IMG/VR virus record: IMGVR_UViG_3300025133_000027 | Span: 1-64,000 of that record | DNA length: 64,000 nt | Direction: 5' to 3' (one strand) | Source: a virus | Part shown: one piece after another, positions 1 to 64,000 of the stretch | How the letters are laid out: every line of letters begins with the position of its first letter | Numbering within the stretch: the stretch's first letter is position 1 | The notes under the pieces: model-generated | What the model saw: the letters and a program-made list of their open reading frames with translations, nothing else | What the model was told of the DNA's origin: nothing | Databases searched by the model: none | Made by a program: the position numbers and the translations under genes

Positions 1-224
1 CTGCTATTGAAAGTGCAAGCGGTTTTAAGCAATGGTTTTTAAACGGTAAATGCCACCGTGAAGACGGCCCTGCTATTGAATGGGCAGACGGTGATAAGGA
101 GTGGTTTAGAAACGGTAAAAAACTCACCGAAAAACAATTCAATAAGAAAATGAAAAAGCCTTGTAAAAACAAGGTTGTTGAAATCGACGGTGTTAAATAC
201 AAACTAACCGTATTGGAAGATTAA
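1..224 (+). CDS. HREDGPA (MORN-variant) repeat protein, 5' end outside window
   Basis: Partial gene; the reading frame begins at base 3 and stops with TAA at 222-224. It encodes the last 73 residues: two 23-residue HRE.GPAIE repeats, then a tail (KKMKKPCKNKVVEIDG) almost identical to the tails of the next two genes. The repeats resemble the MORN_2/YwqK-type beta-hairpin repeat seen in bacterial and phage proteins of unknown role. The next gene's ATG follows the stop codon directly, so the three paralogs are probably one transcript. Function not known. Confidence 0.85.
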   Translation, partial: AIESASGFKQWFLNGKCHREDGPAIEWADGDKEWFRNGKKLTEKQFNKKMKKPCKNKVVEIDGVKYKLTVLED

Positions 225-1440
225 ATGAAACATATTGAATATAAAGTAAAAGTATATGCAGACGGTTCTAAAGAATGGTTTCTAAACGATGAATACCACC
301 GTGAAGACGGCCCTGCTATTGAACTTGCAAACGGTGCTAAGTTCTGGTATCTAAGCGGTAAACGCCACCGTGAAGACGGCCCTGCTGCTGAATATGCAAA
401 CGGTGATAAGTTCTGGCTTCTAAACGGTAAACGCCACCGTGAAGATGGTCCTGCTATTGAATATGCGAACGGTTCTAAGTTCTGGTTTCTAAACGACAAA
501 CGCCACCGTGAAGACGGTCCTGCTATTGAATATGCAGACGGTTCTAAGTCCTGGTTTCTAAACGGTAAACGCCACCGTGAAGACGGTCCTGCTATTGAAT
601 ATGCGAACGGTTCTAAGTTCTGGTTTCTAAACGACAAACGCCACCGTGAAGACGGTCCTGCTATTGAATATGCAGACGGTCATAAGGAATGGTTTAGAAA
701 CGGCAATCTGCACCGTGAAGCCGGCCCTGCTATTGAATATGCGAACGGTTCTAAGTTCTGGTTTCTAAACGATGAATACCACCGTGAAGACGGCCCTGCT
801 GCTGAATATGCAAACGGTGATAAGGCATGGTTTCTAAATGGTAAGCCCCACCGTGAAGACGGTCCTGCTATTGAAAGTGCAAACGGTTCTAAGTTCTGGT
901 ATCTAAACAATAAAAAACTCACCGAAGCAGAATTCAATAAGAAAATGAAAAAGCCTTGTGAAAACAAGGTTGTTGAGATCGACGGCATCAAATATAAACT
1001 AACCGTATTGGAAGATTAAATGAAACATATTGAATATAAAGTAAAAGTATATGCAAACGGTGGCAAGGAATGGTATCTAAACGGCAAACGCCACCGTGAA
1101 GACGGTCCTGCTATTGAATATGCAGACGGTTCTAAGAGGTGGTTTCTAAATGGTAAGCTCCACCGTGAAGACGGTCCTGCTATTGAAAGTGCAAACGGTT
1201 CTAAGTTCTGGTATCTAAACAGCAAGCGTCACCGTGAAGACGGCCCTGCTATTGAATGGGCAGACGGTTGTAAATTATGGTATCTAAAGGGTAAACTCCA
1301 CCGTGAAGCCGGCCCTGCTATTGAAGGTGCAGACGGTACTAAGTACTGGTATCTAAACGGTGAACTCCACCGTGAAGACGGACCTGCTGTTGAATGGGTA
1401 GACGGTTCTAAGGTATGGTATCTAAACGGTGAACTCCTCA
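3..1440 (+). repeat. 69-bp coding tandem repeats over three genes
   Basis: The DNA CACCGTGAAGACGG.CCTGCT recurs every 69 bases across all three genes, encoding HREDGPA plus 16 more residues. Unit length is constant and in frame, with most substitutions silent or conservative. At least 16 complete units are visible. Confidence 0.9.
225..1019 (+). CDS. HREDGPA repeat protein, 9 full repeats
   Basis: 264 residues. A short N-terminal cap (MKHIEYKVKVYADG) is followed by nine 23-residue repeats with the pattern HRE.GPAxExAxGxKxWxLN, then a basic tail (EFNKKMKKPCENKVVEIDG) and a hydrophobic end. No signal peptide, membrane segment or catalytic motif is visible. The repeat is the MORN-variant type, likely a solenoid of beta hairpins used for binding. 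The gene starts immediately after the previous paralog's stop with no room for its own ribosome site, suggesting translational coupling. The same repeat follows the WCTA domain in three larger proteins at 27.9-40.9 kb. Confidence 0.9.
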   Translation: MKHIEYKVKVYADGSKEWFLNDEYHREDGPAIELANGAKFWYLSGKRHREDGPAAEYANGDKFWLLNGKRHREDGPAIEYANGSKFWFLNDKRHREDGPAIEYADGSKSWFLNGKRHREDGPAIEYANGSKFWFLNDKRHREDGPAIEYADGHKEWFRNGNLHREAGPAIEYANGSKFWFLNDEYHREDGPAAEYANGDKAWFLNGKPHREDGPAIESANGSKFWYLNNKKLTEAEFNKKMKKPCENKVVEIDGIKYKLTVLED

Positions 1441-1538
1441 CCGAAAAAAAATTCAATAAGAAAATGAAAAAGCCTTGTGAAAACAAGGTTGTTGAAATCG
1501 ACGGCATCAAATATAAACTAGCCGTATTGGAAGACTAA
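1020..1538 (+). CDS. HREDGPA repeat protein, 5 full repeats
   Basis: 172 residues, paralog of the upstream gene: the same N-terminal cap, only five 23-residue repeats, and the same C-terminal tail. The cap and tail are nearly identical at DNA level between copies while the repeat number differs. That pattern fits unequal recombination between 69-bp repeat units. Last gene before a long RNA-rich noncoding stretch. Function unknown. Confidence 0.9.
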   Translation: MKHIEYKVKVYANGGKEWYLNGKRHREDGPAIEYADGSKRWFLNGKLHREDGPAIESANGSKFWYLNSKRHREDGPAIEWADGCKLWYLKGKLHREAGPAIEGADGTKYWYLNGELHREDGPAVEWVDGSKVWYLNGELLTEKKFNKKMKKPCENKVVEIDGIKYKLAVLED

Positions 1539-1556
1539 ATGGCAGTTGCAAAGGGG

Positions 1557-1585
1557 TTGTGAGAAAATCACCCCTGAGCTATACT
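1557..1585 (+). promoter_or_regulatory. Promoter P1
   Basis: TTGTGA at 1557-1562, a 17-nt spacer and TATACT at 1580-1585, followed by GATAGAACGAAAAAAG. The -35 box lies inside a hairpin (GGGG..CCCC with GTGA..TCAC). Confidence 0.75.
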
Positions 1586-1756
1586 GATAGAACGAAAAAA
1601 GAGGGACCTGAATAAAGAGTGCTCGCTATGGAACCACTCTCTTTGTCTCGATAAACGGTTCACATACAACGCTCCTGAACGATGAGCCTGGACATCCCTG
1701 GATGTTTGTTATAATACTAAACTGTTCACATACGATTTCGGCCCTTTATGAAGGGG

Positions 1757-1785
1757 TTGAACATAAGTCGAAATCCTGATATGAT
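1757..1785 (+). promoter_or_regulatory. Promoter P2
   Basis: TTGAAC at 1757-1762, a 17-nt spacer containing AAGTC, and TATGAT at 1780-1785. A CCCTT..AAGGG hairpin abuts the -35 box. Confidence 0.75.
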
Positions 1786-1883
1786 GGATGAAGAAAAAGG
1801 CAGCCTGAACAAAAAAGCGTTGATAAGCGCCCCTTTAAGCTTGATAACTGTTCCTAAACGAAACATCGACCCTGAGATAAGGG

Positions 1884-1912
1884 TTGACTTAAAAGTCCAT
1901 CTTCGATAGAAT
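1884..1912 (+). promoter_or_regulatory. Promoter P3
   Basis: TTGACT at 1884-1889, a 17-nt spacer with AAGTC, and TAGAAT at 1907-1912, followed by GATGGAACGAAAAG. A CCCT..AGGG hairpin precedes the -35 box. It probably drives the RNA-rich tract and first tRNAs. Confidence 0.8.
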
Positions 1913-2419
1913 GATGGAACGAAAAGCGGGCGGTATGGCGTCCCACGAAAGAATAGACACTGGCAACAGCGTCAAAGAGAGCGTTCACAAACTCTCACCG
2001 ACCAAGCTTCTTGGTTGGCTCATCTATACAAGACACGGTTAGCCCGATCCATGGGCAGGTCACTCTCAAAGGTGGCTTTAACTGGTGTTGAAGAAGTTGG
2101 TCCCTGGTGAGGGAATAGAGAAACCTAAGCCGGTTTCCCTTGAAAGGGGGAAACACAAGGCAGGCTATCAAAGACAGGGCAGGGATGCCAATAAGCCAAT
2201 GAATCCATCTTCAATGCTAGTAAATACTAAGTGTTAGCTCGCTCCCAAGCAGTGCAAGGCCCGCAAGCCAAGCGCAACGAGCATATTGATGGTCCAAGTT
2301 TGGAATAACTGAAGACCAAAAAAGGTAGGGTAAAGTCTCGCAAGGACGAATGCCAGATTGCGTGTTGTATTCTGAAGCTCAAAAGGCTTCGGAGCGACTG
2401 ACAGAGCACGAAATCAGTG

Positions 2420-2489
2420 ATGAATATAGCTCAAGGTAGAGCATCTGAATATTAATCAGAAGGTTGTTAGGTCGAACTAACTATTTTTT
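2420..2489 (+). tRNA. tRNA-Asn-like, anticodon ATT
   Basis: A good D arm (GCTC-AAGGTA-GAGC) and a perfect 5-bp anticodon stem TCTGA/TCAGA with loop ATATTAA, giving anticodon ATT. The T arm is imperfect (GTTAG/CTAAC around a 6-base GTCGAA loop), and the acceptor ATGAATA/TATTTTT has one T-T mismatch. No CCA is encoded. Asn tRNAs normally carry GTT, so this may be decayed or unusual. Confidence 0.5.
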
Positions 2490-2960
2490 AAGAGAAAGGA
2501 AAGTCTCTGTCGATTGCAATTCAAAGAATCCTAAACCTACTCCTGCGAAGGAAAGTAGGCTGTCAAAACTCCCAAGGTGGAGACAGTTGGTGGAAAGTTG
2601 AAGACTCTGGGGCGGCCACCCTAGAACTGATACGGAAAGCCGAGTGAGATTGCAATCAAGAAGGTAATGCCTCCTTCTAAAAATGGCGGATTTTGACTCT
2701 TACAATCGAGAGGTTGTGGATAAGTTTTTAACGGCGCACGGGAGTGTAGCTGGTACGGAAACGAAAGAGGGTCTGTAACAACGGGTAGTCTCACCGTTAA
2801 TAGTAAGTTTTAATAAAGGTGTTCCTGGGGATGAACGGTTCTAAACTCCCTCCAAACGATCAAGAGTCCTGAGCATGAAAGGCGAAAGGTTCGATCCCTT
2901 TGCTAGTGTAAAAACTAGTCCACGGCTTGGCAAAAACTGCCCCCAAACGAAAGGAATAAG

Positions 2961-3284
2961 ATGATTTATGTAGTAGTCTCCCAATATGAAATTGGAAGTG
3001 ATATTAATGTTGAGTGTTTAACAGAAGACCCACAAAAAGCATCTGACGTTCTTGGAAGGGTGTGGACTGATTATGATGGATTCTATGAGAATGGACGCAT
3101 TGGTTATCGGAAACACAATTCCGAGGAATTTTTAGACTCAGCTCCAAATGTCACTGACGGAACGTCTGACGGTATAGGTCCTGGTGGCGGTTATGCTTGG
3201 GTTAAATACGAGAAAGGAAGAATTATACAATTTGCTGTAGAAGAGGGTGTCCAAGCAGAGATCATCTGCGGAGAATTAACTTAA
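2961..3284 (+). CDS. Hypothetical small acidic protein
   Basis: 107 residues, start ATG preceded by AAAGGAATAAG. A predicted alpha/beta fold with an acidic surface, a GPGGGYAW stretch near residue 73 and no membrane segment. Not recognised. It sits alone between two tRNA-bearing stretches, so it is probably co-transcribed with them. Confidence 0.7.
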   Translation: MIYVVVSQYEIGSDINVECLTEDPQKASDVLGRVWTDYDGFYENGRIGYRKHNSEEFLDSAPNVTDGTSDGIGPGGGYAWVKYEKGRIIQFAVEEGVQAEIICGELT

Positions 3285-3359
3285 CGAAACCGGATGTTTC
3301 CTCCTGAGCACGAGGATTCACCTCGCTTGCTACGCAAGCATTAAACAAAACTGCTTTAC

Positions 3360-3435
3360 GCAGCTATAGCCAAATGGTTAAGGCCCCTGATTTTCATTCA
3401 GGAGATTGTCGGTTCGAATCCGTCTAGCTGTACCA
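3360..3435 (+). tRNA. tRNA-Glu(TTC)
   Basis: Acceptor GCAGCTA/TAGCTGT, D arm with GG, anticodon stem CCTGA/TCAGG with loop TTTTCAT (anticodon TTC), T loop TTCGAAT, and encoded ACCA end. Preceded directly by the leader AAAACTGCTTTAC. Confidence 0.93.
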
Positions 3436-3564
3436 AGACTTAATAAGTCTTTCAACCGCATAATCCTGCATTGTCAATATGGCGATGATGTGGGACCTGT
3501 CTGCTAATATATTTGCAGCTACACCTGAATATGTGTGGGGCCTATGAAACTGTTCCCATACCAT

Positions 3565-3667
3565 ACAGACACGATGGTTTGACGAGTGAGATTGATTATC
3601 TCATTATGCTCTAATCAAGTATACCAACCAACAAGTTGGCGTGGAGGTTCGATTCCTCCTGTTTGTA
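3565..3667 (+). tRNA. tRNA-like, possible Ile(GAT), oversized
   Basis: Acceptor ACAGACA/TGTTTGT, T arm GGAGG-TTCGATT-CCTCC and a hairpin TGAGA-TTGATTA-TCTCA that would give anticodon GAT. At 103 nt it is too long: the variable region is about 38 nt with a CCAAC/GTTGG hairpin, and the D arm is poor. No CCA. It could be aberrant or carry an insertion; amino acid identity is uncertain. Confidence 0.45.
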
Positions 3668-3775
3668 ACTCCGCTGATTGTATTGCGCCTCTTTAGAGGT
3701 AGCGCGGATCATTGATGCCTTAAAAGTGGCATAAGGCCTAAGCAAGCCTTGGTCAGAGAAACTGCTTAAAACCAT

Positions 3776-3851
3776 TGCAGGAAGAACGTTGGATTTCAGC
3801 CAGTCTCATAAGCTGTGCGTAACGTCGGTTCAATTCCGGCTCCTGCTACCA
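3776..3851 (+). tRNA. tRNA-Met(CAT), initiator-like
   Basis: Acceptor TGCAGGA/TCCTGCT with an unpaired T1-T72, the hallmark position for initiator tRNAs. D loop has GG, anticodon loop is CTCATAA (CAT), T arm is GTCGG-TTCAATT-CCGGC, and ACCA is encoded. The anticodon stem (CCAGT/GCTGT) lacks the three G-C pairs of standard initiators, so the role is inferred only from the 1-72 mismatch. Confidence 0.8.
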
Positions 3852-3979
3852 AAATAAACGTCACCTGGGTATATGACTTGGTGTGGTCCGTTTTTAGTAG
3901 TGCTCTGTTGTAAACACGACATCACCTAATCCGCACACGCTAAACTACCCGCCCTCAAGTCTAGAAAAACTGTTTATAC

Positions 3980-4060
3980 AGGGTTGTATCGCCTCGTCCT
4001 GATAAGACGTAGAAAGCGTAATCTGGTTACATGTGAGTTCAAATCTCACCTGCCCTACCA
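3980..4060 (+). tRNA. tRNA-like, Ile(GAT) by anticodon
   Basis: Acceptor AGGGTTG/CTGCCCT (one mismatch), anticodon hairpin around loop CTGATAA (GAT), a variable-arm hairpin GTAA-TCTGG-TTAC, T arm GTGAG-TTCAAAT-CTCAC and encoded ACCA. The D region is only about 7 nt, so the D arm is missing or reduced. Preceded directly by AAAAACTGTTTATAC. Confidence 0.6.
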
Positions 4061-4304
4061 TAATGAAGCGTGTGACAGTAGTTCTTAGATATGGTTAAGT
4101 TCGTACATCACAAATGTCCTCCTGAGCATGAGGTTGCGCCCAATAAACTGTTCCATAACATAGGAGGACCTGAATAATCTGCATGATCACGCGGCGCGTG
4201 GTGGTGTGGGCCTGTCCGTCAAAACTGTTCACCATACAGTGGCTTTCTTCTTATGAAGTTTGCTGACACACCTCCTTAGCACGAGGGAGCCCAAAACTGC
4301 TAAT

Positions 4305-4312
4305 TATAAATA
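4305..4312 (+). promoter_or_regulatory. T4-late-promoter-like TATAAATA
   Basis: TATAAATA lies 45 bases before the next ATG. It matches the T4 late consensus, but only one such site is well placed in this window, so it may be chance. Confidence 0.25.
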
Positions 4313-4356
4313 TCACTGGCAAAAACTATATAACGAAAAAAAATACGGAAAATAAT

Positions 4357-4647
4357 ATGACACACAAGAAAGTAAACAGCCTCTTCTACTTTGAGGCGAA
4401 AGATCCCGATCCAGTTTACATGCAGTTTGGTATTCAGATCACAATAGTGCCTAAACACTTTTACGATACAGAAGGGTATATGTATGATGAACATATCTCT
4501 ACTCTTCTTGAAGTTCTAGGTGGGAAAGCCCCTGACTACATGGGAGAAGAGTGCGAGGGAACGTTCTCAGCAGAGAGTAAGACTCTTGAAGAGGTAATCA
4601 AAGATCTCAAGGACCTTGGCTTCGAAGAGAAAGTCTTCTCTTTCTAG
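4357..4647 (+). CDS. Hypothetical protein
   Basis: 96 residues, ATG start with upstream GGAAAATAAT. Acidic, with a beta-strand-rich N half and a C-terminal helix (residues 77-90, TLEEVIKDLKDLGF). No recognised domain. Ends just before promoter P4 and the second tRNA group. Confidence 0.7.
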   Translation: MTHKKVNSLFYFEAKDPDPVYMQFGIQITIVPKHFYDTEGYMYDEHISTLLEVLGGKAPDYMGEECEGTFSAESKTLEEVIKDLKDLGFEEKVFSF

Positions 4648-4671
4648 AAAGATTAGCTGCTTATCTATCCA

Positions 4672-4700
4672 TTGAACAATAAGTCAAATCTAGATATAAT
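4672..4700 (+). promoter_or_regulatory. Promoter P4 of second tRNA group
   Basis: TTGAAC at 4672-4677, a 17-nt spacer with AAGTC and a consensus TATAAT at 4695-4700, 20 bases before tRNA-Arg. Confidence 0.85.
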
Positions 4701-4720
4701 GAGAGGGTGAAAAGAATAGT

Positions 4721-4798
4721 GCCTCTGTGGCTCAACTGGATAGAGCATTTCGCTACGAACGAAAAGATTTGCAGGTTCAAATCCTGCCGGGGGCTCCA
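4721..4798 (+). tRNA. tRNA-Arg(ACG)
   Basis: Acceptor GCCTCTG/CGGGGGC, D arm GCTC-AACTGGATA-GAGC, anticodon arm TTTCG-CTACGAA-CGAAA (ACG), T arm GCAGG-TTCAAAT-CCTGC, discriminator T with CCA. Canonical cloverleaf. Confidence 0.95.
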
Positions 4799-4830
4799 TG
4801 GAAAAACAGAGTAATACAGAATAGAACAAA

Positions 4831-4921
4831 GGAAAGTAATTTAGATAGGAGTCTAAGCTGGTTTGCTAAACCAAGCGCACTCTTCATGGGGTGTGGGGAT
4901 CAAGACCTCTACTTTCCGCCA
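4831..4921 (+). tRNA. tRNA-Ser(GCT)
   Basis: Acceptor GGAAAGT/ACTTTCC, anticodon loop TTGCTAA (GCT), long class II variable arm, encoded GCCA. The T loop reads ATCAAGA rather than TTCAANN. Confidence 0.9.
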
Positions 4922-4942
4922 ACGAGTTGTTTATAAGACAAT

Positions 4943-5020
4943 GGTGGCTATCGTCCAATCTGGTTAGGACACAGAACTGTGAATTCTGGAATGAGGGTTC
5001 AAATCCCTCTAGACACCCCA
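4943..5020 (+). tRNA. tRNA-His(GTG)
   Basis: Anticodon arm CAGAA-CTGTGAA-TTCTG (GTG), T arm GAGGG-TTCAAAT-CCCTC and CCA. The acceptor fits the His pattern with an encoded extra G(-1) pairing with C73; one mismatch remains in the stem. Confidence 0.93.
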
Positions 5021-5033
5021 CAAGGTTAATAAA

Positions 5034-5300
5034 ATGGAAACTAATCAACTAACACTTGCAAAAAAGATGTCATTTGCACAGATAAACAATTGTGTTTTCA
5101 TGGATAAAGATGAAGATTGGTTTGTTATCATTTTGTGGAATCGAAAACATAATCGTCTTGACGCAGCAGAATATGATCTGGAAGACGACCACTTACGTTA
5201 CTATGGAGCAATAAAACTTGAGACCTGGATCGAGAAGGAAGACAAGAACTTAGGAAAGATTCCAATTTATGGACTAGAAAACTTTCCAAATAAATTATAA
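5034..5300 (+). CDS. Hypothetical small protein
   Basis: 88 residues; ATG 13 bases after tRNA-His, with AAGGTTAATAAA upstream. Beta-rich, with hydrophobic runs (FVIILW near residue 31), acidic overall. Sits between two tRNA genes. Its end (GKIPIYG..FP) loosely recalls the YPVF-tail family, but I would not include it. Not recognised. Confidence 0.7.
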   Translation: METNQLTLAKKMSFAQINNCVFMDKDEDWFVIILWNRKHNRLDAAEYDLEDDHLRYYGAIKLETWIEKEDKNLGKIPIYGLENFPNKL

Positions 5301-5317
5301 AATAAATGGATAAACAA

Positions 5318-5389
5318 GTCTATATAATTCAGTGGTAGAATACCTGATTCATACTCAGGCAGTCGTTGGTTCGAATCCAGCTATAGGCA
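5318..5389 (+). tRNA. tRNA-Met(CAT), elongator or Ile2
   Basis: Acceptor GTCTATA/TATAGGC, D arm ATTC-AGTGGTA-GAAT, anticodon arm CCTGA-TTCATAC-TCAGG (CAT), T arm GTTGG-TTCGAAT-CCAGC, discriminator A, no encoded CCA. Position 1-72 is paired, so not an initiator. CAT could be read as Ile if C34 were modified to lysidine. Confidence 0.9.
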
Positions 5390-5419
5390 CTTTAAGCAGA
5401 TAAACTCATGGAGTTGTAA

Positions 5420-5698
5420 ATGCGGACAAACATGAGAGATCCTCGTTCTGAGGATGGAGTTTTTAATTCCCGAGATCTGCATGGGCAACTTGTTGACTGC
5501 ACTTATTATGAAAATGAAGTATATTTCATACTCTTTATCTGGGATAAAGAACGACACTACATGAGAAAGACTTCCTATTATGGAGATGAAGTCAGCAACC
5601 CTCCAGAAAGAAAAACGAATAAAGTCTTCGCAGTATGTTCTTTCTTACAGAAAGAAAGTTTTATCTTCTTAGGAAGATACCCAGTTTTTTCAGCCTGA
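5420..5698 (+). CDS. YPVF-tail small protein
   Basis: 92 residues, ATG start with GGAG about 7 bases upstream. Beta-rich protein with YFILFIWD near residue 35, ending in FIFLGRYPVFSA. This C-terminal RYPVF motif recurs in many small genes of the 26-30 and 41-43 kb clusters. Its last 8 bases overlap the 5' end of tRNA-Cys. Function unknown. Confidence 0.75.
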   Translation: MRTNMRDPRSEDGVFNSRDLHGQLVDCTYYENEVYFILFIWDKERHYMRKTSYYGDEVSNPPERKTNKVFAVCSFLQKESFIFLGRYPVFSA

Positions 5699-5763
5699 TC
5701 ACGGGATGTGTTAAAGTGATTGCAAACCACTCTATCTGAGTTCGAATCTCAGCAGGTTGTCCA
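5691..5763 (+). tRNA. tRNA-Cys(GCA)
   Basis: Acceptor CAGCCTG/CAGGTTG, anticodon loop TTGCAAA (GCA), T arm CTGAG-TTCGAAT-CTCAG, encoded TCCA. It overlaps the stop region of the preceding gene and is followed with no gap by the next ATG. Confidence 0.92.
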
Positions 5764-6027
5764 ATGTGGTATGTTTATATTGTAGAATGTTTAGATGGTT
5801 CCTTATATACGGGGATAACAACTGATATTGAAAGAAGAATCCACGAACACAACAACACCAAGAAAGGTGCCAAATACACAAGGTCACGAAGACCCGTTAC
5901 TCTTTTATGGAGTAAAAGCCTCGCTACGCAAAGCGAGGCTTTGCTATTTGAAATACAAATAAAAAAACTAAAGAGAACCAAGAAATTAGAACTGATTAGT
6001 AAAAAGGATTCTGCAAAGGATCTTTAA
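5764..6027 (+). CDS. GIY-YIG endonuclease (YhbQ/UPF0213-like)
   Basis: 87 residues, close to the usual size of single-domain UPF0213 proteins. N-terminal WYVYIVEC..GSLYTGIT (residues 2-20) is the GIY-YIG core, followed by the conserved Arg of DIERRIHEHN and a lysine-rich end. Members of this family cut DNA, and some phage members act as homing or repair nucleases; the exact role here is unknown. The ATG directly abuts tRNA-Cys. Its 3' end overlaps the convergent gene on the minus strand by 32 bases. Confidence 0.85.
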   Translation: MWYVYIVECLDGSLYTGITTDIERRIHEHNNTKKGAKYTRSRRPVTLLWSKSLATQSEALLFEIQIKKLKRTKKLELISKKDSAKDL

Positions 6028-6313
6028 GAGCGTCATAAACAACTTCGTCAAAGTCATGGTCGAGCGCGGTGACAATGCACCGAGTGTTTATGATATGGAT
6101 GTCTTGGGAGCTATCGACTAAAATGGTTTGATTGTTGGCTACTTCGATGTAACCTTCTGCAAATCCATCGATAGCTCCCAAGGTTCGCATTAACGACATG
6201 TCCGCGTGCGAAGGGCACCAAACATAATAGTAGATATTCTCAGACACGCAGCCGAAAGGACTTGCTACAAAAGTCAGAAGAAGGTATACTAGTGTTCGAT
6301 GAAGAGAGTTCAT
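5996..6313 (-). CDS. Small exported protein with signal peptide
   Basis: 105 residues from the ATG at 6313. The N-terminus MNSLHRTLVYLLLTFVASPFGC is a signal peptide, possibly a lipoprotein signal ending at Cys22. The mature part is an alpha/beta domain with no family I recognise. No strong ribosome site is seen upstream, which lowers confidence. It runs against the surrounding plus-strand genes and converges on the GIY-YIG gene. Confidence 0.5.
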   Translation of the reverse strand: MNSLHRTLVYLLLTFVASPFGCVSENIYYYVWCPSHADMSLMRTLGAIDGFAEGYIEVANNQTILVDSSQDIHIINTRCIVTALDHDFDEVVYDALKDPLQNPFY

Positions 6314-6332
6314 ACTATAAATAGGAGAAAAT

Positions 6333-6560
6333 ATGAATACGAGAGAATTACTTAATAAGGTATCAGTAGGGTGGGACTCTGTTGATAAGGTAGATGAGGG
6401 TAAGATGACTTTGCCAGGACTGGTTAAGGTTATGAGTTCAACTGTCCGAGATCTATTGGCAATTTGCGTTGCACAACAGGTTGAGCTTGAACGACTTGAG
6501 GCTCGTAGCAAGGCAGCAGAAGCAAAGAAAGCAATGGTGGATAATCGCCCTTCTCTCTAA
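6333..6560 (+). CDS. Hypothetical helical protein
   Basis: 75 residues, ATG with AGGAG 7 bases upstream. Mostly helical, with a coiled-coil-like second half (AQQVELERLEARSKAAEAKKA, residues 47-67). First gene of a tight run up to 7285. A TATAAATA sequence overlaps the leader. Not recognised. Confidence 0.75.
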   Translation: MNTRELLNKVSVGWDSVDKVDEGKMTLPGLVKVMSSTVRDLLAICVAQQVELERLEARSKAAEAKKAMVDNRPSL

Positions 6561-6570
6561 GGAGTTTAAG

Positions 6571-6870
6571 ATGACAAAACGGGAATATACCACATTTAAG
6601 TGGCTTACTTATGTCGAGCATTTTCTATTTGCTTTTGGTGAGGAAGGTAGATTTGACAAACCTGCATATGCAATCCTGTTCGTATCGTGTTTTGCCGGTC
6701 TATTAGGCTCACTCGGCATGCCGGGAGTTCTGGTATCTACTGCAATTAGTGGTATCCTTGGTTCTGTTCTTCTGTGGTTTGGAGTTAAGGGCCTAGCTTT
6801 ACTAGGGCTATTGGCAATCAAGCCCGTCCATTCAAAACTACACCGTAAGTGGGTAAGAACAAATGTATGA
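6571..6870 (+). CDS. Membrane protein, two TM helices
   Basis: 99 residues from ATG 6571, chosen for the GGAG 6 bases upstream. Cytoplasmic N-terminal 35 residues, then two hydrophobic helices (about 34-53 and 57-82, glycine rich) and a basic tail (HSKLHRKW). Likely inner-membrane. Its end overlaps the next gene by 8 bases. Function unknown; size and topology would allow a holin-like or membrane-adaptor role, but nothing specific supports it. Confidence 0.75.
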   Translation: MTKREYTTFKWLTYVEHFLFAFGEEGRFDKPAYAILFVSCFAGLLGSLGMPGVLVSTAISGILGSVLLWFGVKGLALLGLLAIKPVHSKLHRKWVRTNV

Positions 6871-7285
6871 GATTCTAGAAGTTGTGTATGGCTATCCAAT
6901 CACGCAGGATCAAATTGAGAGAGTTAACAAAGAATTTGACCGTAAGTGGGCTCTTCTTAACGACGAGAACGCGATCTTTGATGATCTTGAGGAATTAAGT
7001 TATGACAAAGGCACAAACATCATCCATAGATGTGTTGGGAGCGGGGATAGCGATCCTATCGCGTTAGGTATCGAACTTGATCTATGTTATGACGTGTATT
7101 CGTATAATATGAAGACTCTTGACAGTCGATACCAAGAGGCATTAGCAGCAATTGCTCTGATTACAGACCAGCAGCTTCAAAAGCTTGAAGCTAATATGGT
7201 GAAATATATCCCAAAGGATATTCTCAAAGAGATTAAGGATAAACATCCTGAACCCGTTGCTCATTATCTTTGGTCAACAAGTTAA
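6863..7285 (+). CDS. Hypothetical protein
   Basis: 140 residues, soluble, mixed alpha/beta and acidic. Start overlaps the membrane protein gene, indicating coupled translation. YGYPITQDQIERVNKEFD near residues 9-26 is a pattern common in phage orphan proteins. Last gene before a strong terminator at 7308. Confidence 0.75.
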   Translation: MYEILEVVYGYPITQDQIERVNKEFDRKWALLNDENAIFDDLEELSYDKGTNIIHRCVGSGDSDPIALGIELDLCYDVYSYNMKTLDSRYQEALAAIALITDQQLQKLEANMVKYIPKDILKEIKDKHPEPVAHYLWSTS

Positions 7286-7307
7286 GTTAAAATCTAAACC
7301 TAGAACT

Positions 7308-7344
7308 GGGGACTTCTTCCAGCTTGTGAAGAAGTCCCCTTTTT
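7308..7344 (+). terminator. Rho-independent terminator overlapping a promoter
   Basis: Perfect 12-bp stem (GGGGACTTCTTC / GAAGAAGTCCCC) with an 8-nt loop, then TTTTT at 7340-7344. The -35 box of the next promoter lies in its loop and 3' arm. Confidence 0.9.
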
Positions 7345-7352
7345 GGTATGAT
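7324..7352 (+). promoter_or_regulatory. Promoter P5
   Basis: TTGTGA at 7324-7329 inside the terminator hairpin, a 17-nt spacer with AAGTC and TATGAT at 7347-7352, followed by GTAAGAGCGAAAGGG. Drives the phosphoesterase operon. Confidence 0.8.
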
Positions 7353-7374
7353 GTAAGAGCGAAAGGGAGAGGTG

Positions 7375-8121
7375 ATGAAAATTCAATTCATGAGCGATCT
7401 CCACCTAGAGTGGATGGGAAAAAATAGAAGGATCTCATTTGTAGAGTCCCTGCCGGTAACGGGAGATGTTTTGGTCCTGGCAGGAGATATTACAGAATAC
7501 TCAGCCTTTGTAGAGACAATGACACAGTTCGCTAAGAAATGGCCGCATGTTGTTCATGTTCCCGGTAATCATGAATATTATCGTTCCAATAAGGGAACAA
7601 TTAATAACTGTGCATCTAAGATGATGCGAAGATTTCCCAACTATCACTTCTTGTGTGATAGCGTGGTTGAGGTTGATGGGGTTAAGTTTGTTGGCTCTAC
7701 TCTATGGTTTAGAGAGACTGTGGCTAACTTCATTGATAGACGCCTGATGACAGACTATACGATCATTCAAGGCTTTAAGCGCAACGTGTTTGATTGGAAC
7801 CGAGCTTGCATTAAATTTCTTAATAAAAATGTAACAGAAGGCTGTGTGGTAATTACCCACCATGCTCCTTCGGAGAAGAGTGTAAGTGTTAATTTCAAGT
7901 ATGCAAAACAGAATGCTTTGTATTATTGTAGTATGGAAAAATTGATGCTTGATAGAAGCCCAAAGCTCTGGATCCACGGTCACATGCACGATCCTGTTTT
8001 CTATGAAATTGATAAGACAACAGTAATCTCTAATCCTAGAGGTTATGAGGACATTCACGGAACAGGGGATCGCAAGATTGGGCTCGAAAGATTTGTTCCA
8101 GAACTAATTTTTGAGGTATAA
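7375..8121 (+). CDS. Calcineurin-like metallophosphoesterase
   Basis: 248 residues; ATG 7375 chosen over the in-frame GTG three bases earlier because GGGAGAGG is then spaced normally. Metal-ligand motifs are all present in order: SDLHLEW (7-13), AGDIT (about 38-42), GNHEYY (about 64-69), THHAP (about 160-164) and HGHMH (about 200-204). This order is typical of cytosolic single-domain phosphoesterases acting on nucleotides or phosphodiesters; the substrate cannot be read from sequence. First gene after promoter P5, stop abutting the next ATG. Confidence 0.9.
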   Translation: MKIQFMSDLHLEWMGKNRRISFVESLPVTGDVLVLAGDITEYSAFVETMTQFAKKWPHVVHVPGNHEYYRSNKGTINNCASKMMRRFPNYHFLCDSVVEVDGVKFVGSTLWFRETVANFIDRRLMTDYTIIQGFKRNVFDWNRACIKFLNKNVTEGCVVITHHAPSEKSVSVNFKYAKQNALYYCSMEKLMLDRSPKLWIHGHMHDPVFYEIDKTTVISNPRGYEDIHGTGDRKIGLERFVPELIFEV

Positions 8122-8487
8122 ATGAGCGAACTTAAAGAAGATTTCGAGGTTCCAAAGAAGGTAGAATACAAAAAGAGCTTCACACCTGAAGTGATTACAA
8201 AGATCCTTGACCATCCTAAGATACTAAAATCACGAATCGTAAGAATTGTGTCTACTGTGGCTGGGATGGATACCTTTATAGGATTAGGTGTTATCACTGA
8301 TGTTGATGTGAGGCCACTTACTTTTCTGATTTCGGTTGAACCTATTGTTGATAAGGGAATTGCACAACCTGAGAAGCCTGATGTATTTACAGGAATCCCT
8401 GTTCATGCTTTCATTGCAAAACACTCACTGCTTGAAGGGTTATTAGGAATTTACGAGTATAATAACTTCAAAATTTATCTAGGATAA
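8122..8487 (+). CDS. Hypothetical protein
   Basis: 121 residues, starting directly after the phosphoesterase stop. Charged N-terminus (KEDFEVPKKVEYKK), then a beta-rich core with hydrophobic strands. No recognised motif. Likely co-translated with the phosphoesterase. Confidence 0.75.
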   Translation: MSELKEDFEVPKKVEYKKSFTPEVITKILDHPKILKSRIVRIVSTVAGMDTFIGLGVITDVDVRPLTFLISVEPIVDKGIAQPEKPDVFTGIPVHAFIAKHSLLEGLLGIYEYNNFKIYLG

Positions 8488-8491
8488 TATA

Positions 8492-8707
8492 ATGAAAGTA
8501 ACTAAGTTTGTTGGAAAAGAGTTTGCTTCCTCAAAAAGATTTAAAGTCAGAGGGTATAAAGAAATTGCATTATTTTATGATGTTCTCGTTGATTACTTTC
8601 TCGACGGCTATACCAACGCGATCTCTCCGAAGAAAGGGGATAAGTTCCGTGTGCTTAAACGAGGCAATGAGCGTATCATTATCGAACAAGAGACTAAGGA
8701 TTTATAA
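8492..8707 (+). CDS. Hypothetical small basic protein
   Basis: 71 residues, ATG 4 bases after the previous stop. Basic N-terminus, then VLVDYFLDGY and KKGDKFRVLKRGNERIII, which looks like a small beta-barrel. A 13-residue reading frame (8707-8748, MKAALDYALEQQG) follows with a one-base overlap and may be a leader peptide for the next gene. Not recognised. Confidence 0.7.
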   Translation: MKVTKFVGKEFASSKRFKVRGYKEIALFYDVLVDYFLDGYTNAISPKKGDKFRVLKRGNERIIIEQETKDL

Positions 8708-8751
8708 TGAAAGCAGCACTTGATTATGCTCTTGAGCAGCAAGGGTAGGCT

Positions 8752-9033
8752 ATGACACTATTATATCTATATATTTGTGGACTTTTAGTTGCACTTATTT
8801 TAACTCCTCATTTGTTTATAAGCATAGGTTTTATAGATAGGTTTCATAATCCTAATGAACACAGTGATGAGGATATATCTGGAAGCTTGGCTCTAGCTTC
8901 GTTATTAGTATCAATTATTTGGCCACTAACAATTATATTCATACTTAGGAGCCTTCAAACTGATATTGAAAAAGGTTCTATACTGCTTGTCGCAATGTCA
9001 AGAGAAATAAAGGAAAGAAAGAAAGATGAATAA
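8752..9033 (+). CDS. Membrane protein, two TM helices
   Basis: 93 residues; AGGG 6 bases before the ATG. Hydrophobic helices at about 2-25 and 48-66 joined by an acidic loop (NPNEHSDEDISG), ending in a charged cytoplasmic tail (REIKERKKDE). Ends overlapping the next gene by 8 bases. Function unknown. Confidence 0.75.
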   Translation: MTLLYLYICGLLVALILTPHLFISIGFIDRFHNPNEHSDEDISGSLALASLLVSIIWPLTIIFILRSLQTDIEKGSILLVAMSREIKERKKDE

Positions 9034-9415
9034 AGACACTGCAATTCTTATGTCAAGAGAAGTAAAAGAGGCACTCACTCTTATTGCTGAAAAGCATGGG
9101 GTAACACTTGAATATGGCAGGAATACTTGGGGGAACGATTCTTCAAAAGGTTCATGGGTATTCAAAGAGCAGACTGCAAGCGGGGAGCCCGTTGATTTCC
9201 AAGAAAAAGCTCTTCGAATTGGCATTGATCTTGGTGCATACGGCATGATCTTCGTTGGTAGTCATGACAACAAGGTTTATAAGATCAACGGCATCAACAC
9301 AAGAGCCCGAAAATATCCAGTCACCGCAGTGAACCTTGTCAATAAAAAGGTCTATAAATTCACTGCTGAATATATCAATAGACAACACTTGAAAGAACCA
9401 ACTTACTCGAAATAA
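9026..9415 (+). CDS. Hypothetical protein
   Basis: 129 residues. Alpha/beta protein with SREVKEALTLIAEKHGVTLE at residues 9-28, a pattern common in phage proteins of unknown role, and a C-terminal beta domain (KVYKINGINTRARKYPV). Start overlaps the preceding membrane protein gene. No catalytic motif identified. Confidence 0.75.
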   Translation: MNKDTAILMSREVKEALTLIAEKHGVTLEYGRNTWGNDSSKGSWVFKEQTASGEPVDFQEKALRIGIDLGAYGMIFVGSHDNKVYKINGINTRARKYPVTAVNLVNKKVYKFTAEYINRQHLKEPTYSK

Positions 9416-9425
9416 GAGGAGAATT

Positions 9426-9668
9426 ATGTCAAATAAAACATATTCAACAGAAGCAACCTATGCGGTAACAGTCGGAGAGTTGATCGAAAAACTCAATCAG
9501 CTAGATCCTAGTATCCACGTCCTTGTTAAAGGCTACGAAGGTGGGCTTGACGACGTTGGTCGCAACACTCCAGTTCAGCAGTATAATCGTGATACAAACA
9601 CAGATGCATGGTATTACGGCAAGCACGATATATCTGAAGACGGCAAGTTTGATTGCATCGTGCTATAG
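9426..9668 (+). CDS. Hypothetical small phage protein
   Basis: 80 residues, AGGAG 5 bases before ATG. Contains TVGELIEKLNQLDPSIHVLV then GYEGG, a motif I know from many small phage proteins of unknown function. Acidic and soluble. Last gene before promoter P6. Confidence 0.8.
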   Translation: MSNKTYSTEATYAVTVGELIEKLNQLDPSIHVLVKGYEGGLDDVGRNTPVQQYNRDTNTDAWYYGKHDISEDGKFDCIVL

Positions 9669-9691
9669 TCAAAACAGATAGTTTGAACGGC

Positions 9692-9720
9692 TTGTGGAAT
9701 AAGTCCGTTCTTGATAGAAT
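9692..9720 (+). promoter_or_regulatory. Promoter P6 with hairpin around -35
   Basis: TTGTGG at 9692-9697, a 17-nt spacer with AAGTC and TAGAAT at 9715-9720. GAACGG (9685-9690) pairs with CCGTTC (9705-9710), placing the -35 box in a loop. Upstream of the MoxR gene. Confidence 0.8.
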
Positions 9721-9780
9721 GAATACGTTGAGAGGGACGGAGAGACTGTCCCTAAGATTTAATATATAAGAGGTAAGATA

Positions 9781-10899
9781 ATGTCAGTTACGTTCAAGAC
9801 TTTTCGTAAAGTAGTAAAACGTGTTATTGAGGGAAGGCATCCCGTTCTTGTGCGTGGGCGTCACGGCATTGGTAAGTCAGAGGTTATTAAGCAGATTGCT
9901 AAAGACCATGAGCTTGCTCCGGTAGAGCGCAGAGCATCCCAGATGACCGAAGGCGATTTGATGGGTTTGCCACTGCTTGATGGAGATTCCACAAGCTGGA
10001 ATCCTCCTGATTGGTATAAGGATTGTTGCGAGAACGCACGACTCCTGTTTCTTGATGAGGTTGACCGTGGTTCACCAGAGGTTTGTCAAGGGCTTTTCGA
10101 GCTTTGTGACAGTCGCAAACTAAATGGTCATAAACTTCACCCGGATACCCTGATCTTTGCTGCAATTAACGGCGGTAAGCACGGTCAGCAGTATCAGGTT
10201 CGAACAATGGACCCTGCCGAGAACGATCGCTACACGATCTTCGACCTCGATCCATCTGTTGATGACTGGCTTGATTGGGCAAGCCTTCCGAAGCTCCCTG
10301 GATCTAGGGCGACTAACATCCACCCAATCATTTGGAACTTCATTAACCAGAATCACGGACACCTTGAGCACAAAGACAACTTTGAGCCTAACGAGGTATA
10401 CCCTTCTCGACGTTCTTGGAAGCGTTTTTCGGATACGTGTGTTCGTGGAGACTTGATTGAGGCTGGTAAAACCAATGATGAGGTTTATGTCTTGGCTTCC
10501 GCATATTTGGGGTTAGAAGCAGCGAGTGCTTTCCAGGCATATGTTGCATCTTACAAGTATCGCATTAGTGCAGACGATCTGCTAGCTGGTAAAATCAAGC
10601 CAGCACAGATTAAGAAGCTTAGTATCAATGAGCATAACTCTTTGATTGATGAACTGAGTGTTCACAAGGCTCTTAAGCGAAAAATGACTCAAGGAGAGCT
10701 TGATGCTCTTGGAGAGTATTTCGTTCGTATTCCTGCGGAAGTAGCTCGTAGAATTGTTGAAGTCTATGCAATTCCTGGAAACTACTTGGATAACTCTACT
10801 GAGTTCTGTAAGGTTAATACCTCTAAGGGCAAAGTAACCGACCGTCTGGTTAGCATTGTCACTGGTGCAGTGTTTAATGATGATGGCGATGAGCTTTAA
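9781..10899 (+). CDS. MoxR-type AAA+ ATPase
   Basis: 372 residues. Walker A GRHGIGKS (26-33), Walker B LLFLDEVD (88-95), sensor region FAAINGG (about 125) and an arginine-rich lid. MoxR ATPases work with VWA-domain partners as chaperones that assemble or activate target complexes. The next gene encodes exactly such a partner, which strongly supports the pairing. Strong ribosome site (AAGAGGTAAG) and dedicated promoter P6. Targets in the infected cell are unknown. Confidence 0.88.
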   Translation: MSVTFKTFRKVVKRVIEGRHPVLVRGRHGIGKSEVIKQIAKDHELAPVERRASQMTEGDLMGLPLLDGDSTSWNPPDWYKDCCENARLLFLDEVDRGSPEVCQGLFELCDSRKLNGHKLHPDTLIFAAINGGKHGQQYQVRTMDPAENDRYTIFDLDPSVDDWLDWASLPKLPGSRATNIHPIIWNFINQNHGHLEHKDNFEPNEVYPSRRSWKRFSDTCVRGDLIEAGKTNDEVYVLASAYLGLEAASAFQAYVASYKYRISADDLLAGKIKPAQIKKLSINEHNSLIDELSVHKALKRKMTQGELDALGEYFVRIPAEVARRIVEVYAIPGNYLDNSTEFCKVNTSKGKVTDRLVSIVTGAVFNDDGDEL

Positions 10900-10937
10900 G
10901 AACGTCGCATAAAGAACAAACTAGATAGGGAGATAAA

Positions 10938-12146
10938 ATGAGTTCATTTGATATGAATAAAAAGTGCGATGTTGGTCCAGATGAATTTGATATAGATCTC
11001 TATATGATTCAACTGTTCAAAAAAGAGCCTTTCTTCGCTGAGTTAAGTCGGCGTATTGAGAAGGTTGAACTTCGTTCGATTCCAACAATCGGAGTAAGAC
11101 TCAACCCTCGCACCGTTCAGTATGAGTTGGCATATAATCCTGAGTTTATGTGTACCTTGACTTTCAAGGAGATTCAAGGTGTTCTAATCCATGAGTTTTA
11201 CCACATTGTATTTATGCACATCACTTCTCGAAGACCTTCTGAGGAGTGGCATAAGATCTGGAATATTGCTGCTGACTTAGCAATCAATTGTCTGATCGGA
11301 AAGGATCGTTTGCCAGATATGGCATGTTTCCCTGCTGAAGGGAGGTTTGCTGAATTACCTGCAATGATGGCAGCAGAAGCATATTTCTCAAAGATCGTTA
11401 CTGAACCTAAGAAGTATGGGATGGGCGATCAGGCAGATGGGGAAGGGCAATTCGACTCACATGATAATTGGGATGATGTTCCTGATGAGGTAAAAGAGCT
11501 TGCAAGGCAGCGTGCTAAGGAAGCAACCGAGGCCGCTTACAATAAAGCTGCTAAAAGCAATAGCTGGGGAACTGTTTCCGCAGCTTCACAAAAAACAATC
11601 TTGAAGAATTTGCGCACTGAGGTCAATTGGCGACAGGTGCTAAGATACTTCATCGGTCAGTCGCAGAAAGCTGAGTCATATTCAACTGTTCGGAGGATTA
11701 ACCGTCGTTTTCCTTACATTCACCCTGGTCGTAGGTATCATCGCACTGCAAACATTGCAATTAGCATAGATATGTCTGGTTCCGTTGACGATAACATGCT
11801 TTCAAAGTTCTTTTCTGAACTGAATAAGCTCTCGGAACTAGCGACATTCACTGTTGTTCCGTTTGATAATGCGGTGTTTGAAGAGAAGATCTTTGTATGG
11901 AAGAAAGGTTCGATTAAGCCAGCGGAACGTGTCCTCCATGGAGGAACTGATTTCAATGCACCAACAAATTATGTCAATGAGCATGGATTTGACGGTCATA
12001 TCATTCTTACTGACCTTTGTGCGCCTTTCCCTGGAACTTCAAAAGCCCAGCGAATGTGGATGACGACCAGGAGATGTTTGGATAATTATGGCTCCTCTTT
12101 CACAAAAGAGCGTGTAATCGCTTTGGAAGATCCAAAGAGAGGGTAG
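10938..12146 (+). CDS. VWA-like metallopeptidase, MoxR partner
   Basis: 402 residues. N-terminal part has a zinc-protease-type HEFYH motif (85-89), then a charged linker. The C-terminal third is a VWA-like domain with MIDAS residues DMSGS (about 278-282), a Thr near HGGTDF and an Asp in ILTDL. This arrangement matches the DUF2201 VWA-like metallopeptidases that sit beside MoxR ATPases. ATG with GGGAG upstream, 38 bases after the ATPase. Likely cytosolic; substrates unknown. Confidence 0.85.
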   Translation: MSSFDMNKKCDVGPDEFDIDLYMIQLFKKEPFFAELSRRIEKVELRSIPTIGVRLNPRTVQYELAYNPEFMCTLTFKEIQGVLIHEFYHIVFMHITSRRPSEEWHKIWNIAADLAINCLIGKDRLPDMACFPAEGRFAELPAMMAAEAYFSKIVTEPKKYGMGDQADGEGQFDSHDNWDDVPDEVKELARQRAKEATEAAYNKAAKSNSWGTVSAASQKTILKNLRTEVNWRQVLRYFIGQSQKAESYSTVRRINRRFPYIHPGRRYHRTANIAISIDMSGSVDDNMLSKFFSELNKLSELATFTVVPFDNAVFEEKIFVWKKGSIKPAERVLHGGTDFNAPTNYVNEHGFDGHIILTDLCAPFPGTSKAQRMWMTTRRCLDNYGSSFTKERVIALEDPKRG

Positions 12147-12150
12147 ACTC

Positions 12151-12426
12151 ATTCGAAAATATAACACAATCCATGCTGTGGACTCTTTGTTGTCAATGTT
12201 GAATGAGTTGGTAGAGACTGAGACTGGGAGCTTCTTTGATGAGTTGAACAAGCTCAAAGAAGCTCCCAGTCAGGAAGTAACCTTTTCTTTCACAGAATGC
12301 CTCAAGAATTTCTCGTCATCAGAGAAGATTCTCCTTGAGGCATTCTGCAAGATTGTTAACAACGAGTATCAAGACAAGGAACTGAAATCAATCACGAAAC
12401 TTATTTTGGAGGCAATATATGCTTGA
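12151..12426 (+). CDS. Small helical protein with two strong hairpins in its DNA
   Basis: The frame can start at GTG 12178 or further upstream; a non-ATG start (ATT 12151, preceded by AGAGGG) gives RKYNTIHAVDSLLSML, which looks protein-like and is better spaced from the ribosome site. About 82-91 residues, helical and acidic. Two long inverted repeats lie inside the gene. No family recognised; translation initiation is unsettled. Confidence 0.5.
   Translation: MRKYNTIHAVDSLLSMLNELVETETGSFFDELNKLKEAPSQEVTFSFTECLKNFSSSEKILLEAFCKIVNNEYQDKELKSITKLILEAIYA
12222..12347 (+). repeat. Two adjacent perfect inverted repeats
   Basis: 18-bp perfect stem 12222-12239 / 12254-12271 with a 14-nt loop, then 14-bp perfect stem 12293-12306 / 12334-12347 extended inward by AATTTCTC/GAGAA-ATT pairing. 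No U-run follows either. Possible RNase III or mRNA-stability structures. Confidence 0.85.
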
Positions 12427-12673
12427 AAGCGCTGATATTGGAGAAAATTCAGGGCACTCCATTGGAGACTTAGTGTGTTTTATAGATTTAAATAAAGAAT
12501 TTGTATTCTGTCGTATCTACGAAGAATTTGAAGAACCAACCACAAAATTAAAAGAATTCACCTTCAAGATTCTTCACCCTTATAAAGTGGAGGATCCAAT
12601 ATCTGGTGAGTTAGTGTCACTTACAACTGGAAGACTACCTTCTTATGTGCTTAAGAAGGTCAACGAGGCTTAA
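12419..12673 (+). CDS. Hypothetical small acidic protein
   Basis: 84 residues; ATG overlaps the end of the preceding frame, with TTGGAGG upstream. Beta-rich: GDLVCFIDLNKEFVFCRIYEEF at 17-38 resembles a small barrel. Not recognised. Overlapping starts and stops imply one transcript with its neighbours. Confidence 0.7.
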   Translation: MLESADIGENSGHSIGDLVCFIDLNKEFVFCRIYEEFEEPTTKLKEFTFKILHPYKVEDPISGELVSLTTGRLPSYVLKKVNEA

Positions 12674-12674
12674 T

Positions 12675-13412
12675 ATGAACACGAAGCAGACCCAAGGCCA
12701 AGTCCTTAATGATGAAATCAACAAACTAGATACCTTTCTTGAAGGACTTGACGACGAAGGGGTTTTAGCTCTTGCTTTCTATCTTGTTGAGGCTGGAACG
12801 AAGTGTGTAAATTCTGCTTGGATAGAAAATAGTATTTATCAATTCCTCATGAAAAAACCCCAATATCATTCTTTGCTGGTTGGTTTGGAATATAGAGAAA
12901 TAAAAACCCCTCTTTCTACTACCACAAAGTTTAATCATAACAAGATGGTGTCGTCAAGTGTTAAGCGACTGATTTCTTTTCCAAGGAAAAAAATCCTTGA
13001 GGATCGTAAAGCCGAGAATTTCGTTGTTGGCTCAACTGCTTATCTTCGAAAGAAGTATAAACATGAAAAGCGGATCCAACACAACCTACTTAACTCAACT
13101 GAGGCTTTTAAGGGGTTGCAGCGGGATAATCTAAAAAATCAAATATATGTAAGGTATACACATGAATTTGACCAGTTTTGGAAAGCTGATAGTCAACTAG
13201 AAGCAAGATATTTCGTAAAGACCGAGTCTATGCACCAATATTCTTACCATGCCAATATGTATAAAAAAACAGAGAACGCTCCGGTGATTATCCTTGGCGT
13301 GGCTAAGACAGAAGACACCCCGTATCGACATCATATTTATCGAGTGGCTCCTCTGGCGAACCTAACTAGTGAATTCTTCATTAGTCATAAGTTTCTGAAG
13401 AAGGTTCGCTAG
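12675..13412 (+). CDS. Hypothetical protein
   Basis: 245 residues from ATG 12675, preceded by CGAGGC. N-terminal helical acidic segment (residues 8-70), then a basic, lysine-rich region (about 95-150) that could contact nucleic acid, and a beta-rich C-terminal part. No known motif. Last gene before promoter P7. Confidence 0.75.
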   Translation: MNTKQTQGQVLNDEINKLDTFLEGLDDEGVLALAFYLVEAGTKCVNSAWIENSIYQFLMKKPQYHSLLVGLEYREIKTPLSTTTKFNHNKMVSSSVKRLISFPRKKILEDRKAENFVVGSTAYLRKKYKHEKRIQHNLLNSTEAFKGLQRDNLKNQIYVRYTHEFDQFWKADSQLEARYFVKTESMHQYSYHANMYKKTENAPVIILGVAKTEDTPYRHHIYRVAPLANLTSEFFISHKFLKKVR

Positions 13413-13438
13413 GAAGATAGCACGAAGTTACAAGCTTA

Positions 13439-13467
13439 TTGAGTTAAAGTCTCCTTCCCGATATAAT
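13439..13467 (+). promoter_or_regulatory. Promoter P7
   Basis: TTGAGT at 13439-13444, a 17-nt spacer with AAGTC and a consensus TATAAT at 13462-13467, followed by GGAAGAGCGAAAAAGG. Confidence 0.85.
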
Positions 13468-13472
13468 GGAAG

Positions 13473-13787
13473 AGCGAAAAAGGAAATATCGGGAAGGAGC
13501 CGCAAGACTTGGAGGTAGGCTAATGGATTATGTTTTGTGTCACTTTTGCGGTGGCGAATACAATAAGAAACGCAAAGACTTAGGCTATCGGTCTTGCCTT
13601 GATTGCGGACAAACCCATGCTCAAAAAGAGAAAGACTATAAGGCGAAATGCACAGCACCGGCATACAATAAAGGTGCATATCAATATGTTTCAACAAAAG
13701 CCCAAGTTATTGGAATCTTTAAGTGTGGCAGTGATAAATGAAAAGCGAAAAGGAAATATCGAGAAGGAGCCGTAAGGCTTGGAGGTA
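13473..13787 (+). repeat. Duplicated ~45-nt leader
   Basis: The segment from GCGAAAAAGGAAATATC to CTTGGAGGTA after promoter P7 (13473-13518) recurs at about 13743-13787 before the next gene, with only a few changes (AGCCGCAAGACTTGG versus AGCCGTAAGGCTTGG). Each copy carries the ribosome site GGAGGTA of the gene behind it. Confidence 0.85.
13523..13741 (+). CDS. Small zinc-ribbon protein
   Basis: 72 residues from ATG 13523, with GGAGG 7 bases upstream in the first leader copy. CHFCGG (6-11) and CLDCGQ (about 27-32) form a four-cysteine zinc ribbon; the remainder is basic. Likely binds nucleic acid or RNA polymerase, but no specific role can be read. First gene of the P7 transcript. Confidence 0.75.
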   Translation: MDYVLCHFCGGEYNKKRKDLGYRSCLDCGQTHAQKEKDYKAKCTAPAYNKGAYQYVSTKAQVIGIFKCGSDK

Positions 13788-13790
13788 AAT

Positions 13791-13958
13791 TTGAGTGATT
13801 GCAATTGCGGTTCATCAGGGATTAGCCTGTTCACATTCTGTCTAGCGTTGTTTGTCATTGGCTTGTGTGCTAATTGGTGGACCGTGGATACACAAACTGA
13901 TTGTAGCAATCCAGAGGGCTGCAAATACACAATTAACGTGGTGGTAATAGATGAGTAA
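13791..13958 (+). CDS. Small membrane protein, TTG start
   Basis: 55 residues starting at TTG 13791, with GGAGG in the second leader copy 6 bases upstream. One hydrophobic helix (about residues 11-27, ISLFTFCLALFVIGLC) with several cysteines on both sides, then a short polar tail. Stop overlaps the next ATG (ATGAGTAA). Function unknown. Confidence 0.65.
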   Translation: MSDCNCGSSGISLFTFCLALFVIGLCANWWTVDTQTDCSNPEGCKYTINVVVIDE

Positions 13959-14460
13959 AACACTGACAGCTCAAGATTATGAGCGCATTTATATCAGAGG
14001 AGCAATGTCCTCTTTCACACGTAACCTTCCTAAATATGTTGACTTCGAGATTGATAAACGAGATGTTGAAATCTCGATCGCAGGGACCAAGATCTGCACG
14101 ATGAAACTGATTGTCGGCAAAGAGATTTATTGGGCCTGCGAAACTCGTAACCATTCGAGAATTAACCTAAAAGTTGCTGATGCGACAGTCTTACTAGATG
14201 ATATTCTAGGTCGTCTTAAAGTCAAGAGAGTTCCCAAGGTTGTCAAACCAGACAAGAAGCTACTGCAACTAATTGCTAACTCAGGCAAAGCAGCTCTGGA
14301 AAAGAAAAAGAAGCAGCGTCGTTGTGGGTTGTGTCGTGAGTTTGGACATAACCGCCGAACATGCCCACAGAACAAAGAACGATTCCTCGGCAAAGGTGGC
14401 AAGAGCAAAGTCCCAGCGCTAAAACGAAAGCGTCGCAAGCGCACTGTTAAGAGGAAGTAG
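13951..14460 (+). CDS. Basic protein with CCHC zinc knuckle
   Basis: 169 residues. N-terminal 100 residues form an alpha/beta domain. CGLCREFGHNRRTC (near 126-139) fits the C-x2-C-x4-H-x4-C zinc knuckle that binds single-stranded RNA or DNA. The end is a run of Lys/Arg (KRKRRKRTVKRK). An RNA-binding role is likely; target unknown. Coupled to the upstream membrane protein gene. Confidence 0.8.
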   Translation: MSKTLTAQDYERIYIRGAMSSFTRNLPKYVDFEIDKRDVEISIAGTKICTMKLIVGKEIYWACETRNHSRINLKVADATVLLDDILGRLKVKRVPKVVKPDKKLLQLIANSGKAALEKKKKQRRCGLCREFGHNRRTCPQNKERFLGKGGKSKVPALKRKRRKRTVKRK

Positions 14461-14503
14461 AGCATTAGAGCACTAGGATACTACCTAGGTGGGAGGGGGT
14501 CGC

Positions 14504-14869
14504 ATGCGTGCATACACTATGAAAGTGCCAGTAAACCAATATGATATGGATAAGGCCAGAACTGTTGCACACAGCAGAAATTTTCTTGTAGTTGAAAAAA
14601 ATCAAAGTTTAATTATTTTATATTGTTTAAATAATATAAGTATTGAATATACATTTCGATCCCTAGAAGGATTTCAAGCGTTTAAGCGTCGCTGTTCATT
14701 AATTTATAACAGGAAATCGGCGCTAATAACTTGTGGACAACGCAATATTAAGCTTGAGGCTGCGGCAGAGCCGCTCCCATTGCTGAGAAATTCAAGTAAC
14801 TTTAGACTAAGCCAAAACAATATTGAGCTTGGAGCTTTAAAATGGGTTATGTTTTGTAGTTTTGAATAA
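14504..14869 (+). CDS. Hypothetical protein
   Basis: 121 residues from ATG 14504, chosen because GGGAGGGGG lies 3-11 bases upstream. Alpha/beta protein without recognised motifs. Its last codons overlap the first unit of the 27-nt repeat array. Confidence 0.65.
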   Translation: MRAYTMKVPVNQYDMDKARTVAHSRNFLVVEKNQSLIILYCLNNISIEYTFRSLEGFQAFKRRCSLIYNRKSALITCGQRNIKLEAAAEPLPLLRNSSNFRLSQNNIELGALKWVMFCSFE

Positions 14870-15155
14870 AATCAGGAACTTGCGAAAGCTCAATGATCTC
14901 AAAGGCTTAGAAAAAGCTATTGATCTCAAAGGCTTAGAAAAAGCTCAATGATTTTCATGTGTTAAGAAAACTGAATCATTTCATGAGGTTAGCAAAAACC
15001 TAATAAAGTCAAAAGGTTAAAGAAATCCAATGATTACCGTGAGTTACGATAACCGAATGGTTTCGGGGAGTTACCTTTATCTAATGATTTCGGGGAGTTA
15101 TGAGAGTCTAATAAATTCAGTAAGTTACCTTTGTCCAATGATTTCAGGTAGTTAC
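14861..15155 (+). repeat. Array of eleven 22-nt repeats, 27-28-nt period
   Basis: Units start at 14861, 14889, 14917, 14944, 14971, 14999, 15026, 15053, 15080, 15107 and 15134, separated by 5-6-nt spacers. Consensus near YCNAATGATTTCRGGGAGTTAC. Degenerate, noncoding, head to tail. Not CRISPR-like, because spacers are too short and repeats too variable. Single copies of the same unit occur before many genes up to 25.6 kb, where its GGGAGTTAC part is the ribosome-binding site. Confidence 0.9.
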
Positions 15156-15263
15156 TGAATGAGGGACTGCAAAGCAGTTGCTACAACCCCATGGTTTTAT
15201 TGACTAAACTGAGTATCTCAGGACCCTAATTATTTGTCAAGATGAGGTAAGGTCGTGTAATCA

Positions 15264-15482
15264 TTGAGGAAACACGATATATGGGCAATTCACAAGTCTT
15301 CACATTCTCAAAATGAGACACCAATGATATTGGGCACTTACGATGTGGAAATATGGAACACGCGCCCGATCTTGCTTGACTTGCAAGTCCTTGAAATCAT
15401 TGAGGTTCTCTGCGGTGGTGAAAAATCCCCCAACTATACAAACATCAACCGAATATTTGTCGAATGCCCACTAGACGAATGA
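15264..15482 (+). CDS. Hypothetical protein, start uncertain
   Basis: Up to 72 residues from TTG 15264; an in-frame ATG at 15324 would leave about 52. No good ribosome site for either. Contains a plausible fold (TYDVEIWNTRPILLDLQVLEIIEVL). Could be real, given codon use similar to its neighbours, but support is modest. Confidence 0.4.
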   Translation: MRKHDIWAIHKSSHSQNETPMILGTYDVEIWNTRPILLDLQVLEIIEVLCGGEKSPNYTNINRIFVECPLDE

Positions 15483-15890
15483 GTGGATTTGAGGCCGTTT
15501 CAAAATGATCGCGTTTACAGCAACAATTACAGAGACTTCCAGCTCCACAAACGTCAAGTTGGGCATTTTGAGCCGGATCTGGCCGATCTGCCCTCCGCTA
15601 AGTGCCTGAAATCACACACCGGGCAACAGGGCTTGGCGAAAGGCTGGCTATTGAGGGCCGGTTCTGCCATAATCCGGGGGCGGCAAGGGAAACAACCTGA
15701 GCCGGCCCGAAAGGGAGCCTGCGCGGCTCTAACCGGGCGATTTTTAACCTATTCCTTGTCACACCACTGCGCGTGGTCAGACATTCAGGAAAAGGCTAGC
15801 AGAATCAATACCTTAGCAGGTGTGTTGGTAGTACGCTGGAAAAGCTCAATGAAAACTAGTGGTCAAACGTGGTCGGAAAGACTATAGCAG
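15483..15890 (+). ncRNA. Candidate structured RNA, GC-rich
   Basis: This stretch is markedly GC-richer than its surroundings. GGGCCGG near 15654 pairs with CCGGCCC near 15701, enclosing TGCC/GGCA, and several further short stems are possible. A continuous reading frame crosses it but encodes nothing protein-like. I could not match it to RNase P, tmRNA, 6S or SRP RNA signatures. Confidence 0.45.
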
Positions 15891-16008
15891 TAAGTACCTA
15901 ATGCCATTAGGGAAAAGCCTGCAAGCCTTGGGTTAGAACGAGGGCTAAGTAGTCAATTACGATGGTCGGCAGTAGAATCGGCGCACGGTAAGTATATAGA
16001 ATGATAAA

Positions 16009-16078
16009 GCAATCGCACGCTAGGTGCGGCAAGGGCTCAAACCCCTTGTTAGGGTTCGATTCCCTAACGATTGCGCCA
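16009..16078 (+). tRNA. Compact tRNA-like gene, anticodon CAA
   Basis: 70 nt. Acceptor GCAATCG/CGATTGC, a 3-bp D arm with a 5-nt TAGGT loop, anticodon arm AAGGG-CTCAAAC-CCCTT (CAA, Leu), almost no variable loop, a 6-bp T stem around TTCGATT, and encoded GCCA. Leu tRNAs are normally class II, so this is aberrant and may not decode. Confidence 0.55.
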
Positions 16079-16115
16079 AGTTGCAAGGGGTGGACATAAA
16101 CATATCCCCTTGCAA
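16079..16115 (+). terminator. 10-bp hairpin, terminator-like
   Basis: TTGCAAGGGG and CCCCTTGCAA pair perfectly around a loop of about 14 nt, followed by TTTC. It follows the tRNA-like gene directly. Confidence 0.5.
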
Positions 16116-16118
16116 TTT

Positions 16119-16192
16119 CGGGGGGTTAGAAAGATAAAGGTCCGTCGAGGGTGCGCGGTTATGCGCCAAGGCCCTGAGCTAACTCCCCAATT
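16119..16192 (+). ncRNA. Closed-stem structured RNA
   Basis: GGGGGGTTAG pairs with CTAACTCCCC (10 bp, one G-T) around inner stems AGGG/CCCT and GCGC/GCGC. The inner hairpin ends ATGCGCCAAG, echoing the GCCA ends of neighbouring tRNA-like elements. Confidence 0.5.
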
Positions 16193-16197
16193 TATAA

Positions 16198-16248
16198 CGA
16201 TATTTGCTGGTTGCCTTGCAAGGGTTCAAATCCCTTGAAATATCGCCA
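16198..16248 (+). tRNA. Mini tRNA-like element (acceptor and T arm only)
   Basis: 51 nt. Acceptor CGATATT/AATATCG, about 14 nt of connector, T arm CAAGGG-TTCAAAT-CCCTTG and encoded CCA. No D or anticodon arm, so it cannot decode; it resembles a tRNA minihelix. Confidence 0.55.
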
Positions 16249-16261
16249 AGTTAGAAAGCCA

Positions 16262-16290
16262 TAGGCCGAAAAGTCGGGCTAGGCTATACT
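16262..16290 (+). promoter_or_regulatory. Promoter P8
   Basis: Poor -35 (TAGGCC) but the shared AAGTC spacer element at the usual distance, TATACT at 16285-16290, then GAGAGGGTAGAAAGG. Upstream of the AT-hook gene. Confidence 0.6.
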
Positions 16291-16483
16291 GAGAGGGTAG
16301 AAAGGAAGGACGCGAACGAAAATGAAGCGGCTTCACGATGCTGAATGATTTCAGCTAGTTTCGAAGGGCTTTGCAGCAAAGTCGAAATCGGTTATCCTAT
16401 CTATGCGAAATGGTTGAGGTTCTAGGTTGAACCTTACGGAATAATGAGAACGAACCCTCTAAGGGTTCAAAGGATACGTGAAA
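16291..16483 (+). other. Leader with short upstream frames
   Basis: Contains an 8-codon frame ATG..TGA (MKRLHDAE) at about 16321 overlapping a copy of the AATGATTTCAG repeat unit, and hairpin AGGTTC/GAACCT near 16420. Possible translational control of the following gene. Confidence 0.35.
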
Positions 16484-17209
16484 ATGAGTGTTATTGTTGA
16501 GGATTTTGATTCGTCGGTTGTTTTCTCCAAGGGTGAGGGCAACGACGTTGCTAAGGTCACGTTTTCAAAGGAGGATTTGCCGCTTGTAGCGGTTGTTATC
16601 CAAGCCCTTGATAAGAAACGGACTCCGAAGGGCGCTGCTCGCGTGGCTTCTTCGAAGCTCACTAAGATCGGCTATGCCGTGCGTGAGAAAACTCGTCGTG
16701 ATTCCGACGTGTTGCGAGTCGCTGAGTCGCTGGCAAACTACGGGATGTTGACGAAAAAAGTGAGTGAAAACAAGATGTTCACTTACTTTGAGCCAAACGC
16801 TGAGTTTGACTCGGAAGTTGGTGATTCTGTTAAGGAAAAGGCTGCCGGTGCCTTTCGTGAGAAAGTAAAGGCAGTTGCGAAGGATAAGGCTTCTAAGCCT
16901 GCTTCCAAGCGTTCCGGTCGCCCTCGCAAGACTGCATCACAGGAGGACTTCGAAGCCCTTGTGAAGCGTGTGGACGCCCTTGAGGCTGCGCTTGCTGGCA
17001 CTGAGTCGAATGAGGACGCGAAAGCGTCTGACAGCGATTCTGAAGCTTCCGAGGCTGATACCTCGGAAGTCGCTGAAGTGACTCAGGATTCTGAGGATGA
17101 GACGGAAGGTGAGGAAATTACTGACCTTTCCGAGTGCTCCCCTGAAACCCTTGCACTTCTCGCGGCTTGCGAGGACGAGGACGAGGACGATGAAGCCGTC
17201 AACGGCTAA
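16484..17209 (+). CDS. AT-hook protein with acidic tail
   Basis: 241 residues; ATG 16484 preferred over in-frame GTG 16478 because AGGAT is then 8-9 bases upstream. N-terminal alpha/beta domain (1-110) with winged-helix-like helices, a basic segment with an AT-hook core SGRPRK (about 147-152), a coiled-coil stretch (FEALVKRVDALEAALAG), then a very acidic C-terminus rich in Asp, Glu and Ser. This architecture suits a DNA-binding or transcription-modulating early protein. The gene is GC-richer than its surroundings, and its own promoter suggests high expression. Confidence 0.8.
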   Translation: MSVIVEDFDSSVVFSKGEGNDVAKVTFSKEDLPLVAVVIQALDKKRTPKGAARVASSKLTKIGYAVREKTRRDSDVLRVAESLANYGMLTKKVSENKMFTYFEPNAEFDSEVGDSVKEKAAGAFREKVKAVAKDKASKPASKRSGRPRKTASQEDFEALVKRVDALEAALAGTESNEDAKASDSDSEASEADTSEVAEVTQDSEDETEGEEITDLSECSPETLALLAACEDEDEDDEAVNG

Positions 17210-17309
17210 GTCCTCGATTTCATAGGGAAAAGCGTTAGGGCGCTGCGATGGTTTGGACCCTGAGAATCCTACCATTGCCCCTGTGAACTGGGATCTGTAG
17301 TGATTCCGA

Positions 17310-17363
17310 CTAGTTAGCATGATGGATGCGATAGCGCGGGTTCAAATCCCGTCTAACTAGCCA
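17310..17363 (+). tRNA. Mini tRNA-like element
   Basis: 54 nt. 8-bp acceptor CTAGTTAG/CTAACTAG, a 16-17-nt connector (CATGATGGATGCGATA), T arm GCGGG-TTCAAAT-CCCGT, encoded CCA. No anticodon arm. Same design as 16198-16248 but unrelated in stem sequence, so stem pairing rather than sequence is conserved. Confidence 0.55.
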
Positions 17364-17643
17364 AGATGATTGAATTAATTGGGCGAGCGACTTGCCGGAA
17401 GGTCGCAAGTGAGTGGAATGTGATGGTTTGCACCTAAGTTCGTGTTTTCCTTGGCATTAGGAAGGCACGTTAAATATCTTGAACGATTGCAGGCACTTTG
17501 AATCTCTAGCCTGTAGAATCCTGATAAACACAACGAAATCAAGAGGTTATAATGGTTCGAAGTCGTGATGGTCCCGCAAGGGTTTAATATTACTAGGAAA
17601 GATTAGTAAGTCCGCGTGTTGCGGCAGCTTTCCGCAACAAAAA

Positions 17644-17713
17644 CACAAGGTTAGCAGCAAAGGGCTGCAATCGTGAATGATTTTAGCGGGTTCGACTCCC
17701 GCGCCTTGTGCCA
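17644..17713 (+). tRNA. Aberrant tRNA-like element
   Basis: 70 nt. Acceptor CACAAGG/CCTTGTG, hairpins GCAGC/GCTGC and AATC/GATT in place of D and anticodon arms, T arm GCGGG-TTCGACT-CCCGC, encoded CCA. No loop has a proper U33 and anticodon. The second hairpin coincides with a copy of the GAATGATTTTAG repeat unit. Confidence 0.5.
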
Positions 17714-17880
17714 GGAAAAGCGGAACAATATCGGGTAGTTACAGGTATTTAGGCAGAGTCACTGAAAAACTCCATAAAGTCAGTGACTTAATGCCGCCTG
17801 TGATCGGCTTGGACGTATAGACGGGGCGGGCGACGAAAAACCGTTGCCTATTGCATACTTAGAGGGCGTTCCGCTTTTCC
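17714..17880 (+). ncRNA. Candidate ncRNA closed by a 13-bp stem
   Basis: GGAAAAGCGGAAC (17714-17726) pairs perfectly with GTTCCGCTTTTCC (17868-17880), followed by TTT. Inside, TCACTG/CAGTGA and AGGC/GCCT stems are possible. It starts at the base after the CCA of the preceding tRNA-like element, so both may be cut from one precursor. Confidence 0.6.
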
Positions 17881-18212
17881 TTTAATACCACGAAAGTGTG
17901 AGTAATATTCGCTAGTTGCGATGGTCTAATAGAAATTGACTAATTGCCGTTGCCACTCGGCGCAATCCTTTGAAATTGTTGGGCTTTCCCACTCAAGCTG
18001 AAAAGCTGAACAATTGACATTGGTTGCGAGGCTGGTACAACTCTCCAATATTGCTCCACTTTCCCAATACAGGGTCCAGCCCTAACTGGCGGTTATCGTT
18101 GTCGAAATCAGCGAGGCAATAAACTTGAACAATATCAGGAGCATAGAGTGGTACTTCTTTTGTTTGATATATAAATCCAGTGAATTCAGGGAGTTGTGCA
18201 TGACTGCCCTGG

Positions 18213-18279
18213 ATCACTGATGTAAGACCTTGAAATTAAAGGGAAAAGCCTGGAAGTTTCAAGGTCTTACATCAGTGAT
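18213..18279 (+). repeat. Perfect 23-bp inverted repeat
   Basis: ATCACTGATGTAAGACC... at 18213-18235 is the exact reverse complement of 18257-18279, with a 21-nt purine-rich loop. It lies 30 bases before the next gene and has no U-run, so it is not a classic terminator. Confidence 0.9.
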
Positions 18280-18308
18280 GATTAAGCCAACGATTACAGG
18301 GAGTTACA

Positions 18309-18530
18309 ATGAACCTTCAAGCTTACATGGCGAACGTGCATAACGCATTGAATCGACATCGAAACTGGCGATACGGACAAGCGTTATTCAACGTGCTATT
18401 TGATATGTACCCTAACAGTGCAAACAAAGTGCGTGGAACCAATGCAGATCCTTTCTACGCTAAGAACACTAAGAGTCCGCAAGTCGGTGAATTCATGGAC
18501 TTTCTTTTTGAGGAAGCGAAACGCGGCTAA
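18309..18530 (+). CDS. Hypothetical small basic protein
   Basis: 73 residues, ATG preceded by CAGGGAGTTACA, a copy of the array unit. Helical, with aromatic-rich N half (HRNWRYGQALFNVLFDMYP). This MNLQAYMANVHNAL pattern is seen in small phage proteins of unknown role. Leader contains the 23-bp hairpin. Confidence 0.75.
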   Translation: MNLQAYMANVHNALNRHRNWRYGQALFNVLFDMYPNSANKVRGTNADPFYAKNTKSPQVGEFMDFLFEEAKRG

Positions 18531-18815
18531 GTCCGCGAAAGAACAGAGCAATTCAGGTTGAATGGTTTAGATAGTCACGCATTACTCCTAACCATTCGTA
18601 ATTGCTGTAAGTTTTCCTGGCGTGGGGAAACACCTGAAAGTCTAGTTAATTAGGATACTAATTAGGTAGCCATTGTTGAATGGTTTCAATGGGTTAGACT
18701 CCCATTGGCTTCGAGAGTCGTCGGTACGGAATCGCTAAACAATGAATATCGTTGGGGATTGTTAGTAAGCAAGCCAACTAACCATGCTGGCAAGTCTTCA
18801 TTTCCTCAACGATTA
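18531..18815. other. Noncoding, hairpin-rich
   Basis: Contains a T-arm-like hairpin CAATGGG-TTAGACT-CCCATTG near 18678 within a repeat-unit copy, and AATTAGGATACTAATT near 18647. No gene seen. Confidence 0.5.
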
Positions 18816-18894
18816 TGCGCCTTTAGCTCAGTTGGATAGAGCATCGGTCTTCTAAACCGAGGGTCACAGGTTCGAATCCTGTAAGGCGCACCCA
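18816..18894 (+). tRNA. tRNA-Arg(TCT)
   Basis: Canonical cloverleaf: acceptor TGCGCCT/AGGCGCA, D arm GCTC-AGTTGGATA-GAGC, anticodon arm TCGGT-CTTCTAA-ACCGA (TCT), T arm CACAGG-TTCGAAT-CCTGT, C73 and CCA. Confidence 0.96.
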
Positions 18895-18930
18895 ACGCAG
18901 TGAAATCATTGCGAAAATAGGAGGTTAAAC

Positions 18931-19164
18931 ATGAATGTGGTTGAAATTACTTTGCTTTCTAGGAGTGCCGGTCGTAGAAAATACGGCTATTATTTCAAGC
19001 AGGTGGATCACACTGTATTGATTAGGGAAGTATCGCAAGTTACGAACCCTGATTTTACCAGGGAACCCTTTGAGTTCGAAAAGGATTTCGTAAAAGTATC
19101 TATCAGGGATATTGACCGTGTTATTGAAGGGTTGCAGGCTATGAAGTTGCTCGTCAGCAAGTAG
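18931..19164 (+). CDS. Hypothetical small protein
   Basis: 77 residues, strong ribosome site AGGAGGTTAAAC. Basic N-terminus, then a beta/alpha fold ending in a helix (RDIDRVIEGLQAMKLLVSK). Not recognised. First of a run of very small early genes. Confidence 0.75.
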   Translation: MNVVEITLLSRSAGRRKYGYYFKQVDHTVLIREVSQVTNPDFTREPFEFEKDFVKVSIRDIDRVIEGLQAMKLLVSK

Positions 19165-19184
19165 CCGAAATCATGGAGAAAATC

Positions 19185-19352
19185 ATGAAAGCACGTAAAT
19201 ATCGAGTGATTCTGGCACGTTGCGGGATGCCACGGGTTCGAATCATCACGATTGAAGGTCGTTCGGATGCGTATGATTTCCGAAAAGCCTATGTAAATCG
19301 CAACGTTGGGTTGAAGCTGAGTGATCTAAGGGTCGTGCAGGTGCGACGATGA
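19185..19352 (+). CDS. Hypothetical very small basic protein
   Basis: 55 residues (MKARKYRVILARCGMPRVRI...), ATG preceded by ATGGAGAAAATC. Strongly basic, beta-alpha-beta in outline. Its TGA overlaps the next ATG by 4 bases. Confidence 0.65.
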   Translation: MKARKYRVILARCGMPRVRIITIEGRSDAYDFRKAYVNRNVGLKLSDLRVVQVRR

Positions 19353-19552
19353 TTCGTAACCAACGGGATTCAAACGGAATTCTAAGGCTGGTGCATCGCA
19401 CTGATATTATTGAGCAAAATGAGGATGGCGAGGTTAGCACACTAACGATTGTCTTCCTAAGCCCCAAAAAGCGCAATAATGTTATGGTGTTACGCGACCC
19501 TATAAGGGTTCTAAAGATTAGAAACGAGGCTCTTAGAATTCAGGAATTCTAA
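19349..19552 (+). CDS. Hypothetical small basic protein
   Basis: 67 residues, start coupled to the preceding gene through an ATGA overlap. Beta-strand rich with paired basic residues. No recognised domain. Confidence 0.65.
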   Translation: MIRNQRDSNGILRLVHRTDIIEQNEDGEVSTLTIVFLSPKKRNNVMVLRDPIRVLKIRNEALRIQEF

Positions 19553-19582
19553 ATAATAATAACAAGTTAGGGAGTAATTAAG

Positions 19583-19723
19583 ATGGCTAAGGGAAAGAAC
19601 GCATTCGGCAAGTCGCAAGCTCGCGGAAAGACTACGAAAAAGAAGACTCGCCAGGGTCAAGGTAAGTTCTCGAAACGAAAGGGAGATCGCAAGATGTCCC
19701 GTGGCCAGGGCAAGGCTTGTTAA
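19583..19723 (+). CDS. Very basic Gly/Lys/Arg-rich peptide
   Basis: 46 residues with about a third Lys or Arg (MAKGKNAFGKSQARGKTTKK...), ATG preceded by AGGGAGTAATTAAG. Low complexity, likely unstructured; probably binds nucleic acid. Stop followed immediately by the next ATG. Confidence 0.65.
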   Translation: MAKGKNAFGKSQARGKTTKKKTRQGQGKFSKRKGDRKMSRGQGKAC

Positions 19724-19885
19724 ATGAACGAAATAATTACGAAAATCAAGAGGTACTTTTGTCCGCATCCTATAAGTGCCCGAAAGCATGGGTATTTGCC
19801 GGAACAACCCTGGCGTTGGTCTGAGTGTTCGGAGTGTGGTAGAAAGTGGTATCATTACATAGACTTGGCGATCGTAGTCAAGTAA
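19724..19885 (+). CDS. Small zinc-ribbon protein
   Basis: 53 residues. CPHP (13-16) and CSECGRKW (about 35-42) give three Cys and a His able to bind zinc. Starts right after the previous stop. Related short 'CPHP...CxxCGR' proteins occur in phages; role unknown. Confidence 0.65.
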   Translation: MNEIITKIKRYFCPHPISARKHGYLPEQPWRWSECSECGRKWYHYIDLAIVVK

Positions 19886-19932
19886 CGTCGTGAAATTGCT
19901 AGGTTTTCTCCTAGTTATAAGGAGGTGAACCA

Positions 19933-20103
19933 ATGGCGAAAAAGCGAAAGAAGAAAAAGTTCAATGAAATCAAAGCCTTGTCACGCAAGCTTGCTATGCG
20001 TGATGGTGCATATGATGGAAGGTTCAAAGTGCGCGTAATTGCTAACAAAAAGCGCAAGACTAGCCGTGAGGCTTGTCGGAAAAGAGTTAGCGAGGAATCT
20101 TGA
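19933..20103 (+). CDS. Very basic small protein
   Basis: 56 residues beginning MAKKRKKKKFNEIKAL, rich in Lys and Arg, ATG preceded by AAGGAGGTGAACC, a near-perfect ribosome site. Expected to be highly translated and to bind nucleic acid. Function unknown. Confidence 0.7.
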   Translation: MAKKRKKKKFNEIKALSRKLAMRDGAYDGRFKVRVIANKKRKTSREACRKRVSEES

Positions 20104-20160
20104 AAGATTTCAACTAGTTAGAGGTCCGTGGGATTTAATCAAGCGATAACAGGAGGTTAC

Positions 20161-20370
20161 ATGGCAAAGCTGAGAGTCGTTAAGCGTCGAACGGTTGGCG
20201 AAGCTGTATTTTGGACGGGATCGCTGAAACGTCGCGGAATTGTTGAGAGTGTGCAGGGAAACCGATGCACGGTGTCTTGGTATACGAAAGACGGTGATTT
20301 TATTCAGAAAGATGATGGATGGCGTCACTGTGAATTGATCGACCGTGTTGCAATCGTGAGGTATATCTAA
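20161..20370 (+). CDS. Hypothetical small beta-barrel-like protein
   Basis: 69 residues from ATG 20161 with AGGAGGTTAC directly upstream; a longer in-frame start at 20128 lacks a ribosome site. Basic start, then a strand-rich core (GEAVFWTG.., RCTVSWYTKDGDF) reminiscent of an SH3- or KOW-like barrel. Last base shared with the next ATG. Confidence 0.75.
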   Translation: MAKLRVVKRRTVGEAVFWTGSLKRRGIVESVQGNRCTVSWYTKDGDFIQKDDGWRHCELIDRVAIVRYI

Positions 20371-20729
20371 TGAGTAAGGCCAAAAACACTAGCAAAGTTA
20401 AGGACTTATCTGGTGAATTTGGAGGGAACACAGTGAAAGCCTTGCTCAATTTCCCAAAGATTGCACGGACTTATATCATATCAGAAAAAGGCACGCAATT
20501 TCGTAAGATTGGAGTCAGTGTTGACGTGCGAAAGCGATTGTCAGACCTACAAACAGGAAATCCAAGAAAGCTGAATGTTATTCATGTGTTCCCAGGCAAC
20601 GTAGAAAGGTCCATTCACGCAATTCTTGAAGGATATTCAGGGGTTGCAAAAGGTGAATGGTTCGAATTGACTGATTCGGAAGTCAGTGTAATCGTTGACA
20701 CAATTCAAGAAATGTTTACAACGTGGTGA
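20370..20729 (+). CDS. T5orf172 / MUG113-type GIY-YIG-like protein
   Basis: 119 residues. YIISEKGTQFRKIGVSVDVRKRLSDLQTGNP (about 35-65) followed by an R-x-I-H at RSIHAIL and the GEWFEL motif (about 99-104) match the T5orf172 domain, a GIY-YIG superfamily branch found in phages and bacteria, thought to bind or cut DNA. Coupled to the gene before it. Substrate unknown. Confidence 0.8.
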   Translation: MSKAKNTSKVKDLSGEFGGNTVKALLNFPKIARTYIISEKGTQFRKIGVSVDVRKRLSDLQTGNPRKLNVIHVFPGNVERSIHAILEGYSGVAKGEWFELTDSEVSVIVDTIQEMFTTW

Positions 20730-21069
20730 CGGTTCCACGGTAAACATAAATAGTCTAAATAACTTAGGAGGTTATAAGACGCACAAGCAAGTCCTTGATA
20801 TGACTTGCGAAAAGTGAAACTATCAGCAACGCGGGAATGGTAATATATTCAAGGGGTTAAGAACTCCTCGTCAGGCAGGCTCATAACTTGCCCTCGCAGC
20901 CACAACCCAGCGAAATCGCTAAGGAAACTTGCCGGATGGCTTCACCATCAACTATGAGGCACGAAACTTCAATGATTTCGCTGGGTTGCACCATAACACA
21001 CCGTCAACGCTTGCAAGGCAACGCGCAGCGCATCTTGACGGTATTTACGAACAATATCAAGGAGTTATC
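20730..21069. other. Noncoding with long-range stem
   Basis: CAACCCAGCGAAATC (20903-20917) pairs perfectly with GATTTCGCTGGGTTG (20974-20988), the second arm being a copy of the array unit. GCAAGTC/GACTTGC forms a 7-bp hairpin near 20790. No gene seen apart from the leader of the next one. Confidence 0.6.
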
Positions 21070-21342
21070 ATGCAAGTGTATGTTATTCAGTATCTATACG
21101 CCTTCGAAATGGATAAGACCATTGAAGTGATTGAAATCAATGAGGATTTGCTGAAACGTAAGATATATAAAGTGTTCGAAGCAATGTTACTAGTCGAAAC
21201 AACCGGGGAAGGTAGTGAAATCTTTGATGAATCGCTGATGAAGCGAAACGGTAAGAAAATCAAAAAGTTTACCGAAGGTTGGTATACCTACGGTGATTTT
21301 GATAATGCAATTGATGTTATTATCAGAAAAGTCTATCAATAA
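21070..21342 (+). CDS. Hypothetical protein
   Basis: 90 residues from ATG 21070 (ATCAAGGAGTTATC upstream); an in-frame extension to 20929 lies across a structured RNA and lacks a ribosome site. Acidic, alpha/beta, ending in a helix. Not recognised. Confidence 0.75.
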   Translation: MQVYVIQYLYAFEMDKTIEVIEINEDLLKRKIYKVFEAMLLVETTGEGSEIFDESLMKRNGKKIKKFTEGWYTYGDFDNAIDVIIRKVYQ

Positions 21343-21357
21343 CAAGGAGTTACAACA

Positions 21358-21585
21358 ATGACTAACAAAAACAATGGGTTTCGCGTAAGGTTCTTTATTG
21401 CAAGCCGGCCCAAGCCGATAATCACTAAAGATTTCAAGGAGTTCCCCGAGGCTGCGCGTTACGCTAAAACTATGCGAAATACTTGCGGATCTGGTTGGAA
21501 ACTTTCTTATGAAAATTTCCCAATACTTTCAGCAGGTTGGGAAGACAGTCACGGTGCTTTATGTGCCATTGACCCTAACGACTAA
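21358..21585 (+). CDS. Hypothetical small protein
   Basis: 75 residues, ATG preceded by CAAGGAGTTACAACA. Basic strand-rich N half (FRVRFFIASRPKP), then a helix (FPEAARYAKTMRN). No family recognised. Confidence 0.7.
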   Translation: MTNKNNGFRVRFFIASRPKPIITKDFKEFPEAARYAKTMRNTCGSGWKLSYENFPILSAGWEDSHGALCAIDPND

Positions 21586-21614
21586 ATCACCAACAATAAC
21601 AGGGAGTTACGGCA

Positions 21615-21815
21615 GTGAGTGGATTGGAGTTGGACAAAGTGCTACATGCACGCGAAATCCTTGCGGAAATGGATATTCCGATATTCCGCAAGGATCTTCG
21701 CAAGTTGAGCAACCTAAGTTGGTTAGCTCGTAACGTCTCGATTCGAAACGGGAATCACCCGAAGCTCAATGAATTGCTCTCGATTCTGCGAGAAATTAGA
21801 AAAGAGCAAAGATAA
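21615..21815 (+). CDS. Hypothetical small helical protein, GTG start
   Basis: 66 residues from GTG 21615; CAGGGAGTTAC upstream is a full copy of the array unit. Helical and amphipathic (LDKVLHAREILAEMDI..), basic C-terminus. Not recognised. Confidence 0.65.
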   Translation: MSGLELDKVLHAREILAEMDIPIFRKDLRKLSNLSWLARNVSIRNGNHPKLNELLSILREIRKEQR

Positions 21816-21834
21816 CAGGAGGTTAACATTTCTT

Positions 21835-22056
21835 ATGAAAACTAAGTTAAAGCTATATGCACAAGCACAAGGCCGCGTAATTACTAACGTTTCTTACGAT
21901 TGTGAAATTCCTGCATTACGCGACCTTAATTTGATTTTGCTAAACCCGCTAGATCCTTGGACTTTCCAGTTTAAGGCAACCCGCCGAAAAGATAGGTTTA
22001 TTTGGACTTCAAAAACAACCATTGTCACAATGGTCGTAACTGCGCCATATGATTAG
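21835..22056 (+). CDS. Hypothetical small basic protein
   Basis: 73 residues from ATG 21835 with ACAGGAGGTTAAC 8 bases upstream. Strand-rich, basic, with paired aromatics. Not recognised. Confidence 0.7.
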   Translation: MKTKLKLYAQAQGRVITNVSYDCEIPALRDLNLILLNPLDPWTFQFKATRRKDRFIWTSKTTIVTMVVTAPYD

Positions 22057-22194
22057 TGTTTCGTGCCTGCTTGTCTTTCCTTTTGTTTTTCTGGTGTTGC
22101 CGGGGATTGAAACAGACTAATATCATTGCAGTTTTGGAATAATGAACAGCGTTCGATTCGCTGTGCTGCAACCAATTGAAATCATGGAGGAAAC

Positions 22195-22287
22195 ATGCAA
22201 TATGAGCTATGGAAGGCTGTCATTGTGTCTTTTGTCAGTTATATCGCAGTGTTTGCGGTTGCCCTGATAATTGTTACAATTACTTAA
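22195..22287 (+). CDS. Single-pass membrane mini-protein
   Basis: 30 residues (MQYELWKAVIVSFVSYIAVF...), ATG preceded by CATGGAGGAAAC. One hydrophobic helix covers residues 8-29. Possible small regulator of a membrane complex; nothing more specific can be said. Confidence 0.6.
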   Translation: MQYELWKAVIVSFVSYIAVFAVALIIVTIT

Positions 22288-22314
22288 CAAAAACAAGCAC
22301 TTAGGAGTTAACAC

Positions 22315-22590
22315 ATGGGAAGGCAATATTGTTACTTAGTTACAAAGAGCACAGGATACGAGATTGGAGATGGTCCGCAAGTCTTTGATTATAAACCCGA
22401 ATTGGTTGACGATTACCTTAATGTAGTTATCGGAACAATTACAAAGGGTAAGATGATCGTCACACTGAATCACTCTTTAGAACCTAACGGAATTGAAGGA
22501 TATATCACAGGGTTATACACAACTGATATTGTTGACGGTTGGATTCGAGTGCAAGCCATTGAGATCAATAGGAGATACGATGCCAAATAA
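22315..22590 (+). CDS. Hypothetical protein
   Basis: 91 residues, TAGGAGTTAACAC upstream. Beta-rich; VIGTITKGKMIVTLNHSLEP suggests a small barrel. Its end overlaps the next gene by 11 bases. Confidence 0.7.
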   Translation: MGRQYCYLVTKSTGYEIGDGPQVFDYKPELVDDYLNVVIGTITKGKMIVTLNHSLEPNGIEGYITGLYTTDIVDGWIRVQAIEINRRYDAK

Positions 22591-22771
22591 GAAAAGCCTT
22601 AAAAAACAACTAGCTGAAGTCAAAGCGCATAACAAGGTTTTGCGTAAGGATAACAGCAAGTTGCAAGCCAATTTGAGAAAGTCTATTCAAGACGGTTGTG
22701 ATTTGAGTGAAGAACTCAATAAAATCGCGGACTTATTGCATCCCTTGATGCAGTACGCAGATCACCTATAA
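22580..22771 (+). CDS. Small coiled-coil protein
   Basis: 63 residues from ATG 22580 (ATAGGAGATACG upstream). A heptad-like helix spans residues 4-50 (KKQLAEVKAHNKVLRKDNSKL). Likely a dimeric adaptor; function unknown. Confidence 0.7.
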   Translation: MPNKKSLKKQLAEVKAHNKVLRKDNSKLQANLRKSIQDGCDLSEELNKIADLLHPLMQYADHL

Positions 22772-22792
22772 AAACAACAACTTGGAGAACAC

Positions 22793-23035
22793 ATGAAAAT
22801 CGTCAATTATCTAAGACCAAAAACTCTCAAGAGTTTCAACAACTTGAAGATCGGACAGTGTTGCTTCGCAACCTATGACAATTGTGAGCCTTTTGTTGCA
22901 ATGGTGATCGATGGTCATGAACTCGTTGTAAACATTACGGATTCTGAGTTATACGAGATCAACGACCCAGCCCTTGAATTCATTGAGGAAATTCCGATGG
23001 ATCAGGCTCGACTAATCATCGGGAAACCTGAATAA
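22793..23035 (+). CDS. Hypothetical small acidic protein
   Basis: 80 residues. Its leader AACAACAACTTGGAGAACAC is repeated exactly before the next gene (about 23038). Beta-rich N half with three Cys, acidic C half. Not recognised. Confidence 0.7.
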   Translation: MKIVNYLRPKTLKSFNNLKIGQCCFATYDNCEPFVAMVIDGHELVVNITDSELYEINDPALEFIEEIPMDQARLIIGKPE

Positions 23036-23056
23036 AAACAACAACTTGGAGAACAC

Positions 23057-23587
23057 ATGAAAATCATCAATGAAATCAATGGCAACGAGGCCGAGTTGAC
23101 TGAGGCTGAAATCCTCTTTCTTATTGAGGACTTGGCGAGGAGCATTATTGAGTGCCAAAAGGTCAATGATTCCAAGCGGTTGTGCTTGCAAGTATCAATC
23201 AACAACATGACGAGAATCTTCAAGAAATTCAAGGGGTTGCTGGCCGAGCCGGAACCCGTTGAAACCTTTGAGATCCGTGACTTGACGACTGAAGAATTCG
23301 ATGAATTACACGCAGTTACAGACTTTTGGCACGAGGAAGGTCAAACCCCTTATAATCAATCAGATTTTGACAATTCGGTAACTCTCCGAAAACTATCCGA
23401 AAAGGTAAGTGACTGTTATTACGAGGTTTGGGAGGATTACGATTCTCTCAGTACAATCAAGGGGTTCACTCTCAAAGAGATTGAATTGGCTCTAAGTATG
23501 CTAAAGCATGACGATTTCTTCGATACCCCGTATGTGAGTGACTCCACGATCGCAAAGGTCAATAAAGCAATAAATTCAACCACTTAG
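23057..23587 (+). CDS. Hypothetical acidic protein
   Basis: 176 residues, acidic, mostly helical. First residues (MKIINEINGNEAELTEAE) resemble the previous gene's start at DNA level because the leader is duplicated. Helical repeats without a known motif. Confidence 0.7.
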   Translation: MKIINEINGNEAELTEAEILFLIEDLARSIIECQKVNDSKRLCLQVSINNMTRIFKKFKGLLAEPEPVETFEIRDLTTEEFDELHAVTDFWHEEGQTPYNQSDFDNSVTLRKLSEKVSDCYYEVWEDYDSLSTIKGFTLKEIELALSMLKHDDFFDTPYVSDSTIAKVNKAINSTT

Positions 23588-23606
23588 CAACAAAGGAAAA
23601 CACAGC

Positions 23607-23792
23607 ATGGAAAAAGCATACGGACTTACAGGGTTAACCAAGCATCAAATTGATGAATTAAGTTACACACTTAGCGTTGAGGAGCATCTTGACGACGCAA
23701 CCGTTGAGCAAGTCAGTGAAATCATTGACAACATGAATGATGATGAATTCAATAAATTCATGAACAATATCAGCAACTTGCGAGGAAACTAA
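23607..23792 (+). CDS. Small acidic helical protein, paralog 1
   Basis: 61 residues: MEKAYGLTGLTKHQIDELSY..., ending DEFNKFMNNISNLRGN. Two shorter relatives follow at 24198 and 24334, and its C-terminal DNA is repeated at about 24133. Acidic and all-helical. Last base shared with the next ATG. Confidence 0.75.
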   Translation: MEKAYGLTGLTKHQIDELSYTLSVEEHLDDATVEQVSEIIDNMNDDEFNKFMNNISNLRGN

Positions 23793-24052
23793 TGAAAATG
23801 ATCAATAAAATCTATGTAGTAGAGCTTTCGTCGCATGATGGTCGAACTCAAGCTAGCTTTAAAACTCAGCAAGGTGCCAAAAGGCTTATAGCGAGACTAG
23901 AAAAGCAAAAAAAGTTTGTTGAAGAAAACAGCAATGATCTCCGCGAACACGAACTCAGGTACAACGACAAGGAAACAGGGCAACAATTCCGATTCTCACA
24001 TATTACCTTACCCACACGTATACATTTCTATACAATGCCCCTTCATCAGTAA
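23792..24052 (+). CDS. Hypothetical protein; frame continues past stop
   Basis: 86 residues to TAA at 24050. The same frame then stays open to 24196 and encodes PTEITSEQAEMIKDSLAYF..., which resembles both the start of the gene at 24491 and, at its end (KEFNKFMNNISNLR), paralog 1. So this is either a gene split by a stop codon or a mosaic left by recombination between tandem paralogs. Confidence 0.6.
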   Translation: MKMINKIYVVELSSHDGRTQASFKTQQGAKRLIARLEKQKKFVEENSNDLREHELRYNDKETGQQFRFSHITLPTRIHFYTMPLHQ

Positions 24053-24196
24053 CCAACCGAGATCACCTCGGAACAAGCTGAAATGATTAAGGATTCTCTA
24101 GCTTACTTTGAGAATGTCATAAGCGACAAGGAATTCAATAAATTCATGAACAATATCAGCAACTTGCGAGATAAACTAGAAGCAGCAGGACTATAA
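24053..24196 (+). pseudogene. Remnant after in-frame stop
   Basis: 47-codon open stretch in frame with the upstream gene, without its own start codon or ribosome site near its beginning. Its last 45 bases nearly duplicate 23748-23785. Best read as a paralog fragment. Confidence 0.5.
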
Positions 24197-24197
24197 C

Positions 24198-24332
24198 ATG
24201 CAAAAGACATATAATATCACAGGGTTGACGCCCAGTGAATTAGCTCAGTTAGAATTTGTACTTAGAGAGTACGCGAAAAACGCCAGTCTTTACGCTGCGT
24301 TGTGGGCTAAGATCGTAACTGTAAGGAAGTAA
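24198..24332 (+). CDS. Small helical protein, paralog 2
   Basis: 44 residues, MQKTYNITGLTPSELAQLEF..., matching the N-terminal motif M.K.Y...GLT of paralogs 1 and 3 but diverging after residue 25. Weak ribosome site. Possibly a decaying copy. Confidence 0.5.
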   Translation: MQKTYNITGLTPSELAQLEFVLREYAKNASLYAALWAKIVTVRK

Positions 24333-24333
24333 C

Positions 24334-24498
24334 ATGGAAAAGACATATAATCTCATAGGGTTGACCAAGCGTCAAATTGATGAGTTAAGTTACGCACTTA
24401 ATGTAGAGGAGTGTCTTGACGACGCAACCGTTGAACAACTCAATGAAATCATTGACAATATTCAGCCAACCAAGATCATTGAGGAAACTAATGGATAA
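24334..24498 (+). CDS. Small acidic helical protein, paralog 3
   Basis: 54 residues, MEKTYNLIGLTKRQIDELSY..., about 75 percent identical to paralog 1 over the first 45 residues, with a different C-terminus. Preceded by AAGGAAGTAAC. Overlaps the next gene by 8 bases. Confidence 0.6.
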   Translation: MEKTYNLIGLTKRQIDELSYALNVEECLDDATVEQLNEIIDNIQPTKIIEETNG

Positions 24499-24835
24499 TA
24501 ATTCCAACAAAATCCACAAGGTAGAGCTATCCTCCCAAGAGCTTAGAATCATTGAGAGATCAATTGAATTCGCCAGAAGATGGGGACACTTCGATGGCTA
24601 TAAAAACCCCAATGCAATCAAGGGCTTGCAACTCAAAGCAATGGACACCCTCTCAGGAGCCATAACCCCTGATGATCACTCAGGTTCTCAGATAACAGGG
24701 CTATCCCTGCAAGACCTTGATTCCATTACGGATTGCATTGAAATAGCAGAAGGAACAGGCTATACGGAACGCTTTGATCACAATGACATTCTGGAGAGGC
24801 TGGAGGCAGCCAAGGCAACAGCCTGTAATCATTGA
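24491..24835 (+). CDS. Hypothetical protein
   Basis: 114 residues from ATG 24491 with TTGAGGAAACTA upstream. Two helical halves, each starting with a similar motif: VELSSQELRIIERSIEFA (about 10-27) and GLSLQDLDSITDCIEIA (about 75-91), so probably an internal duplication. Last gene before a 1.1-kb noncoding stretch. Confidence 0.65.
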   Translation: MDNNSNKIHKVELSSQELRIIERSIEFARRWGHFDGYKNPNAIKGLQLKAMDTLSGAITPDDHSGSQITGLSLQDLDSITDCIEIAEGTGYTERFDHNDILERLEAAKATACNH

Positions 24836-25951
24836 GCTTTTAATGAGGACTCAGGAGAGGAGCCCATAACCTCTCATTATGATTATACATTAGGGGAATG
24901 GATTGATTATCCTTTGGAACCTAGCGAAATGATTGAGAGACTTGAGTTGAGTGATTAACAGTCACTTCCAGTAGTCTATAACATATAGGTTAAATACATA
25001 ATGATTACACATACTTAGAGTAGGTGGTATCTGTTTAGTTAATGATTATAGGTAGTTGGTAGAGGCGGGTAGGGGTGTAGCTCCCATATACCACTAGGCC
25101 CTCTAATATATAGTCCTAAGTATAGGTTTTTATTGAGTTTTTCTTGTCAATAGGCAAAATAAATTAAATAAAGTTGGGCTACCCAATCAAATCAGCTACT
25201 TACACCTGTTGACAACGACTTTAACACATGATCCACGCACCTAAATAAATAAAGTTTAACGATCATGCAGGGTTACGGGACGCGGGCACCACCCCCAAAT
25301 AAAAACAGTAGTGATTCCGCAGGGTTACAGCAATGTCAAGGGGCACCGCAAAGAAATATTTCTCAGCGATAGTGCTTGACATACCTAAGCCCATAGAATC
25401 ATTGAGCTTTCCATTACAAATTAAACCCCAATGATTACAGGCACTTAGCTTTCCCAATATCATTAGGGAATAAACCTCAATGATTACAGGGAGTTAGCAG
25501 TGTCAAGTCACTGTTTAGCTTTATTCCTTAATGATTTCAATGACTTACAAAACATAATCATTAAGGAAAAAAACGTAATGATTTCAAAAGGTTGCACAGG
25601 GGGGAGGGGAACCCCCCGGTATCATAGGGGAAATCCCGGAATGTAAGTCCTTAATATCATTGGGTTTTTGCTATATAATCGACTAAGTCCGTCTCCGAGA
25701 GCTGATCAATTTTTCACAGAATCGGTTTTTGAGGTTGTCGGGGTGAACTGCACGCTCCCGAGTCCGTCCATATGACAATATTATTTTTTTTAAAAATAGC
25801 AATTCCATTTTTACAGGGGGAAACAACACCAATCTCCAATAGTTGCATATAACTTAACAAATATAGGCTGGCAGCTCTAATATAGGCTTATATTCCCTAT
25901 TTTTGGAAAGACAGTTGGTGTCGTTTTCCCTAGGGAGAGATGGAATGGAGC
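24836..25951. other. 1.1-kb noncoding tract with repeat-unit copies
   Basis: AT-rich and without genes. Array-like units occur near 25035, 25308, 25426, 25471, 25529 and 25575 (AATGATT[AT]CA-N(2)-[GA]NTTNC). Also present: poly-T/poly-A around 25784-25796, a CCCC/GGGG hairpin near 25610 and other short stems. It lies just before the first strand switches and would suit an origin or regulatory region; no function is proven. Confidence 0.5.
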
Positions 25952-25954
25952 ATG

Positions 25955-26185
25955 ATGAGCAAGCGACAGATGACAGAACAAGAGTATATTGATTTTGGAA
26001 ATGAGCTATATCGGCAAGGCTATGAGCTGCCTGATAAGATTCAAGAGATTCTCAGACGGAATAACCATTATGCTCCTGTTACACTGACATATGACCCGCT
26101 GGAGGATGACATTGATATGTATCCGATGCCCAGCACCATTAAACAGTTGGTTCAGTTGTATCTGGCTTTTGAGTCAGGCTTGTAG
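25955..26185 (+). CDS. Hypothetical small acidic protein
   Basis: 76-81 residues depending on the start (ATG at 25940, 25952 or 25955; AGGGAGAG overlaps the first, so a later one is likelier). Helical N half, then PLEDDIDMYPMPSTIKQLVQLYL. Not recognised. Confidence 0.65.
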   Translation: MSKRQMTEQEYIDFGNELYRQGYELPDKIQEILRRNNHYAPVTLTYDPLEDDIDMYPMPSTIKQLVQLYLAFESGL

Positions 26186-26193
26186 GAGAAGAT

Positions 26194-26448
26194 ATGTATC
26201 ATTGTAATTATTGTCAAGAAGTTCATGAAGGTTATCCCAGCGCCGATGGTAAATGCCATATAGAACATAGAGATGATTGGGATAAGGCAACACTTAAACA
26301 TCGCGGAGAGGCTTATAGAGCCCTTATAAATGCTCATATAAATGCTCATAGAAAGGTTGTCTTTTGTCCTAAGTGCTTTATTCCAAACTATGAAGGCACC
26401 AAGTGCAATCACAAGACTTCTAATGTTCACTTGGCACAGGACATATAA
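26194..26448 (+). CDS. Small zinc-ribbon-like protein
   Basis: 84 residues, TAGGAGAAGAT upstream. CNYC (4-7) with a His, and CPKC (about 58-61) with CNH form potential zinc sites. Ends overlapping the convergent minus-strand gene by 22 bases. Function unknown. Confidence 0.7.
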   Translation: MYHCNYCQEVHEGYPSADGKCHIEHRDDWDKATLKHRGEAYRALINAHINAHRKVVFCPKCFIPNYEGTKCNHKTSNVHLAQDI

Positions 26449-26672
26449 CTGAACACTGGATATCGTTTAATGTTAATGAGCGAGGACGTATAATTCTTCA
26501 ACTCCTCTTCACCCCAGTAAGTGGCGTATATATATTCATCTGTATCTATATTATTTATATATATAATATAGTAAATGTTATTACTATAATAACCCTTGAT
26601 TCTGGGGCCACACAGATATTCTGCTCTTGTTGAATTTTTTGAACTTCCAAATGTGGTTCCTGTGAATTTCAT
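26427..26672 (-). CDS. YPVF-tail small protein
   Basis: 81 residues from ATG 26672 (CAGGAGCAACCA upstream). Tyr/Ile-rich strands in the middle (NNIYYIIYINNI), ending NIKRYPVFSYMSCAK. Its ribosome site is formed by the last codons of the upstream family member, with an ATGA overlap. Confidence 0.7.
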   Translation of the reverse strand: MKFTGTTFGSSKNSTRAEYLCGPRIKGYYSNNIYYIIYINNIDTDEYIYATYWGEEELKNYTSSLINIKRYPVFSYMSCAK

Positions 26673-26929
26673 TGGTTGCTCCTGAACGCTGGATATCTGC
26701 CGATGATTGTCCACTCCCCTGATTGTAGTTTTGATTTGATTTGTTTCGTGCTCCAACTTATGCCGCGATGACATCTTCCTTCTGGGTGTCCATTTTGGAG
26801 ATAGATAAAATGCACAGGATCGCCATTAAAAGCTAAATAACAAATATCTCCAATTATACATTTAAAGGTTTCATCCCCGGATTGTAAGACAATTCCTATA
26901 TAATTCAAAACATTGGCTTGGTACTTCAT
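26669..26929 (-). CDS. YPVF-tail small protein
   Basis: 86 residues, beta-rich (VLQSGDETFKCIIGDICYLAF), ending WTIIGRYPAFRSNQ. The codons for the FRSN tail (TTCAGGAGCAAC) are also the ribosome site for the next gene. Not recognised outside this family. Confidence 0.7.
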   Translation of the reverse strand: MKYQANVLNYIGIVLQSGDETFKCIIGDICYLAFNGDPVHFIYLQNGHPEGRCHRGISWSTKQIKSKLQSGEWTIIGRYPAFRSNQ

Positions 26930-26960
26930 TGCTGTATATCTCCAATTATTTTAAAAAATT

Positions 26961-27218
26961 TTATCGACATTCTTCGGGGGTCATATGTAACTGAACACAA
27001 CTAACTCCTTCTTTTCGTCCCATTGTGTAACATGCGATTAATGTCTCACAGTCATAACGTTTATAGAGCTTGGCTCGACTTGTTTTTACTACCACGGCGA
27101 TTTGTTTTGATTTTTGATGCTCTGCTTGAATACTTTTCTTCCTTACGAATAAGTAAGGTGTTACAGCCAGCATTATTACTAGTATTGCTATTATAATTGG
27201 TTGGATATTTTTATTCAT
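26961..27218 (-). CDS. Small membrane-anchored protein
   Basis: 85 residues, AAGGAAATACAAG upstream. One N-terminal hydrophobic helix (about 6-25), then a basic soluble part with four cysteines (CETLIACYT..SCVQ..ECR), which could form disulfides outside the membrane. Possibly an exported anchor protein; unknown role. Confidence 0.65.
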   Translation of the reverse strand: MNKNIQPIIIAILVIMLAVTPYLFVRKKSIQAEHQKSKQIAVVVKTSRAKLYKRYDCETLIACYTMGRKEGVSCVQLHMTPEECR

Positions 27219-27340
27219 CTTGTATTTCCTTGTGTGCTTTGTTTCGCTCTTTAATTATATCAGGACATTACTTTTCCCACAATAGAATGAAACTCTTTGA
27301 GCTGCGTGTGGTATCTTGTTACCACCCTAAAGGAGAAAAC

Positions 27341-27934
27341 ATGAGAAACGCACACGAAGTATACGACGAGACAATTGAGTTGGAACGAGAACGAATCTAT
27401 GAAAAATGGTTAAAGACTGGCCTGTTGCAAGGATTGGAAGAGGATAGGGAGTTAGCAGACAAGATTGCTCGGCTTCTTGAGAATCAAGCAACTTATATGC
27501 TTGCCAATTCCATTAACCTTGGAACTGACCAAGAAGCTCAAGATTTTTGTAACATAGTTTTCCCAGTCATCCGAAGAGTATTTGGAAAGTCACGCTATGA
27601 CCATGAAACTGGTGAACTTTATGAGTTGAATATTGATTGGCATGTGATGTCACTTCCCGCTCATTATGATGAAGAAACTGACAGAGCTATCAGGACAGCA
27701 ACATATAAACTTGAAACAGAATTCCCAAATATTCAAGAAATGGCCAAGCATACTTATTATAATCTTGATGCCGAGATTGAAGCTACAAGCATGTTTTCAG
27801 AAGCAGTTGCAAAAGAACTTGAAAAACGTTGGAAAAACCAAAAAATTCACGTTTATGTTCCTTTCTGTTATGACAAGGATGGTTCCCTCTGCATGAGATG
27901 GTCTTCTCAGGAAAAAGACTGTCCTGAAGACTAA
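27341..27934 (+). CDS. Hypothetical protein
   Basis: 197 residues from ATG 27341, chosen for AAAGGAGAAAAC. Acidic and helical; NLGTDQEAQDFCNIVFPVIRRVFG (about 60-83) is the most distinctive part. A possible -10 (TAGAAT) lies at about 27282. No known domain. First plus-strand gene before the cargo cluster. Confidence 0.75.
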   Translation: MRNAHEVYDETIELERERIYEKWLKTGLLQGLEEDRELADKIARLLENQATYMLANSINLGTDQEAQDFCNIVFPVIRRVFGKSRYDHETGELYELNIDWHVMSLPAHYDEETDRAIRTATYKLETEFPNIQEMAKHTYYNLDAEIEATSMFSEAVAKELEKRWKNQKIHVYVPFCYDKDGSLCMRWSSQEKDCPED

Positions 27935-27941
27935 TTAATGT

Positions 27942-29315
27942 ATGGCAATCAAACTTATTATAGAATCAAAACAACTCCTAACCGAACTTAAGTGGAACGA
28001 AGTCCTTAAGCGCTTTAAGTCCAAAAAGTTTTTGAGGTTTGCGAAAAAACTCTCTCAAGACGGTGCTCTTGGTGGTGAAGCTTATTGGAAGGATCACTAT
28101 TCAACGCAACCGGGCCAACCTGCTTTCGAAAGATATCTCGAAGTCCTTGAGGACTACCTAGCTGGAAGTGAGGAAAATCCCTCGGACTTCATCCCAGAAG
28201 ATATTGAAGATAAAGAAAAAGCTGAAGCTCTTAACTGGCTTATTAGTGTTGCTATGAAAGCTCAGGCTCTTCCAAAACTAGAAGATGAAATCTATATGAG
28301 CCTTGAACTTTTTTATCAAATAAAAAACGAAGCCCCTCATTTGCTCAAAAAGAATAAATCTCTTATGACGTTTGAGGGATGGCGTCATCTTGAAGTTGTT
28401 GTTGTGAAGGCTCGTTATGAATTCATGGCTCACAGAGCCAAGAAAGAAGAAGAAGAATTTGCCCGGAAAGGTGGAGGAGAAGGCGTCAATCTTATTTATG
28501 AAGATCAGAAATGGTCAGTATATATCCCCGAAACACAGATGGCAGCACGATTCCTTGGAAGAGGAACAACTTGGTGCACAGCAACCAATCCCAAAACTTC
28601 AAGAAACCATTATCATGTCTATCACACAAAAGAAAGTCCTTTATATATCTTTATCAGCAAAGCTGACCCCACTGTTAAATACCAGTTTTCATATATGAAA
28701 ACAGACTTCGCAACCAGAGAAAATAAGCAAGCCCCAGAGCTTAAGTTTCTTGAATTAAATGAAATAATTAAAAAAATTGGCGCTCCTGTGATTGCTCCGT
28801 TCAACCTTAAAATGGCCAACAACTCTTTGATCGAGCATTTTGAAGGTGGTTATAGGACAAAAATAAGATCCGATGAGAAATACTTCAACAATGAAGGGAA
28901 GCTGCATCGAGTTGACGGCCCTGCTATGACGAACTATGATTTGAGTGGGCGACCCTCTAAGGAAACTTGGTTTGAGGATGGTATAAGACACCGCGAAGGT
29001 GGCCCTGCTGTTACATTTTTCTTTGGAGATTCCGATGAAGGGGATTCTTTCGTTTGGTTCTATAAGGGATATAAACACCGAGAAGGTGGCCCTGCTGAAC
29101 ATAGTACTGATTCAATCAGCGAGACATGGTATGACCACGGCTCTATTCACCGCGAAGATGGACCTGCCATAACATCTCTAGACTGGCTAACAAAAAAACC
29201 TATTTACAATTATTATCTCTATGGAGAAAAATTTACCAAAGAAGAGTTTGAGACTAGAACAAGTGCAGCACTTAATGAATCTCTTGAGCGTGTTCTCATG
29301 CTTGCGCGTGGCTAA
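27942..29315 (+). CDS. WCTA-domain protein with HREDGPA repeats and LxE leader
   Basis: 457 residues. Leader MAIKLIIESKQLLTE resembles a capsid-targeting sequence cut after LxE. Helical region to about 175; then a conserved domain with VYIPETQMAARFLGRGTTWC (about 186-206), TATNPKTSRN and SPLYIFISK (about 227-235). The C-terminal third has four degenerate HRE/V-x-GPA repeats. The WCTA domain is shared with the proteins at 36517 and 38495; I know it only as a large-phage domain of unknown function. Likely virion cargo by inference. Confidence 0.8.
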   Translation: MAIKLIIESKQLLTELKWNEVLKRFKSKKFLRFAKKLSQDGALGGEAYWKDHYSTQPGQPAFERYLEVLEDYLAGSEENPSDFIPEDIEDKEKAEALNWLISVAMKAQALPKLEDEIYMSLELFYQIKNEAPHLLKKNKSLMTFEGWRHLEVVVVKARYEFMAHRAKKEEEEFARKGGGEGVNLIYEDQKWSVYIPETQMAARFLGRGTTWCTATNPKTSRNHYHVYHTKESPLYIFISKADPTVKYQFSYMKTDFATRENKQAPELKFLELNEIIKKIGAPVIAPFNLKMANNSLIEHFEGGYRTKIRSDEKYFNNEGKLHRVDGPAMTNYDLSGRPSKETWFEDGIRHREGGPAVTFFFGDSDEGDSFVWFYKGYKHREGGPAEHSTDSISETWYDHGSIHREDGPAITSLDWLTKKPIYNYYLYGEKFTKEEFETRTSAALNESLERVLMLARG

Positions 29316-29545
29316 GATTCAATATGTTCTCTTCCAAAGACTGGGTATTTCACGTAGGCATAATTTATGAAAGCTTTTTCGATTCTGTGCTTTAGATATC
29401 TAAAGCCTCCTTCTTCTTCTAAATAGCTCTTGCCTGCATATTGGTAATATGCTCGTCTTGGCCCTAGAGTATCACCTCTATTTACCGGGACATACACCCA
29501 ATATGTGCCACAATCTAATTGATATACCATTGCATTATCACTCAT
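29312..29545 (-). CDS. YPVF-tail small protein
   Basis: 77 residues, strand-rich (YQLDCGTYWVYVPVNRGDTLG), ending VKYPVFGREHIES. Ribosome site AGAGGAGGCAACCT is encoded by the end of the upstream gene (FRGGNL). Last gene of a four-gene minus-strand chain, meeting the plus-strand WCTA gene tail to tail. Confidence 0.75.
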   Translation of the reverse strand: MSDNAMVYQLDCGTYWVYVPVNRGDTLGPRRAYYQYAGKSYLEEEGGFRYLKHRIEKAFINYAYVKYPVFGREHIES

Positions 29546-29754
29546 AGGTTGCCTCCTCTAAAAACCGGATATCTCTTATATTTTAAACCATCAGTTATAT
29601 TCTTCCAGACACAATAATCCCAACCCATGATGCCGTCATGGTAAGACTTTCTGATTGGAAGATAGAATCTCCAATAGAAACCCATTGAGTTTGACCGGAC
29701 ATATAGCATTGTTGTCCCATCTTCTAAGTTAAAAGTATAACCATCATATTTCAT
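29542..29754 (-). CDS. YPVF-tail small protein
   Basis: 70 residues, beta-rich (TTMLYVRSNSMGFYWRFYLP), ending KYKRYPVFRGGNL. Overlaps both neighbours by 1-4 bases. Function unknown. Confidence 0.75.
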   Translation of the reverse strand: MKYDGYTFNLEDGTTMLYVRSNSMGFYWRFYLPIRKSYHDGIMGWDYCVWKNITDGLKYKRYPVFRGGNL

Positions 29755-30011
29755 TATTCACTCATAAATACTGGGTATTTGCGTATACTATGTGTGCATG
29801 TGTCGGCAACATACTGATTAATAGATCTAATGACTGTCTGTTCTGACAACAACGTCGGTGTTGTAAACCGCTCTTTTCTTGTTTTAACATATTCAGCGTA
29901 ATCATATTGCGACCCCTTCCGTCCCGTGAATATGGTAAGGGAATAGTCAATATAAAGAAAAGAATAATATTGATCGCTTAGAACAATTCCATGATATTTT
30001 TTTTGTTTCAT
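29754..30011 (-). CDS. YPVF-tail small protein
   Basis: 85 residues, strand-rich N half (YHGIVLSDQYYSFLYIDYSL), ending SIRKYPVFMSE. Start overlaps the upstream metallopeptidase gene by 4 bases. Confidence 0.75.
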   Translation of the reverse strand: MKQKKYHGIVLSDQYYSFLYIDYSLTIFTGRKGSQYDYAEYVKTRKERFTTPTLLSEQTVIRSINQYVADTCTHSIRKYPVFMSE

Positions 30012-30670
30012 AATTGTGGCCTATAGTTGGGATCATTGTCAGAACACCATTTTAGCTTAAATACACTCTGCGGCACTCGCTCCTTTAAATAGACCCCTTT
30101 GATAGTAGCTTGAATATCTCTTTCGGTCATCCCATAGAGATTACCTTGAGCTGTCTTATAGGCATGGTATTCATCCATAGCGAGGTATATGGATCTCATT
30201 CTCGGAGAAAGTGAAAGCATAAATTGTGTATTAGCATCAGTAGTTGGTTCATACCCACCAGAGGTATGAACTCTGTTTATTAGATGGTTTACTTCATGAA
30301 CTAGACAGTTTATCAATTTTAAATCTTCAGTTCTTTCAACTAGACATTCATCTTGTTCTATGGTGCGTAATCTATCTGGGTTCTCTAAGAGAAGATCTCC
30401 ATAGAATCTCGCTTTTGAGAGATAGATCCTAGTAGCGTCTGCTGCTGCATCAAATTTGTCTATTTTGTCAACTGTTAATATATAAGTTCTCTTAACGGAA
30501 TCAAAATTTTCGTAAAATGGTCTATCCTTAGATATGTCCTCACCTATAACATGTATTGGAACATTTCTAGATCTTATATATTCTGCGGTATTCCTGACTA
30601 CTTGGCTGTCATGAACCTTCATTTTCTTTAAAATGTTTAAAATTTGTGGATCTTTATTTCTGTTTATCAT
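30008..30670 (-). CDS. HExxH metallopeptidase-like protein
   Basis: 220 residues. LVHEVNHLINR (about 127-137) is a zincin HExxH motif; a possible third ligand lies in MDEYHAYKT (about 172-180). No signal peptide, so it acts in the cytoplasm if real. Heads the chain of YPVF-tail genes after a 27-residue gene with which it overlaps. Confidence 0.8.
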   Translation of the reverse strand: MINRNKDPQILNILKKMKVHDSQVVRNTAEYIRSRNVPIHVIGEDISKDRPFYENFDSVKRTYILTVDKIDKFDAAADATRIYLSKARFYGDLLLENPDRLRTIEQDECLVERTEDLKLINCLVHEVNHLINRVHTSGGYEPTTDANTQFMLSLSPRMRSIYLAMDEYHAYKTAQGNLYGMTERDIQATIKGVYLKERVPQSVFKLKWCSDNDPNYRPQL

Positions 30671-30750
30671 CTTGATTCAAGTCTCCTGGTTAGTTCTTCA
30701 ATAAGTTTAGCAGCTCTTATAATTCTTTCTTGCATTTCTCTCTTATACAT
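30667..30750 (-). CDS. 27-residue helical mini-protein
   Basis: MYKREMQERIIRAAKLIEEL..., 27 residues, strong ribosome site AGGAGGTTGGT and ATGA overlap with the metallopeptidase gene. Amphipathic helix. First gene after the minus-strand promoter, so it may mainly serve translational coupling. Confidence 0.6.
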   Translation of the reverse strand: MYKREMQERIIRAAKLIEELTRRLESR

Positions 30751-30772
30751 ACCAACCTCCTTTCTTGTTTCT

Positions 30773-30801
30773 ATTATAATATAATTATATTTTCTCGGCA
30801 A
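30773..30801 (-). promoter_or_regulatory. Minus-strand promoter
   Basis: On the minus strand TTGCCG, a 17-nt spacer and TATAAT, followed by AGAAACAAGAAAGGAGG. Shares the downstream AGAAACAAGAAAG with the promoter at 33884. Confidence 0.65.
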
Positions 30802-30849
30802 TAGTTTCAAACTTAGCAAACTATTTATTATACGAACGAGGAATTTTAA

Positions 30850-33141
30850 GTGATTAAAATCAAACTACAAACAAAAAATCTTACTCTAAGTGCAGAGGAA
30901 CAATCAGTAAGAAAAGTTCTGGCCGAATGGCAAGAAATAATGAATACTGCTGTCATCACGGAAGGTGTTCTTTATAAGCAGGGCATGAAAGATAACCAAC
31001 CTAATGGCCCAATTGCACAGTTGCAGATGAAATTAATTAAGCTAAAATTTATGAAAAAAGCCTCGCTGGGTGTTGATCAGAAATATCTTGGAACTTACGG
31101 GCTTTTAACCAAACGAGCTGTTAGAAATTTTCAAAAGAAAGCATTCCCGAATAAAAGAGACGAGTGGGACGGACAAGCTGGTAAAAGAACTCTTGATGCA
31201 CTAGGTGGTAAAGTACCGCCTGCAACAGGTTCTAGAACTAGAGCCCCTTCTACTAGACAGAGTTCAAGACTTGCAAAGCGAAAAGCAGGGACTAAAAAAT
31301 CTAAATATTTTAAAGGCAAAAAAAGACCTAATATATCATTTATCAAAAAAGCTCCATCTAGTTCAAAAATGACAACTCTTAAGCAGATTGCTATGGGGAA
31401 GCTTGGCGTAAGTGGGCAACTCAAAGCAGGTGGTAAAGGCCGTGAAGTAGAAGCTCTTAAAAGGTGGTTAGTCAGCGCTAAACTCTTTGAGGGTAACGAT
31501 CTAAGCGCGGTATATGGTTCGGGTAACGGAGCTATGACGTTGAACCTATATGATGAACATACGATAAATGCAGTTAAGAGGTATCAAGAACGGTTAAGTC
31601 TTGAAGTAACAGGAAAAATAAGCCAAGAAACTGCAATTGCGCTCATGCTTGGTATTCAACAGGTAAGACTTCCAAAAAAATCAAAAACACCACTTCGTTT
31701 TAGTGAAGAACCTAAACAAGCCAAACAAACCAAAAATATTATTTACACAAAAATATTTGGTGTACCAAACCCATCAAAGTTTGCAGTGGCAAGCATTCTA
31801 AAAAATAAAACTGATATGGTTGATCGAAGCTATCAACTAGCGTTAAGAAATGCTGTCACTAACAAAGACGAGCTTTATAGTTATATGTCTAAAGGATTCG
31901 CAACGGCTGTAAAAAATCAAGGCGGAAAAGGGGGAGCGGAATTTTATGGGTACTTTGCTGGTTTAGCCAGAAAAACGATTAAAGAAAAAGGATGGACTGT
32001 ATGGGATACTAAATTTAAAGAATTTGCATTGAACCCAATCATGTTGCGCGTTATGTCTGGCAACAATATTGACTCGGAAAAAGTGCGTTACCTCGTATCA
32101 AGTATTTTTGATATAGATACTTTAAATGCTCAAATGTTTGCTTCAAAAATGAAGAGTAATAAAACTGAATTCACAAAAAAGGAACAAAAAGTTATTAGAT
32201 ACCTTGGTGGGGAGAATAGCTATTTAGCATTCAACTTAAGAAAGACAGAACTATCTTGGGTGCTTGCATGTGGAAGAAAGAATTCTGGTTCTGGTAAGTG
32301 CAAAGCACTCAAAGAGAGAAACATAAATAACCTATCTGAAATGATTCACCCAAGCGACTTGGTTTTGAAGAAATGGAGAGCTACATCTGGCCACCTAGAT
32401 GTTTATAAAAACATAAAAGGAAAAATTAATAAAGATATAGAAAAATTGATAAATCAAAGGGAGCTTTATAAATTAAAAAACCAATCTAACTGGACTCAAA
32501 TCAATAGAATACTCCAAGTTTTCAAAGAGATTGGAAAAGGACAAAATAAAGATATACGACAGGCTAGAGACATGGGGCCTTTGCCTATTGGTGTCTATAG
32601 AGTCTCTGATTATCAAGAGAAAAGTCATAAGAGCTTCGAGGGGCATTTCAGCAGAAACATGTCAACAAAAGTTAGTGAACAGTGGAAAATAATTAAAAGT
32701 CAAAAAGAAAGAAACTTATTGATAAAACTAATGAAAAAATTTAACTTTGTGCCATCTAGGGCACGAGACTCCAAGTCAACTGTCGGAGCTGATGGTAAGA
32801 GATACAGAGGTAGACGACCCACTACTTGGAATGTAAGCTCTTTAACTTCAGCAGCTTATGCGTGGGGTCGTCAGAGGATGTGGTTGACCAAACTAAACGT
32901 TCCCGATCCGAAAGCTAGAAAAAGAAGCGGATTTTCAATTCACGGCGGCGCTGCTTTCGGCTCTTCTGGGTGTATCGACTTAGGCCCAGCTATGGGTAAT
33001 TTTTCTAGCTTTTATAAAAAAGCGGTAGGTAAGTCTGACATATTACTAATTTCAACCGCTGGAAACCTTCCTAACAGGGTTTCTAAGAAGTATTACTTAG
33101 GCAAAGAAGTTGGTAGCAACGTAGAAGGGGCATCTGTTTAG
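30850..33141 (+). CDS. Peptidoglycan-binding YkuD L,D-transpeptidase-like protein
   Basis: 763 residues. Two PG_binding_1-like repeats (about 54-118 and 198-268), a long central helical region, then a YkuD-type domain starting at GPLPIGVYRV (about 575) with catalytic-type motif HGGAAFGSSGCIDLG (about 697-711), including His and Cys. YkuD enzymes cross-link or cleave murein at D-amino acids. An LAE site at residues 24-26 after a helical start may be a prohead-protease cleavage site. Without a signal peptide it must reach murein through the virion or after lysis. Confidence 0.8.
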   Translation: MIKIKLQTKNLTLSAEEQSVRKVLAEWQEIMNTAVITEGVLYKQGMKDNQPNGPIAQLQMKLIKLKFMKKASLGVDQKYLGTYGLLTKRAVRNFQKKAFPNKRDEWDGQAGKRTLDALGGKVPPATGSRTRAPSTRQSSRLAKRKAGTKKSKYFKGKKRPNISFIKKAPSSSKMTTLKQIAMGKLGVSGQLKAGGKGREVEALKRWLVSAKLFEGNDLSAVYGSGNGAMTLNLYDEHTINAVKRYQERLSLEVTGKISQETAIALMLGIQQVRLPKKSKTPLRFSEEPKQAKQTKNIIYTKIFGVPNPSKFAVASILKNKTDMVDRSYQLALRNAVTNKDELYSYMSKGFATAVKNQGGKGGAEFYGYFAGLARKTIKEKGWTVWDTKFKEFALNPIMLRVMSGNNIDSEKVRYLVSSIFDIDTLNAQMFASKMKSNKTEFTKKEQKVIRYLGGENSYLAFNLRKTELSWVLACGRKNSGSGKCKALKERNINNLSEMIHPSDLVLKKWRATSGHLDVYKNIKGKINKDIEKLINQRELYKLKNQSNWTQINRILQVFKEIGKGQNKDIRQARDMGPLPIGVYRVSDYQEKSHKSFEGHFSRNMSTKVSEQWKIIKSQKERNLLIKLMKKFNFVPSRARDSKSTVGADGKRYRGRRPTTWNVSSLTSAAYAWGRQRMWLTKLNVPDPKARKRSGFSIHGGAAFGSSGCIDLGPAMGNFSSFYKKAVGKSDILLISTAGNLPNRVSKKYYLGKEVGSNVEGASV

Positions 33142-33806
33142 GATTTATGCACATAAACTAGAATCCCGTTCTTGATTCTATCGAACATTTCTTCTGCAAG
33201 ACTATCGGGTAACATAAAACAACCTGCGCTATGAGTCATACCGTTTGCAGGATGAAAAACGATTCCCCTTTTCAGCGCATTATTATTAATACCACTTTCC
33301 AAACCTTTTAATCTTAAGCTGTAACCATACTTTCCATCATAAGTATTCAAGGTTACAAAACTACCTTTCGAGGACAAATAACTATTTGGAGTATTTGAAA
33401 ACCTACTAGCATATCTCCCTCCAGTCCTAGAAGCATGAGAGACTTTAGATCTAAAAACTGTTTTGTTTTCTTTAGTGTCATAAAGCCAGAATCTTTTAGA
33501 TGTGTATGGTAGATCAAAATTGATTATTGCGATGTATCTTTTATTCTTAACGTATCGCCTAAACTTTCTCTGTTCTTTCTTTGCGATATTAAATATGTTT
33601 TTATCAGTATTGTGTTTTACGTTTGTGCTGTTGTTCGAATTGCTATTTATTTTTATTGTTGCTGAATTCTTTCTAGCCAGTGGCTCATAATAACTGTTTG
33701 CAGTGTTTTTATTGCAATCAGATTCAAGTAACCAATTACATACATGAGAATCATCGTTACCACAAGCAACGAACATTAATAAGGACATTAGTACTAGTTT
33801 TTTCAT
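33138..33806 (-). CDS. Lipoprotein with YkuD_2-type L,D-transpeptidase domain
   Basis: 222 residues from ATG 33806 (GAGGTGATAGAA upstream). Lipoprotein signal MKKLVLMSLLMFVACGN with lipobox FVAC. The C-terminal domain ends with FHPANGMTHSAGCFMLP (about 181-197), the HSxGCF catalytic pattern of the YkuD_2 family. A phage-encoded periplasmic murein-modifying lipoprotein could alter the wall against competitors or aid lysis. Convergent with the preceding YkuD gene, 4-base overlap. Confidence 0.82.
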   Translation of the reverse strand: MKKLVLMSLLMFVACGNDDSHVCNWLLESDCNKNTANSYYEPLARKNSATIKINSNSNNSTNVKHNTDKNIFNIAKKEQRKFRRYVKNKRYIAIINFDLPYTSKRFWLYDTKENKTVFRSKVSHASRTGGRYASRFSNTPNSYLSSKGSFVTLNTYDGKYGYSLRLKGLESGINNNALKRGIVFHPANGMTHSAGCFMLPDSLAEEMFDRIKNGILVYVHKS

Positions 33807-33883
33807 TTCTATCACCTCTTAAATGACTATTTTATTTTAACCACTAGAAACTCTCTAGTGCCTCGCCTTTCTTTCTTGTTTCT

Positions 33884-33912
33884 ATTATACTAAATATTTC
33901 GTGGCGAATCAA
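33884..33912 (-). promoter_or_regulatory. Minus-strand promoter of lipoprotein gene
   Basis: TTGATT, a 17-nt spacer and TATAAT on the minus strand, followed by AGAAACAAGAAAG. The transcript leader has a 7-bp hairpin CACTAGA/TCTAGTG. Confidence 0.75.
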
Positions 33913-34009
33913 CTAGAAAAAACTTGGGCTTGGTAAAAGCAAAAGTCACTAAATTCAGCGGAAATAAATCTGCTGAACTAATCACAAGAAAAACAGAACT
34001 ATTTACTAT

Positions 34010-34759
34010 ATGAAGAAACTTAAACGAATTTTAAAACTAGCAGAAATCAATTATGTCAATGCCAGAAACCCACATAGACATATTCCAAATAGAAATATTA
34101 TCCGTGCCAATACTATGTTTATGCTGTCCATTCTAAAAGCTAATATCCAAATAAGAGACATATTCGGTTTACATATAGGAAGAGATGAGTGGCTTAAGTC
34201 AACATTTGATATTGTAAAACAAGTTTCATTATTATCAAAATCTAAAATAAAAAAATTCTTAGGGAATGGTGCTTTCGGTGCAGCTTTTGAACTTGACAAC
34301 GGCAGGGTTTTGAAAATCGGGCGTATCCTGGATCAGGAAACCTCAAGAAAAAGTTATACTGGTATCCTATATGGTAAGTATGATGAACCAGAATTTAAAG
34401 ATATTTCAGTCAAAAATACGCTCCCGGTATTTGATAGTGGCGTCATTAAGAGACCTAGCAATTGGATTAACCGTAATCTTCAATGGTCTGAAATACCTCT
34501 CCTGAAGATGCTAGATTGGGAACAAAAGGAAGCCTGGGACGAGTTATCTGATCTACTTCATTTTATTGATGACCCTCAAGAAATTGCGAGTGTAATCGAT
34601 ATCATGGACACCAATATATTAGATAAAATCGGTGATAAAGAATCTATCATCAAAGCATTAGAAGCAACCTGCACTCTTGAGGGCGATCTTGGTGATGTTC
34701 ATGCAGATAATGTAGGACAGTTTATTCAGTCGGGAGAATTTGTCGTATTCGACAACTAA
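34010..34759 (+). CDS. Minimal kinase-like protein with LxE leader
   Basis: 249 residues. Leader MKKLKRILKLAE, then a helical segment with RNPHR.IPNRNI. Kinase-like features in order: glycine loop GNGAFG (85-90), VLKIG with the ATP-binding Lys (100-104), APH/kinase-type catalytic loop GDVHADN (228-234) and a metal-binding FD (247-248), at which the protein ends. This resembles aminoglycoside phosphotransferase-like kinases cut short after the DFG equivalent. First of three tandem paralogs. Target unknown; injection into the host is inferred from the leader. Confidence 0.75.
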   Translation: MKKLKRILKLAEINYVNARNPHRHIPNRNIIRANTMFMLSILKANIQIRDIFGLHIGRDEWLKSTFDIVKQVSLLSKSKIKKFLGNGAFGAAFELDNGRVLKIGRILDQETSRKSYTGILYGKYDEPEFKDISVKNTLPVFDSGVIKRPSNWINRNLQWSEIPLLKMLDWEQKEAWDELSDLLHFIDDPQEIASVIDIMDTNILDKIGDKESIIKALEATCTLEGDLGDVHADNVGQFIQSGEFVVFDN

Positions 34760-34770
34760 ACTATTATACT

Positions 34771-35637
34771 ATGAATGATCTAAAAAGAATATTATTGTTA
34801 GCAGAAATTAACTATATTGATGACAGAAATCCTCAAAGACAGGTTCTAAACAGGAACAACATTCGCTCAAACACATTGTATCTCTATAAAAAGCTTTTAC
34901 ATAATTTTCATCTTAGAAAAGTTTTTAGAATCAATAGTCCAAGAAATGTAAATCTAGATGTTGACGAGTACAAGAAAGAAATTCTTAAAGTTATATTTAA
35001 TATTGTAATTCAAGTCCCTCTACTTTCTCAATATAGAATCGTAAGCGTCCTTGGATCTGGTGAACTTGGGTTGGTTCTTGAAATAAAGAATGGACGAGCA
35101 TTAAAGATTGGATACGAGACAGCCTGGGAAACTCCCAAAGAGAAAAGTGTTGCTATCACATATAATATGAATGGCGAAGATCCTGATATCCTTACTTTAA
35201 ATAAAAACCTGTTACCTATTTTTGGAAATGGAACAATCAAAGTAGATAAGAAGTCTACTCTATACTTCAAAGATCGCTATGCTTTTGGGAAGGAAGGCTC
35301 TAATATGTATTGGACAGAGATTCCTCTCTTGCAAATGCTTTCTATTGATGAAAAGCACATCTGGGATAGCGTTCATTATAATACAAAGACATATCTAATG
35401 AATCTTGGAAAGGAACATTTGTTTAAAAATCCTCAAGAATTAGAATCTGAAATTATTGAAGATCTTATTAAATGGTCTACAACTAGGACACTTAGCACAG
35501 ACGATCGACAGGTTCTCTCAAGAATGATGAAAGCTGTTCTTGCTCAGGTTAAAGTTGATGGCCATTTTAAAGATGCCCACGGTGACAACGTAGGTAAGTT
35601 TATTCAGTCCGGTGATTATGTAGTCTTTGACAATTAG
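34771..35637 (+). CDS. Minimal kinase-like protein with LxE leader
   Basis: 288 residues. Leader MNDLKRILLLAE; RNPQRQVLNRN follows. Glycine loop LGSGELG, ALKIG, catalytic loop KDAHGDN and terminal VVFDN. Has a longer insert between hinge and catalytic loop than the first paralog. 11 bases after it; likely one operon. Confidence 0.75.
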   Translation: MNDLKRILLLAEINYIDDRNPQRQVLNRNNIRSNTLYLYKKLLHNFHLRKVFRINSPRNVNLDVDEYKKEILKVIFNIVIQVPLLSQYRIVSVLGSGELGLVLEIKNGRALKIGYETAWETPKEKSVAITYNMNGEDPDILTLNKNLLPIFGNGTIKVDKKSTLYFKDRYAFGKEGSNMYWTEIPLLQMLSIDEKHIWDSVHYNTKTYLMNLGKEHLFKNPQELESEIIEDLIKWSTTRTLSTDDRQVLSRMMKAVLAQVKVDGHFKDAHGDNVGKFIQSGDYVVFDN

Positions 35638-35644
35638 GAGAAGT

Positions 35645-36508
35645 ATGGATAACTTAGAAAGAATATTGCGTTTAGCCGAGATCAACTATGTTTCTGGAAG
35701 AAACCCTCAGAGGTATGTTCCGAATAGGAATATCCTTAGGTATAACTTCAACAGAATTATTGAAATATCAAAAGACCATCAGGCAAATACTTTTGCAAAG
35801 AATCTAGGAATAGCTGCAATAGAAAAAAGGGATCCATATGGCTGGATGGGTCTTTCTTATGAAGCAACTCCCAAGAAGGTGTTCACATTACTAACAAAAA
35901 TTCCATTGCTATCACAATACAAGATCGAAAAGATGCTCGGAATGGGATATTTTGGAGTTGTTTTTAAACTATCTAATGGTAGAGCACTTAAAATTTCTAG
36001 AGAAATCACGCAAGATTATTCAGAGAATGGTAAGTATGTTGGGATAACTTATGGAGATGATAAAGTCCATCAGATGTCAGTCTCAACTTTTGCTGTTTTT
36101 GATCATGGAGAATTTGATGAGGAAGGACTAAAAGGATCATGGTCCGAAATTCCGCTTATAGAACCTCTTAAGAGAAATGATAAGGAGCTCTGGAGACAAA
36201 CTGGTTTTGGTTTCGGCTATCTAGCACGGAAACAAAAAATTGCATTTCATAACGCCATGGATAGTGATGACGAAGATAAGATGATGCATGAAATATTCAA
36301 CCTAGGAATTCCGAAGTATCAAACTGTTTGGGTTGGTGGTCCAGAATATAAAGACTATGCAGAAACATATGGTATAAGAAAAACTCGAAATATGATCAGA
36401 GCTTATATGACAAGATATAAAATTGATGGACACGTAAATGATGCTCATGATGGCAATGTTGGAACACTAATCCAAGATCCAGACGTTTACGTTATTTTTG
36501 ATAACTAG
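35645..36508 (+). CDS. Minimal kinase-like protein with LxE leader
   Basis: 287 residues from ATG 35645 (TTAGGAGAAGT upstream). Leader MDNLERILRLAE, then RNPQRYVPNRNIL. Glycine loop LGMGYFG, ALKIS, catalytic loop NDAHDGN and terminal VIFDN. All catalytic-type residues are retained across the family, arguing for activity. Confidence 0.75.
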   Translation: MDNLERILRLAEINYVSGRNPQRYVPNRNILRYNFNRIIEISKDHQANTFAKNLGIAAIEKRDPYGWMGLSYEATPKKVFTLLTKIPLLSQYKIEKMLGMGYFGVVFKLSNGRALKISREITQDYSENGKYVGITYGDDKVHQMSVSTFAVFDHGEFDEEGLKGSWSEIPLIEPLKRNDKELWRQTGFGFGYLARKQKIAFHNAMDSDDEDKMMHEIFNLGIPKYQTVWVGGPEYKDYAETYGIRKTRNMIRAYMTRYKIDGHVNDAHDGNVGTLIQDPDVYVIFDN

Positions 36509-36516
36509 GGATAATT

Positions 36517-38505
36517 ATGACAATCAAACTTATCATAGAAAGTAAAAAACTGCTTCTTGAAAAAACACTAGAACAAGTCGAAGAACGCTTTAAATCGAAG
36601 AGATTTCTTAGGCTCATGGATAAACTATATGGCGATGATCCAGATACTATGCAGTCATACCATATGAGCTCTATCACAGTAATCCGAAGACAAATTCCTA
36701 ATGACATACCAGAGAAGGATAAAGCTGAAGCTTTAGATTGGCTTATTAGCCAAGTTATCAAAGCTCAAAAAATACCAGATGTTTATAGTGGCTTCCTAAA
36801 TGTTAAACAAGATCTAGAGTTTTTCTATCTAATCAAAAACTCAGGGCAATCAAGATTCTTGAGCGTTAAGTCTCTTATGAAGGTTGCTCAATGGGATGAA
36901 CTTGAGGATATCGTTGACGATGCCCAGCCTAAGTACGAAGAGTGGGATAATGAAAAGCAAGAGAAGGAGCTTGCTAAAAACGGCGGTGGTGAAGGTGTTA
37001 ATCATATTGTAAAAGACAATCCTGATTGGGATGTTTATATCCCTGAAACTCAATTAGCTGCACGGTTTCTCGGAAGGGGCACAAATTGGTGTACAGCAAC
37101 CAATCCAAAGACTTCAAGAAACTATTATGATCAATATCATACAGAAGAAAGTCCTTTATATATCTTTATCAGCAAAGCTAATCCCACTGATAAATATCAG
37201 TTCTCATACGCTAAACATGATTTTGCTAATAAATCAAATAAACAAGCCAAAAGACCTAAATTTCTTGAATTAAATGAAATAATTAAAAATATTGGTGAAC
37301 CTATAATCACTTCGTTTAATCTTAATAAAGCGAATAAATATGTTTTTAAAAAATTAAAAAATGGTGGCTATTCGTATTTTGTGGGTAATGTAAAGAAGTG
37401 GTATTTAAAAGGAGACCTCCATCGTGAGGACGGACCTGCTTTTATTGATTCTGATGGTTCTCAGTTCTGGTATTTAAAGGGTAAACTTCATCGAGAAAAC
37501 GGTCCTGCTGTTGAATATCAAAATGGGGAAAAGGAATGGTATCTGAAAGGTAAGCGCCATAACAGAAATGGCCCTGCTATAGAATATGTGCATGGTGGAA
37601 AAAAGTGGTTCATAAATGGTATGCAGTATACCGAATCAGGTTTTAATTTAAAAGAATGCAAGGGAAGTAAAAATATGAAGAGGCAAGAACCAAAAGAACT
37701 TAACGAATCAAGTTCAATGATCGGAATGACTATCAGAGAAGGTTACGAACTTCTTAAATCTTTTGAAGGAAAAAATCTTATCTTCTTTGATACCGAAACT
37801 ACTGGCTTGCATCCGAAAAACTCACAGATTACAGAAGTTGCTGTATTTGTTGGTCATCTTCCAAGCTGGTCTGAGGGTATAAATGAGTCATCATTTATTA
37901 AATTTCATGAAAAAGCAAAGCTTACTCAGCAAAGTCTTGGTAAACTTAAAGAAAAAATGTATGGTGATAAGACTTATCGTGAACTACTTCGTATGACGAA
38001 TTATGGTCAACACGGAAAGAAGTATCTTCTTGAAGGAGTAATGCTAAAAGATCTAAAAGACTTCATTGAACAGTTTGAAGATCCAGTTTATGTAGCTCAG
38101 AACGCACAGTTTGATATGAAAATGATAAACACAAGATTAGCATCATATGGATTGGAACCTTTAAACAGGGCTCCTGTTCTTGATACTAAATCAATTTTGT
38201 CTTTCTTCTTGAAACCAATATTTATGACATCAAAAAAGAATACAAGAACCTATGATGTTAGCACAAGGGTTCCCGAGAAACGTGGTTCTATGTCAACAAG
38301 TCTCGGTGATATAGCAGCCGCTTTCGAAATCTCAAATGATAACTGGCACTCCGCTGACGCTGATGTTCTTATGATGATTAATGTGTTGCAACAAGCTGTA
38401 AAAATATTCGAACTTGAAGAGTATGATATAGAACAAGCTAATCAACTCGCAAGCGGAGAGCAGAAGAGTTATGTAGATAAGGGGAATAGGCACTATGTCA
38501 ATTAA
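36517..38505 (+). CDS. WCTA / HREDGPA protein fused to DnaQ-like exonuclease
   Basis: 662 residues. Leader MTIKLIIESKKLLLE; helical part; WCTA domain (VYIPETQLAARFLGRGTNWC about 169-188, SPLYIFISKA about 210-220); four HRE-type repeats (about 300-370); second linker; then a DEDDh exonuclease domain with FFDTETTGLHP (about 423-433), NAQFDMKMI (about 528-536) and HSADAD (about 611-616). DEDDh enzymes digest DNA or RNA 3' to 5'. A nuclease with a capsid-type leader would be delivered with the genome. Overlaps the next gene by 11 bases. Confidence 0.82.
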   Translation: MTIKLIIESKKLLLEKTLEQVEERFKSKRFLRLMDKLYGDDPDTMQSYHMSSITVIRRQIPNDIPEKDKAEALDWLISQVIKAQKIPDVYSGFLNVKQDLEFFYLIKNSGQSRFLSVKSLMKVAQWDELEDIVDDAQPKYEEWDNEKQEKELAKNGGGEGVNHIVKDNPDWDVYIPETQLAARFLGRGTNWCTATNPKTSRNYYDQYHTEESPLYIFISKANPTDKYQFSYAKHDFANKSNKQAKRPKFLELNEIIKNIGEPIITSFNLNKANKYVFKKLKNGGYSYFVGNVKKWYLKGDLHREDGPAFIDSDGSQFWYLKGKLHRENGPAVEYQNGEKEWYLKGKRHNRNGPAIEYVHGGKKWFINGMQYTESGFNLKECKGSKNMKRQEPKELNESSSMIGMTIREGYELLKSFEGKNLIFFDTETTGLHPKNSQITEVAVFVGHLPSWSEGINESSFIKFHEKAKLTQQSLGKLKEKMYGDKTYRELLRMTNYGQHGKKYLLEGVMLKDLKDFIEQFEDPVYVAQNAQFDMKMINTRLASYGLEPLNRAPVLDTKSILSFFLKPIFMTSKKNTRTYDVSTRVPEKRGSMSTSLGDIAAAFEISNDNWHSADADVLMMINVLQQAVKIFELEEYDIEQANQLASGEQKSYVDKGNRHYVN

Positions 38506-40915
38506 GATTATATTAAGAGAAAGTAAAAAACTTCTTCTTGAAGTAAAATTAGAAGACGTTAAGAAGAGATTTAGATCTAAGAAATTCCTTCGAGTTTTTA
38601 ATGAAGAATATATGAGAAATGACGAAGAGAATTACCCAGGGGATGAACCATACGCATCCCATGAGGACTTTATAACTGATATTTCCACTGTGATGTTGGA
38701 AGTAATCCCCCATGATATACATGAATCTGCGCAAGCAGAGGCTCTTCAATGGCTTATTTCTCAAGCTATATTAGTCAAAGAATATGATTTCAGAGGAACT
38801 TTTTTTAAGAAAGATATTGAAAACTTTTATAAGATAAAAAACGGAAGATCTCAGTTTCTAGAAGAAAAGAGTTTAAATAATATTGTTGCATTTGCTCACT
38901 TAAGAGACATAATTGAAGAGGCTCTTCCTAAATATCTTAACTGGATCCGAGAAAAAGCTGATCTGTCAACAAAGGGGAATGGTGTCAACCTGATTCATCG
39001 AGGTGCTGTTTGGGAAGTATTCATTCCAGAAACTCGGGGAGCTGCTATCCGACTTGGTGCCGGCACTAACTGGTGTACTGCTGCTAGGCCAGGAGCACGA
39101 AACGAAAATCTGTATGATCATTATCATAGTGAAGAAGCTCCACTATATATCTTTATCAACAGAAAAGATCCTGCTGAGAAATATCAATTTGCTTATACCC
39201 ACGATGAGTTCATGGACAGGACCAATGAAGATTGCAGAAATACTTCTAAATTCTGTGATATGAATGAAATCATCAAAGGCCTTGGTCCAAGGATGATTAC
39301 CTCACTTAACCTCGCAGAAGCAAAAAAACAAAAATATAAAAAAATTGGGAAAGGTTACTATCTTATTGAAAAAGAAAAAGGTAATATTGCTTATGTCAAC
39401 AAACATGGCTATCATAACGAAGACGGTCCTGCCGTGGTTTCCAATTATGGTGCAGAAAAAGAATGGCATCAAAACGGGAAACTTCATCGTAAAGACGGGC
39501 CGGCTTTCATACGAAGAAAGCCGAAACTTGAAATGTGGTTCCAAAATGATATGAGACACCGAGAAGATGGTCCTGCTTTAATCAGCAGTTCAGGCCAGGA
39601 AGAGTGGTATCTGAAAGACAAGAGACACCGAAAAGATGGTCCCGCTTATTCTACAGATACAAAAGAAATATGGTTTCTGCATGGAGAAAGGCATAGAGTC
39701 GGAGGCCCCGCTCTTACTGTACACAAAGAGCTTGTCAGCATGAGTAGAATCCTCCACGCTTTCTATCAAAACGGGAAACTCCATAATGATGATGGGCCTG
39801 CCGAAGTTTATTACACTGGTGAAAAGAGGTGGTATAAAAACGGAAACCTCCATAATGAAAACGGCCCTGCAAGAATTGCTTCAAACGGGGTTTCGACTTA
39901 TTATCTTGATGGCGAACGAGTGCCAGCCCCAAACGAAGATCCAGCTAGGTTTAAAATCTTAAAAAAATATCTTGGGTTTGGGAAACCACCCGAGCGTGAT
40001 GACCCAAAAAGGAGACTTAGGTGGCTCGATGAAGCTCAACTTCCAGCAAAAGAACCAATTGACCAAGATGACCACCCATTATTCCCAGAAGAGGCAAACC
40101 GCAATATTTTAAGACATAACGTTAAATTTATCTTTCACGAACTTAAAAACTCAAAACATGCAGTGAGGACTGGTTTGCCATTGATAAACGATATGTTTTT
40201 CTTTGGCATGGCAGATGGCCTTTACGACCAATTGCGGGATATCCACTATGAAATTGCGGATATCGAAACTTCAGATCCATATTTTCATGAAAAAAGGGAG
40301 TCTTTAAGAAAAGAATATTCTAAAAAATGTTTTAAGACTGTTTTTAACACTGTTGTTCAAACCCCTCCCCTTAATAGCTCTAAGATTGTAAAACATCTTG
40401 GATCTGGTGCAAATGGAGTAGCTTATGAGTTAGCTTCTGGTCGTGTCTTAAAGATTGGCAGAAGTGAATATGGAAAAGACTCTGGCCTCGCTCGTATGAC
40501 TTTTGGTGATGAAGAAGACGAGTATTTTAAGAACGTTTCAATTAGCAAAAACTTTATGCCGGTGTTTGCCGCAGGTAAATATAAAGAACCTGTTGGTGGA
40601 AATATCTCTTGGAGAGAAATACCTTTCTTCAATATGCTTACAAACACAGACAAGAAACATTGGAGTATTCTTAAAAAACTAATGGATATTCTTATTAATA
40701 GACAATTTGATGTTCTCAACTACAAACCAATTCAAATCATAAACTTAGCAAAACATTTTAAAATCCCAATCAACAGCTCTCTTGAGACAAGTGAAGGAAT
40801 GATCCGAGCAATGCTTAAAGCTCTGGAGGTTTATGGAGACCTCCATGACGCCCACATAGATAATGTTGGGACCCTAGTTCAAGATCCTTCTACTTATGTG
40901 ATCTTTGATAACTAG
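38495..40915 (+). CDS. WCTA / HREDGPA protein fused to kinase-like domain
   Basis: 806 residues. Leader MSIKIILRESKKLLLE; WCTA domain (VFIPETRGAAIRLGAGTNWC about 172-191, APLYIFINRK); about seven H[RN]x[DE]GPA repeats (about 305-470); then a module like the standalone kinases: RNILRHNVKFI, LGSGANG (about 633-639), VLKIG, DAHIDN and terminal VIFDN. The fusion ties the WCTA/repeat module functionally to the kinase-like family next door. Likely virion cargo by inference. Confidence 0.82.
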   Translation: MSIKIILRESKKLLLEVKLEDVKKRFRSKKFLRVFNEEYMRNDEENYPGDEPYASHEDFITDISTVMLEVIPHDIHESAQAEALQWLISQAILVKEYDFRGTFFKKDIENFYKIKNGRSQFLEEKSLNNIVAFAHLRDIIEEALPKYLNWIREKADLSTKGNGVNLIHRGAVWEVFIPETRGAAIRLGAGTNWCTAARPGARNENLYDHYHSEEAPLYIFINRKDPAEKYQFAYTHDEFMDRTNEDCRNTSKFCDMNEIIKGLGPRMITSLNLAEAKKQKYKKIGKGYYLIEKEKGNIAYVNKHGYHNEDGPAVVSNYGAEKEWHQNGKLHRKDGPAFIRRKPKLEMWFQNDMRHREDGPALISSSGQEEWYLKDKRHRKDGPAYSTDTKEIWFLHGERHRVGGPALTVHKELVSMSRILHAFYQNGKLHNDDGPAEVYYTGEKRWYKNGNLHNENGPARIASNGVSTYYLDGERVPAPNEDPARFKILKKYLGFGKPPERDDPKRRLRWLDEAQLPAKEPIDQDDHPLFPEEANRNILRHNVKFIFHELKNSKHAVRTGLPLINDMFFFGMADGLYDQLRDIHYEIADIETSDPYFHEKRESLRKEYSKKCFKTVFNTVVQTPPLNSSKIVKHLGSGANGVAYELASGRVLKIGRSEYGKDSGLARMTFGDEEDEYFKNVSISKNFMPVFAAGKYKEPVGGNISWREIPFFNMLTNTDKKHWSILKKLMDILINRQFDVLNYKPIQIINLAKHFKIPINSSLETSEGMIRAMLKALEVYGDLHDAHIDNVGTLVQDPSTYVIFDN

Positions 40916-40957
40916 AGACTACTAAACAGAGTTCAAATCCTCGCAGGATTATAATCT

Positions 40958-41248
40958 TTAAAAAAGGGGATACCTTTCTATCTTATTTAGATAGAGATTA
41001 TCTAAAAGTTTTAATATACTTGAATTTTTAAATATAACATTCTGGCTCTCAAATCCGGCAGTAATATAATGACAATAGCACATGCCCATATCAATCACAA
41101 AAATTACTCTCTGACGTTCATTAATAGTGAATACAAGCCCATTGATTCTTTGACTATAATCTAAATAGGTCCTTTTATTATGACTCTCACTCGGGCAAAC
41201 AAGTAAATCATTTCGATAAAGATAACTAAGCACTGATTCTTTTTTCAT
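40958..41248 (-). CDS. YPVF-tail small protein (RYPLF)
   Basis: 96 residues, strand-rich centre (GLVFTINERQRVIFVIDMGMC), ending LNKIERYPLF with nothing after the motif. Start overlaps the upstream family member by 4 bases. Confidence 0.7.
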   Translation of the reverse strand: MKKESVLSYLYRNDLLVCPSESHNKRTYLDYSQRINGLVFTINERQRVIFVIDMGMCYCHYITAGFESQNVIFKNSSILKLLDNLYLNKIERYPLF

Positions 41249-41448
41249 GATTCTCGAAAGACGGGGTATTTCTTACCCGGCTTGGTAATTCTCGAAAGCT
41301 TTGCACCAGACCAAACCTCAGTAGGACCTGTCGAAGGTATTCCATACACGGAATAATAATCGAAAACAGGGTTCCACTGGACTACTAATAAGGGCTTGTC
41401 ATGCTGATTGTTTCGAAAGCTAAATTTTGGATTAGAGCTACTATACAT
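41245..41448 (-). CDS. YPVF-tail small protein
   Basis: 67 residues, KPLLVVQWNPVFDYYSVYG in the middle, ending GKKYPVFRES. One-base overlap with the ligase stop upstream. Unknown role. Confidence 0.7.
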   Translation of the reverse strand: MYSSSNPKFSFRNNQHDKPLLVVQWNPVFDYYSVYGIPSTGPTEVWSGAKLSRITKPGKKYPVFRES

Positions 41449-42548
41449 TAGGTGTCCTTTGGTTCTCTAAACCTCAGACCGACAGGGAACCTTGGGATCT
41501 TATCCTTGGACTTACCAAAGAATTTTACAGTAAGTTGCTTCCCAATAAACTTGTGACCATTTCGGAACCACTGCCCTCTTTGTTCATAGGTTCCCTGTGG
41601 CACGACATAAAACTCCCCACCCTCGGGCGTTTCACACAACCATCGCACACAGCCTTTAAATTTACCTTTACCTTCATCAAAAGCAATCACCTTGAACTCT
41701 TCATCATCAAAAGATTTAACTTTCAAAAGGTAAGGAGATCTATAGCCAAATCTGTATGGACCTCTGGCATCTCTAACAATTGCTCCTTCATAAGAATTCT
41801 TAACATAAAACTCATGTGCAATAATGACATCTTCCTGTTTTTCAACAGGAGTAGAATTGACCATTATAGTATTTTTGAGCTTCTTGTTATCTGCAAAAAA
41901 CGCTCGCAATTCGGCCTCACGCTCTGTCCAGAGCAATCCCATTCTGTCTCGGTCAACTATATCATAGACATGGAATTGAACCCGCTCAGAGCCCTCCTGT
42001 GGCCTTTTAACCAAAGAGGAGAATACTTGAAATTCTTCTCCGTGAATGTATAGTTCACCATCTAGAACTTGGTTGCCAGTAACTGTGAGTTGCAATTCAT
42101 CAGAAATGTGTTTTACACTATATTCATCACCAGAGCGAGACATCATAACGAATTCACCGTTATCGTCCCAAAAAGCAAAGCATCTTACCCCATCTAACTT
42201 TGGCTGAACAGTCGCTGGGTATCGAACATACTTTGTCTTCTTCGCAAAGTCATGCGCAAGCATAGGCCGAATTTTAGTTTCAGTGTCTGCGACCTCTTCG
42301 GACAAAGAGTATTTTCTTTTTAGTTTGTTTTGGAACAAAGCTTCGGCTTCCTTTTCAGCTTGTTCGATTGGTGTTGTAGCATTTACTTTGCCAACATTCT
42401 TAGCCTTAGCCTTCTTTCCGGCAGAGGTTTGTAGTTTACCACCTTTAACCCCGTGTTCGGTAAAGATAATATCTTCCTCAGTGTAAACTCTCCACTGGCG
42501 AATCTCGCCTTTGGAACCTTTGTGGTATAATACGGGTGATTTCATCAT
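41448..42548 (-). CDS. ATP-dependent DNA ligase with N-terminal WGR domain
   Basis: 366 residues from ATG 42548 (TAGGAAACATA upstream); an in-frame extension would add an unlikely hydrophobic N-terminus. WGR-like domain at about 12-60 (RQWRVYTEEDIIFTEHG), then the ligase core: motif I QPKLDGVRC (about 120) with the AMP-accepting Lys, motif III YDIVDRDR, motif IV EGAIVRD, motif V LLKVKSF, and an OB fold. Seals nicks during phage replication. WGR-ligase fusions are known from other large phages and bacteria. Confidence 0.88.
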   Translation of the reverse strand: MMKSPVLYHKGSKGEIRQWRVYTEEDIIFTEHGVKGGKLQTSAGKKAKAKNVGKVNATTPIEQAEKEAEALFQNKLKRKYSLSEEVADTETKIRPMLAHDFAKKTKYVRYPATVQPKLDGVRCFAFWDDNGEFVMMSRSGDEYSVKHISDELQLTVTGNQVLDGELYIHGEEFQVFSSLVKRPQEGSERVQFHVYDIVDRDRMGLLWTEREAELRAFFADNKKLKNTIMVNSTPVEKQEDVIIAHEFYVKNSYEGAIVRDARGPYRFGYRSPYLLKVKSFDDEEFKVIAFDEGKGKFKGCVRWLCETPEGGEFYVVPQGTYEQRGQWFRNGHKFIGKQLTVKFFGKSKDKIPRFPVGLRFREPKDT

Positions 42549-42683
42549 TATGTTTCCTATAATAAAAATTGCTAAAATGAAGCAGAAAATGCTTTTAAAA
42601 ACCTTATCAGTCATCACTGCCTCCTACTCTATTAGTATACTAAGATCTAATATAAGAGGCAATAGAGTCCCAACTTTTTATTT

Positions 42684-43016
42684 TTATTTTCTAATAATAG
42701 GAAACTTTCCTACTATCTCCAACCTATTATCATTCAGAGTGTTTTTAAATCTTTCGAAAGAGATGTATTCTTGGTAACAATATCTTTCTTCTATATCAGC
42801 TTCTTCATCCCAAGCAGAGAAGTGAAGCATGATTGCATTTCGCTTTCTTCTATTAACGACTACCTTATCTAATAATAATATTTTTTTATAACTAAACCAG
42901 AACATAGCCTCATTCGGTTTATCTCGGTATATAGTACCTACCAAAGCCTTAACTTCCTTCTCTCTTAAAAGCTTTTCTGTTTTAGACAAGTTTTTGTAGC
43001 TTTCTACATATTTCAT
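42684..43016 (-). CDS. FPII-tail small basic protein
   Basis: 110 residues, AAGGAGAATGAT upstream. Helical basic N-terminus, strand-rich centre (EAMFWFSYKKILLLDKVVV), ending LEIVGKFPIIRK, a variant of the RYPVF tail. Function unknown. Confidence 0.7.
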   Translation of the reverse strand: MKYVESYKNLSKTEKLLREKEVKALVGTIYRDKPNEAMFWFSYKKILLLDKVVVNRRKRNAIMLHFSAWDEEADIEERYCYQEYISFERFKNTLNDNRLEIVGKFPIIRK

Positions 43017-43106
43017 ATCATTCTCCTTTATTTCATCTTCCTTTATTATAGCCTAATAAAAACTTTTTTGCGATGGCCATGCAACCTTTTGACTACTTAT
43101 AGTGTG

Positions 43107-43328
43107 ATGAAGATGTGCATTAAGGTTGGGGCAGTTTACGTTCTTGAATCATGGCAATCAACTATTGTTATCACTGATCTATGTAGTGAAAATATGGTTT
43201 CTTTTCAGGTAGTAAACGGTAGTGATAAGAATAAATATAGTCACACCGTTTCCTGGTTTATTGATGGGATTCACAAAGGTAAATTATTTTTCAAATTTAA
43301 AATGCCAGTTTTTTATTCAACGAAGTAA
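43107..43328 (+). CDS. YPVF-tail-like small protein
   Basis: About 73 residues if started at ATG 43107 (43113 also possible; no clear ribosome site). Strand-rich (VGAVYVLESWQSTIVI), ending FKFKMPVFYSTK. A plus-strand relative of the minus-strand family; overlaps the convergent gene by 16 bases. Confidence 0.55.
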   Translation: MKMCIKVGAVYVLESWQSTIVITDLCSENMVSFQVVNGSDKNKYSHTVSWFIDGIHKGKLFFKFKMPVFYSTK

Positions 43329-43870
43329 TTTGGTAAATTCCGTACAAGTGTGTCTTCCTTTGGATATAAAAAGCGTTTTTGCAGGATTAGGTTAAAATTT
43401 GATTTCGGATCTACATAATTTAAATTGCTCTTCGCAGCCATGAAGCCTGTCTCACTATACACTAAAAAATAAAATTCATCTATTTTTTCACCTCTATATT
43501 TGGATTCATCAGGGCGGATAAAAGTAAGTAACCTCCCACCGTTATCGAGTCTTAAAATCGTGGCATTGTGTCTATAACTTTTAAATGGAATTAGGAGTTG
43601 TCCTAATAAGCAGTCAATACTTTTTCTAAGATATCTAGCGTATCTGCCAGAAACGAATACGGTCTTTCCATCGAGCAAGCTGGAAGCAATTTTGATTATA
43701 TGAGCAACTTCGAATTCTCTAATGCTTGAATCTCCTAAGATAAGCACCTTACCTTCTTTTTTATTGAGGTAAGTAATATACTCAATCAGCTTCAAGATCG
43801 GTATAGCCTTCTGGAATCTTTCCACTTTAGTCCAGATAGTTAAAGCTTTGAGCATATCATCTCTTTTCAT
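43313..43870 (-). CDS. Hypothetical protein, Rossmann-like
   Basis: 185 residues. KVLILGDSSIREFEVAHIIKIA (about 40-61), KTVFVSG and KIDEFYFLVYSETG (about 127-140) suggest an alpha/beta nucleotide-binding-like fold with a Walker-B-like DE, but no Walker A. It recalls terminase or helicase ATPase cores without the P-loop; this is only a resemblance. Overlaps the gene upstream by 4 bases. Confidence 0.65.
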   Translation of the reverse strand: MKRDDMLKALTIWTKVERFQKAIPILKLIEYITYLNKKEGKVLILGDSSIREFEVAHIIKIASSLLDGKTVFVSGRYARYLRKSIDCLLGQLLIPFKSYRHNATILRLDNGGRLLTFIRPDESKYRGEKIDEFYFLVYSETGFMAAKSNLNYVDPKSNFNLILQKRFLYPKEDTLVRNLPNYFVE

Positions 43871-44130
43871 GGTTTAAATCCTGGCATTATTAGCATTGAT
43901 TCATGAAAAGAAAAAGAACGATCTGCAAAGCTTGATTCTTTTCGGTTTGGTATTCCCGGTAGGTTCCTATATAGTTTTATTACGTCTCGTCTTTCGGTTG
44001 GAAGCATAAGCAAACACTGGAATGTCTTTTGTTTCATTTTGCTTACTCTAACTTCTGTGATAATAAATAAGCCATTTAAGTAGCTTATCGGGTCTCCTTT
44101 TTTAAGTGTCCTTACTTGATTTAAAGTCAT
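43867..44130 (-). CDS. Hypothetical small basic protein
   Basis: 87 residues, TAGGAGGAAAA upstream. N-terminal LNQVRTLKKGDPISYLNGLFIITEVRVS looks like a small barrel; ends IMPGFKP. Not recognised. Confidence 0.65.
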   Translation of the reverse strand: MTLNQVRTLKKGDPISYLNGLFIITEVRVSKMKQKTFQCLLMLPTERRDVIKLYRNLPGIPNRKESSFADRSFSFHESMLIMPGFKP

Positions 44131-44225
44131 TTTTCCTCCTATTTATTATGACTAAAACTTTTACATATTATACAATACTATATATTATAGTGCAATGCTG
44201 ACTAAGTCAGGGAATTTATATACGA

Positions 44226-45251
44226 ATGAATTTTAAAATATTAATAGAGTCTGCTGCAACGGTTCCCCTAAAGGGACGACCAGCTCGCGACAATCAAAGA
44301 AGAAGCTTGGCTAACTCACCCGAACCCGAACGTCAAGAAGCCTTGTCTGATGTACAGGCTTTTAATTTTTACTTCTTATCAAACAATTTTGATAGCTTAA
44401 GTGTTTTATTAAATTATGATACAAGGGCTGGCAACGGTAAGACTAGACTAATTCGAGCGCTAGTAACAAAGATCCCACCATTATCCTCAAATAAGATTAT
44501 TAAAAAACTAGGAGCAGGGTCGTTTGGAACGACTTTCTTGTTAGCGAACGATCATGTTCTTAAGTTATTTATGGGGGGCCTTGATGACCATTCGAACTGG
44601 GATGTCGAAGGTGTTCGTGACTTAAATCGATATGAAGAATTAGCGAAGAGTCAGTTTGACAAGAAAGCTTTAAAATCAGATCTGATGATTTATGATTCAG
44701 GTTCTATAAAATTTAAAGGGTCGAGCTCTGGTCCAATAAGATTAATTAACTATGCAGAAATGCAAAAATTAGTGACACTTGTAGAATTTTACAAACTTTG
44801 TATAAAAGATAAAATTACATCTTCAAGACAGAAGATATTTAAAGTAATGCCAAGAAGTTATAATCCTTATGCACCAGAACTGAATAGCGATATTGCTACA
44901 TTGAAAGACTTAGCAAGAATACTTTATTACAAGAAAAAAACAAGAAATACTGAGGAATTTAATGAGGAAATAAGAAGACATAGCCAGTGGGGATTCTATG
45001 CTGACCAAGCACTTTATTCCATAGTTAGAAAAAAGGGCACACTAGAGGTCGTTAGAACACATTACTTAGAACGCAATTTAACTGAAATTCTTGGTAGTAT
45101 GAAGATTCTTTCTGTTGAGTTTGGAAAGATTCTTCTAGTTCAAATGGTAAAGGTTTCCAAAACTAACCTCATGAACCTCAGAGATGTTCGTCCATTAAAC
45201 ATTGGTATCCTTCCTCAAGATAGCTTCACCCCCGTATTATATGATTACTAG
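44226..45251 (+). CDS. Divergent kinase-like protein with LxE leader
   Basis: 341 residues. Leader MNFKILIESAATV. Glycine loop KLGAGSFGTTF (about 97-107), VLKLF with Lys, a long helical insert, then RDVRPLNIG (about 319-327) and terminal VLYDY. Same layout as the kinases at 34-36 kb, including termination at the DFG-like Asp, but His of the loop is replaced by Arg. Cargo role inferred. Confidence 0.7.
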   Translation: MNFKILIESAATVPLKGRPARDNQRRSLANSPEPERQEALSDVQAFNFYFLSNNFDSLSVLLNYDTRAGNGKTRLIRALVTKIPPLSSNKIIKKLGAGSFGTTFLLANDHVLKLFMGGLDDHSNWDVEGVRDLNRYEELAKSQFDKKALKSDLMIYDSGSIKFKGSSSGPIRLINYAEMQKLVTLVEFYKLCIKDKITSSRQKIFKVMPRSYNPYAPELNSDIATLKDLARILYYKKKTRNTEEFNEEIRRHSQWGFYADQALYSIVRKKGTLEVVRTHYLERNLTEILGSMKILSVEFGKILLVQMVKVSKTNLMNLRDVRPLNIGILPQDSFTPVLYDY

Positions 45252-45260
45252 GAGATAATA

Positions 45261-45458
45261 ATGGATTTAATTGATGACCCCTATTTTACAATAACAGAGT
45301 TAGAAGCACAAGTTTCTTTACTACGCGAAGAAAACGAATCACTCTGGTTTATGATTGAAGAACTTAAAAAATCAGAAGTAAAAGAACACAAAGAATTGAT
45401 AGAAAAAGAAACTAACAGAGTTTTAAAATCTGTAACTCTGAAGAAAGCTGAGGCTTGA
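45261..45458 (+). CDS. Small coiled-coil protein
   Basis: 65 residues, GGAGATAATA upstream. A heptad pattern covers residues 11-55 (ITELEAQVSLLREENESLWF). Its TGA overlaps the next ATG by one base. Confidence 0.75.
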   Translation: MDLIDDPYFTITELEAQVSLLREENESLWFMIEELKKSEVKEHKELIEKETNRVLKSVTLKKAEA

Positions 45459-46471
45459 TGGACTACTTTAAAATAAAAATAAAAACCTCGGATGAAAAGA
45501 TTCAAGTTGTAAAGCGCAATGGGGAATATCTTATATTATTCAACGGTAAAATATTGTCAAAATCTACAACAATTTCAAGTGCTTTGGTCAAAAAAGCAGC
45601 ATACGAAGTAATGTCAGATGCAGAACTTAACTCTAGTAAATTATTCGAAGTACATGATTATTTTAGAAGAAGCTCCAAAAGTAGTGGAAGAAAAGATAGT
45701 TTCGGCCACAATTCAATGAACTACGTTACAAAAGAAAACCCAGAGTCTTCAAGAGAATTAATTAAATTTATGATCAAATCTTACGATCGAGAGTTTGGGA
45801 CAACATATATAAGATTTATTGACGATCTAGATTCTTTTATCGAATTCTTAGGAAAAAAAGGCAGGCATAAAATTCCTGGTAAAGAGCATAGCGCGACGAA
45901 TATTGAATCTTATCTTGAAGGTGGATTTACAGGAACTTCAGAAGTGTTTCATGCTCTTGCTCATGAAAGTTTAAAACAAGGAATTTACAAGAAATTTAAT
46001 ATGTCAGAAGATCCTTCACATTATACAATTACTGATATTATCAATGAAATTATTGTTGTTTATATTCAATCAGGAATAACAGATTCAAAGAACTTTTTTG
46101 AATTTGAAGAATATCTTGTTAATGGGTTTGAAGAACTTGGACTAGATGTCAGGGAGAAAGTTCCATCAAGAGAGACAGTACAAGAACTTGCTACGATCTT
46201 TAAAAGTGATACTGATTTATCAGAACCATATAAAAAAGTCATTAATGCTTCTCTTTATAAACTATTTATTGATGTTAAAAGAATGAAATTGATAAGAAAA
46301 GCAGTTATAGATAAATTTTTATCAATCTTTACGAAAACATTTACAAGAGACGGGAACCCAATGGATCTTGTTGATGAGGAATATGCTACAAAATTATCTC
46401 GCTGGATTAGAAATACTGAAAGAAAAGCTAAGATATTAAAAAATAAAAGTAATTATATTAGGACGGATTAA
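45458..46471 (+). CDS. Hypothetical helical protein
   Basis: 337 residues from ATG 45458, which overlaps the preceding stop (TGATGG). Basic, mostly helical; FHALAHESLKQG (about 165-176) recalls a metal site but is not a HExxH motif. No family recognised. Coupled to neighbours and in the same orientation as the cargo genes. Confidence 0.7.
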   Translation: MDYFKIKIKTSDEKIQVVKRNGEYLILFNGKILSKSTTISSALVKKAAYEVMSDAELNSSKLFEVHDYFRRSSKSSGRKDSFGHNSMNYVTKENPESSRELIKFMIKSYDREFGTTYIRFIDDLDSFIEFLGKKGRHKIPGKEHSATNIESYLEGGFTGTSEVFHALAHESLKQGIYKKFNMSEDPSHYTITDIINEIIVVYIQSGITDSKNFFEFEEYLVNGFEELGLDVREKVPSRETVQELATIFKSDTDLSEPYKKVINASLYKLFIDVKRMKLIRKAVIDKFLSIFTKTFTRDGNPMDLVDEEYATKLSRWIRNTERKAKILKNKSNYIRTD

Positions 46472-46473
46472 AT

Positions 46474-47457
46474 ATGAAAAACACAGAAACTATCGATCAA
46501 TTTTTAAAACCATTTAGGCTACTATCAGAAGCCTTTGGTTCTGGCATAATTCAGACAATGAGAGTTTTTGACTTTGATGACACACTTGCTGAAACCGAAG
46601 CCAACGTTATTATTATGCGCCCTCCAAACTATGAAGAAGAAGAGATGAGCCCTGCTGATTTTGCAGTATATGAGCCACGTTCTGAACCTCATCCCGAAAA
46701 AGAGCGTATGGGCATTAATTCACTTGGTGAAGAATTTGATTTCCGAGAATTTGATCAAATTCTAAATCCAGTCAAAATTAAACACGTCACAGCCATCTTT
46801 AAAAGGCTGATTGCTGCTGGTGAGGAAGGTCGGTATGTCTCAATTCTTACAGCAAGAGGACCAGCCGTACAAGAGCATATCCGAGGGTATCTGATGGCTA
46901 TCTGTGAGGATGTTGGGCTCGATCCCTCTCCAATTGAGAAAATGGATATTGTCTGTCTTGGAAGCTCAGATCCGATGAAGAAGGCTGTTTGGATTGTGAA
47001 ACAAGCCAGGAATCATCCCGAGGTTAAACTTATAGAATTCTTTGATGACTCTCCTAAGAACCGTGACAAAGCTATGGAAGTAATTCCAAAAGCTCTTCCC
47101 GGTGTTGAAGTAAAAGTGTTTGACCCTGTTGATCTTGAAGGAAAGGTCCCTTCTTTTGTTCACAATGACATATATAGCGAAGCTAAGGAGCGACTTGATA
47201 AGGAAAAAATGAAGTGTAACACACCTAAAAGAACCCCAAGTCATCCAACTAAATCACATGTTGTAAAAGCTTGCGAAAATGGTAAGGAAAAAATAATTCG
47301 ATTTGGAGAGCAAGGTGCTTCTACCGCTGGCAAACCTAAAAAAGGTGAATCTGCTAAAATGAAGGCAAAGCGTGCGAGCTTTAAGTCTAGACATGGTAAG
47401 AATATAGCAAAAGGTAAAATGAGCGCTGCTTACTGGGCAGATAAGGTCAAGTGGTAA
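46474..47457 (+). CDS. HAD-like phosphatase with phage C-terminal domain
   Basis: 327 residues. Leader MKNTETIDQFLKPFRLLSE, an LxE-type end, then HAD motif I VFDFDDTLAET (about 31-41), motif II-like LTAR (about 123-126) and motif IV FFDDSPKNRD (about 186-195). The C-terminal 70 residues (ENGKEKIIRFG.., KRASFKSRHGKNIAKGKMSA) are a basic domain I know from other T4-like phage proteins. Substrate unknown. Confidence 0.8.
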   Translation: MKNTETIDQFLKPFRLLSEAFGSGIIQTMRVFDFDDTLAETEANVIIMRPPNYEEEEMSPADFAVYEPRSEPHPEKERMGINSLGEEFDFREFDQILNPVKIKHVTAIFKRLIAAGEEGRYVSILTARGPAVQEHIRGYLMAICEDVGLDPSPIEKMDIVCLGSSDPMKKAVWIVKQARNHPEVKLIEFFDDSPKNRDKAMEVIPKALPGVEVKVFDPVDLEGKVPSFVHNDIYSEAKERLDKEKMKCNTPKRTPSHPTKSHVVKACENGKEKIIRFGEQGASTAGKPKKGESAKMKAKRASFKSRHGKNIAKGKMSAAYWADKVKW

Positions 47458-47458
47458 T

Positions 47459-47911
47459 ATGTTAATGTTTATAAATGTTATTATCAGCATCGTTGCACTA
47501 CCAATCCTTCTAATCTTTGGGAAACCAAAAAAGGTAAGATTCGCAAAGCATTACTTATCTCCAAGATTAAATAAGAGATTTAGAATCTGCAAGTGGACTC
47601 CAGTATTAGAACTGGAATCAAGAGACTGGTTCGCAAGAATCCAAGGAAACTCTCACATTGCAGCAAACGCTGTCTTATGCTTTATGATTTACCGTAAAGA
47701 GTTCAAAGATAATTCAAAGACACTTATGCACGAGACAATTCACATTATTCAACAGTCATACTTCACACCAATCTTAGTTGGTCTAGTTTATGCGATTGAT
47801 GTGTTTATCTTCCTTCCTTTCCAACAGTGGTATCCTGAAAATTATATCATGAAAATCTCAGTTATTGAGAGACTAGCTTACGATCTAGCTGAGGAAAAAG
47901 ACAATGGATAA
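47459..47911 (+). CDS. Membrane-anchored HExxH protein
   Basis: 150 residues. N-terminal hydrophobic helix (about 2-19), a second near 100-120, and LMHETIHIIQQ (about 90-100), a zincin motif. Small membrane metalloprotease-like protein; start 1 base after the preceding stop. Target unknown. Confidence 0.75.
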   Translation: MLMFINVIISIVALPILLIFGKPKKVRFAKHYLSPRLNKRFRICKWTPVLELESRDWFARIQGNSHIAANAVLCFMIYRKEFKDNSKTLMHETIHIIQQSYFTPILVGLVYAIDVFIFLPFQQWYPENYIMKISVIERLAYDLAEEKDNG

Positions 47912-49529
47912 GAAAGATTTCACAAGATTTATTGACAAACCAGAAGCTGCAAAGGTTGATGGTGTTCGCTTAACAGAGAACTTTTTTAAGATCCTTAGAG
48001 AAGGAAAAAGCAATCGTATGATGATTGCTGGCGATAGTCAAGTATATCATACAGGCGGAAGTTTAAAGAGAAAACTAGATGCAAAGGGTTATAACGCTTT
48101 TTTGAATTTTAAAAGTGGAGAATCTACTGGAATGACTATCGTTCGACTTTCAAAGGGAAAGAGTATTAGCCTATCGTTAGTGGTTATTTTAACTGGTGGC
48201 AATAATCCAAGTGCAGCTTATACAGCTAAGAGATTACCAAGGTTAGTTAAAGTAATAAATGATAAATTTGATAACCCAGAGATTATCTTTGGTTTAACAC
48301 CTCCTCTTACTGGAAGGATGGTTCCATATCATGAAGATATGCAGAACAAGAGACAGGAGATTGCTTCAACGATAGCAAACTTTTGTAAAGAAAATAGTAT
48401 TAACTTCTTTGACCCACGTTCATTTATGAAGGATCCCGCATCTATTACTGGCGGTGACGGCCTCCATGTTCAAGGTGCCAATGCAGATAGGTTCGCAAGT
48501 GGAATTCTCAGCGCTGCATCTTTTGGTGATGCTACGAGAGGAGAAAGTGTTGAAGATGATACTTCGAAAAGTACAGAAGACCGAGGACTTGAGCGGTTAA
48601 GGTTAAATGATAGACAACTTATGGGTCTTAATTTTGGTGATAAATTGAGATACGCAAAAGCTAGAGCTAGGAAGTGTGATGCCGCAGGTTATCTTGGTTT
48701 TGGTTCTAATGGGCCAGAGATTCTAAGATTAAAAAAATCGCTCTCAAAATTAGGCTATAATCTCGACACCAGTAACGATTCTTTCGACACTGATTTCCTT
48801 GCGAACGTAGTTGCCTTCCAGAAACACAATGGTTTAAGGCAGGACGGCTGTGTTGGACCAAGCACGGCTGATTGGATCTTGGAGAAAGCTAAAAAAGCTT
48901 CTGAAAAGAAAGATCCAAATGCTTCACCAGATTCAAAACCAAAACATAGTAGCTTACGTAAGAATGAAATTACTGATATGATTTATAGAAAATATGCTAA
49001 AGCTGGCCTAAACAAAAATATTGCAGCGGCTGCAATCATAAACAGTCTCGCAGAATCAGGTTTAAAATATTATTTAGTTGGTGATGGTGGCAATAGTGTT
49101 GGGTTATTTCAACTCCACAGGGGGAGTAAGAGTAGACCCTTTTGGAAAAGTGCAGGTTTAGATCCAGACATTGCATACGATACCCGTAAACAGTTTAGAG
49201 AATTATGTAAAAGTCAAAATCTACCACCGGGAGGGTATAAATGCTCGGTTAGGGCTTCGGGAATGAAAGAGTTCGCCCGCAAAAGAGAACGTGCTGGTGA
49301 TTGGAGATTCAACCCGGAAAGAAACACAGAAGCAATTATTAATATTGAAGTCAAAAGAGGGGCTGGTAGAAAACTGAGATCTGCTGACAGAGCTGGTGCA
49401 TCAATTCCTGAGCTTGCTGCTATATTTTGTAGGGATATTGAACGACCTGCAAATAAGAGTAAGGGAATGCGGAAGCGACGAAAAATAGCAACAAAAAAAT
49501 TTGGAAACAGAAGATTACCTGACAGTTAA
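47904..49529 (+). CDS. SGNH hydrolase - PG-binding - lysozyme-like fusion
   Basis: 541 residues. SGNH-type domain with GDSQV (about 43-47), ILTGGNN (about 95-101) and DGLHVQG (about 186-192). Then a peptidoglycan-binding repeat (about 269-330), and a phage tail-lysozyme-like domain with AAAIINSLAESGLKYY (about 375-390) and SVGLFQLH, the Glu being the likely catalytic residue. Together this suits esterase plus glycosidase attack on murein. Overlaps the previous gene by 8 bases. Confidence 0.8.
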   Translation: MDKKDFTRFIDKPEAAKVDGVRLTENFFKILREGKSNRMMIAGDSQVYHTGGSLKRKLDAKGYNAFLNFKSGESTGMTIVRLSKGKSISLSLVVILTGGNNPSAAYTAKRLPRLVKVINDKFDNPEIIFGLTPPLTGRMVPYHEDMQNKRQEIASTIANFCKENSINFFDPRSFMKDPASITGGDGLHVQGANADRFASGILSAASFGDATRGESVEDDTSKSTEDRGLERLRLNDRQLMGLNFGDKLRYAKARARKCDAAGYLGFGSNGPEILRLKKSLSKLGYNLDTSNDSFDTDFLANVVAFQKHNGLRQDGCVGPSTADWILEKAKKASEKKDPNASPDSKPKHSSLRKNEITDMIYRKYAKAGLNKNIAAAAIINSLAESGLKYYLVGDGGNSVGLFQLHRGSKSRPFWKSAGLDPDIAYDTRKQFRELCKSQNLPPGGYKCSVRASGMKEFARKRERAGDWRFNPERNTEAIINIEVKRGAGRKLRSADRAGASIPELAAIFCRDIERPANKSKGMRKRRKIATKKFGNRRLPDS

Positions 49530-49561
49530 TTAAAAAGTTTTAATATAAGGATTTAAATAAA

Positions 49562-50212
49562 ATGAATGCAAATGAATATAACAGAAAAAGGCTTAGAAGC
49601 GGAGATATTCCAGATAGTGTAATAACTAAGATGGTAGAGCTTTGGCAAGAAGAGCACGGTCTTGATGTCGATGGTAAGCTTGGCCCGATAACTTTAAAAT
49701 CAATTGGAGCCGAGACAACTTTCGAACCTGATTGGACTACTGATTCTAAGAGAAAGTGGGCAGAAGAACTTTACGGAGCATTCCGCTTTAAGAGCCAACC
49801 TAACGGTAGAATCGTAATTTCATCAACATGGGTCAGAGAAAACATTGTAAGAGTAGAATTACATAACGGAAAGAAGGTTCGCATCAATAAGAAGATTGCA
49901 GAACACTTCAAGACTACTTTTAAAGAAGCATGTGAGAAATCTGGCTATACACCAAATTCTGTTCAAACATTTGTCCCGAGACACACCCTCTGGAATACTA
50001 GCAAATCAGTAAGTGCTCATAGTTGGGGTTGTGCTGTGGACTTTGATCCTCCAAAAAACCCAATGGGCGGAAAAATCAAGAAAACAGGCAGGCCTTCTCT
50101 TCTCAGAACACATCCAGAATTTGTCAAGGTTTTCAAGGATGCTGGCTGGACTTGGGGCGGTGATTGGCGCATGAAAGACGATATGCATTTCGAACTCAGG
50201 AAGGAGCTTTAA
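49562..50212 (+). CDS. M15-type murein peptidase with PG-binding motif
   Basis: 216 residues. PG_binding-like start (ITKMVELWQEEHGLDVDGKLGPITL, about 21-45), then an M15C peptidase domain with SAHSWGCAVDFDPP (about 155-168) and DMHFELR (about 206-212), providing the zinc ligands His, Asp, His. Such enzymes cut L-Ala-D-Glu in murein and act as endolysins or virion lysins. No signal peptide. Confidence 0.85.
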   Translation: MNANEYNRKRLRSGDIPDSVITKMVELWQEEHGLDVDGKLGPITLKSIGAETTFEPDWTTDSKRKWAEELYGAFRFKSQPNGRIVISSTWVRENIVRVELHNGKKVRINKKIAEHFKTTFKEACEKSGYTPNSVQTFVPRHTLWNTSKSVSAHSWGCAVDFDPPKNPMGGKIKKTGRPSLLRTHPEFVKVFKDAGWTWGGDWRMKDDMHFELRKEL

Positions 50213-50217
50213 GATCC

Positions 50218-52074
50218 ATGCTGACGACCATCAACGATAACAGTCAAGAGAAATATGCTGAAATTCACAAGGAGGAACTTGATAGCTTCTTACCTTATTG
50301 TCAAGAAGAATTAGGTTTTAAGAAACCTGTCAGTATTAACTTTGAATCAGACGAAAACAACTCTAAAGAATTATTTGGCAAAACTGCTTTTTATAATCCA
50401 AAAGAGATGTCAATTACTATTTATACTAGTAAAAGGCATCCTAAAGATGTTTTTAGATCAATGGCTCATGAGTTAGTTCACCACTGCCAGAATTGTGATG
50501 GACGGTTCGACAACATGACAATGGAAGATGGATACGCACAAGATAATAAACACTTGCGCGACATGGAGAAGGACGCCTATCTAAGAGGCAATCTATTACT
50601 AAGGGATTTCGAGGACCAACAAAAAATGAAAAATAACAAAGACTTAAAAATTGAACAAAAGATCAACAGCTCTCTCGCTGTATTACTTGCCGAAGCTGTT
50701 ACTCAGAGTATGGGTAATGACGATATGTATAAAGATCAAGCACCTGCTCCAGAGCTTGGAAGTGTTGCACCTAAATGGCGCAAGTGCTCTGGAACTTTAA
50801 GAACTGGTTGCAGAGGTCGTAATGTTGAAGATCTTCAGATAAGATTACAAAAACTTGATTATCTAACAAAAGAAGATATCGATGGTCACTTTGGCCGTGA
50901 TACAACAATCGGAGTTAAAGGTCTACAGATTGATAACGATGTTCCTCAAGATCAAGTTGATGGAGTTTTTGGAAAAAATACCCTAGCACTTCTAAAGAAA
51001 CTAGAAGGAATTCGTGGGGTAGATGCTAACGACAGAATTGCTCGTGCTGATATCGGTGGAGCCGAAGCCTCTGCAATGAATTCTATGTCTAAGCTTGGCA
51101 GGAATGCAAAAGCTCCCAGCAGTGTTCCAGCTAGTCCAAATCCTAGTTCCAGAGTTGACCTTAGCAGGACCGCCAGTGGCGGTAGACCAATGGATGTTCA
51201 ACTAGATGACAATCCAAATCTTCGTGAGTCAAAAGAAAGAGTTCGTGGCTTGATTCAAAAGAAGCCAATGGATGCATTAAGGATTTTAAATTCATTTGCT
51301 AAAAAAGGTGGTATCGAGAGGGATGAGTTAAATTATGCTCAAAAATTAATAGAAAAGCACGGGAAGCAGGTCTTGAGGCAATTCCCGAACCTACGAACTG
51401 CTTTAAAGAATAAAATTGGTAAGCCAGAAAACTATACGAAATTTAAACCATCAGATAAGATTCCAAAAGATGGCACTAGAGGACCAACCTCTGGCAAGTC
51501 TAGCATTGATACAGATGGCACTAGAGGACCAACCTCTGGCAAGTCTAGTGAGCTACCAGCCAGCCGTCCTCCTAAGGCTTCTCCTGATAGAAAGAAATCT
51601 AAGTGGCGCAAGTGTTCTAAAAATTATAAAAGAGGATGCAGCGGAGATATGGTTAAAACCATTCAGAGCCACCTTGGTTTTAAAGAAGAAGACATTGACG
51701 GTAAATTTGGCGGGGTTACTAAGAGAGCTGTTGTTAAGTTTCAAGAAAAACATGGTCTTAAAACTGATGGTATTGTAGGTGAAAAGACCTATAAAAAATT
51801 GAGTCAAATAGCTTTAGCAGGTAAACCAAAGGCGAGTCCAAAGGATAAACCAAAATCCTTACCGAAAAAGCCTGCTCCAAAGAAGAGACCAAATTCCTCA
51901 CCAGAAGCCCCTCCAAGATCTGGGCCGGGAGGGGGTATTCGCCGTAATGGAGTGCCACTACCACCGGCGAATGAGGAAAAACACCCAGTTGGAAACGGAC
52001 CTAGACCAGTAAATGAAAACCAGAATTTCTTAAAGAGTAGGTTTACTCGCCTATTGAAAACAGAAAGATCATAA
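50218..52074 (+). CDS. HExxH protease with two PG-binding domains
   Basis: 618 residues from ATG 50218 (GGAG about 11 bases upstream). Zincin motif AHELVHHCQ (about 81-89). Two peptidoglycan-binding repeats (about 187-262 and 462-535), each introduced by a KWRKCS..GC motif, separated by proline-rich linkers with a 13-residue direct repeat (DGTRGPTSGKSS). An internal segment SSLAVLLAEAVTQ (about 150-162) resembles an LxE leader and follows an internal ATG at 50626, so a second start or an internal cut is possible. Confidence 0.8.
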   Translation: MLTTINDNSQEKYAEIHKEELDSFLPYCQEELGFKKPVSINFESDENNSKELFGKTAFYNPKEMSITIYTSKRHPKDVFRSMAHELVHHCQNCDGRFDNMTMEDGYAQDNKHLRDMEKDAYLRGNLLLRDFEDQQKMKNNKDLKIEQKINSSLAVLLAEAVTQSMGNDDMYKDQAPAPELGSVAPKWRKCSGTLRTGCRGRNVEDLQIRLQKLDYLTKEDIDGHFGRDTTIGVKGLQIDNDVPQDQVDGVFGKNTLALLKKLEGIRGVDANDRIARADIGGAEASAMNSMSKLGRNAKAPSSVPASPNPSSRVDLSRTASGGRPMDVQLDDNPNLRESKERVRGLIQKKPMDALRILNSFAKKGGIERDELNYAQKLIEKHGKQVLRQFPNLRTALKNKIGKPENYTKFKPSDKIPKDGTRGPTSGKSSIDTDGTRGPTSGKSSELPASRPPKASPDRKKSKWRKCSKNYKRGCSGDMVKTIQSHLGFKEEDIDGKFGGVTKRAVVKFQEKHGLKTDGIVGEKTYKKLSQIALAGKPKASPKDKPKSLPKKPAPKKRPNSSPEAPPRSGPGGGIRRNGVPLPPANEEKHPVGNGPRPVNENQNFLKSRFTRLLKTERS

Positions 52075-52084
52075 GGGACTATTA

Positions 52085-54235
52085 ATGAAAGTTATTATAC
52101 ACGAAAGAAAAGTGAAACCTGATGACGAGCTTCTTTTAGAGTGGGAGTGGTCTGACGTTTATGATTTTGCATCAACAGCAGGTCATTTTGCTCTTGATAT
52201 TGGAGGCTTGGCTCCTGGGGCTGGGATGTTTATTGATGGAGCAAACGCAGCTTGGTATGCCGCAGAAGGAGATTGGCTAATGGCGGGCATGTCTATCGCT
52301 GCTGCCCTCCCAGTTTTTGGCTGGGGAGCTGCTGCGATTAAACTTACCGGCAAGGGTGTTGCTGTACCTTTTAAGATTGTGCGTCAATTTGCAAAAGATG
52401 CTAAGATTTTTAATAAAGCTGTTGATAAATTTGCCAAAACAGCCGGTCTTGGTAAGGATGTCGCTAAAAAAATAAAAGACGCAGTTGCTGCTAAAATGTC
52501 AGGGAAAGCTATCAAGCCCGCTGGTAAGCTTGTCCCTTCTTCTGTTGGAAAGGAAGCAGCAAGTGTTGCAAAGAAAGAAATCAAAGAGATTAAGAAACTT
52601 TTTGATGGTGTTGTCGAGAAAATCCCTCTCCCTGACAGCTTAAAAAAAGAGTATATAAAAAGAGTTCTTGAACTAAAAAAACTAAACCTTAAATTAGATG
52701 GTCTTAAAGGCACGAAAAATTCTGCCGCAATTAGTAAGTTAACAAAAAAGATTAAAGACAAAGAAAAGGTTTTAGTTGGTTCAATGAAAAAAAATCAACT
52801 AAAAGCTGCGGATATAAAGAAAATCCTAAATTATTCTAAGGCCGGTATCAAGGCCGGCGCAAAGACGGCTGGTGACGCATCTATAAAGACTGCTGCGAAG
52901 ACTGCTGCAAAATCTGCTAAAGATGCTGCAAAGGCCGGTGCAAAGACTGCTGCTAAGGCGGCTGAAGATGCTGCGATAAAAATCAAGGATGGGCTTATTA
53001 AGTATAAAGGCAAATTACCAACAATAGATGCTGCGATAAAGAAACGTATTTTTACTTTCGTAAGAAAAACAGCTGTAAAGTCTATAAGTTTTCAAATTGA
53101 TTACCAAAGGCTCAAAGATGAGCTTGATAAAACAGGTATTACAAAATTACTAGAAGAATTAGAGATTATCGGAGGGTTGGAAGAGATCTATAATGATATC
53201 AAGGAATGGGCTTGCTCTAATTATTCGGGTTTCTTCTTTTGCGATGATTCACAAAAGGATGTTCCACCGTCTGTTGATGATGACCCCGAGAAAAAAGACC
53301 CTACTCCAGGCCCGAAAAAGTCCCCTAGGTGCGATAATAACTATTTAGAAAAAGGTTGCCGAGGTAATAGAGTTAAAACCCTCCAGCGTGTTCTTATCCA
53401 TCTTGAAGGGCCACTAACTGTCGGTCGTCGTCGCGCAGATGGAATATTTGGTGTACAAACCAAGAACGGAGTTGAAAACTTTCAAAGAAAACACGATCTA
53501 AAGGTCGATGGTATTGCAGGTCCGCGCACTTTTAAAAAGATAATTGAGTTAATTGAAACAAAACGTAATAATGATGGTAAAACCACAAAGATTAAAAATC
53601 CCGAAGCAGAGTTCGAAAAAGGAGTTGCTGGATTATCTGATAAAGAAGTAGCATCTGCTGTAGGTTCCGATGGCGATATTGAACAAGAAACTAGTAAGGG
53701 CTCAAAAAGTCCCTATTGGATGTCAAATGAATGGACTAGATTGAAGCGTTTTGACCAAAAAGGTCCCCAAGGACAGCGATTAAAGAAGAAATTGATTGCA
53801 CAAGGCTGGGCATCTACGGTAAACGAAAATGTATCTAACGACCTTAATATGGCAATCAAAAGCATTAAAAGCGCTTCGGAAAAGCTTCGTAAGAAAGACC
53901 AATCGGCCCAATCTTCTGTTGATGAGAAAATAAGTAGTTTAAAACTTGGTTCCCGTGATCCGAAAGTGAAAGAATTTCAAAAGCTTCTTGGTATTACCCC
54001 ATCTGGTGTTTTTGACTCAAAGACAAAGGCTGCTGTTGAGAAATTTCAGCAAAAACACGGCCTTGAAGTTGATGGGGAAGTCGGAAGTCTAACATTTGAT
54101 AAAATTCAAAAGGCAAGTGACCTAAGATCCTCGATTCAAGAGAATAAGGTTCATAAGAACTTTCACTATAATATTATTCAAGAAAAAATGCTAAGATTGA
54201 ACAGAGAATTAATGAAAGAATACAAAAAGGGATAA
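52085..54235 (+). CDS. Pre-toxin-like domain with two PG-binding domains
   Basis: 716 residues. Leader MKVIIHERK..ELLLE, then a hydrophobic region GLAPGAGMFIDGANAAWYAAEGDWL..AAALPVFGWG (about 40-80) like the pre-toxin region of polymorphic toxins. A long Ala/Lys-rich helical part follows (about 100-320), then PG-binding repeats at about 415-490 and 620-680. No catalytic motif found. It might form membrane-active helices during genome entry, but that is inference. Confidence 0.75.
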   Translation: MKVIIHERKVKPDDELLLEWEWSDVYDFASTAGHFALDIGGLAPGAGMFIDGANAAWYAAEGDWLMAGMSIAAALPVFGWGAAAIKLTGKGVAVPFKIVRQFAKDAKIFNKAVDKFAKTAGLGKDVAKKIKDAVAAKMSGKAIKPAGKLVPSSVGKEAASVAKKEIKEIKKLFDGVVEKIPLPDSLKKEYIKRVLELKKLNLKLDGLKGTKNSAAISKLTKKIKDKEKVLVGSMKKNQLKAADIKKILNYSKAGIKAGAKTAGDASIKTAAKTAAKSAKDAAKAGAKTAAKAAEDAAIKIKDGLIKYKGKLPTIDAAIKKRIFTFVRKTAVKSISFQIDYQRLKDELDKTGITKLLEELEIIGGLEEIYNDIKEWACSNYSGFFFCDDSQKDVPPSVDDDPEKKDPTPGPKKSPRCDNNYLEKGCRGNRVKTLQRVLIHLEGPLTVGRRRADGIFGVQTKNGVENFQRKHDLKVDGIAGPRTFKKIIELIETKRNNDGKTTKIKNPEAEFEKGVAGLSDKEVASAVGSDGDIEQETSKGSKSPYWMSNEWTRLKRFDQKGPQGQRLKKKLIAQGWASTVNENVSNDLNMAIKSIKSASEKLRKKDQSAQSSVDEKISSLKLGSRDPKVKEFQKLLGITPSGVFDSKTKAAVEKFQQKHGLEVDGEVGSLTFDKIQKASDLRSSIQENKVHKNFHYNIIQEKMLRLNRELMKEYKKG

Positions 54236-54236
54236 T

Positions 54237-54590
54237 ATGAGATCTAAATTAAGAAAATTTGTTAAAATACTTGCAGAACAAGCTAATGATAAACTTACAG
54301 ACGATAACGTCGAGTATTACATTGAGCAGTATAATAAATCCGGTAAGATCAAAACTACTCATGGTAGTAAATCACCAAAAAAAGCTAAAACTGTGCAAAA
54401 AAAGATTATTAAGCCCAAACCACCAGTAGAAGTGGTAAAAGAAGTCGAAACAAGGCCATTAATTGATGAAATGACCTATGTTGAACTTAGAAAACTAGCC
54501 AAGGAGCTAGGTATGAAGAGAATTGGTCGAACTGGCAAAATGAAACTGATTGGTCTTATCAAAAAGGAGTATGACAGTAGATCTGTCTAA
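54237..54590 (+). CDS. Small SAP/Rho_N-like protein with LxE leader
   Basis: 117 residues. Leader MRSKLRKFVKILAE, a basic low-complexity middle, and a C-terminal helix-extended-helix motif (TYVELRKLAKELGMKRIGRT, about 78-97, then KMKLIGLIKKEY) typical of SAP/Rho_N nucleic-acid-binding domains. Likely a DNA-binding cargo protein. Confidence 0.7.
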   Translation: MRSKLRKFVKILAEQANDKLTDDNVEYYIEQYNKSGKIKTTHGSKSPKKAKTVQKKIIKPKPPVEVVKEVETRPLIDEMTYVELRKLAKELGMKRIGRTGKMKLIGLIKKEYDSRSV

Positions 54591-54592
54591 TC

Positions 54593-56650
54593 ATGGATAA
54601 ACATATACTACATATATACGAAAACCCCTTCTTAACCATGTTCGAGTTAAAGAAGATGCTTTCAGATTTATGTTATGGAAGGATCCTTTTTACTGAGAAG
54701 TTCGATGGACAGAACTTATTGCTATCTTATTCCACGAGAGACTCCTCAGTCCGTATTGCACGCAGTAATACCCACTTAAAAGCTTCAGGAATCGATCCAG
54801 AAGCTTTTAAAGCCCTATATGTGTCAAAACCACACGATTATCAGCGTATTGTTGACTCATTTGTCGATTCTGCACTAGAATTCGAGAAATTCGCTAAAAG
54901 CCTACCTATTAGAGAGCAAATTGAGCTATTTGGACAAGATAACGTCGGAAACCCTACTATCTTCTGGAATTTTGAGGTAATTAACCCTTCTGTCATCAAT
55001 CTGTTGCCATATGATGGTAGTAAGTATCTAATTCTGCATAAAACAGGCCATAAACAGACCACAGACGGCAATAAACTCGTTAAATTCTTTGTAAATGACC
55101 GTTATTACCAAAAAATGCTTAAAAAAGTGGGTATTTTCATCAAAAATAGCGAAAATACACCTTTAAAAGTTAATGAAATGCTTGATTTTAGTGAAAATAA
55201 CACTAAAAGTGCCCTAGATATGTTCCTAAATAGGCTAAAAGTGCTCCAAAATAAGCTCAAATTGGCCGAAAAAAGCACTATTTTGGAGTATTTAATAGCT
55301 ATTTTAACCCCTAAAATACAAGATGAATTCCAAATAACGCCCGAAAAGCACAAACTTATTATCAAAAGAATCATCGCAGACGCCAATCATGGCCAATATA
55401 TAACGAAACCAAAGCTTTCAGAGATCGTTTTAAACGTATCTTTGGAAGATAAGAACGATATTAAGAAGTTTTTGAGGAGTGAGAAGCCTAGAGAGTACTT
55501 TAATGACGCAATTAGGCCTCTTGAGCTCTTAATTCATGAATTTAGTGTATCTTTGCTTCAAACACTAGAAAGTCAAGTAGCAACTAATAGTCCTGAATTT
55601 AACTCTGATTTACAGCAGAAAATGAAGGAATTTGTTAAAAAACCACCTGTTGACCTTCCAAATTCATATAATAGACATATTGAGAAGATTGGTAACTTAA
55701 AAGACATCAATATCAAGCTTGAGGGCGTAGTATTCGAGTTTGATGGTCATGTATACAAATTAACAGGTAATTTTGCTCCTATTAACCAATTATTGGGTTA
55801 TCAGAAGTATAGAAAGACCTTTCAAGCTCCTACTAAAGAAGAGCTTGACTTTGAAGTTAAGAATCTTCAAGGAAAACTAGCTATTATCCCTGGTGGCTTT
55901 AAACCACCTCATAAGGGACATGTAGCCATGATTAAGCACTATCTCTCCAAAGGAGGAGCTGAGAAGGTCTTAATGTTCATGGGTAAGAAACCTAGGCCAG
56001 TAAAACACCCTGATACCCACGAAGTAGTCGATCAGATTGATTTTATGAAGGCTAAAAAGATATGGGACATATATTTAAGCAATGAAAACCTATCTCATAG
56101 GGTTAAAATCGTAGAATCAAGCGATAAAGGGCCTTTATATGATGCTTATAAATATATTGAGACAGAATCACAGTCTGGTGACTATATAATACTAGGACTC
56201 TCTGAGAAAGATCCTGAGAGATTTAAAGGTGTCAATAAGATCAAACCAAAGGGTGTTACCATACAAACAGATAATTTTAGCCCATTTAAGACATTTGCAG
56301 GCTCGAAAGTAGGAATCTCAGCTATTGATTTCAGAGATGCTATTGCGGTACAAGATAAGAAAGAAATTTTAAACTTTATACCAATTAGCTCTCATAAAGA
56401 CATGAATAAGATCTTTAAGGTTTTATTTACTAAATCTAAGGTTGAAGTTAAAAAAAAACCCAAACAAGAAAGTCTTTTGGAGTCTATTTTGGTTAGAATC
56501 ATGAAAGATATAGCCCTAGACGAGATGTCAAGCATGAGTGGGGGAGCTGTCGAAGGTTCTCCTGCTGGTGCTTGGGATAAACCTAAAGAGCCCATTAAGT
56601 TAGATGGGTATACAAAAATAATTGAGAGTATGATAAAAGATCTATTATAG
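54593..56650 (+). CDS. RNA-ligase-like / cytidylyltransferase-like bifunctional protein
   Basis: 685 residues. N-terminal nucleotidyltransferase with motif I EKFDGQN (about 34-40), motif IV LEGVVFEFDG (about 381-390) and motif V YKLTG, like RNA ligases. Then a HxGH-type domain: IIPGGFKPPHKGHVAMIKHY (about 430-449), as in nicotinamide-nucleotide or pantetheine adenylyltransferases. C-terminus DEMSSMSGGAVEG is a motif seen at the ends of T4-like phage head proteins. Role could be RNA repair coupled to NAD metabolism. Confidence 0.8.
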   Translation: MDKHILHIYENPFLTMFELKKMLSDLCYGRILFTEKFDGQNLLLSYSTRDSSVRIARSNTHLKASGIDPEAFKALYVSKPHDYQRIVDSFVDSALEFEKFAKSLPIREQIELFGQDNVGNPTIFWNFEVINPSVINLLPYDGSKYLILHKTGHKQTTDGNKLVKFFVNDRYYQKMLKKVGIFIKNSENTPLKVNEMLDFSENNTKSALDMFLNRLKVLQNKLKLAEKSTILEYLIAILTPKIQDEFQITPEKHKLIIKRIIADANHGQYITKPKLSEIVLNVSLEDKNDIKKFLRSEKPREYFNDAIRPLELLIHEFSVSLLQTLESQVATNSPEFNSDLQQKMKEFVKKPPVDLPNSYNRHIEKIGNLKDINIKLEGVVFEFDGHVYKLTGNFAPINQLLGYQKYRKTFQAPTKEELDFEVKNLQGKLAIIPGGFKPPHKGHVAMIKHYLSKGGAEKVLMFMGKKPRPVKHPDTHEVVDQIDFMKAKKIWDIYLSNENLSHRVKIVESSDKGPLYDAYKYIETESQSGDYIILGLSEKDPERFKGVNKIKPKGVTIQTDNFSPFKTFAGSKVGISAIDFRDAIAVQDKKEILNFIPISSHKDMNKIFKVLFTKSKVEVKKKPKQESLLESILVRIMKDIALDEMSSMSGGAVEGSPAGAWDKPKEPIKLDGYTKIIESMIKDLL

Positions 56651-56692
56651 ATTCTATATAGAAGAGTATATAGTATATAGGAAAGAATAAAT

Positions 56693-57628
56693 ATGAATAA
56701 TATAGAAGAAAGAGTACTTAGAACATATCTTAGAAAGAAGATTCTAAAAGAACTAAATAATAAGACATTTAGTGAAATAGAAGCTAGAAATAAAGAGAAT
56801 TTCATAAGAGATCATATAAAGGTCTTATTAGAAGAAGTAGGAACGGTACAAGGTAGATCTACTGGTATCAATGTGCTTGCTAACGTTCTAAAACAAATTA
56901 TTCCTATTGTAAAACAAGCTTATGAGCTTCTTACTACTTCTGATGAACAAAGAAAAAGTTTTAGAGCTCACATTATTCAGAACTCTATTAATACTCTAAT
57001 GAAAGTTGATGTATTATCGCCAAATACTGATGGTGGAGACCTTACCGAGCCTGTTAACCCTGAATTAGATCAGGAACCAGAGCTTCCTGAAGAAATGCCT
57101 CAAGAGACAACCCCTGAGCAAGATTTTGAAGTAGATAGTGATGAAGTAGATATTGTGGGAGGTATTGAAGATGAAGAACAGTCACTTCAGGAAGCTGCTA
57201 GCGTAGTTGTAGACCCTGATAACAATGTTCCCAATGTTGATGAGTCTGATGAAAGATTCATTGATATTGATAACTCTCAGAAAAAAATCGATGATAAGGG
57301 AAAACCAAAGGCTGATAAAATTGAGTTTGTTGATATTCAAGGAATGGATCAAACTGGTAAAGAACTTTCTCAGAAGACTATGGCTAAAATTCAAAAACAA
57401 ATTGCTGAAGCTTATGGTATGCTTTCACATATTGAAGATAGAAACCAATTTGCTGAGTATCTTGTTGCTAACCTAAAGCTTTATTTTGACCAATTTGACC
57501 AAGAAAACAATCCTGCTATTCCAGAACCACAATCTGATCAATATGACCAGATTAAATCAAGAACACAAGAACTCTCAGGCATGAATGAAAACATCGTGTT
57601 TGCAAAACTTATGAAGGCAATTGTTTGA
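56693..57628 (+). CDS. Hypothetical acidic protein with helical leader
   Basis: 311 residues. Basic helical N-terminus (MNNIEERVLRTYLRKKILKE), a very acidic central region (about 110-170, ending ILGG-like EEQSLQEAA) and a helical C-terminal domain. Resembles phage head-associated or scaffolding-type proteins in composition only. Stop overlaps the next TTG start. Confidence 0.65.
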   Translation: MNNIEERVLRTYLRKKILKELNNKTFSEIEARNKENFIRDHIKVLLEEVGTVQGRSTGINVLANVLKQIIPIVKQAYELLTTSDEQRKSFRAHIIQNSINTLMKVDVLSPNTDGGDLTEPVNPELDQEPELPEEMPQETTPEQDFEVDSDEVDIVGGIEDEEQSLQEAASVVVDPDNNVPNVDESDERFIDIDNSQKKIDDKGKPKADKIEFVDIQGMDQTGKELSQKTMAKIQKQIAEAYGMLSHIEDRNQFAEYLVANLKLYFDQFDQENNPAIPEPQSDQYDQIKSRTQELSGMNENIVFAKLMKAIV

Positions 57629-58014
57629 ATAGTTTAATCGAAGAATTAAAGAATAAGGGACGTGTTGACAGTAATACTGTAGATATGATTTCATCTCTTA
57701 GCTTCGAGGAATTAATTGGAATAAAGATAGAGACAGTAGCTGCATTAGCTTGTGGAAAAGTATATGGGTTTAGATTAGCTCAGATACTTCCAAAAGTAAC
57801 TAAAGATGCAGTAATGAATTATATTGTTAGACAAAACATTACAAACAGAGCAGGCGGAATGCTCAGTGGATATAATGAGAATTATATCTCAAAGTATAAG
57901 AGCTTAATAAGAAAGCTTGAAAAGAACCCACATGAATCTCTATATGATTTAAACTGGGATCTAAATCCCTCAGTTGTAAAAGATGATCACCCGGTAGAGT
58001 CTGATGAAGCTTAA
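57625..58014 (+). CDS. Hypothetical protein, TTG start
   Basis: 129 residues from TTG 57625 overlapping the preceding stop; ATG 57688 is an alternative. Helical with GKVYGFRLAQILPKV in the centre and an acidic tail. Not recognised. Overlaps the next gene by 11 bases. Confidence 0.65.
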   Translation: MNSLIEELKNKGRVDSNTVDMISSLSFEELIGIKIETVAALACGKVYGFRLAQILPKVTKDAVMNYIVRQNITNRAGGMLSGYNENYISKYKSLIRKLEKNPHESLYDLNWDLNPSVVKDDHPVESDEA

Positions 58015-58264
58015 GATTGGTAAATTCTATTTAATAAATGGGTTTAGAGTGTTTGAAACGAGGTGTAATTCATTTACAGATTCAATTTATTTAATACCAG
58101 AAAATCAGAATATATCAGAAAAAGCAATCTTTTATCTAGGAAAGACAGTAAGAGGCGACTCTAAGGAATATCATGAGTTTTACTATAAAAGTAAAATTAT
58201 GTTATTATCTGCTAGTTATGAAGGCAGGATAAGGAGCTTTGATGATTCCAATAGGACTAAATAG
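58004..58264 (+). CDS. Hypothetical small basic protein
   Basis: 86 residues, beta-rich (MKLKIGKFYLINGFRVFETR). Overlaps genes on both sides, so co-translated. Unknown function. Confidence 0.7.
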   Translation: MKLKIGKFYLINGFRVFETRCNSFTDSIYLIPENQNISEKAIFYLGKTVRGDSKEYHEFYYKSKIMLLSASYEGRIRSFDDSNRTK

Positions 58265-58559
58265 ATTCATAGTTGAAGTTAATGAAATCTTGACACCCAA
58301 TAAGATTGAACTTCGCGGTCGAGAGTTTTACTTGAATAATAAGCCTACTAAGATATTTAATTATCCTGTTCATATACAAACTTTAGAATCTTCTTATAAA
58401 ATAGACCTATCAAAAAACGTTGTTTTGAACTTTCATGGTTTAAGTTACATTTTGTTTATGCAACTTTGCAGAAAGGTATATTTATTAGAGAACGAAGATG
58501 ATTACAAACTTCTTAGATTTAATAAATGGTTAAGAAGAATTTTATCTATGGAGAAATAA
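58242..58559 (+). CDS. Hypothetical protein
   Basis: 105 residues from ATG 58242 (AAGGAGCTTTG upstream). Beta-rich N half containing KIFNYPVH, helical C half. Resembles its upstream neighbour in size and style. Not recognised. Confidence 0.7.
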   Translation: MIPIGLNRFIVEVNEILTPNKIELRGREFYLNNKPTKIFNYPVHIQTLESSYKIDLSKNVVLNFHGLSYILFMQLCRKVYLLENEDDYKLLRFNKWLRRILSMEK

Positions 58560-58560
58560 A

Positions 58561-59622
58561 ATGGCATTATGGGATATCGCAGATGCGGATACATCAAATT
58601 TACAAGTTTGGCTAGACAGTTCTGATGCTTCTACTATTACACAAGAAGTAACAACTGAAGATGATGATGATTACGGAACAAATAACATAGTTTCAGCTTG
58701 GGTTGATAAATCTAATAATGCTCATGAATTTGGATGGATTCCTCTTGGAGCCTATAAAACAACATACACAGAGATCAACGTAGGCCCTCTTGCTGGAACA
58801 TCTGCCATTAAGTTTGGTGGAGTTGACGGAGGCCAAAGAAAAGAATCATTTTTAACATCTTCGGTTACGCCTGCTTCTGGAGCCGGTGCTCGTACTGTTT
58901 TTACGGTTGTTGACAGATTAGAGACACATAGACCTGCCGATAGCCATAATTGGCGCACTATGTGGGGCTGGGGTTCTACTTCCGGCGACCAAGACGGAAA
59001 GTCATCATATGCACTGATGAGTGATAATGCGGCGGTTCCCGCAGCTTATGATAGCTATTTTATCGGCTATCATTATAATGAGTTTTACCCAAATGCAGGG
59101 CATAGAGAAATCAATACAGAACCACAAATGACTATATGTGAGTACGATGGTACAATAGATAGATTTTATTACAGATGTGAATCTTCACCCAGCACAAATA
59201 CAAAAACTCTTGATACTGGAACTTCAAATAAGCTAATATTGGGAGGTAGCAGCTTCTTAGATGGAGGCACTGACTATTTTTTATTAGAAATGATTATCTA
59301 CGATTCGGTCTTATCTGAAGAAGATCGTGTTAAGGTTGAGGGATACTTAGCTCATAAATGGGGATTCCAAAGTGATTTACCCGGTGATCATACTTGGAAA
59401 AACTCTGCTCCTACAAGTGGAGATGATGCCTTCCCTAATGCGGAAGAAGTAGTAACAACACCCAGGTATAATGAAACCTTTGTTGATTTAAAATTGTCTC
59501 AATTACCAAAACAATATGTTCGCGGAGCTGGACAAGAACATACAGTTCCTGTTAAGATGGGCATCAACGGACCAGGAAATCTTAGGGGCCGAACAACAGC
59601 GTATAAAGTTACGTCAAGCTAA
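58561..59622 (+). CDS. LamG/concanavalin-like tail-fibre or capsid decoration protein
   Basis: 353 residues. VWLDSSDASTI..VSAWVDKSNNAHEF (about 17-62) and IIYDSVLSEEDRVKVEGYLA (about 241-260) followed by HKWG are the signature ends of LamG-like jelly-roll domains in marine phage structural proteins. The last 60 residues form a separate domain. Likely carbohydrate-binding on the virion surface. No leader of the LxE type. Confidence 0.8.
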   Translation: MALWDIADADTSNLQVWLDSSDASTITQEVTTEDDDDYGTNNIVSAWVDKSNNAHEFGWIPLGAYKTTYTEINVGPLAGTSAIKFGGVDGGQRKESFLTSSVTPASGAGARTVFTVVDRLETHRPADSHNWRTMWGWGSTSGDQDGKSSYALMSDNAAVPAAYDSYFIGYHYNEFYPNAGHREINTEPQMTICEYDGTIDRFYYRCESSPSTNTKTLDTGTSNKLILGGSSFLDGGTDYFLLEMIIYDSVLSEEDRVKVEGYLAHKWGFQSDLPGDHTWKNSAPTSGDDAFPNAEEVVTTPRYNETFVDLKLSQLPKQYVRGAGQEHTVPVKMGINGPGNLRGRTTAYKVTSS

Positions 59623-59653
59623 AAACCATAAGCCAAAGAAATAGGAGGATACT

Positions 59654-59836
59654 ATGGAGGCAGCAAGTAAAATAAAGAAGGGGCGGGCATGGAAGATTCA
59701 TGCACGCTTTTCTTCTTTTGAAGAAGCAGATAAGGTTCGCAAGAATCTAAAGGAGGATAAGACTTTAGAAGTTAAAGTCCACAAACAAGTAAAAGGTTTC
59801 GCAGTTAAGAAGCGTCTCCAAGAGGAGGCTGCATGA
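59654..59836 (+). CDS. Small basic SRP/RRM-like protein
   Basis: 60 residues, AGGAGGATACT upstream. WKIHARFSSFEEADKVRKNL suggests a beta-alpha-beta fold; strongly basic. Coupled to purA by a 4-base overlap. Unknown role. Confidence 0.7.
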   Translation: MEAASKIKKGRAWKIHARFSSFEEADKVRKNLKEDKTLEVKVHKQVKGFAVKKRLQEEAA

Positions 59837-60864
59837 GATCTGATGTAATTATTGGTCTTCAATATGGAGACGAAGCTAAGGGTAAAGTAACTAGTGAAGT
59901 CTTAAATATGGTTCATTATGACTATGTTCTACGATTCAATGGCGGGTGCAACGCTGGTCACACAATTTATTATGAAGGTCAGAAATATATCACACATCAC
60001 ATACCCGCAGGTGTATTTCACGGTGTAAAATCGGTGATTGGCCCAGGGTGTGTTATAAATCTTGAGAAGCTTCTTGAAGAAATTAAGATGTTTCAAGATA
60101 ATGGCTTCGATTTGAGTAACTTGCTTTTTATTGATAAAAGAGCTCACATGATTCAAGCTGAACATTTGCGAGTAGACGGCGAAGATACGTGTATTGGTAC
60201 TACTAAATCAGGTAACGGGCCTGCCTATGCGGCTAAGGCAAATAGGACAGGGATACGCTTTGGAGATATTAAATACCTCAGTTCTGAGGTGGTGACTAGT
60301 CTTTTCGAGTTTAATCCTGAAATCGAAGTAGATGTATATGATCTACTCTATAGAGGCGACGTTCAAGTTCTTTGTGAGGGTGCTCAAGGCTTTTTCCTAG
60401 ACACTGATTGGGGTGATTATCCTTATGTGACTTCAAGCCACTGTGGGGTCGCTGGTGCCGTTCAGAACGGCATTCGTCATGATAGTATCGATACAGTTGT
60501 CGGCGTTGCTAAAGTGTATGAGACTTATGTTGGAGCAAAACAGTTTCAACCATCTGATGAAGTCTTTAACGAGCTACAACGAGTTGGAAATGAGATTGGT
60601 GCTACAACTGGTAGAACAAGACAGTGTAATTGGTTAAATCTAGACAACTTAAAGAAAGCAATCAGAATAAACGGAGTAAATAAGGTCATTCTTAACAAGA
60701 TTGACGTGTTACAAGAGCTTGACGTTTGGTCTCTGATAGAGGATGATGTAGTTGTCGATATGGGAAGCGAGAAAATCTTTAGGATGTATATCATTCACAA
60801 ACTTGTGAACTTAGGCATTAAAAAAGAAGCAATCTTCTTCTCGGGGAGTCCAGATAGAATATGA
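59833..60864 (+). CDS. purA: Adenylosuccinate synthetase-like (PurA/PurZ family)
   Basis: 343 residues; bacterial PurA is about 430, while archaeal PurA and phage PurZ are about 340. GTP-binding start IIGLQYGDEAKGK (6-18) keeps the catalytic Asp that is replaced in canonical PurZ. IGTTKSGNGPAY (about 119-130), EGAQGFFLD (about 181-189) and TTGRTRQCNWL (about 257-267) cover the IMP and GTP sites. It makes adenylosuccinate from IMP and Asp, or, if PurZ-like, a 2-aminoadenine precursor from dGMP. Overlaps both neighbours by 4 bases; ribosome site AAGAGGAGGCTGC. Confidence 0.88.
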   Translation: MRSDVIIGLQYGDEAKGKVTSEVLNMVHYDYVLRFNGGCNAGHTIYYEGQKYITHHIPAGVFHGVKSVIGPGCVINLEKLLEEIKMFQDNGFDLSNLLFIDKRAHMIQAEHLRVDGEDTCIGTTKSGNGPAYAAKANRTGIRFGDIKYLSSEVVTSLFEFNPEIEVDVYDLLYRGDVQVLCEGAQGFFLDTDWGDYPYVTSSHCGVAGAVQNGIRHDSIDTVVGVAKVYETYVGAKQFQPSDEVFNELQRVGNEIGATTGRTRQCNWLNLDNLKKAIRINGVNKVILNKIDVLQELDVWSLIEDDVVVDMGSEKIFRMYIIHKLVNLGIKKEAIFFSGSPDRI

Positions 60865-61082
60865 GAGAATATAAAATACACGCTAGATGCAATAAGACTT
60901 CTAGTATAGTAGATAGAAATATAGAATTAAGGAACTTTGATTGTGCATACTTAGCAGGTATTAATATGATTAAGCAACTTAATACCAATGAGGATTCTGA
61001 ATATGAATTACTTGGAGTATATGAAATTTTATATAACGTTGAAAAGTACAAAAGCATTACAAAAAGGAGCAAAAATGCGTAA
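60861..61082 (+). CDS. Hypothetical small basic protein
   Basis: 73 residues, coupled to purA (ATGA overlap). Helical, basic ends. Overlaps the ClpP gene by 8 bases. Not recognised. Confidence 0.65.
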   Translation: MREYKIHARCNKTSSIVDRNIELRNFDCAYLAGINMIKQLNTNEDSEYELLGVYEILYNVEKYKSITKRSKNA

Positions 61083-61740
61083 AAGATATTGGGGTTCGAA
61101 GTCAGGAGCAGAAGAAAAGAGTTCAGCAGCACCAGAGGAAGCAATGGACCTTGGTGGAATGCCAATTTTAATGATGGGTGGTCCAGGTAGAGAAGAAATG
61201 CCTAAGCGACACTTAGAGGTTATCGATAATAAGATTTTTTATTATGGACCCATCACCCAAGAAGATATGCTACAGCTTAATAAAGCTATAGCTATGATGG
61301 ATAAGGATTTGCAGGTCTTTGAAATTAAGTATGATACTAAATCCCCACCAATTCAGTTGCACATAAACTCTGAGGGTGGCTCTATTCATGCTGCAATGTC
61401 AACAGTAGATGCCATTAGAGGGTGCAAGACCCCGGTTCATTCATATATTGATGGCTCTGCGGCCTCAGCCGGTACACTGATTTCTTGTGTTGCTGATAAA
61501 AGGTTTATGACAAAACACGCAATGATGCTTATCCATCAACTTTCTAGCGGTGTATGGGGAAAATATGATGATATTAAGGAAGAAGTAGAAAATCTTGATC
61601 TTACAATGAAAAACATCATGAATGTTTACAAGACCCATACATCTCTTTCAAAAAGAGAACTTAAAGCTCTGTTGTCAAAAGACATATGGTTAACGTCTGA
61701 AACTTGTCTAGAATATGGACTCGTTGACGAGATTATATAG
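61075..61740 (+). CDS. ClpP-like serine protease
   Basis: 221 residues from ATG 61075 (AAAAGGAGCAAAA upstream); an in-frame earlier ATG at 60988 lies inside the previous gene. Catalytic Ser in DGSAASAGT (about 126-134) and His in MMLIHQLSSG (about 149-158), with a later Asp (NLDLTMKN). ClpP proteases form barrels; phage copies are used for prohead processing or host protein turnover. The 40-residue N-terminal extension is Glu/Met rich and unlike host ClpP. No ATPase partner is nearby. Confidence 0.85.
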   Translation: MRKRYWGSKSGAEEKSSAAPEEAMDLGGMPILMMGGPGREEMPKRHLEVIDNKIFYYGPITQEDMLQLNKAIAMMDKDLQVFEIKYDTKSPPIQLHINSEGGSIHAAMSTVDAIRGCKTPVHSYIDGSAASAGTLISCVADKRFMTKHAMMLIHQLSSGVWGKYDDIKEEVENLDLTMKNIMNVYKTHTSLSKRELKALLSKDIWLTSETCLEYGLVDEII

Positions 61741-61749
61741 GAGGCACTT

Positions 61750-61896
61750 ATGGACACATACGAAATATCTCTACCTGATGGAGTATGCCTTTCAGATGAT
61801 TGGTACGAGAAGCACACTCCATCACTATTAGGCGACTATGAAGCTGAGTATTATGAGGATGAATCCGAGGAGGACAGACTATATGAAGAAGATTAA
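61750..61896 (+). CDS. Small acidic protein
   Basis: 48 residues (MDTYEISLPDGVCLSDDWYE...), TAGGAGGCACTT upstream. Very acidic C-terminus (EYYEDESEEDRLYEED). Overlaps the next gene by 14 bases. Confidence 0.65.
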   Translation: MDTYEISLPDGVCLSDDWYEKHTPSLLGDYEAEYYEDESEEDRLYEED

Positions 61897-62038
61897 AGAA
61901 ATTATCGAAGATATACAAATCAAAGAAGATTTAACTTTATCAGAAGTATTTAGAAAGTACCCTCATTTAGAAAAACTTCAAAAAGACGAGCTCTTTGAGA
62001 AGCAGAAGCTGAATGAGAAAAAACTTTTAAAAGGATAA
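61883..62038 (+). CDS. Small basic helical protein
   Basis: 51 residues from ATG 61883 (CGAGGAGGACAGACT upstream). Helical: MKKIKEIIEDIQIKEDLTLS... and Lys-rich end. Its charge is opposite to the previous protein, so they may pair. Unknown function. Confidence 0.65.
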   Translation: MKKIKEIIEDIQIKEDLTLSEVFRKYPHLEKLQKDELFEKQKLNEKKLLKG

Positions 62039-62041
62039 AAA

Positions 62042-63367
62042 ATGAGTAAAACAATTTATGTGCTAGATACGAATGTTCTTATGACTGATTCGGAGGTCTT
62101 TACTAAGTTTGGAAGGAGTTCTTTAATAATTCCGTTCAAAGTTCTGGAAGAGCTTGATAAACATAAGAATAGGCAGGATAGCACTGGTGCCATGACCAGA
62201 AGGTCAACAAGGTTTCTTGATGAGCTGAGAAAGAAAGGTTCTCTTTATGATGGAGTCAGGATAGCTAAAGGAAAGGGTATCTTAAAAGTTGTTAACTCAG
62301 ACCCTTCGCTTCTAAATTCAGATCTAGACCCAACAAATCCAGATAATAGAATTTTATCAACTGTGCTTTCTGTGATGAAAGCAGAGCCGGGAGCGAAGGT
62401 TGTCCTAGTGTCCCTAGACATCAACCTGAGAGTTAAGTGTGATTCTCTGAAAATTAAAGTTCAGGACTATGAAGCAAATAAAGCAGTTAAAAGGACAAAC
62501 GAACTTTACTCTGGATCTTCGGAACGTCTTGTGGACGATCAGTTAATTGATCAGTTTTATTCTGGTGAAGAAATCTATCTCCAAAAAGAGGAAAAAGAAC
62601 TTTATCCAAATGAGTTCGTGATGTTGAGATCTTCATCAGATCCGAAAAAGACTGCTCTCTCTAGGTTTATTAATTATAACAAGCCACTGAGAAGAATCCC
62701 GTCAAAAGCGGAAGCCTATGAGATTAGACCTCGTAATAAAGAACAAGGCTATGCAATGGATTTACTACTTGACCCTAAAATCAAGTTAGTAACCATTATG
62801 GGCTCCGCAGGTAGTGGAAAAACTTTAGTTGCATTAGCTGCCGGAATGCATCAATCAATAGATTGTATGGAAAACGCAGGAAAAAAACTCCCTTATCGTA
62901 AATTAATTGTTTCAAGGCCTGTGCAGCCAATGGGTAAAGACATCGGTTATCTCCCAGGGACACTTGAAGAAAAGATGCTTCCTTGGTTAGCTCCGATTCA
63001 TGACAATCTTGAGTTTATTGTGGGGGATGCCCAGTATCTTGATACTTGGATCTCTAATGGATCAATTCAGATTGAAGCTTTGACTTATATTCGTGGACGT
63101 TCGATTGGTGAATCTTATATTATTATTGATGAGGCTCAAAACTTGTCAAAGCATGAAGTTAAAACAATTATTACTCGCATTGGCGAAGGAACAAAGATCG
63201 TTCTAACTGGAGACGTTGAGCAGATTGATGCAATGTATCTAGATGCTACAACTAACGGGCTTGCACATGCGATCGAATCTCTTAAAGAGTATGAAATCAC
63301 TGGACATATTACTCTACAAAAGGGTGAGCGTTCTGAAATTGCAACGATTGCGGCTAAGGTTCTATAA
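62042..63367 (+). CDS. PIN-PhoH (PhoH2) RNase/helicase fusion
   Basis: 441 residues. N-terminal PIN nuclease domain with DTNVLM (8-13), LEELD (about 37-41) and NRILS/LVSLD later (acidic ligands). C-terminal PhoH ATPase with Walker A GSAGSGKT (about 253-260), SRPVQP, and Walker B YIIIDEAQN (about 358-366). PIN-PhoH proteins are RNA helicase-nucleases. Phages often carry PhoH alone; the full fusion is less usual. Likely acts on host or phage RNA. Confidence 0.88.
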   Translation: MSKTIYVLDTNVLMTDSEVFTKFGRSSLIIPFKVLEELDKHKNRQDSTGAMTRRSTRFLDELRKKGSLYDGVRIAKGKGILKVVNSDPSLLNSDLDPTNPDNRILSTVLSVMKAEPGAKVVLVSLDINLRVKCDSLKIKVQDYEANKAVKRTNELYSGSSERLVDDQLIDQFYSGEEIYLQKEEKELYPNEFVMLRSSSDPKKTALSRFINYNKPLRRIPSKAEAYEIRPRNKEQGYAMDLLLDPKIKLVTIMGSAGSGKTLVALAAGMHQSIDCMENAGKKLPYRKLIVSRPVQPMGKDIGYLPGTLEEKMLPWLAPIHDNLEFIVGDAQYLDTWISNGSIQIEALTYIRGRSIGESYIIIDEAQNLSKHEVKTIITRIGEGTKIVLTGDVEQIDAMYLDATTNGLAHAIESLKEYEITGHITLQKGERSEIATIAAKVL

Positions 63368-64000
63368 TGAAAAAATATGTGCAGCAAACACAACTTGAGT
63401 CTTATAGAAAATTCGGATTAAGAATCCATAGTTGTGTTGCTGTGCTTATTAGCGACAATGTTATAGACGACTCAATTGCACATAGTATAGTTATGAGGAT
63501 CAAAAATAAGATCCCTAAAGAACTGCTATGTGCAATTGAGCGTATAAATTTCGGCTTATATAAGTTTGGTAGACGTGGGATAGCATCTAAATACATAGAT
63601 GGCACAATCTTCGTCCACATAGGTCCAGAAACTACAATTGAAAAGACATTGCAGGCAATAACTCATGAGTTATCACACGCTTTAGAGTTCTCGTTTCGTC
63701 AACATCTTAGTGATTTCAAGCTTAAACAGGAATTTGTATCTAAACGTAGAAGACTATTTGATTTATTAGAGAATGAATATAAAGATATAAAGAAGTTCAA
63801 TAACCGAAATTTAGATTACGATGGAGAATTAGATACATACTTGGCCAATAATATTGGCTTAGATAAGTTAGAGAGGTATACTCTTAAAATGTTTGTATCA
63901 CCCTATTCAGCGACTTGTTATAGTGAATATATCGCAGAAGGGTTCGAGAATTACTTACTGGGCGACCATAAGACACTTAGGTCTCTGTCACCAGTTTTAT
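63367..64000 (+). CDS. HExxH metallopeptidase-like protein, 3' end outside window
   Basis: Partial, 211 residues visible without a stop. Zincin motif THELSHALEFSF (about 103-114), preceded by IFVHIGPE (about 79-86). A downstream YIAEGFENYLLG (about 190-201) offers a Glu as third ligand, as in gluzincins. One-base overlap with the PhoH stop. It may be a fifth HExxH protein in this window. Target unknown. Confidence 0.75.
   Translation, partial: MKKYVQQTQLESYRKFGLRIHSCVAVLISDNVIDDSIAHSIVMRIKNKIPKELLCAIERINFGLYKFGRRGIASKYIDGTIFVHIGPETTIEKTLQAITHELSHALEFSFRQHLSDFKLKQEFVSKRRRLFDLLENEYKDIKKFNNRNLDYDGELDTYLANNIGLDKLERYTLKMFVSPYSATCYSEYIAEGFENYLLGDHKTLRSLSPVL

What the first reader, a model, noticed from the sequence alone, without database searches (positions are those of the whole stretch)
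16198..17363. Mini tRNA-like RNAs: acceptor plus T arm with encoded CCA, no anticodon arm
Two elements of 51 and 54 nt have a 7-8-bp acceptor stem, a T arm with TTCAAAT and CCA, but no D or anticodon arm. Their stems differ in sequence, so pairing seems kept by selection. They cannot decode; they could be decoys for tRNA-cleaving or CCA-editing defences, EF-Tu ligands or aminoacylation substrates.
Basis: partly seen in the sequence, partly recalled or inferred. Interest (0 to 1): 0.8.

Follow-up and report, generated by a model that had tools for sequence, protein, structure and literature searches.

The report
Phage mini-tRNA-like RNAs without anticodon arm
A large uncultured phage encodes at least three RNA elements of about 50 bases that copy only the upper half of a tRNA, including the CCA end, and cannot read codons; they look like genuine non-decoding tRNA mimics that host tRNA-processing enzymes should recognise, but nobody has yet shown what they do.

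Summary
E1 (16199-16248) and E2 (17311-17363) each have an unbroken 12-13 bp acceptor+T stack, a TTCRANY T-loop and an encoded G-CCA, with no room for an anticodon arm. A third, E3 (22127-22174), has the same plan. A scan of the whole 176-kb phage contig that did not ask for CCA returned exactly these three, and all three end in N-CCA; 400 shuffles give 0.05 such elements per genome, 0.0075 with CCA. Between acceptor and T arm each has a tiny D-like segment containing GG, so 'no D arm' is slightly wrong. Two neighbours (16009-16078, 17645-17713) are also non-canonical: four helices but few or no linkers, as described for human mascRNA/menRNA. One similar element, without CCA, occurs in a distantly related phage. 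None turned up in about 60 other phage records or, above a high score, in 299 bacterial genomes. No relative covers the locus, so conservation cannot be tested directly. Best reading: non-decoding tRNA mimics that RNase P should cut, probably marking RNA ends in a noncoding-RNA-rich phage module. Decoy roles are possible and untested; simple tRNA decay is less likely because the stems are intact.

The parts
16199..16248 (+). E1, mini tRNA-like element (50 nt): acceptor 16199-16205/16238-16244; D-like GC-TGGTT-GC 16206-16214; T arm 16219-16224, loop 16225-16231, 16232-16237; G73 16245; CCA 16246-16248; C16198 can pair with G16245
17311..17363 (+). E2, mini tRNA-like element (53 nt): acceptor 17311-17317/17353-17359; D-like (G)CAT-GATGG-ATG(C) 17317-17329; T arm 17336-17340, loop 17341-17347, 17348-17352; G73 17360; CCA 17361-17363; C17310 can pair with G17360
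   Evidence: (Rfam tRNA model, 20.9 bits over 17311-17360)
22127..22174 (+). E3, third mini tRNA-like element (48 nt): 6-bp acceptor TGCAGT/GCTGCA, linker TTTGGAATAATGA, 6-bp T stem ACAGCG/CGCTGT, loop TTCGATT, A73, CCA
16009..16078 (+). non-canonical tRNA-like element with all four helices but almost no linkers (acceptor 7 bp, D-like CAC-GCTAG-GTG, 6-bp anticodon-like stem with 7-nt loop CTCAAAC, 6-bp T stem, G73, CCA); near-repeat of E1
   Evidence: tRNA-Sec model 25.8 bits, below cut-off; repeat D9; not called by ARAGORN
17645..17713 (+). non-canonical tRNA-like element: acceptor 7 bp, D-like GCAGC-AAAGG-GCTGC, 4-bp hairpin with 6-nt loop in place of the anticodon arm, T arm GCGGG-TTCGACT-CCCGC, G73, CCA
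   Evidence: (z -3.5); not called by ARAGORN
18668..18714 (+). doubtful, degenerate candidate: AGCCA...AATGGG-TTAGACT-CCCATT-GGCT, no CCA, wrong T-loop
   Evidence: 13.5 bits; probably not a member
16478..17209 (+). 243-aa ORF between E1 and E2, basic middle and acidic tail, no family match

Best explanation
E1-E3 (and, in larger form, the elements at 16009 and 17645) are phage-encoded, non-decoding tRNA mimics that keep only what tRNA-maturation enzymes measure: a 12-13 bp coaxial acceptor+T stack, the T-loop elbow with a GG-containing D-like segment, and an encoded N-CCA end. Inferred mechanism: they sit inside longer phage transcripts; host RNase P cuts at their 5' end and exonucleases trim back to CCA. 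This separates or caps the flanking noncoding and short-gene RNAs and leaves a stable RNA of about 50 nt, in the manner of the mascRNA/menRNA modules. Shown: anatomy, non-randomness, CCA, absence of an anticodon arm. Inferred: transcription, RNase P cleavage, the punctuation role.
For: Exactly three such elements in the genome, all ending in N-CCA, against 0.0075 expected. The total stack length is 12 or 13 bp in all five elements although the partition varies (7+6, 7+5, 6+6), the fixed distance tRNA enzymes read. None of the 13 T-arm+NCCA ends in the genome lacks an acceptor partner (by my estimate this test is weak at 6/7 pairs, stronger at 7/7 Watson-Crick). Purine-CCA at all five ends fits the RCCA contact of bacterial RNase P, and acceptor+T-stem hairpins are established RNase P model substrates (PMC11143913, PMC12710915). 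mascRNA/menRNA have a small D loop with two G, lack junction linkers, are cut by RNase P, and mascRNA is not aminoacylated (PMC11693755); the elements at 16009 and 17645 have a similar layout. In a distant phage (L080:393-445) the mini element lies about 250 nt downstream of a promoter-like site and is followed by a T-run, that is, at the apparent end of a noncoding RNA. The T4 stable RNA rnaC also ends in a T arm next to a terminal stem.
Against: No transcript or cleavage data. E1's acceptor does not form in the minimum-energy fold of its 381-nt surroundings, and E1-E3 alone fold only moderately better than shuffles (z -1.4 to -1.9). The GG in the linkers is expected from base composition. 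The C-1:G73 pair possible in E1 and E2 could shift RNase P cleavage. No relative covers the locus.
Confidence: 0.45

Rival explanations
1. They are free decoys: stable upper-half tRNAs that occupy host factors acting on the acceptor end or elbow (for example toxins that modify the CCA end, RNase P itself, CCA-adding enzyme, EF-Tu).
For: Encoded CCA at all three although several canonical tRNAs of this phage lack it; several copies; phage tRNAs are known to answer tRNA-targeting defences (PMC13096335).
Against: That precedent concerns full tRNAs. Anticodon nucleases could not be decoyed. No defence target is identified; no tRNA-repair family was found among the phage proteins scanned.
Confidence: 0.2
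2. They are remnants of phage tRNA genes that lost the anticodon arm by deletion and are decaying.
For: The genome has many tRNAs, some with irregular arms (3776, 3980, 5691); E1 resembles the element at 16009 with the anticodon-arm side missing (repeat D9).
Against: Stems are perfect (E1 13/13, E2 12/12, E3 12/12), as good as or better than those of the canonical tRNAs. E1 and the 16009 element, if homologous, differ at 6 of 13 pairs and always on both sides. No orphan T-arm+CCA fragments exist.
Confidence: 0.2
3. They are domains of a larger structured noncoding RNA of the 15-18 kb module and have no separate existence.
For: The module is GC-rich, largely noncoding around the elements and folds better than shuffles (z -2.0 and -3.0); a GOLLD RNA with an embedded tRNA lies at 2355-2797.
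Against: The elements are also scattered (E3 lies between two short ORFs at 22.1 kb) and each has its own CCA end, which an internal domain would not need.
Confidence: 0.13
4. Chance resemblance.
For: None beyond the short length.
Against: Three found, 0.0075 expected with CCA; no CCA-ended hit in the other fetched loci scanned (967 kb).
Confidence: 0.01

Closest known systems
mascRNA / menRNA (human tRNA-like modules at lncRNA 3' ends)
   Same: acceptor + T arm, reduced D loop with two G, missing junction linkers, no functional anticodon; RNase P recognition
   Different: those keep an anticodon-like stem and get CCA added; E1-E3 have no such stem and encode CCA; no sequence relation
RNase P acceptor/T-stem model substrates (McClain/Altman AT hairpins)
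   Same: nearly the same minimal architecture
   Different: synthetic; these are natural and carry a D-like segment
T4 stable RNA species 1 (rnaC)
   Same: phage stable RNA in a tRNA cluster, T arm beside a terminal stem, function unknown (the last from memory)
   Different: 139 nt with large inserted helices; no encoded CCA in the annotated RNA
Armless / minimal mitochondrial tRNAs
   Same: drastic loss of arms in tRNA-sized RNAs
   Different: those lose D and/or T arms but keep the anticodon arm; here the anticodon arm is lost
tmRNA tRNA-like domain
   Same: upper-half tRNA without anticodon arm
   Different: no mRNA-like part, no tag reading frame; no tmRNA called here

Membership tests
canonical tRNA | anticodon arm with 7-nt loop | tested here: not met
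   only 13-18 nt lie between acceptor and T arm in E1-E3; not called by ARAGORN
canonical tRNA | acceptor + T stack of 12 bp, TTCRANY loop, CCA end | tested here: met
   12 or 13 bp
canonical tRNA | Rfam RF00005 gathering score | tested here: not met
   E2 20.9 bits against 29; E1 and E3 not reported
mascRNA-like RNase P module | acceptor and T arm, small D loop with GG | tested here: met
   compared with PMC11693755; the GG alone is not statistically notable
mascRNA-like RNase P module | cleavage by RNase P at the 5' end | not testable with these tools
   needs RNA biochemistry
mascRNA-like RNase P module | anticodon-like stem present | tested here: not met
   absent in E1-E3; present at 16009 and 17645
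tmRNA | tag reading frame and pseudoknots between the tRNA halves | tested here: not met
   linkers of 13-18 nt; only the T-arm part of the tmRNA model matched E2, no tmRNA by ARAGORN
armless mitochondrial tRNA | anticodon arm retained, D and/or T arm lost | tested here: not met
   the opposite arm is lost (PMC7609411)
T4 species 1/2 stable RNAs | structural similarity detectable with the mini-element model | tested here: not met
   model R1 finds nothing in T4 at E <= 0.01

The most novel reading that the evidence does not exclude
A class of phage small RNAs reduced to the upper half of tRNA with encoded CCA, maintained as non-decoding tRNA mimics, either as natural minimal RNase P punctuation signals or as decoys for enzymes acting on the tRNA acceptor end.
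Probability: 0.5. Interest if true: 0.75.

Novelty: new variant of a known kind. Interest (0 to 1): 0.6.

Why it matters
Standard tRNA finders require an anticodon arm and miss such RNAs, so phages may carry an uncounted set of tRNA mimics. If expressed, these would be natural counterparts of the synthetic minimal RNase P substrates and a bacterial-virus parallel to mascRNA, and would allow direct tests of whether phages mimic the tRNA acceptor end for RNA processing or counter-defence.

Tried and rejected
Full-length alternative tRNAs at E1/E2: the best acceptor partner within 75 nt is the short-linker one; ARAGORN calls none of the odd elements. Direct homologs: E2 3' pattern in viral contigs, none; locus against phages, the 20 best rows all lie under the tRNA-Arg; 14900-16478 against phages and 14900-18300 against plasmids, none. 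Relatives by VWA protein (L002-L017), PhoH (L032-L079), DNA polymerase and terminase (L119-L124): two contigs (99 and 55 kb) with a 100% identical DNA polymerase, one of them also with an identical terminase, belong to the same virus but by their offsets lie outside the locus. Model R1 (built from 4 sequences, E1's extra T-stem pair left out on one side and linkers padded with N) over 49 related records found only the L080-type element clearly above the scores of ordinary tRNA parts; over 10 named large phages, matches up to 29.9 bits, and the ones inspected lie in tRNA or tmRNA genes; over 299 bacterial genomes, 13 matches at E <= 1e-4, all in canonical tRNAs (stricter filters were used there). 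E4 pattern: 23 contigs, of which 3 hold the element, identical copies. Enrichment of CCA after any long helix in the module: none. GG in linkers as evidence: rejected, expected from composition.

Full report
The window is the first 64 kb of a 176,254-base virus contig. Annotations on it (tail sheath, portal, major head protein, terminase of the T4 kind, PurZ-like enzyme, PhoH) mark it as a large tailed phage with a contractile tail. It has no close match to cultured phages: no megablast hit for 25 kb, and its 662-aa exonuclease-like protein finds only 6 weak matches. ARAGORN tRNAs in the window and 5 more at the end of the contig, and a GOLLD RNA lies at 2355-2797.

Observation. E1 (16199-16248) and E2 (17311-17363) are as described, with small corrections. 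Both have a full acceptor stem, a T arm with loop TTCAAAT, G at the discriminator position and an encoded CCA. In the predicted folds a tiny hairpin with a 5-nt loop containing GG takes the D-arm position. A third element with the same plan, E3, lies at 22127-22174 between two short ORFs; its stack is 6+6 bp and has no mismatch.

Is it chance? A first scan that asked for CCA and allowed one acceptor mismatch gave no hit in 150 shuffles of the genome or 2000 of the 7.8-kb region. The cleaner test does not ask for CCA: perfect 12- or 13-bp stack, TTCRANY loop, 7-30 nt linker. It returns E1, E2 and E3 and nothing else on either strand, and all three are followed by N-CCA. 400 dinucleotide shuffles give 0.05 hits per genome, 0.0075 with CCA. 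In 967 kb of other fetched loci the same scan finds only the element described below and one register-shifted reading of a T4 tRNA.

Neighbours. Two further CCA-ended elements close by are not canonical tRNAs. The one at 16009-16078 has acceptor, D-like, anticodon-like and T helices with almost no linker residues; the one at 17645-17713 has a 4-bp hairpin with a 6-nt loop in place of the anticodon arm. Four of the five have G73. E1 and the 16009 element share a 39-nt near-repeat including flanking bases (74%). If they are duplicates, 6 of their 13 acceptor/T pairs differ, each on both sides, none broken (read from the sequences). The repeat rests partly on positions common to all tRNAs, so the homology is likely, not proven.

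Relatives. No fetched relative covers the locus. Contigs with a 100% identical DNA polymerase belong to the same virus but lie outside the region by their offsets, and a DNA search of them for the locus found nothing. In a distant phage (VWA-like protein about 49% identical), seen as identical copies in three contigs, a similar element occurs at L080:393-445: 7+5 bp, loop TTCGATT, D-like CCT-AATTGGA-AGG, no CCA. It follows a promoter-like site by about 250 nt and precedes a T-run, consistent with the end of a noncoding RNA of about 310 nt (z -2.5). A covariance model from the four elements found no further clear one in 49 related virus records, none recognised among 10 named large phages, and in 299 bacterial genomes only canonical tRNAs at E <= 1e-4. 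These samples are limited and the large searches used stricter filters, so 'rare' is fair and 'unique' is not claimed.

Mechanism. The elements keep what RNase P and other tRNA enzymes read: stack length, T-loop elbow, purine-CCA. Acceptor+T-stem hairpins are classical RNase P model substrates, and the RCCA motif contacts the bacterial RNase P RNA (PMC11143913; PMC12710915). The human mascRNA/menRNA modules, with reduced D loop, two elbow guanines and missing linkers, are RNase P-processed, and mascRNA is not aminoacylated (PMC11693755). I therefore favour RNase P-recognised punctuation or 3'-end modules that also yield small stable RNAs. Transcription and cleavage are inferred. Weak points: E1's acceptor is not in the minimum-energy fold of its wider surroundings, and the short elements alone fold only modestly better than shuffles.

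Rivals. Decoys remain possible, but not for anticodon nucleases. Decay of tRNA genes is disfavoured by the perfect stems and the lack of orphan fragments. Being part of a larger RNA is possible for E1 and E2, less so for E3.

Novelty. Non-decoding tRNA-like RNAs are a known kind (mascRNA/menRNA, tmRNA, plant-virus tRNA-like structures; T4 species 1 RNA as a phage stable RNA with a T arm). Eight literature searches showed no report of phage tRNA mimics lacking the anticodon arm; the library holds open-licence papers only. I rate it a new variant of a known kind.

Noticed in passing
window 14974-25550: An 18-nt motif close to AATGATTTCAGGGAGTTA (up to 4 mismatches) occurs 20 times on the + strand, all between 14.97 and 25.55 kb and nowhere else on that strand of the 176-kb contig; copies at 27-nt spacing at 15029-15137; some copies end as a ribosome-binding site just before a start codon (18289, 21050). 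It may mark a separate gene module.
   Followed up: partly
window 15480-16000: GC-rich, apparently noncoding stretch that folds somewhat better than shuffles and has no Rfam, phage or plasmid match; possible large unknown RNA.
   Followed up: partly
window 3776-3851, 3980-4060, 5691-5763: Irregular tRNAs not called by ARAGORN, with apparent anticodons CAT, GAT and GCA and reduced or unusual D arms.
   Followed up: partly
window 1500-5400 and contig 174.8-176.2 kb (L023): Repeated leader-like sequences (CCTGAGCA.. and AAACTGTTxA..AT) stand just before several tRNAs of the main array; possible promoter or processing motif.
   Followed up: no
window 18213-18279: Perfect 23-bp inverted repeat with a 21-nt loop.
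   Followed up: no
window 16119-16191: Hairpin GGGGGGTTAG...CTAACTCCCC followed by A, between the 16009 element and E1; its 3' end also reads CTAACTC-C-CCA.
   Followed up: partly
window 59833-60864: Protein matching the PHROG of 2-aminooxy adenylosuccinate synthetase (PurZ-like), which may point to diaminopurine-modified DNA.
   Followed up: no
L082:1-200 (phage record G024): T arm plus TACCTCC-A-CCA followed by a terminator-like hairpin in a relative; looks like the 3' end of a phage tmRNA.
   Followed up: no

What the first reader, a model, noticed from the sequence alone, without database searches (positions are those of the whole stretch)
36517..40915. WCTA domain plus HREDGPA repeats joined to swappable effector domains
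The same N-terminal half (leader, WCTA domain, HRE repeats) occurs alone (27942), fused to a DEDDh exonuclease (36517) and fused to a kinase-like domain (38495). A constant N-part with a variable catalytic end resembles polymorphic toxin or effector architecture. The HRE repeats also occur as pure repeat proteins at 1-1538.
Basis: partly seen in the sequence, partly recalled or inferred. Interest (0 to 1): 0.85.

Follow-up and report, generated by a model that had tools for sequence, protein, structure and literature searches.

The report
Capsid-addressed phage proteins with swappable ends
This large phage makes a set of proteins that share a short head-packaging-like address tag and a common, uncharacterised "WCTA" domain but end in different enzymes or repeats, which suggests a modular cargo that the virus packs in its head and injects into the bacterium.

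Summary
Three intact genes (27942, 36517, 38495) share a leader, a helical region, a GTxWCTA domain and HRE repeats. They end in nothing further, a DEDDh exonuclease with its motifs intact, or a kinase-like domain with all catalytic residues. The design is widespread: I collected 188 WCTA genes, nearly all viral, and C-terminal parts of 80 aa or more fall into 55 sequence clusters. In 584 of 1002 N-similar pairs the C-terminal parts show no detectable similarity. The domain has no Pfam or NCBIfam model (PHROGs 28193/17056, unknown function); a predicted fold suggests a distant PcfJ relative.

The "polymorphic toxin" reading is not supported: no immunity gene lies between the two fusions. The leader is the better clue. 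It resembles the 10-residue T4 capsid-targeting peptide and its L/I-x-E protease site: 51/60 viral WCTA genes versus 134/419 other ORFs of the same contigs and 2/11 cellular copies. Unrelated neighbouring genes repeat it. This phage encodes a T4-type prohead protease.

Best reading: head-packaged, protease-trimmed, injected cargo with interchangeable ends. Packaging is inferred. The only experimental link is PA5oct's homologue ("structural, ESI-MS/MS"), from a list with likely contaminants and no overall leader enrichment.

The parts
36517..38505 (+). leader + helical region + WCTA domain + 3 HRE units + DEDDh 3'-5' exonuclease (662 aa)
36517..36561 (+). leader MTIKLIIESKKLLLE: L/I-x-E sites ending at residues 8 and 15
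   Evidence: motif statistics
36979..37302 (+). WCTA core (aa 155-262; WCTA at aa 191), compact alpha/beta in AF2 model
37393..37621 (+). three HRE (HxxxGPA) repeat units
37777..38391 (+). DEDDh exonuclease, catalytic motifs intact; 29% identical (5e-18) to the phage's own phrog_192 exonuclease at record 164392
38495..40915 (+). leader + helical region + WCTA domain + 7 HRE units + kinase-like domain (806 aa)
38495..38542 (+). leader MSIKIILRESKKLLLE: L/I-x-E sites ending at residues 9 and 16
39386..39914 (+). seven HRE repeat units
40007..40912 (+). kinase-like domain (Gly loop aa 636, LK aa 652-653, DxHxDN aa 785, FDN end)
27942..29315 (+). leader + helical region + WCTA domain + 4 HRE units, no catalytic end (457 aa)
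34010..34759 (+). stand-alone kinase-like protein, leader LKRILKLAE
34771..35637 (+). stand-alone kinase-like protein, leader LKRILLLAE
35645..36508 (+). stand-alone kinase-like protein, leader LERILRLAE (ATG start at 35645)
44226..45251 (+). divergent kinase-like protein with WCTA-type leader MNFKILIES
   Evidence: (HMM 4.3e-10)
225..1538 (+). two pure HRE-repeat proteins (264 and 172 aa), no WCTA domain

Best explanation
The three genes and their kinase neighbours most likely encode internal head (cargo) proteins of a T4-type myovirus. Step 1 (inferred): the N-terminal leader with an L/I-x-E site recruits the protein into the prohead core, as the 10-residue CTS of T4 IPII/IPIII does. Step 2 (inferred; the protease gene is present): the gp21-like prohead protease cuts after L/I-x-E and frees the protein inside the maturing head. 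Step 3 (inferred): the protein is ejected with the DNA. Step 4 (inferred): the WCTA domain, a distant PcfJ-like fold, together with HRE or other repeats acts as a common binding or adaptor module, and the exchangeable end (exonuclease, kinase, other enzymes, or only repeats) acts on host molecules early in infection, for host takeover or counter-defence. Shown here: the modular anatomy, the intact catalytic motifs, the recurrence in other phages, the leader statistics, the sharing of phage-specific leaders by unrelated genes, and the protease and T4-type head genes of the same record.
For: (1) [LI]xE occurs in residues 4-25 of 51/60 non-redundant viral WCTA proteins versus 134/419 other ORFs of the same contigs (Fisher 3.5e-15); shuffled N-termini average 28%, at most 42%. 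It ends exactly at residue 9 or 10 in 27/60 versus 42/419 (4e-10). (2) Cell-encoded WCTA proteins have it in only 2/11 (2.7e-5 versus viral; bacterial starts read by eye). (3) Non-WCTA genes on the same contig repeat that phage's leader: 21 of 374 pairs at p<0.01 against 3.7 expected. L023 has MKLLLEKWEAYL / MKLILEKWNKYI (kinase) / MKLLLERWNKFL (ParB-like); L027 has MKHFIQYLTED / MKSFTEYLTEN / MKRFTQYLTEN. (4) Some are near copies of the T4 leader MKTYQEFIAE (T4 record X04567 marks residues -10 to -1 as a removed leader): L049 MKTYQFITE, L022 MKTFVEYLTE. (5) T4 literature: the first 10 residues suffice for packaging, gp21 cuts at L/I-x-E, and CTS fusions are packaged and delivered (PMC9026906; PMC9958956). 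(6) This record has terminase, portal, gp21-type protease (phrog_207, 1.6e-48) and major head protein (phrog_138). The head protein contains ELLRE-A near residue 61, where a T4-type propeptide would end (the site is inference). phrog_207 is found in 15/32 other WCTA records, including both complete phage genomes. (7) The PA5oct WCTA protein EST35_0205 is annotated structural, ESI-MS/MS. (8) Constant-N/variable-C is general.
Against: No proteomic or packaging data exist for this phage. PA5oct's MS list also holds ribonucleotide reductase, thymidylate synthase and other likely contaminants, and [LI]xE leaders are not enriched among its MS-detected proteins overall (20/88 versus 62/253, p=0.77). 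The strict four-position T4 CTS pattern is rare (3/60 versus 9/419, p=0.18). Start codons were chosen by a rule, and the leader tests use overlapping variants of one motif, so p-values are indicative. WCTA contigs without a detected phrog_207 protease exist, though most are fragments. The WCTA domain also occurs in a few bacterial chromosomes without the leader, so it is not itself a virion domain.
Confidence: 0.6

Rival explanations
1. The proteins enter the prohead core and are processed there, but act as scaffold or core components during head assembly; their repeats and enzymes serve assembly or DNA handling inside the virion rather than injection.
For: True core proteins of this phage carry similar L/I-x-E motifs (114654, 115464, 116668). 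A truncated major-head-protein paralogue (27335-27931, 6e-12) sits directly upstream of the WCTA gene 27942. PA5oct's WCTA gene lies directly after a terminase-like ORF (terminase read by eye).
Against: Catalytically intact exonuclease and kinase ends, plus leader-sharing neighbours with ParB, GNAT, nucleotidyltransferase, VanY and KptA-like domains, are odd for a scaffold. C-ends are not conserved even between N-similar proteins. Core proteins are normally conserved.
Confidence: 0.15
2. Ordinary cytoplasmic phage proteins: the leader is a docking helix or a shared N-terminal quirk for some other purpose (for example membrane or phage-compartment localisation), and the domains simply recombine as in many large phages.
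For: The leader is short and variable; AF2 puts it in a helix (residues 2-14). PA5oct MS data show no overall enrichment. WCTA proteins exist in bacteria without leaders.
Against: L/I-x-E is placed at the T4 cleavage position far above both controls. Leaders are phage-specific and shared by unrelated genes, and some nearly match the T4 leader. The phage has a gp21-type protease.
Confidence: 0.2
3. A phage-borne polymorphic toxin or effector system in the strict sense (trafficking domain, repeats, swappable toxin tip, cognate immunity), aimed at competitors or superinfecting phages.
For: Anatomy (N-part, repeats, variable tip) and unrelated C-parts in 584/1002 N-similar pairs; nuclease and kinase tips.
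Against: No immunity gene: 36517 and 38495 overlap by 11 bases and the next gene (40958) is on the other strand. Only the exonuclease tip has a PADLOC hit, mainly to a generic DEDDh model. Most tips are repeats. No secretion-system domain.
Confidence: 0.05

Closest known systems
T4 internal head proteins IPI/IPII/IPIII with the 10-residue capsid-targeting sequence
   Same: Short N-terminal leader with an L/I-x-E cut near residue 9-10, leader shared by unrelated proteins of one phage, gp21-type protease in the genome; some leaders nearly identical (MKTYQFITE, MKTFVEYLTE versus MKTYQEFIAE).
   Different: The cargo here is large (200 to over 2000 aa), multidomain and enzymatic, and has a shared WCTA domain not known from T4 IPs; packaging is not yet shown.
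T4 Alt (packaged, ejected ADP-ribosyltransferase)
   Same: Large enzymatic protein proposed to be packed, cut at L/I-x-E and injected to modify host targets.
   Different: Different enzyme (kinase-like, exonuclease), and the common WCTA/repeat N-part. ART-like ends here (L067, L049) are tentative.
PcfJ-like domain (PF14284)
   Same: AF2 model of the WCTA region matches viral PcfJ-like proteins (E 4e-4 to 9e-4); a few WCTA proteins hit the PcfJ model weakly (22.3 bits for L166; E 1e-3 in L145); the Cys is in register with that of the PcfJ HCV motif.
   Different: Profile-profile probability only 7%, below Pfam cut-off, Trp-Cys instead of His-Cys; usually with a capsid-type leader and repeats.
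PHROG families 28193 and 17056 (unknown function)
   Same: Match 60/75 and 57/75 WCTA proteins: these are the existing, unnamed catalogue entries of the domain.
   Different: No function, leader or architecture is recorded for them in the library.
Polymorphic toxins
   Same: Constant N-part, repeats, variable C-tip.
   Different: No immunity gene, no secretion trafficking domain, many tips non-enzymatic.
Ejection (E) proteins of giant phages such as SPN3US
   Same: Packaged, protease-trimmed head proteins that enter the host (PMC5694885, PMC10052503; abstracts).
   Different: No WCTA relationship was tested or is reported in what I read.

Membership tests
T4-type capsid-targeted internal protein | N-terminal leader ending in an L/I-x-E prohead-protease site | tested here: met
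   51/60 viral WCTA versus 134/419 controls and 2/11 cellular; all three window genes have two such sites
T4-type capsid-targeted internal protein | strict IPIII determinant positions (aromatic 4, aromatic 7, L/I 8, E 10) | tested here: inconclusive
   3/60 versus 9/419, p=0.18; individual leaders such as MKHFIQYLTED fit exactly; the window's own leaders do not
T4-type capsid-targeted internal protein | gp21-like prohead protease and T4-type head genes in the same phage | tested here: met
   phrog_207, phrog_138, phrog_213 and terminase in this record; phrog_207 in 15/32 WCTA records
T4-type capsid-targeted internal protein | presence in the virion, leader removed | tested here: inconclusive
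   only PA5oct EST35_0205, annotated structural by ESI-MS/MS; list includes likely contaminants; no overall leader enrichment in that list
T4-type capsid-targeted internal protein | ejection into the host | not testable with these tools
   needs an experiment
Polymorphic toxin | constant N-part with variable C-tip | tested here: met
Polymorphic toxin | cognate immunity gene next to the tip | tested here: not met
   36517/38495 overlap; the next ORF 40958-41248 is on the minus strand
Polymorphic toxin | toxic tip | not testable with these tools
   catalytic motifs intact, toxicity untested
PcfJ-like (PF14284) | score above Pfam cut-off (25 bits) | tested here: not met
   no hit for window proteins; best WCTA hit 22.3 bits
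PcfJ-like (PF14284) | same fold | tested here: inconclusive
   Foldseek to viral PcfJ-like models E 4e-4 to 9e-4, query TM about 0.3; hhalign prob 7%
Protein-kinase-like fold (C-end of 38495) | Gly loop, Lys, catalytic Asp, Asn, metal Asp | tested here: met
   all invariant in 7 homologues; fold match to PknB and APH, best E 7e-3
DEDDh exonuclease (C-end of 36517) | profile match and D-x-E / D / H...D motifs | tested here: met

The most novel reading that the evidence does not exclude
Many large uncultured phages share one capsid-addressing code: a phage-specific leader tags dozens of unrelated proteins (WCTA-repeat proteins, kinases, nucleases, ADP-ribosyltransferases, nucleotidyltransferases, cell-wall enzymes), some as polyproteins with internal leaders cut by the prohead protease. 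The virion would then deliver a whole effector cocktail readable from sequence alone, with WCTA as one of its commonest modules.
Probability: 0.35. Interest if true: 0.88.

Novelty: new variant of a known kind. Interest (0 to 1): 0.68.

Why it matters
If right, the injected protein repertoire of large phages could be predicted from a short N-terminal code, turning the open question of what phages inject besides DNA into something directly testable. It would also give a function-bearing context to an unnamed, widespread domain (PHROGs 28193/17056) and provide natural examples of enzyme cargo in phage heads.

Tried and rejected
Single-protein and paralogue-profile scans of IMG/VR found nothing, because the chosen patterns missed the WCTA motif; a DNA pattern for G-x-GT-x-WCTA solved this. 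That pattern preselects WCTA, so conservation was rechecked on loci found through KYQFHFE..QFMD only: W and C 100%, final D 100%. The kinase profile found no relatives in IMG/VR; its relatives came from the WCTA loci. No PDB sequence relative of WCTA or kinase; no PDB fold match of WCTA. The ART-like end of L067 and kinase-like end of L094 are read by eye only. PA5oct leader-versus-MS test: negative. Literature searches for WCTA/DUF6745 and for phage PcfJ gave nothing relevant. Considered and dropped: fusion or assembly artefact (intact ORFs, independent fusions elsewhere) and strict polymorphic toxin (no immunity gene).
Full report
What is there. The window is bases 1-64000 of a 176,254-base virus record. 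Its head genes lie further on: terminase, portal, a gp21-type head maturation protease (phrog_207, 1.6e-48) and a T4-type major head protein (phrog_138). Genes 36517-38505 and 38495-40915 are intact and overlap by 11 bases; 27942-29315 is the short version. The shared N-part is 45-54% identical: a leader (MTIKLIIESKKLLLE, MSIKIILRESKKLLLE, MAIKLIIESKQLLTE), a helical region, the WCTA core and HRE repeats (3, 7 and 4 units). The exonuclease end has all DEDDh motifs. It is 29% identical (5e-18) to the phage's own phrog_192 exonuclease at record position 164392, so it was probably recruited from, or shares origin with, a replication gene. The kinase-like end has every catalytic residue and four stand-alone relatives in the window (34010, 34771, 35645, 44226). 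Its medium-confidence model finds PknB and APH kinases first.

How general it is. A second pattern not containing WCTA found 46 stretches, in which Trp and Cys were 100% conserved. PHROGs 28193 and 17056 (unknown function) are the only catalogue entries; Pfam and NCBIfam have none for the domain. In 84,980 bacterial and archaeal genomes only 14 loci were found with one motif-based scan, several probably phage contigs in bins; Archangium, Devosia and others look chromosomal. WCTA is therefore mainly viral.

Variable ends. Of 188 WCTA ORFs, those with at least 80 aa after the core form 55 C-terminal clusters. Of 1002 pairs with N-parts at least 38% identical over 150 aa or more, 584 have C-parts without BLAST similarity at E 0.01; the best pair is 82% identical over 238 aa. 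Fast divergence could explain some of these, not all. Ends seen: LRV, HEAT, DUF4116, pentapeptide, ankyrin, LRR, DUF6745/HRE and WG repeats, an independent kinase (L090, with a WYL-like segment), the exonuclease, and tentatively an ART-like end (L067) and another kinase-like end (L094). Some proteins carry WCTA units in tandem with an internal leader (L073, L094).

The leader. [LI]xE falls within residues 4-25 in 85% of viral WCTA proteins versus 32% of other ORFs on the same contigs, 28% after shuffling and 2 of 11 cellular WCTA proteins. The commonest end is residue 9, then 10. T4 cuts its internal-protein leader after residue 10, and gp21 recognises L/I-x-E. Most telling, unrelated genes on one contig share that phage's own leader: 21 pairs at p<0.01 against 3.7 expected. 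Those genes include kinase, ParB-like, GNAT, nucleotidyltransferase, VanY and KptA-like proteins. Leaders MKTYQFITE and MKTFVEYLTE are almost the T4 peptide. In this genome, known head-core genes and several further genes (46474, 54237) also carry the motif.

Experimental link and its limits. PA5oct's WCTA protein is annotated as structural by ESI-MS/MS, and that phage has the protease. But the MS list includes ribonucleotide reductase and other enzymes not expected in a virion, and leaders are not enriched in it overall (20/88 versus 62/253). That is the main weakness. Packaging, cleavage and ejection are inferences from T4 (PMC9026906; PMC9958956).

What WCTA is. The AF2 model (pLDDT 88.9) has helices to residue 154, then a small sheet around the WCTA loop. 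It has no PDB match. Among viral models it finds its own family and then PcfJ-like proteins (4e-4 to 9e-4). Sequence support for PcfJ is weak, so I call it PcfJ-like in fold at most and do not file it there. Its task is unknown; I infer an adaptor, but an enzyme using the invariant Trp-Cys and the conserved Asp/Asn is possible.

Verdict. The architecture is real and widespread, and the toxin label is not supported. The best reading is capsid-addressed, protease-trimmed, injected cargo with interchangeable ends (0.6).

Noticed in passing
window 27335-27931 (+): A truncated paralogue of the phage's major head protein (40% over 70 aa, 6e-12), keeping the N-arm and part of the middle, sits directly upstream of the WCTA gene 27942. 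A decoy, minor vertex protein or remnant?
   Followed up: partly
window 30850-33141 and 47904-54235: Several large proteins with peptidoglycan-binding domains joined to lysozyme-, M15-, GDSL- or (by eye) L,D-transpeptidase-like parts; some with L/I-x-E leaders (52085).
   Followed up: partly
window 46474-47457: Phosphatase-like protein (by eye) with an L-S-E leader; its C-terminal tail is phrog_7595 (2.1e-37), a tail also found on one WCTA protein.
   Followed up: no
L192 (contig JAHEYD010000003.1 binned as Nitrosotalea): ORF of at least 2005 aa made of repeated modules, each opening with a SFxxLVExxxxKY leader-like segment, with a WCTA unit near the end: a possible cargo polyprotein.
   Followed up: no
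L166 and L105: L166: 3740-aa ORF with repeated WCTA units. L105: five tandem ORFs matching the WCTA profile in about 10 kb.
   Followed up: no
L196, L200, L205 (Archangium, Devosia genomes): Apparently chromosomal WCTA proteins without the leader: a rare cellular branch of the domain (Archangium's with degenerate repeats).
   Followed up: partly
BFVD hits: Records labelled Marseillevirus LCMAC201/202 carry WCTA-like proteins, one called ankyrin repeat protein; mis-binned phage contigs or a transfer to giant viruses.
   Followed up: no
L059:9857-13258, L049 508-aa ORF: Long proteins with internal copies of the phage's own leader type (MKKIFENWNKFVNE; DEDLSRRGFLRG), suggesting several cleavage sites per chain.
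   Followed up: no
window 225-1538: Pure HRE-repeat proteins end in the same tail (KMKKPCENKVVEIDGIKYKL.VLED); similar repeats occur in Celeribacter phage P12053L and Agrobacterium phage Atu_ph07.
   Followed up: partly
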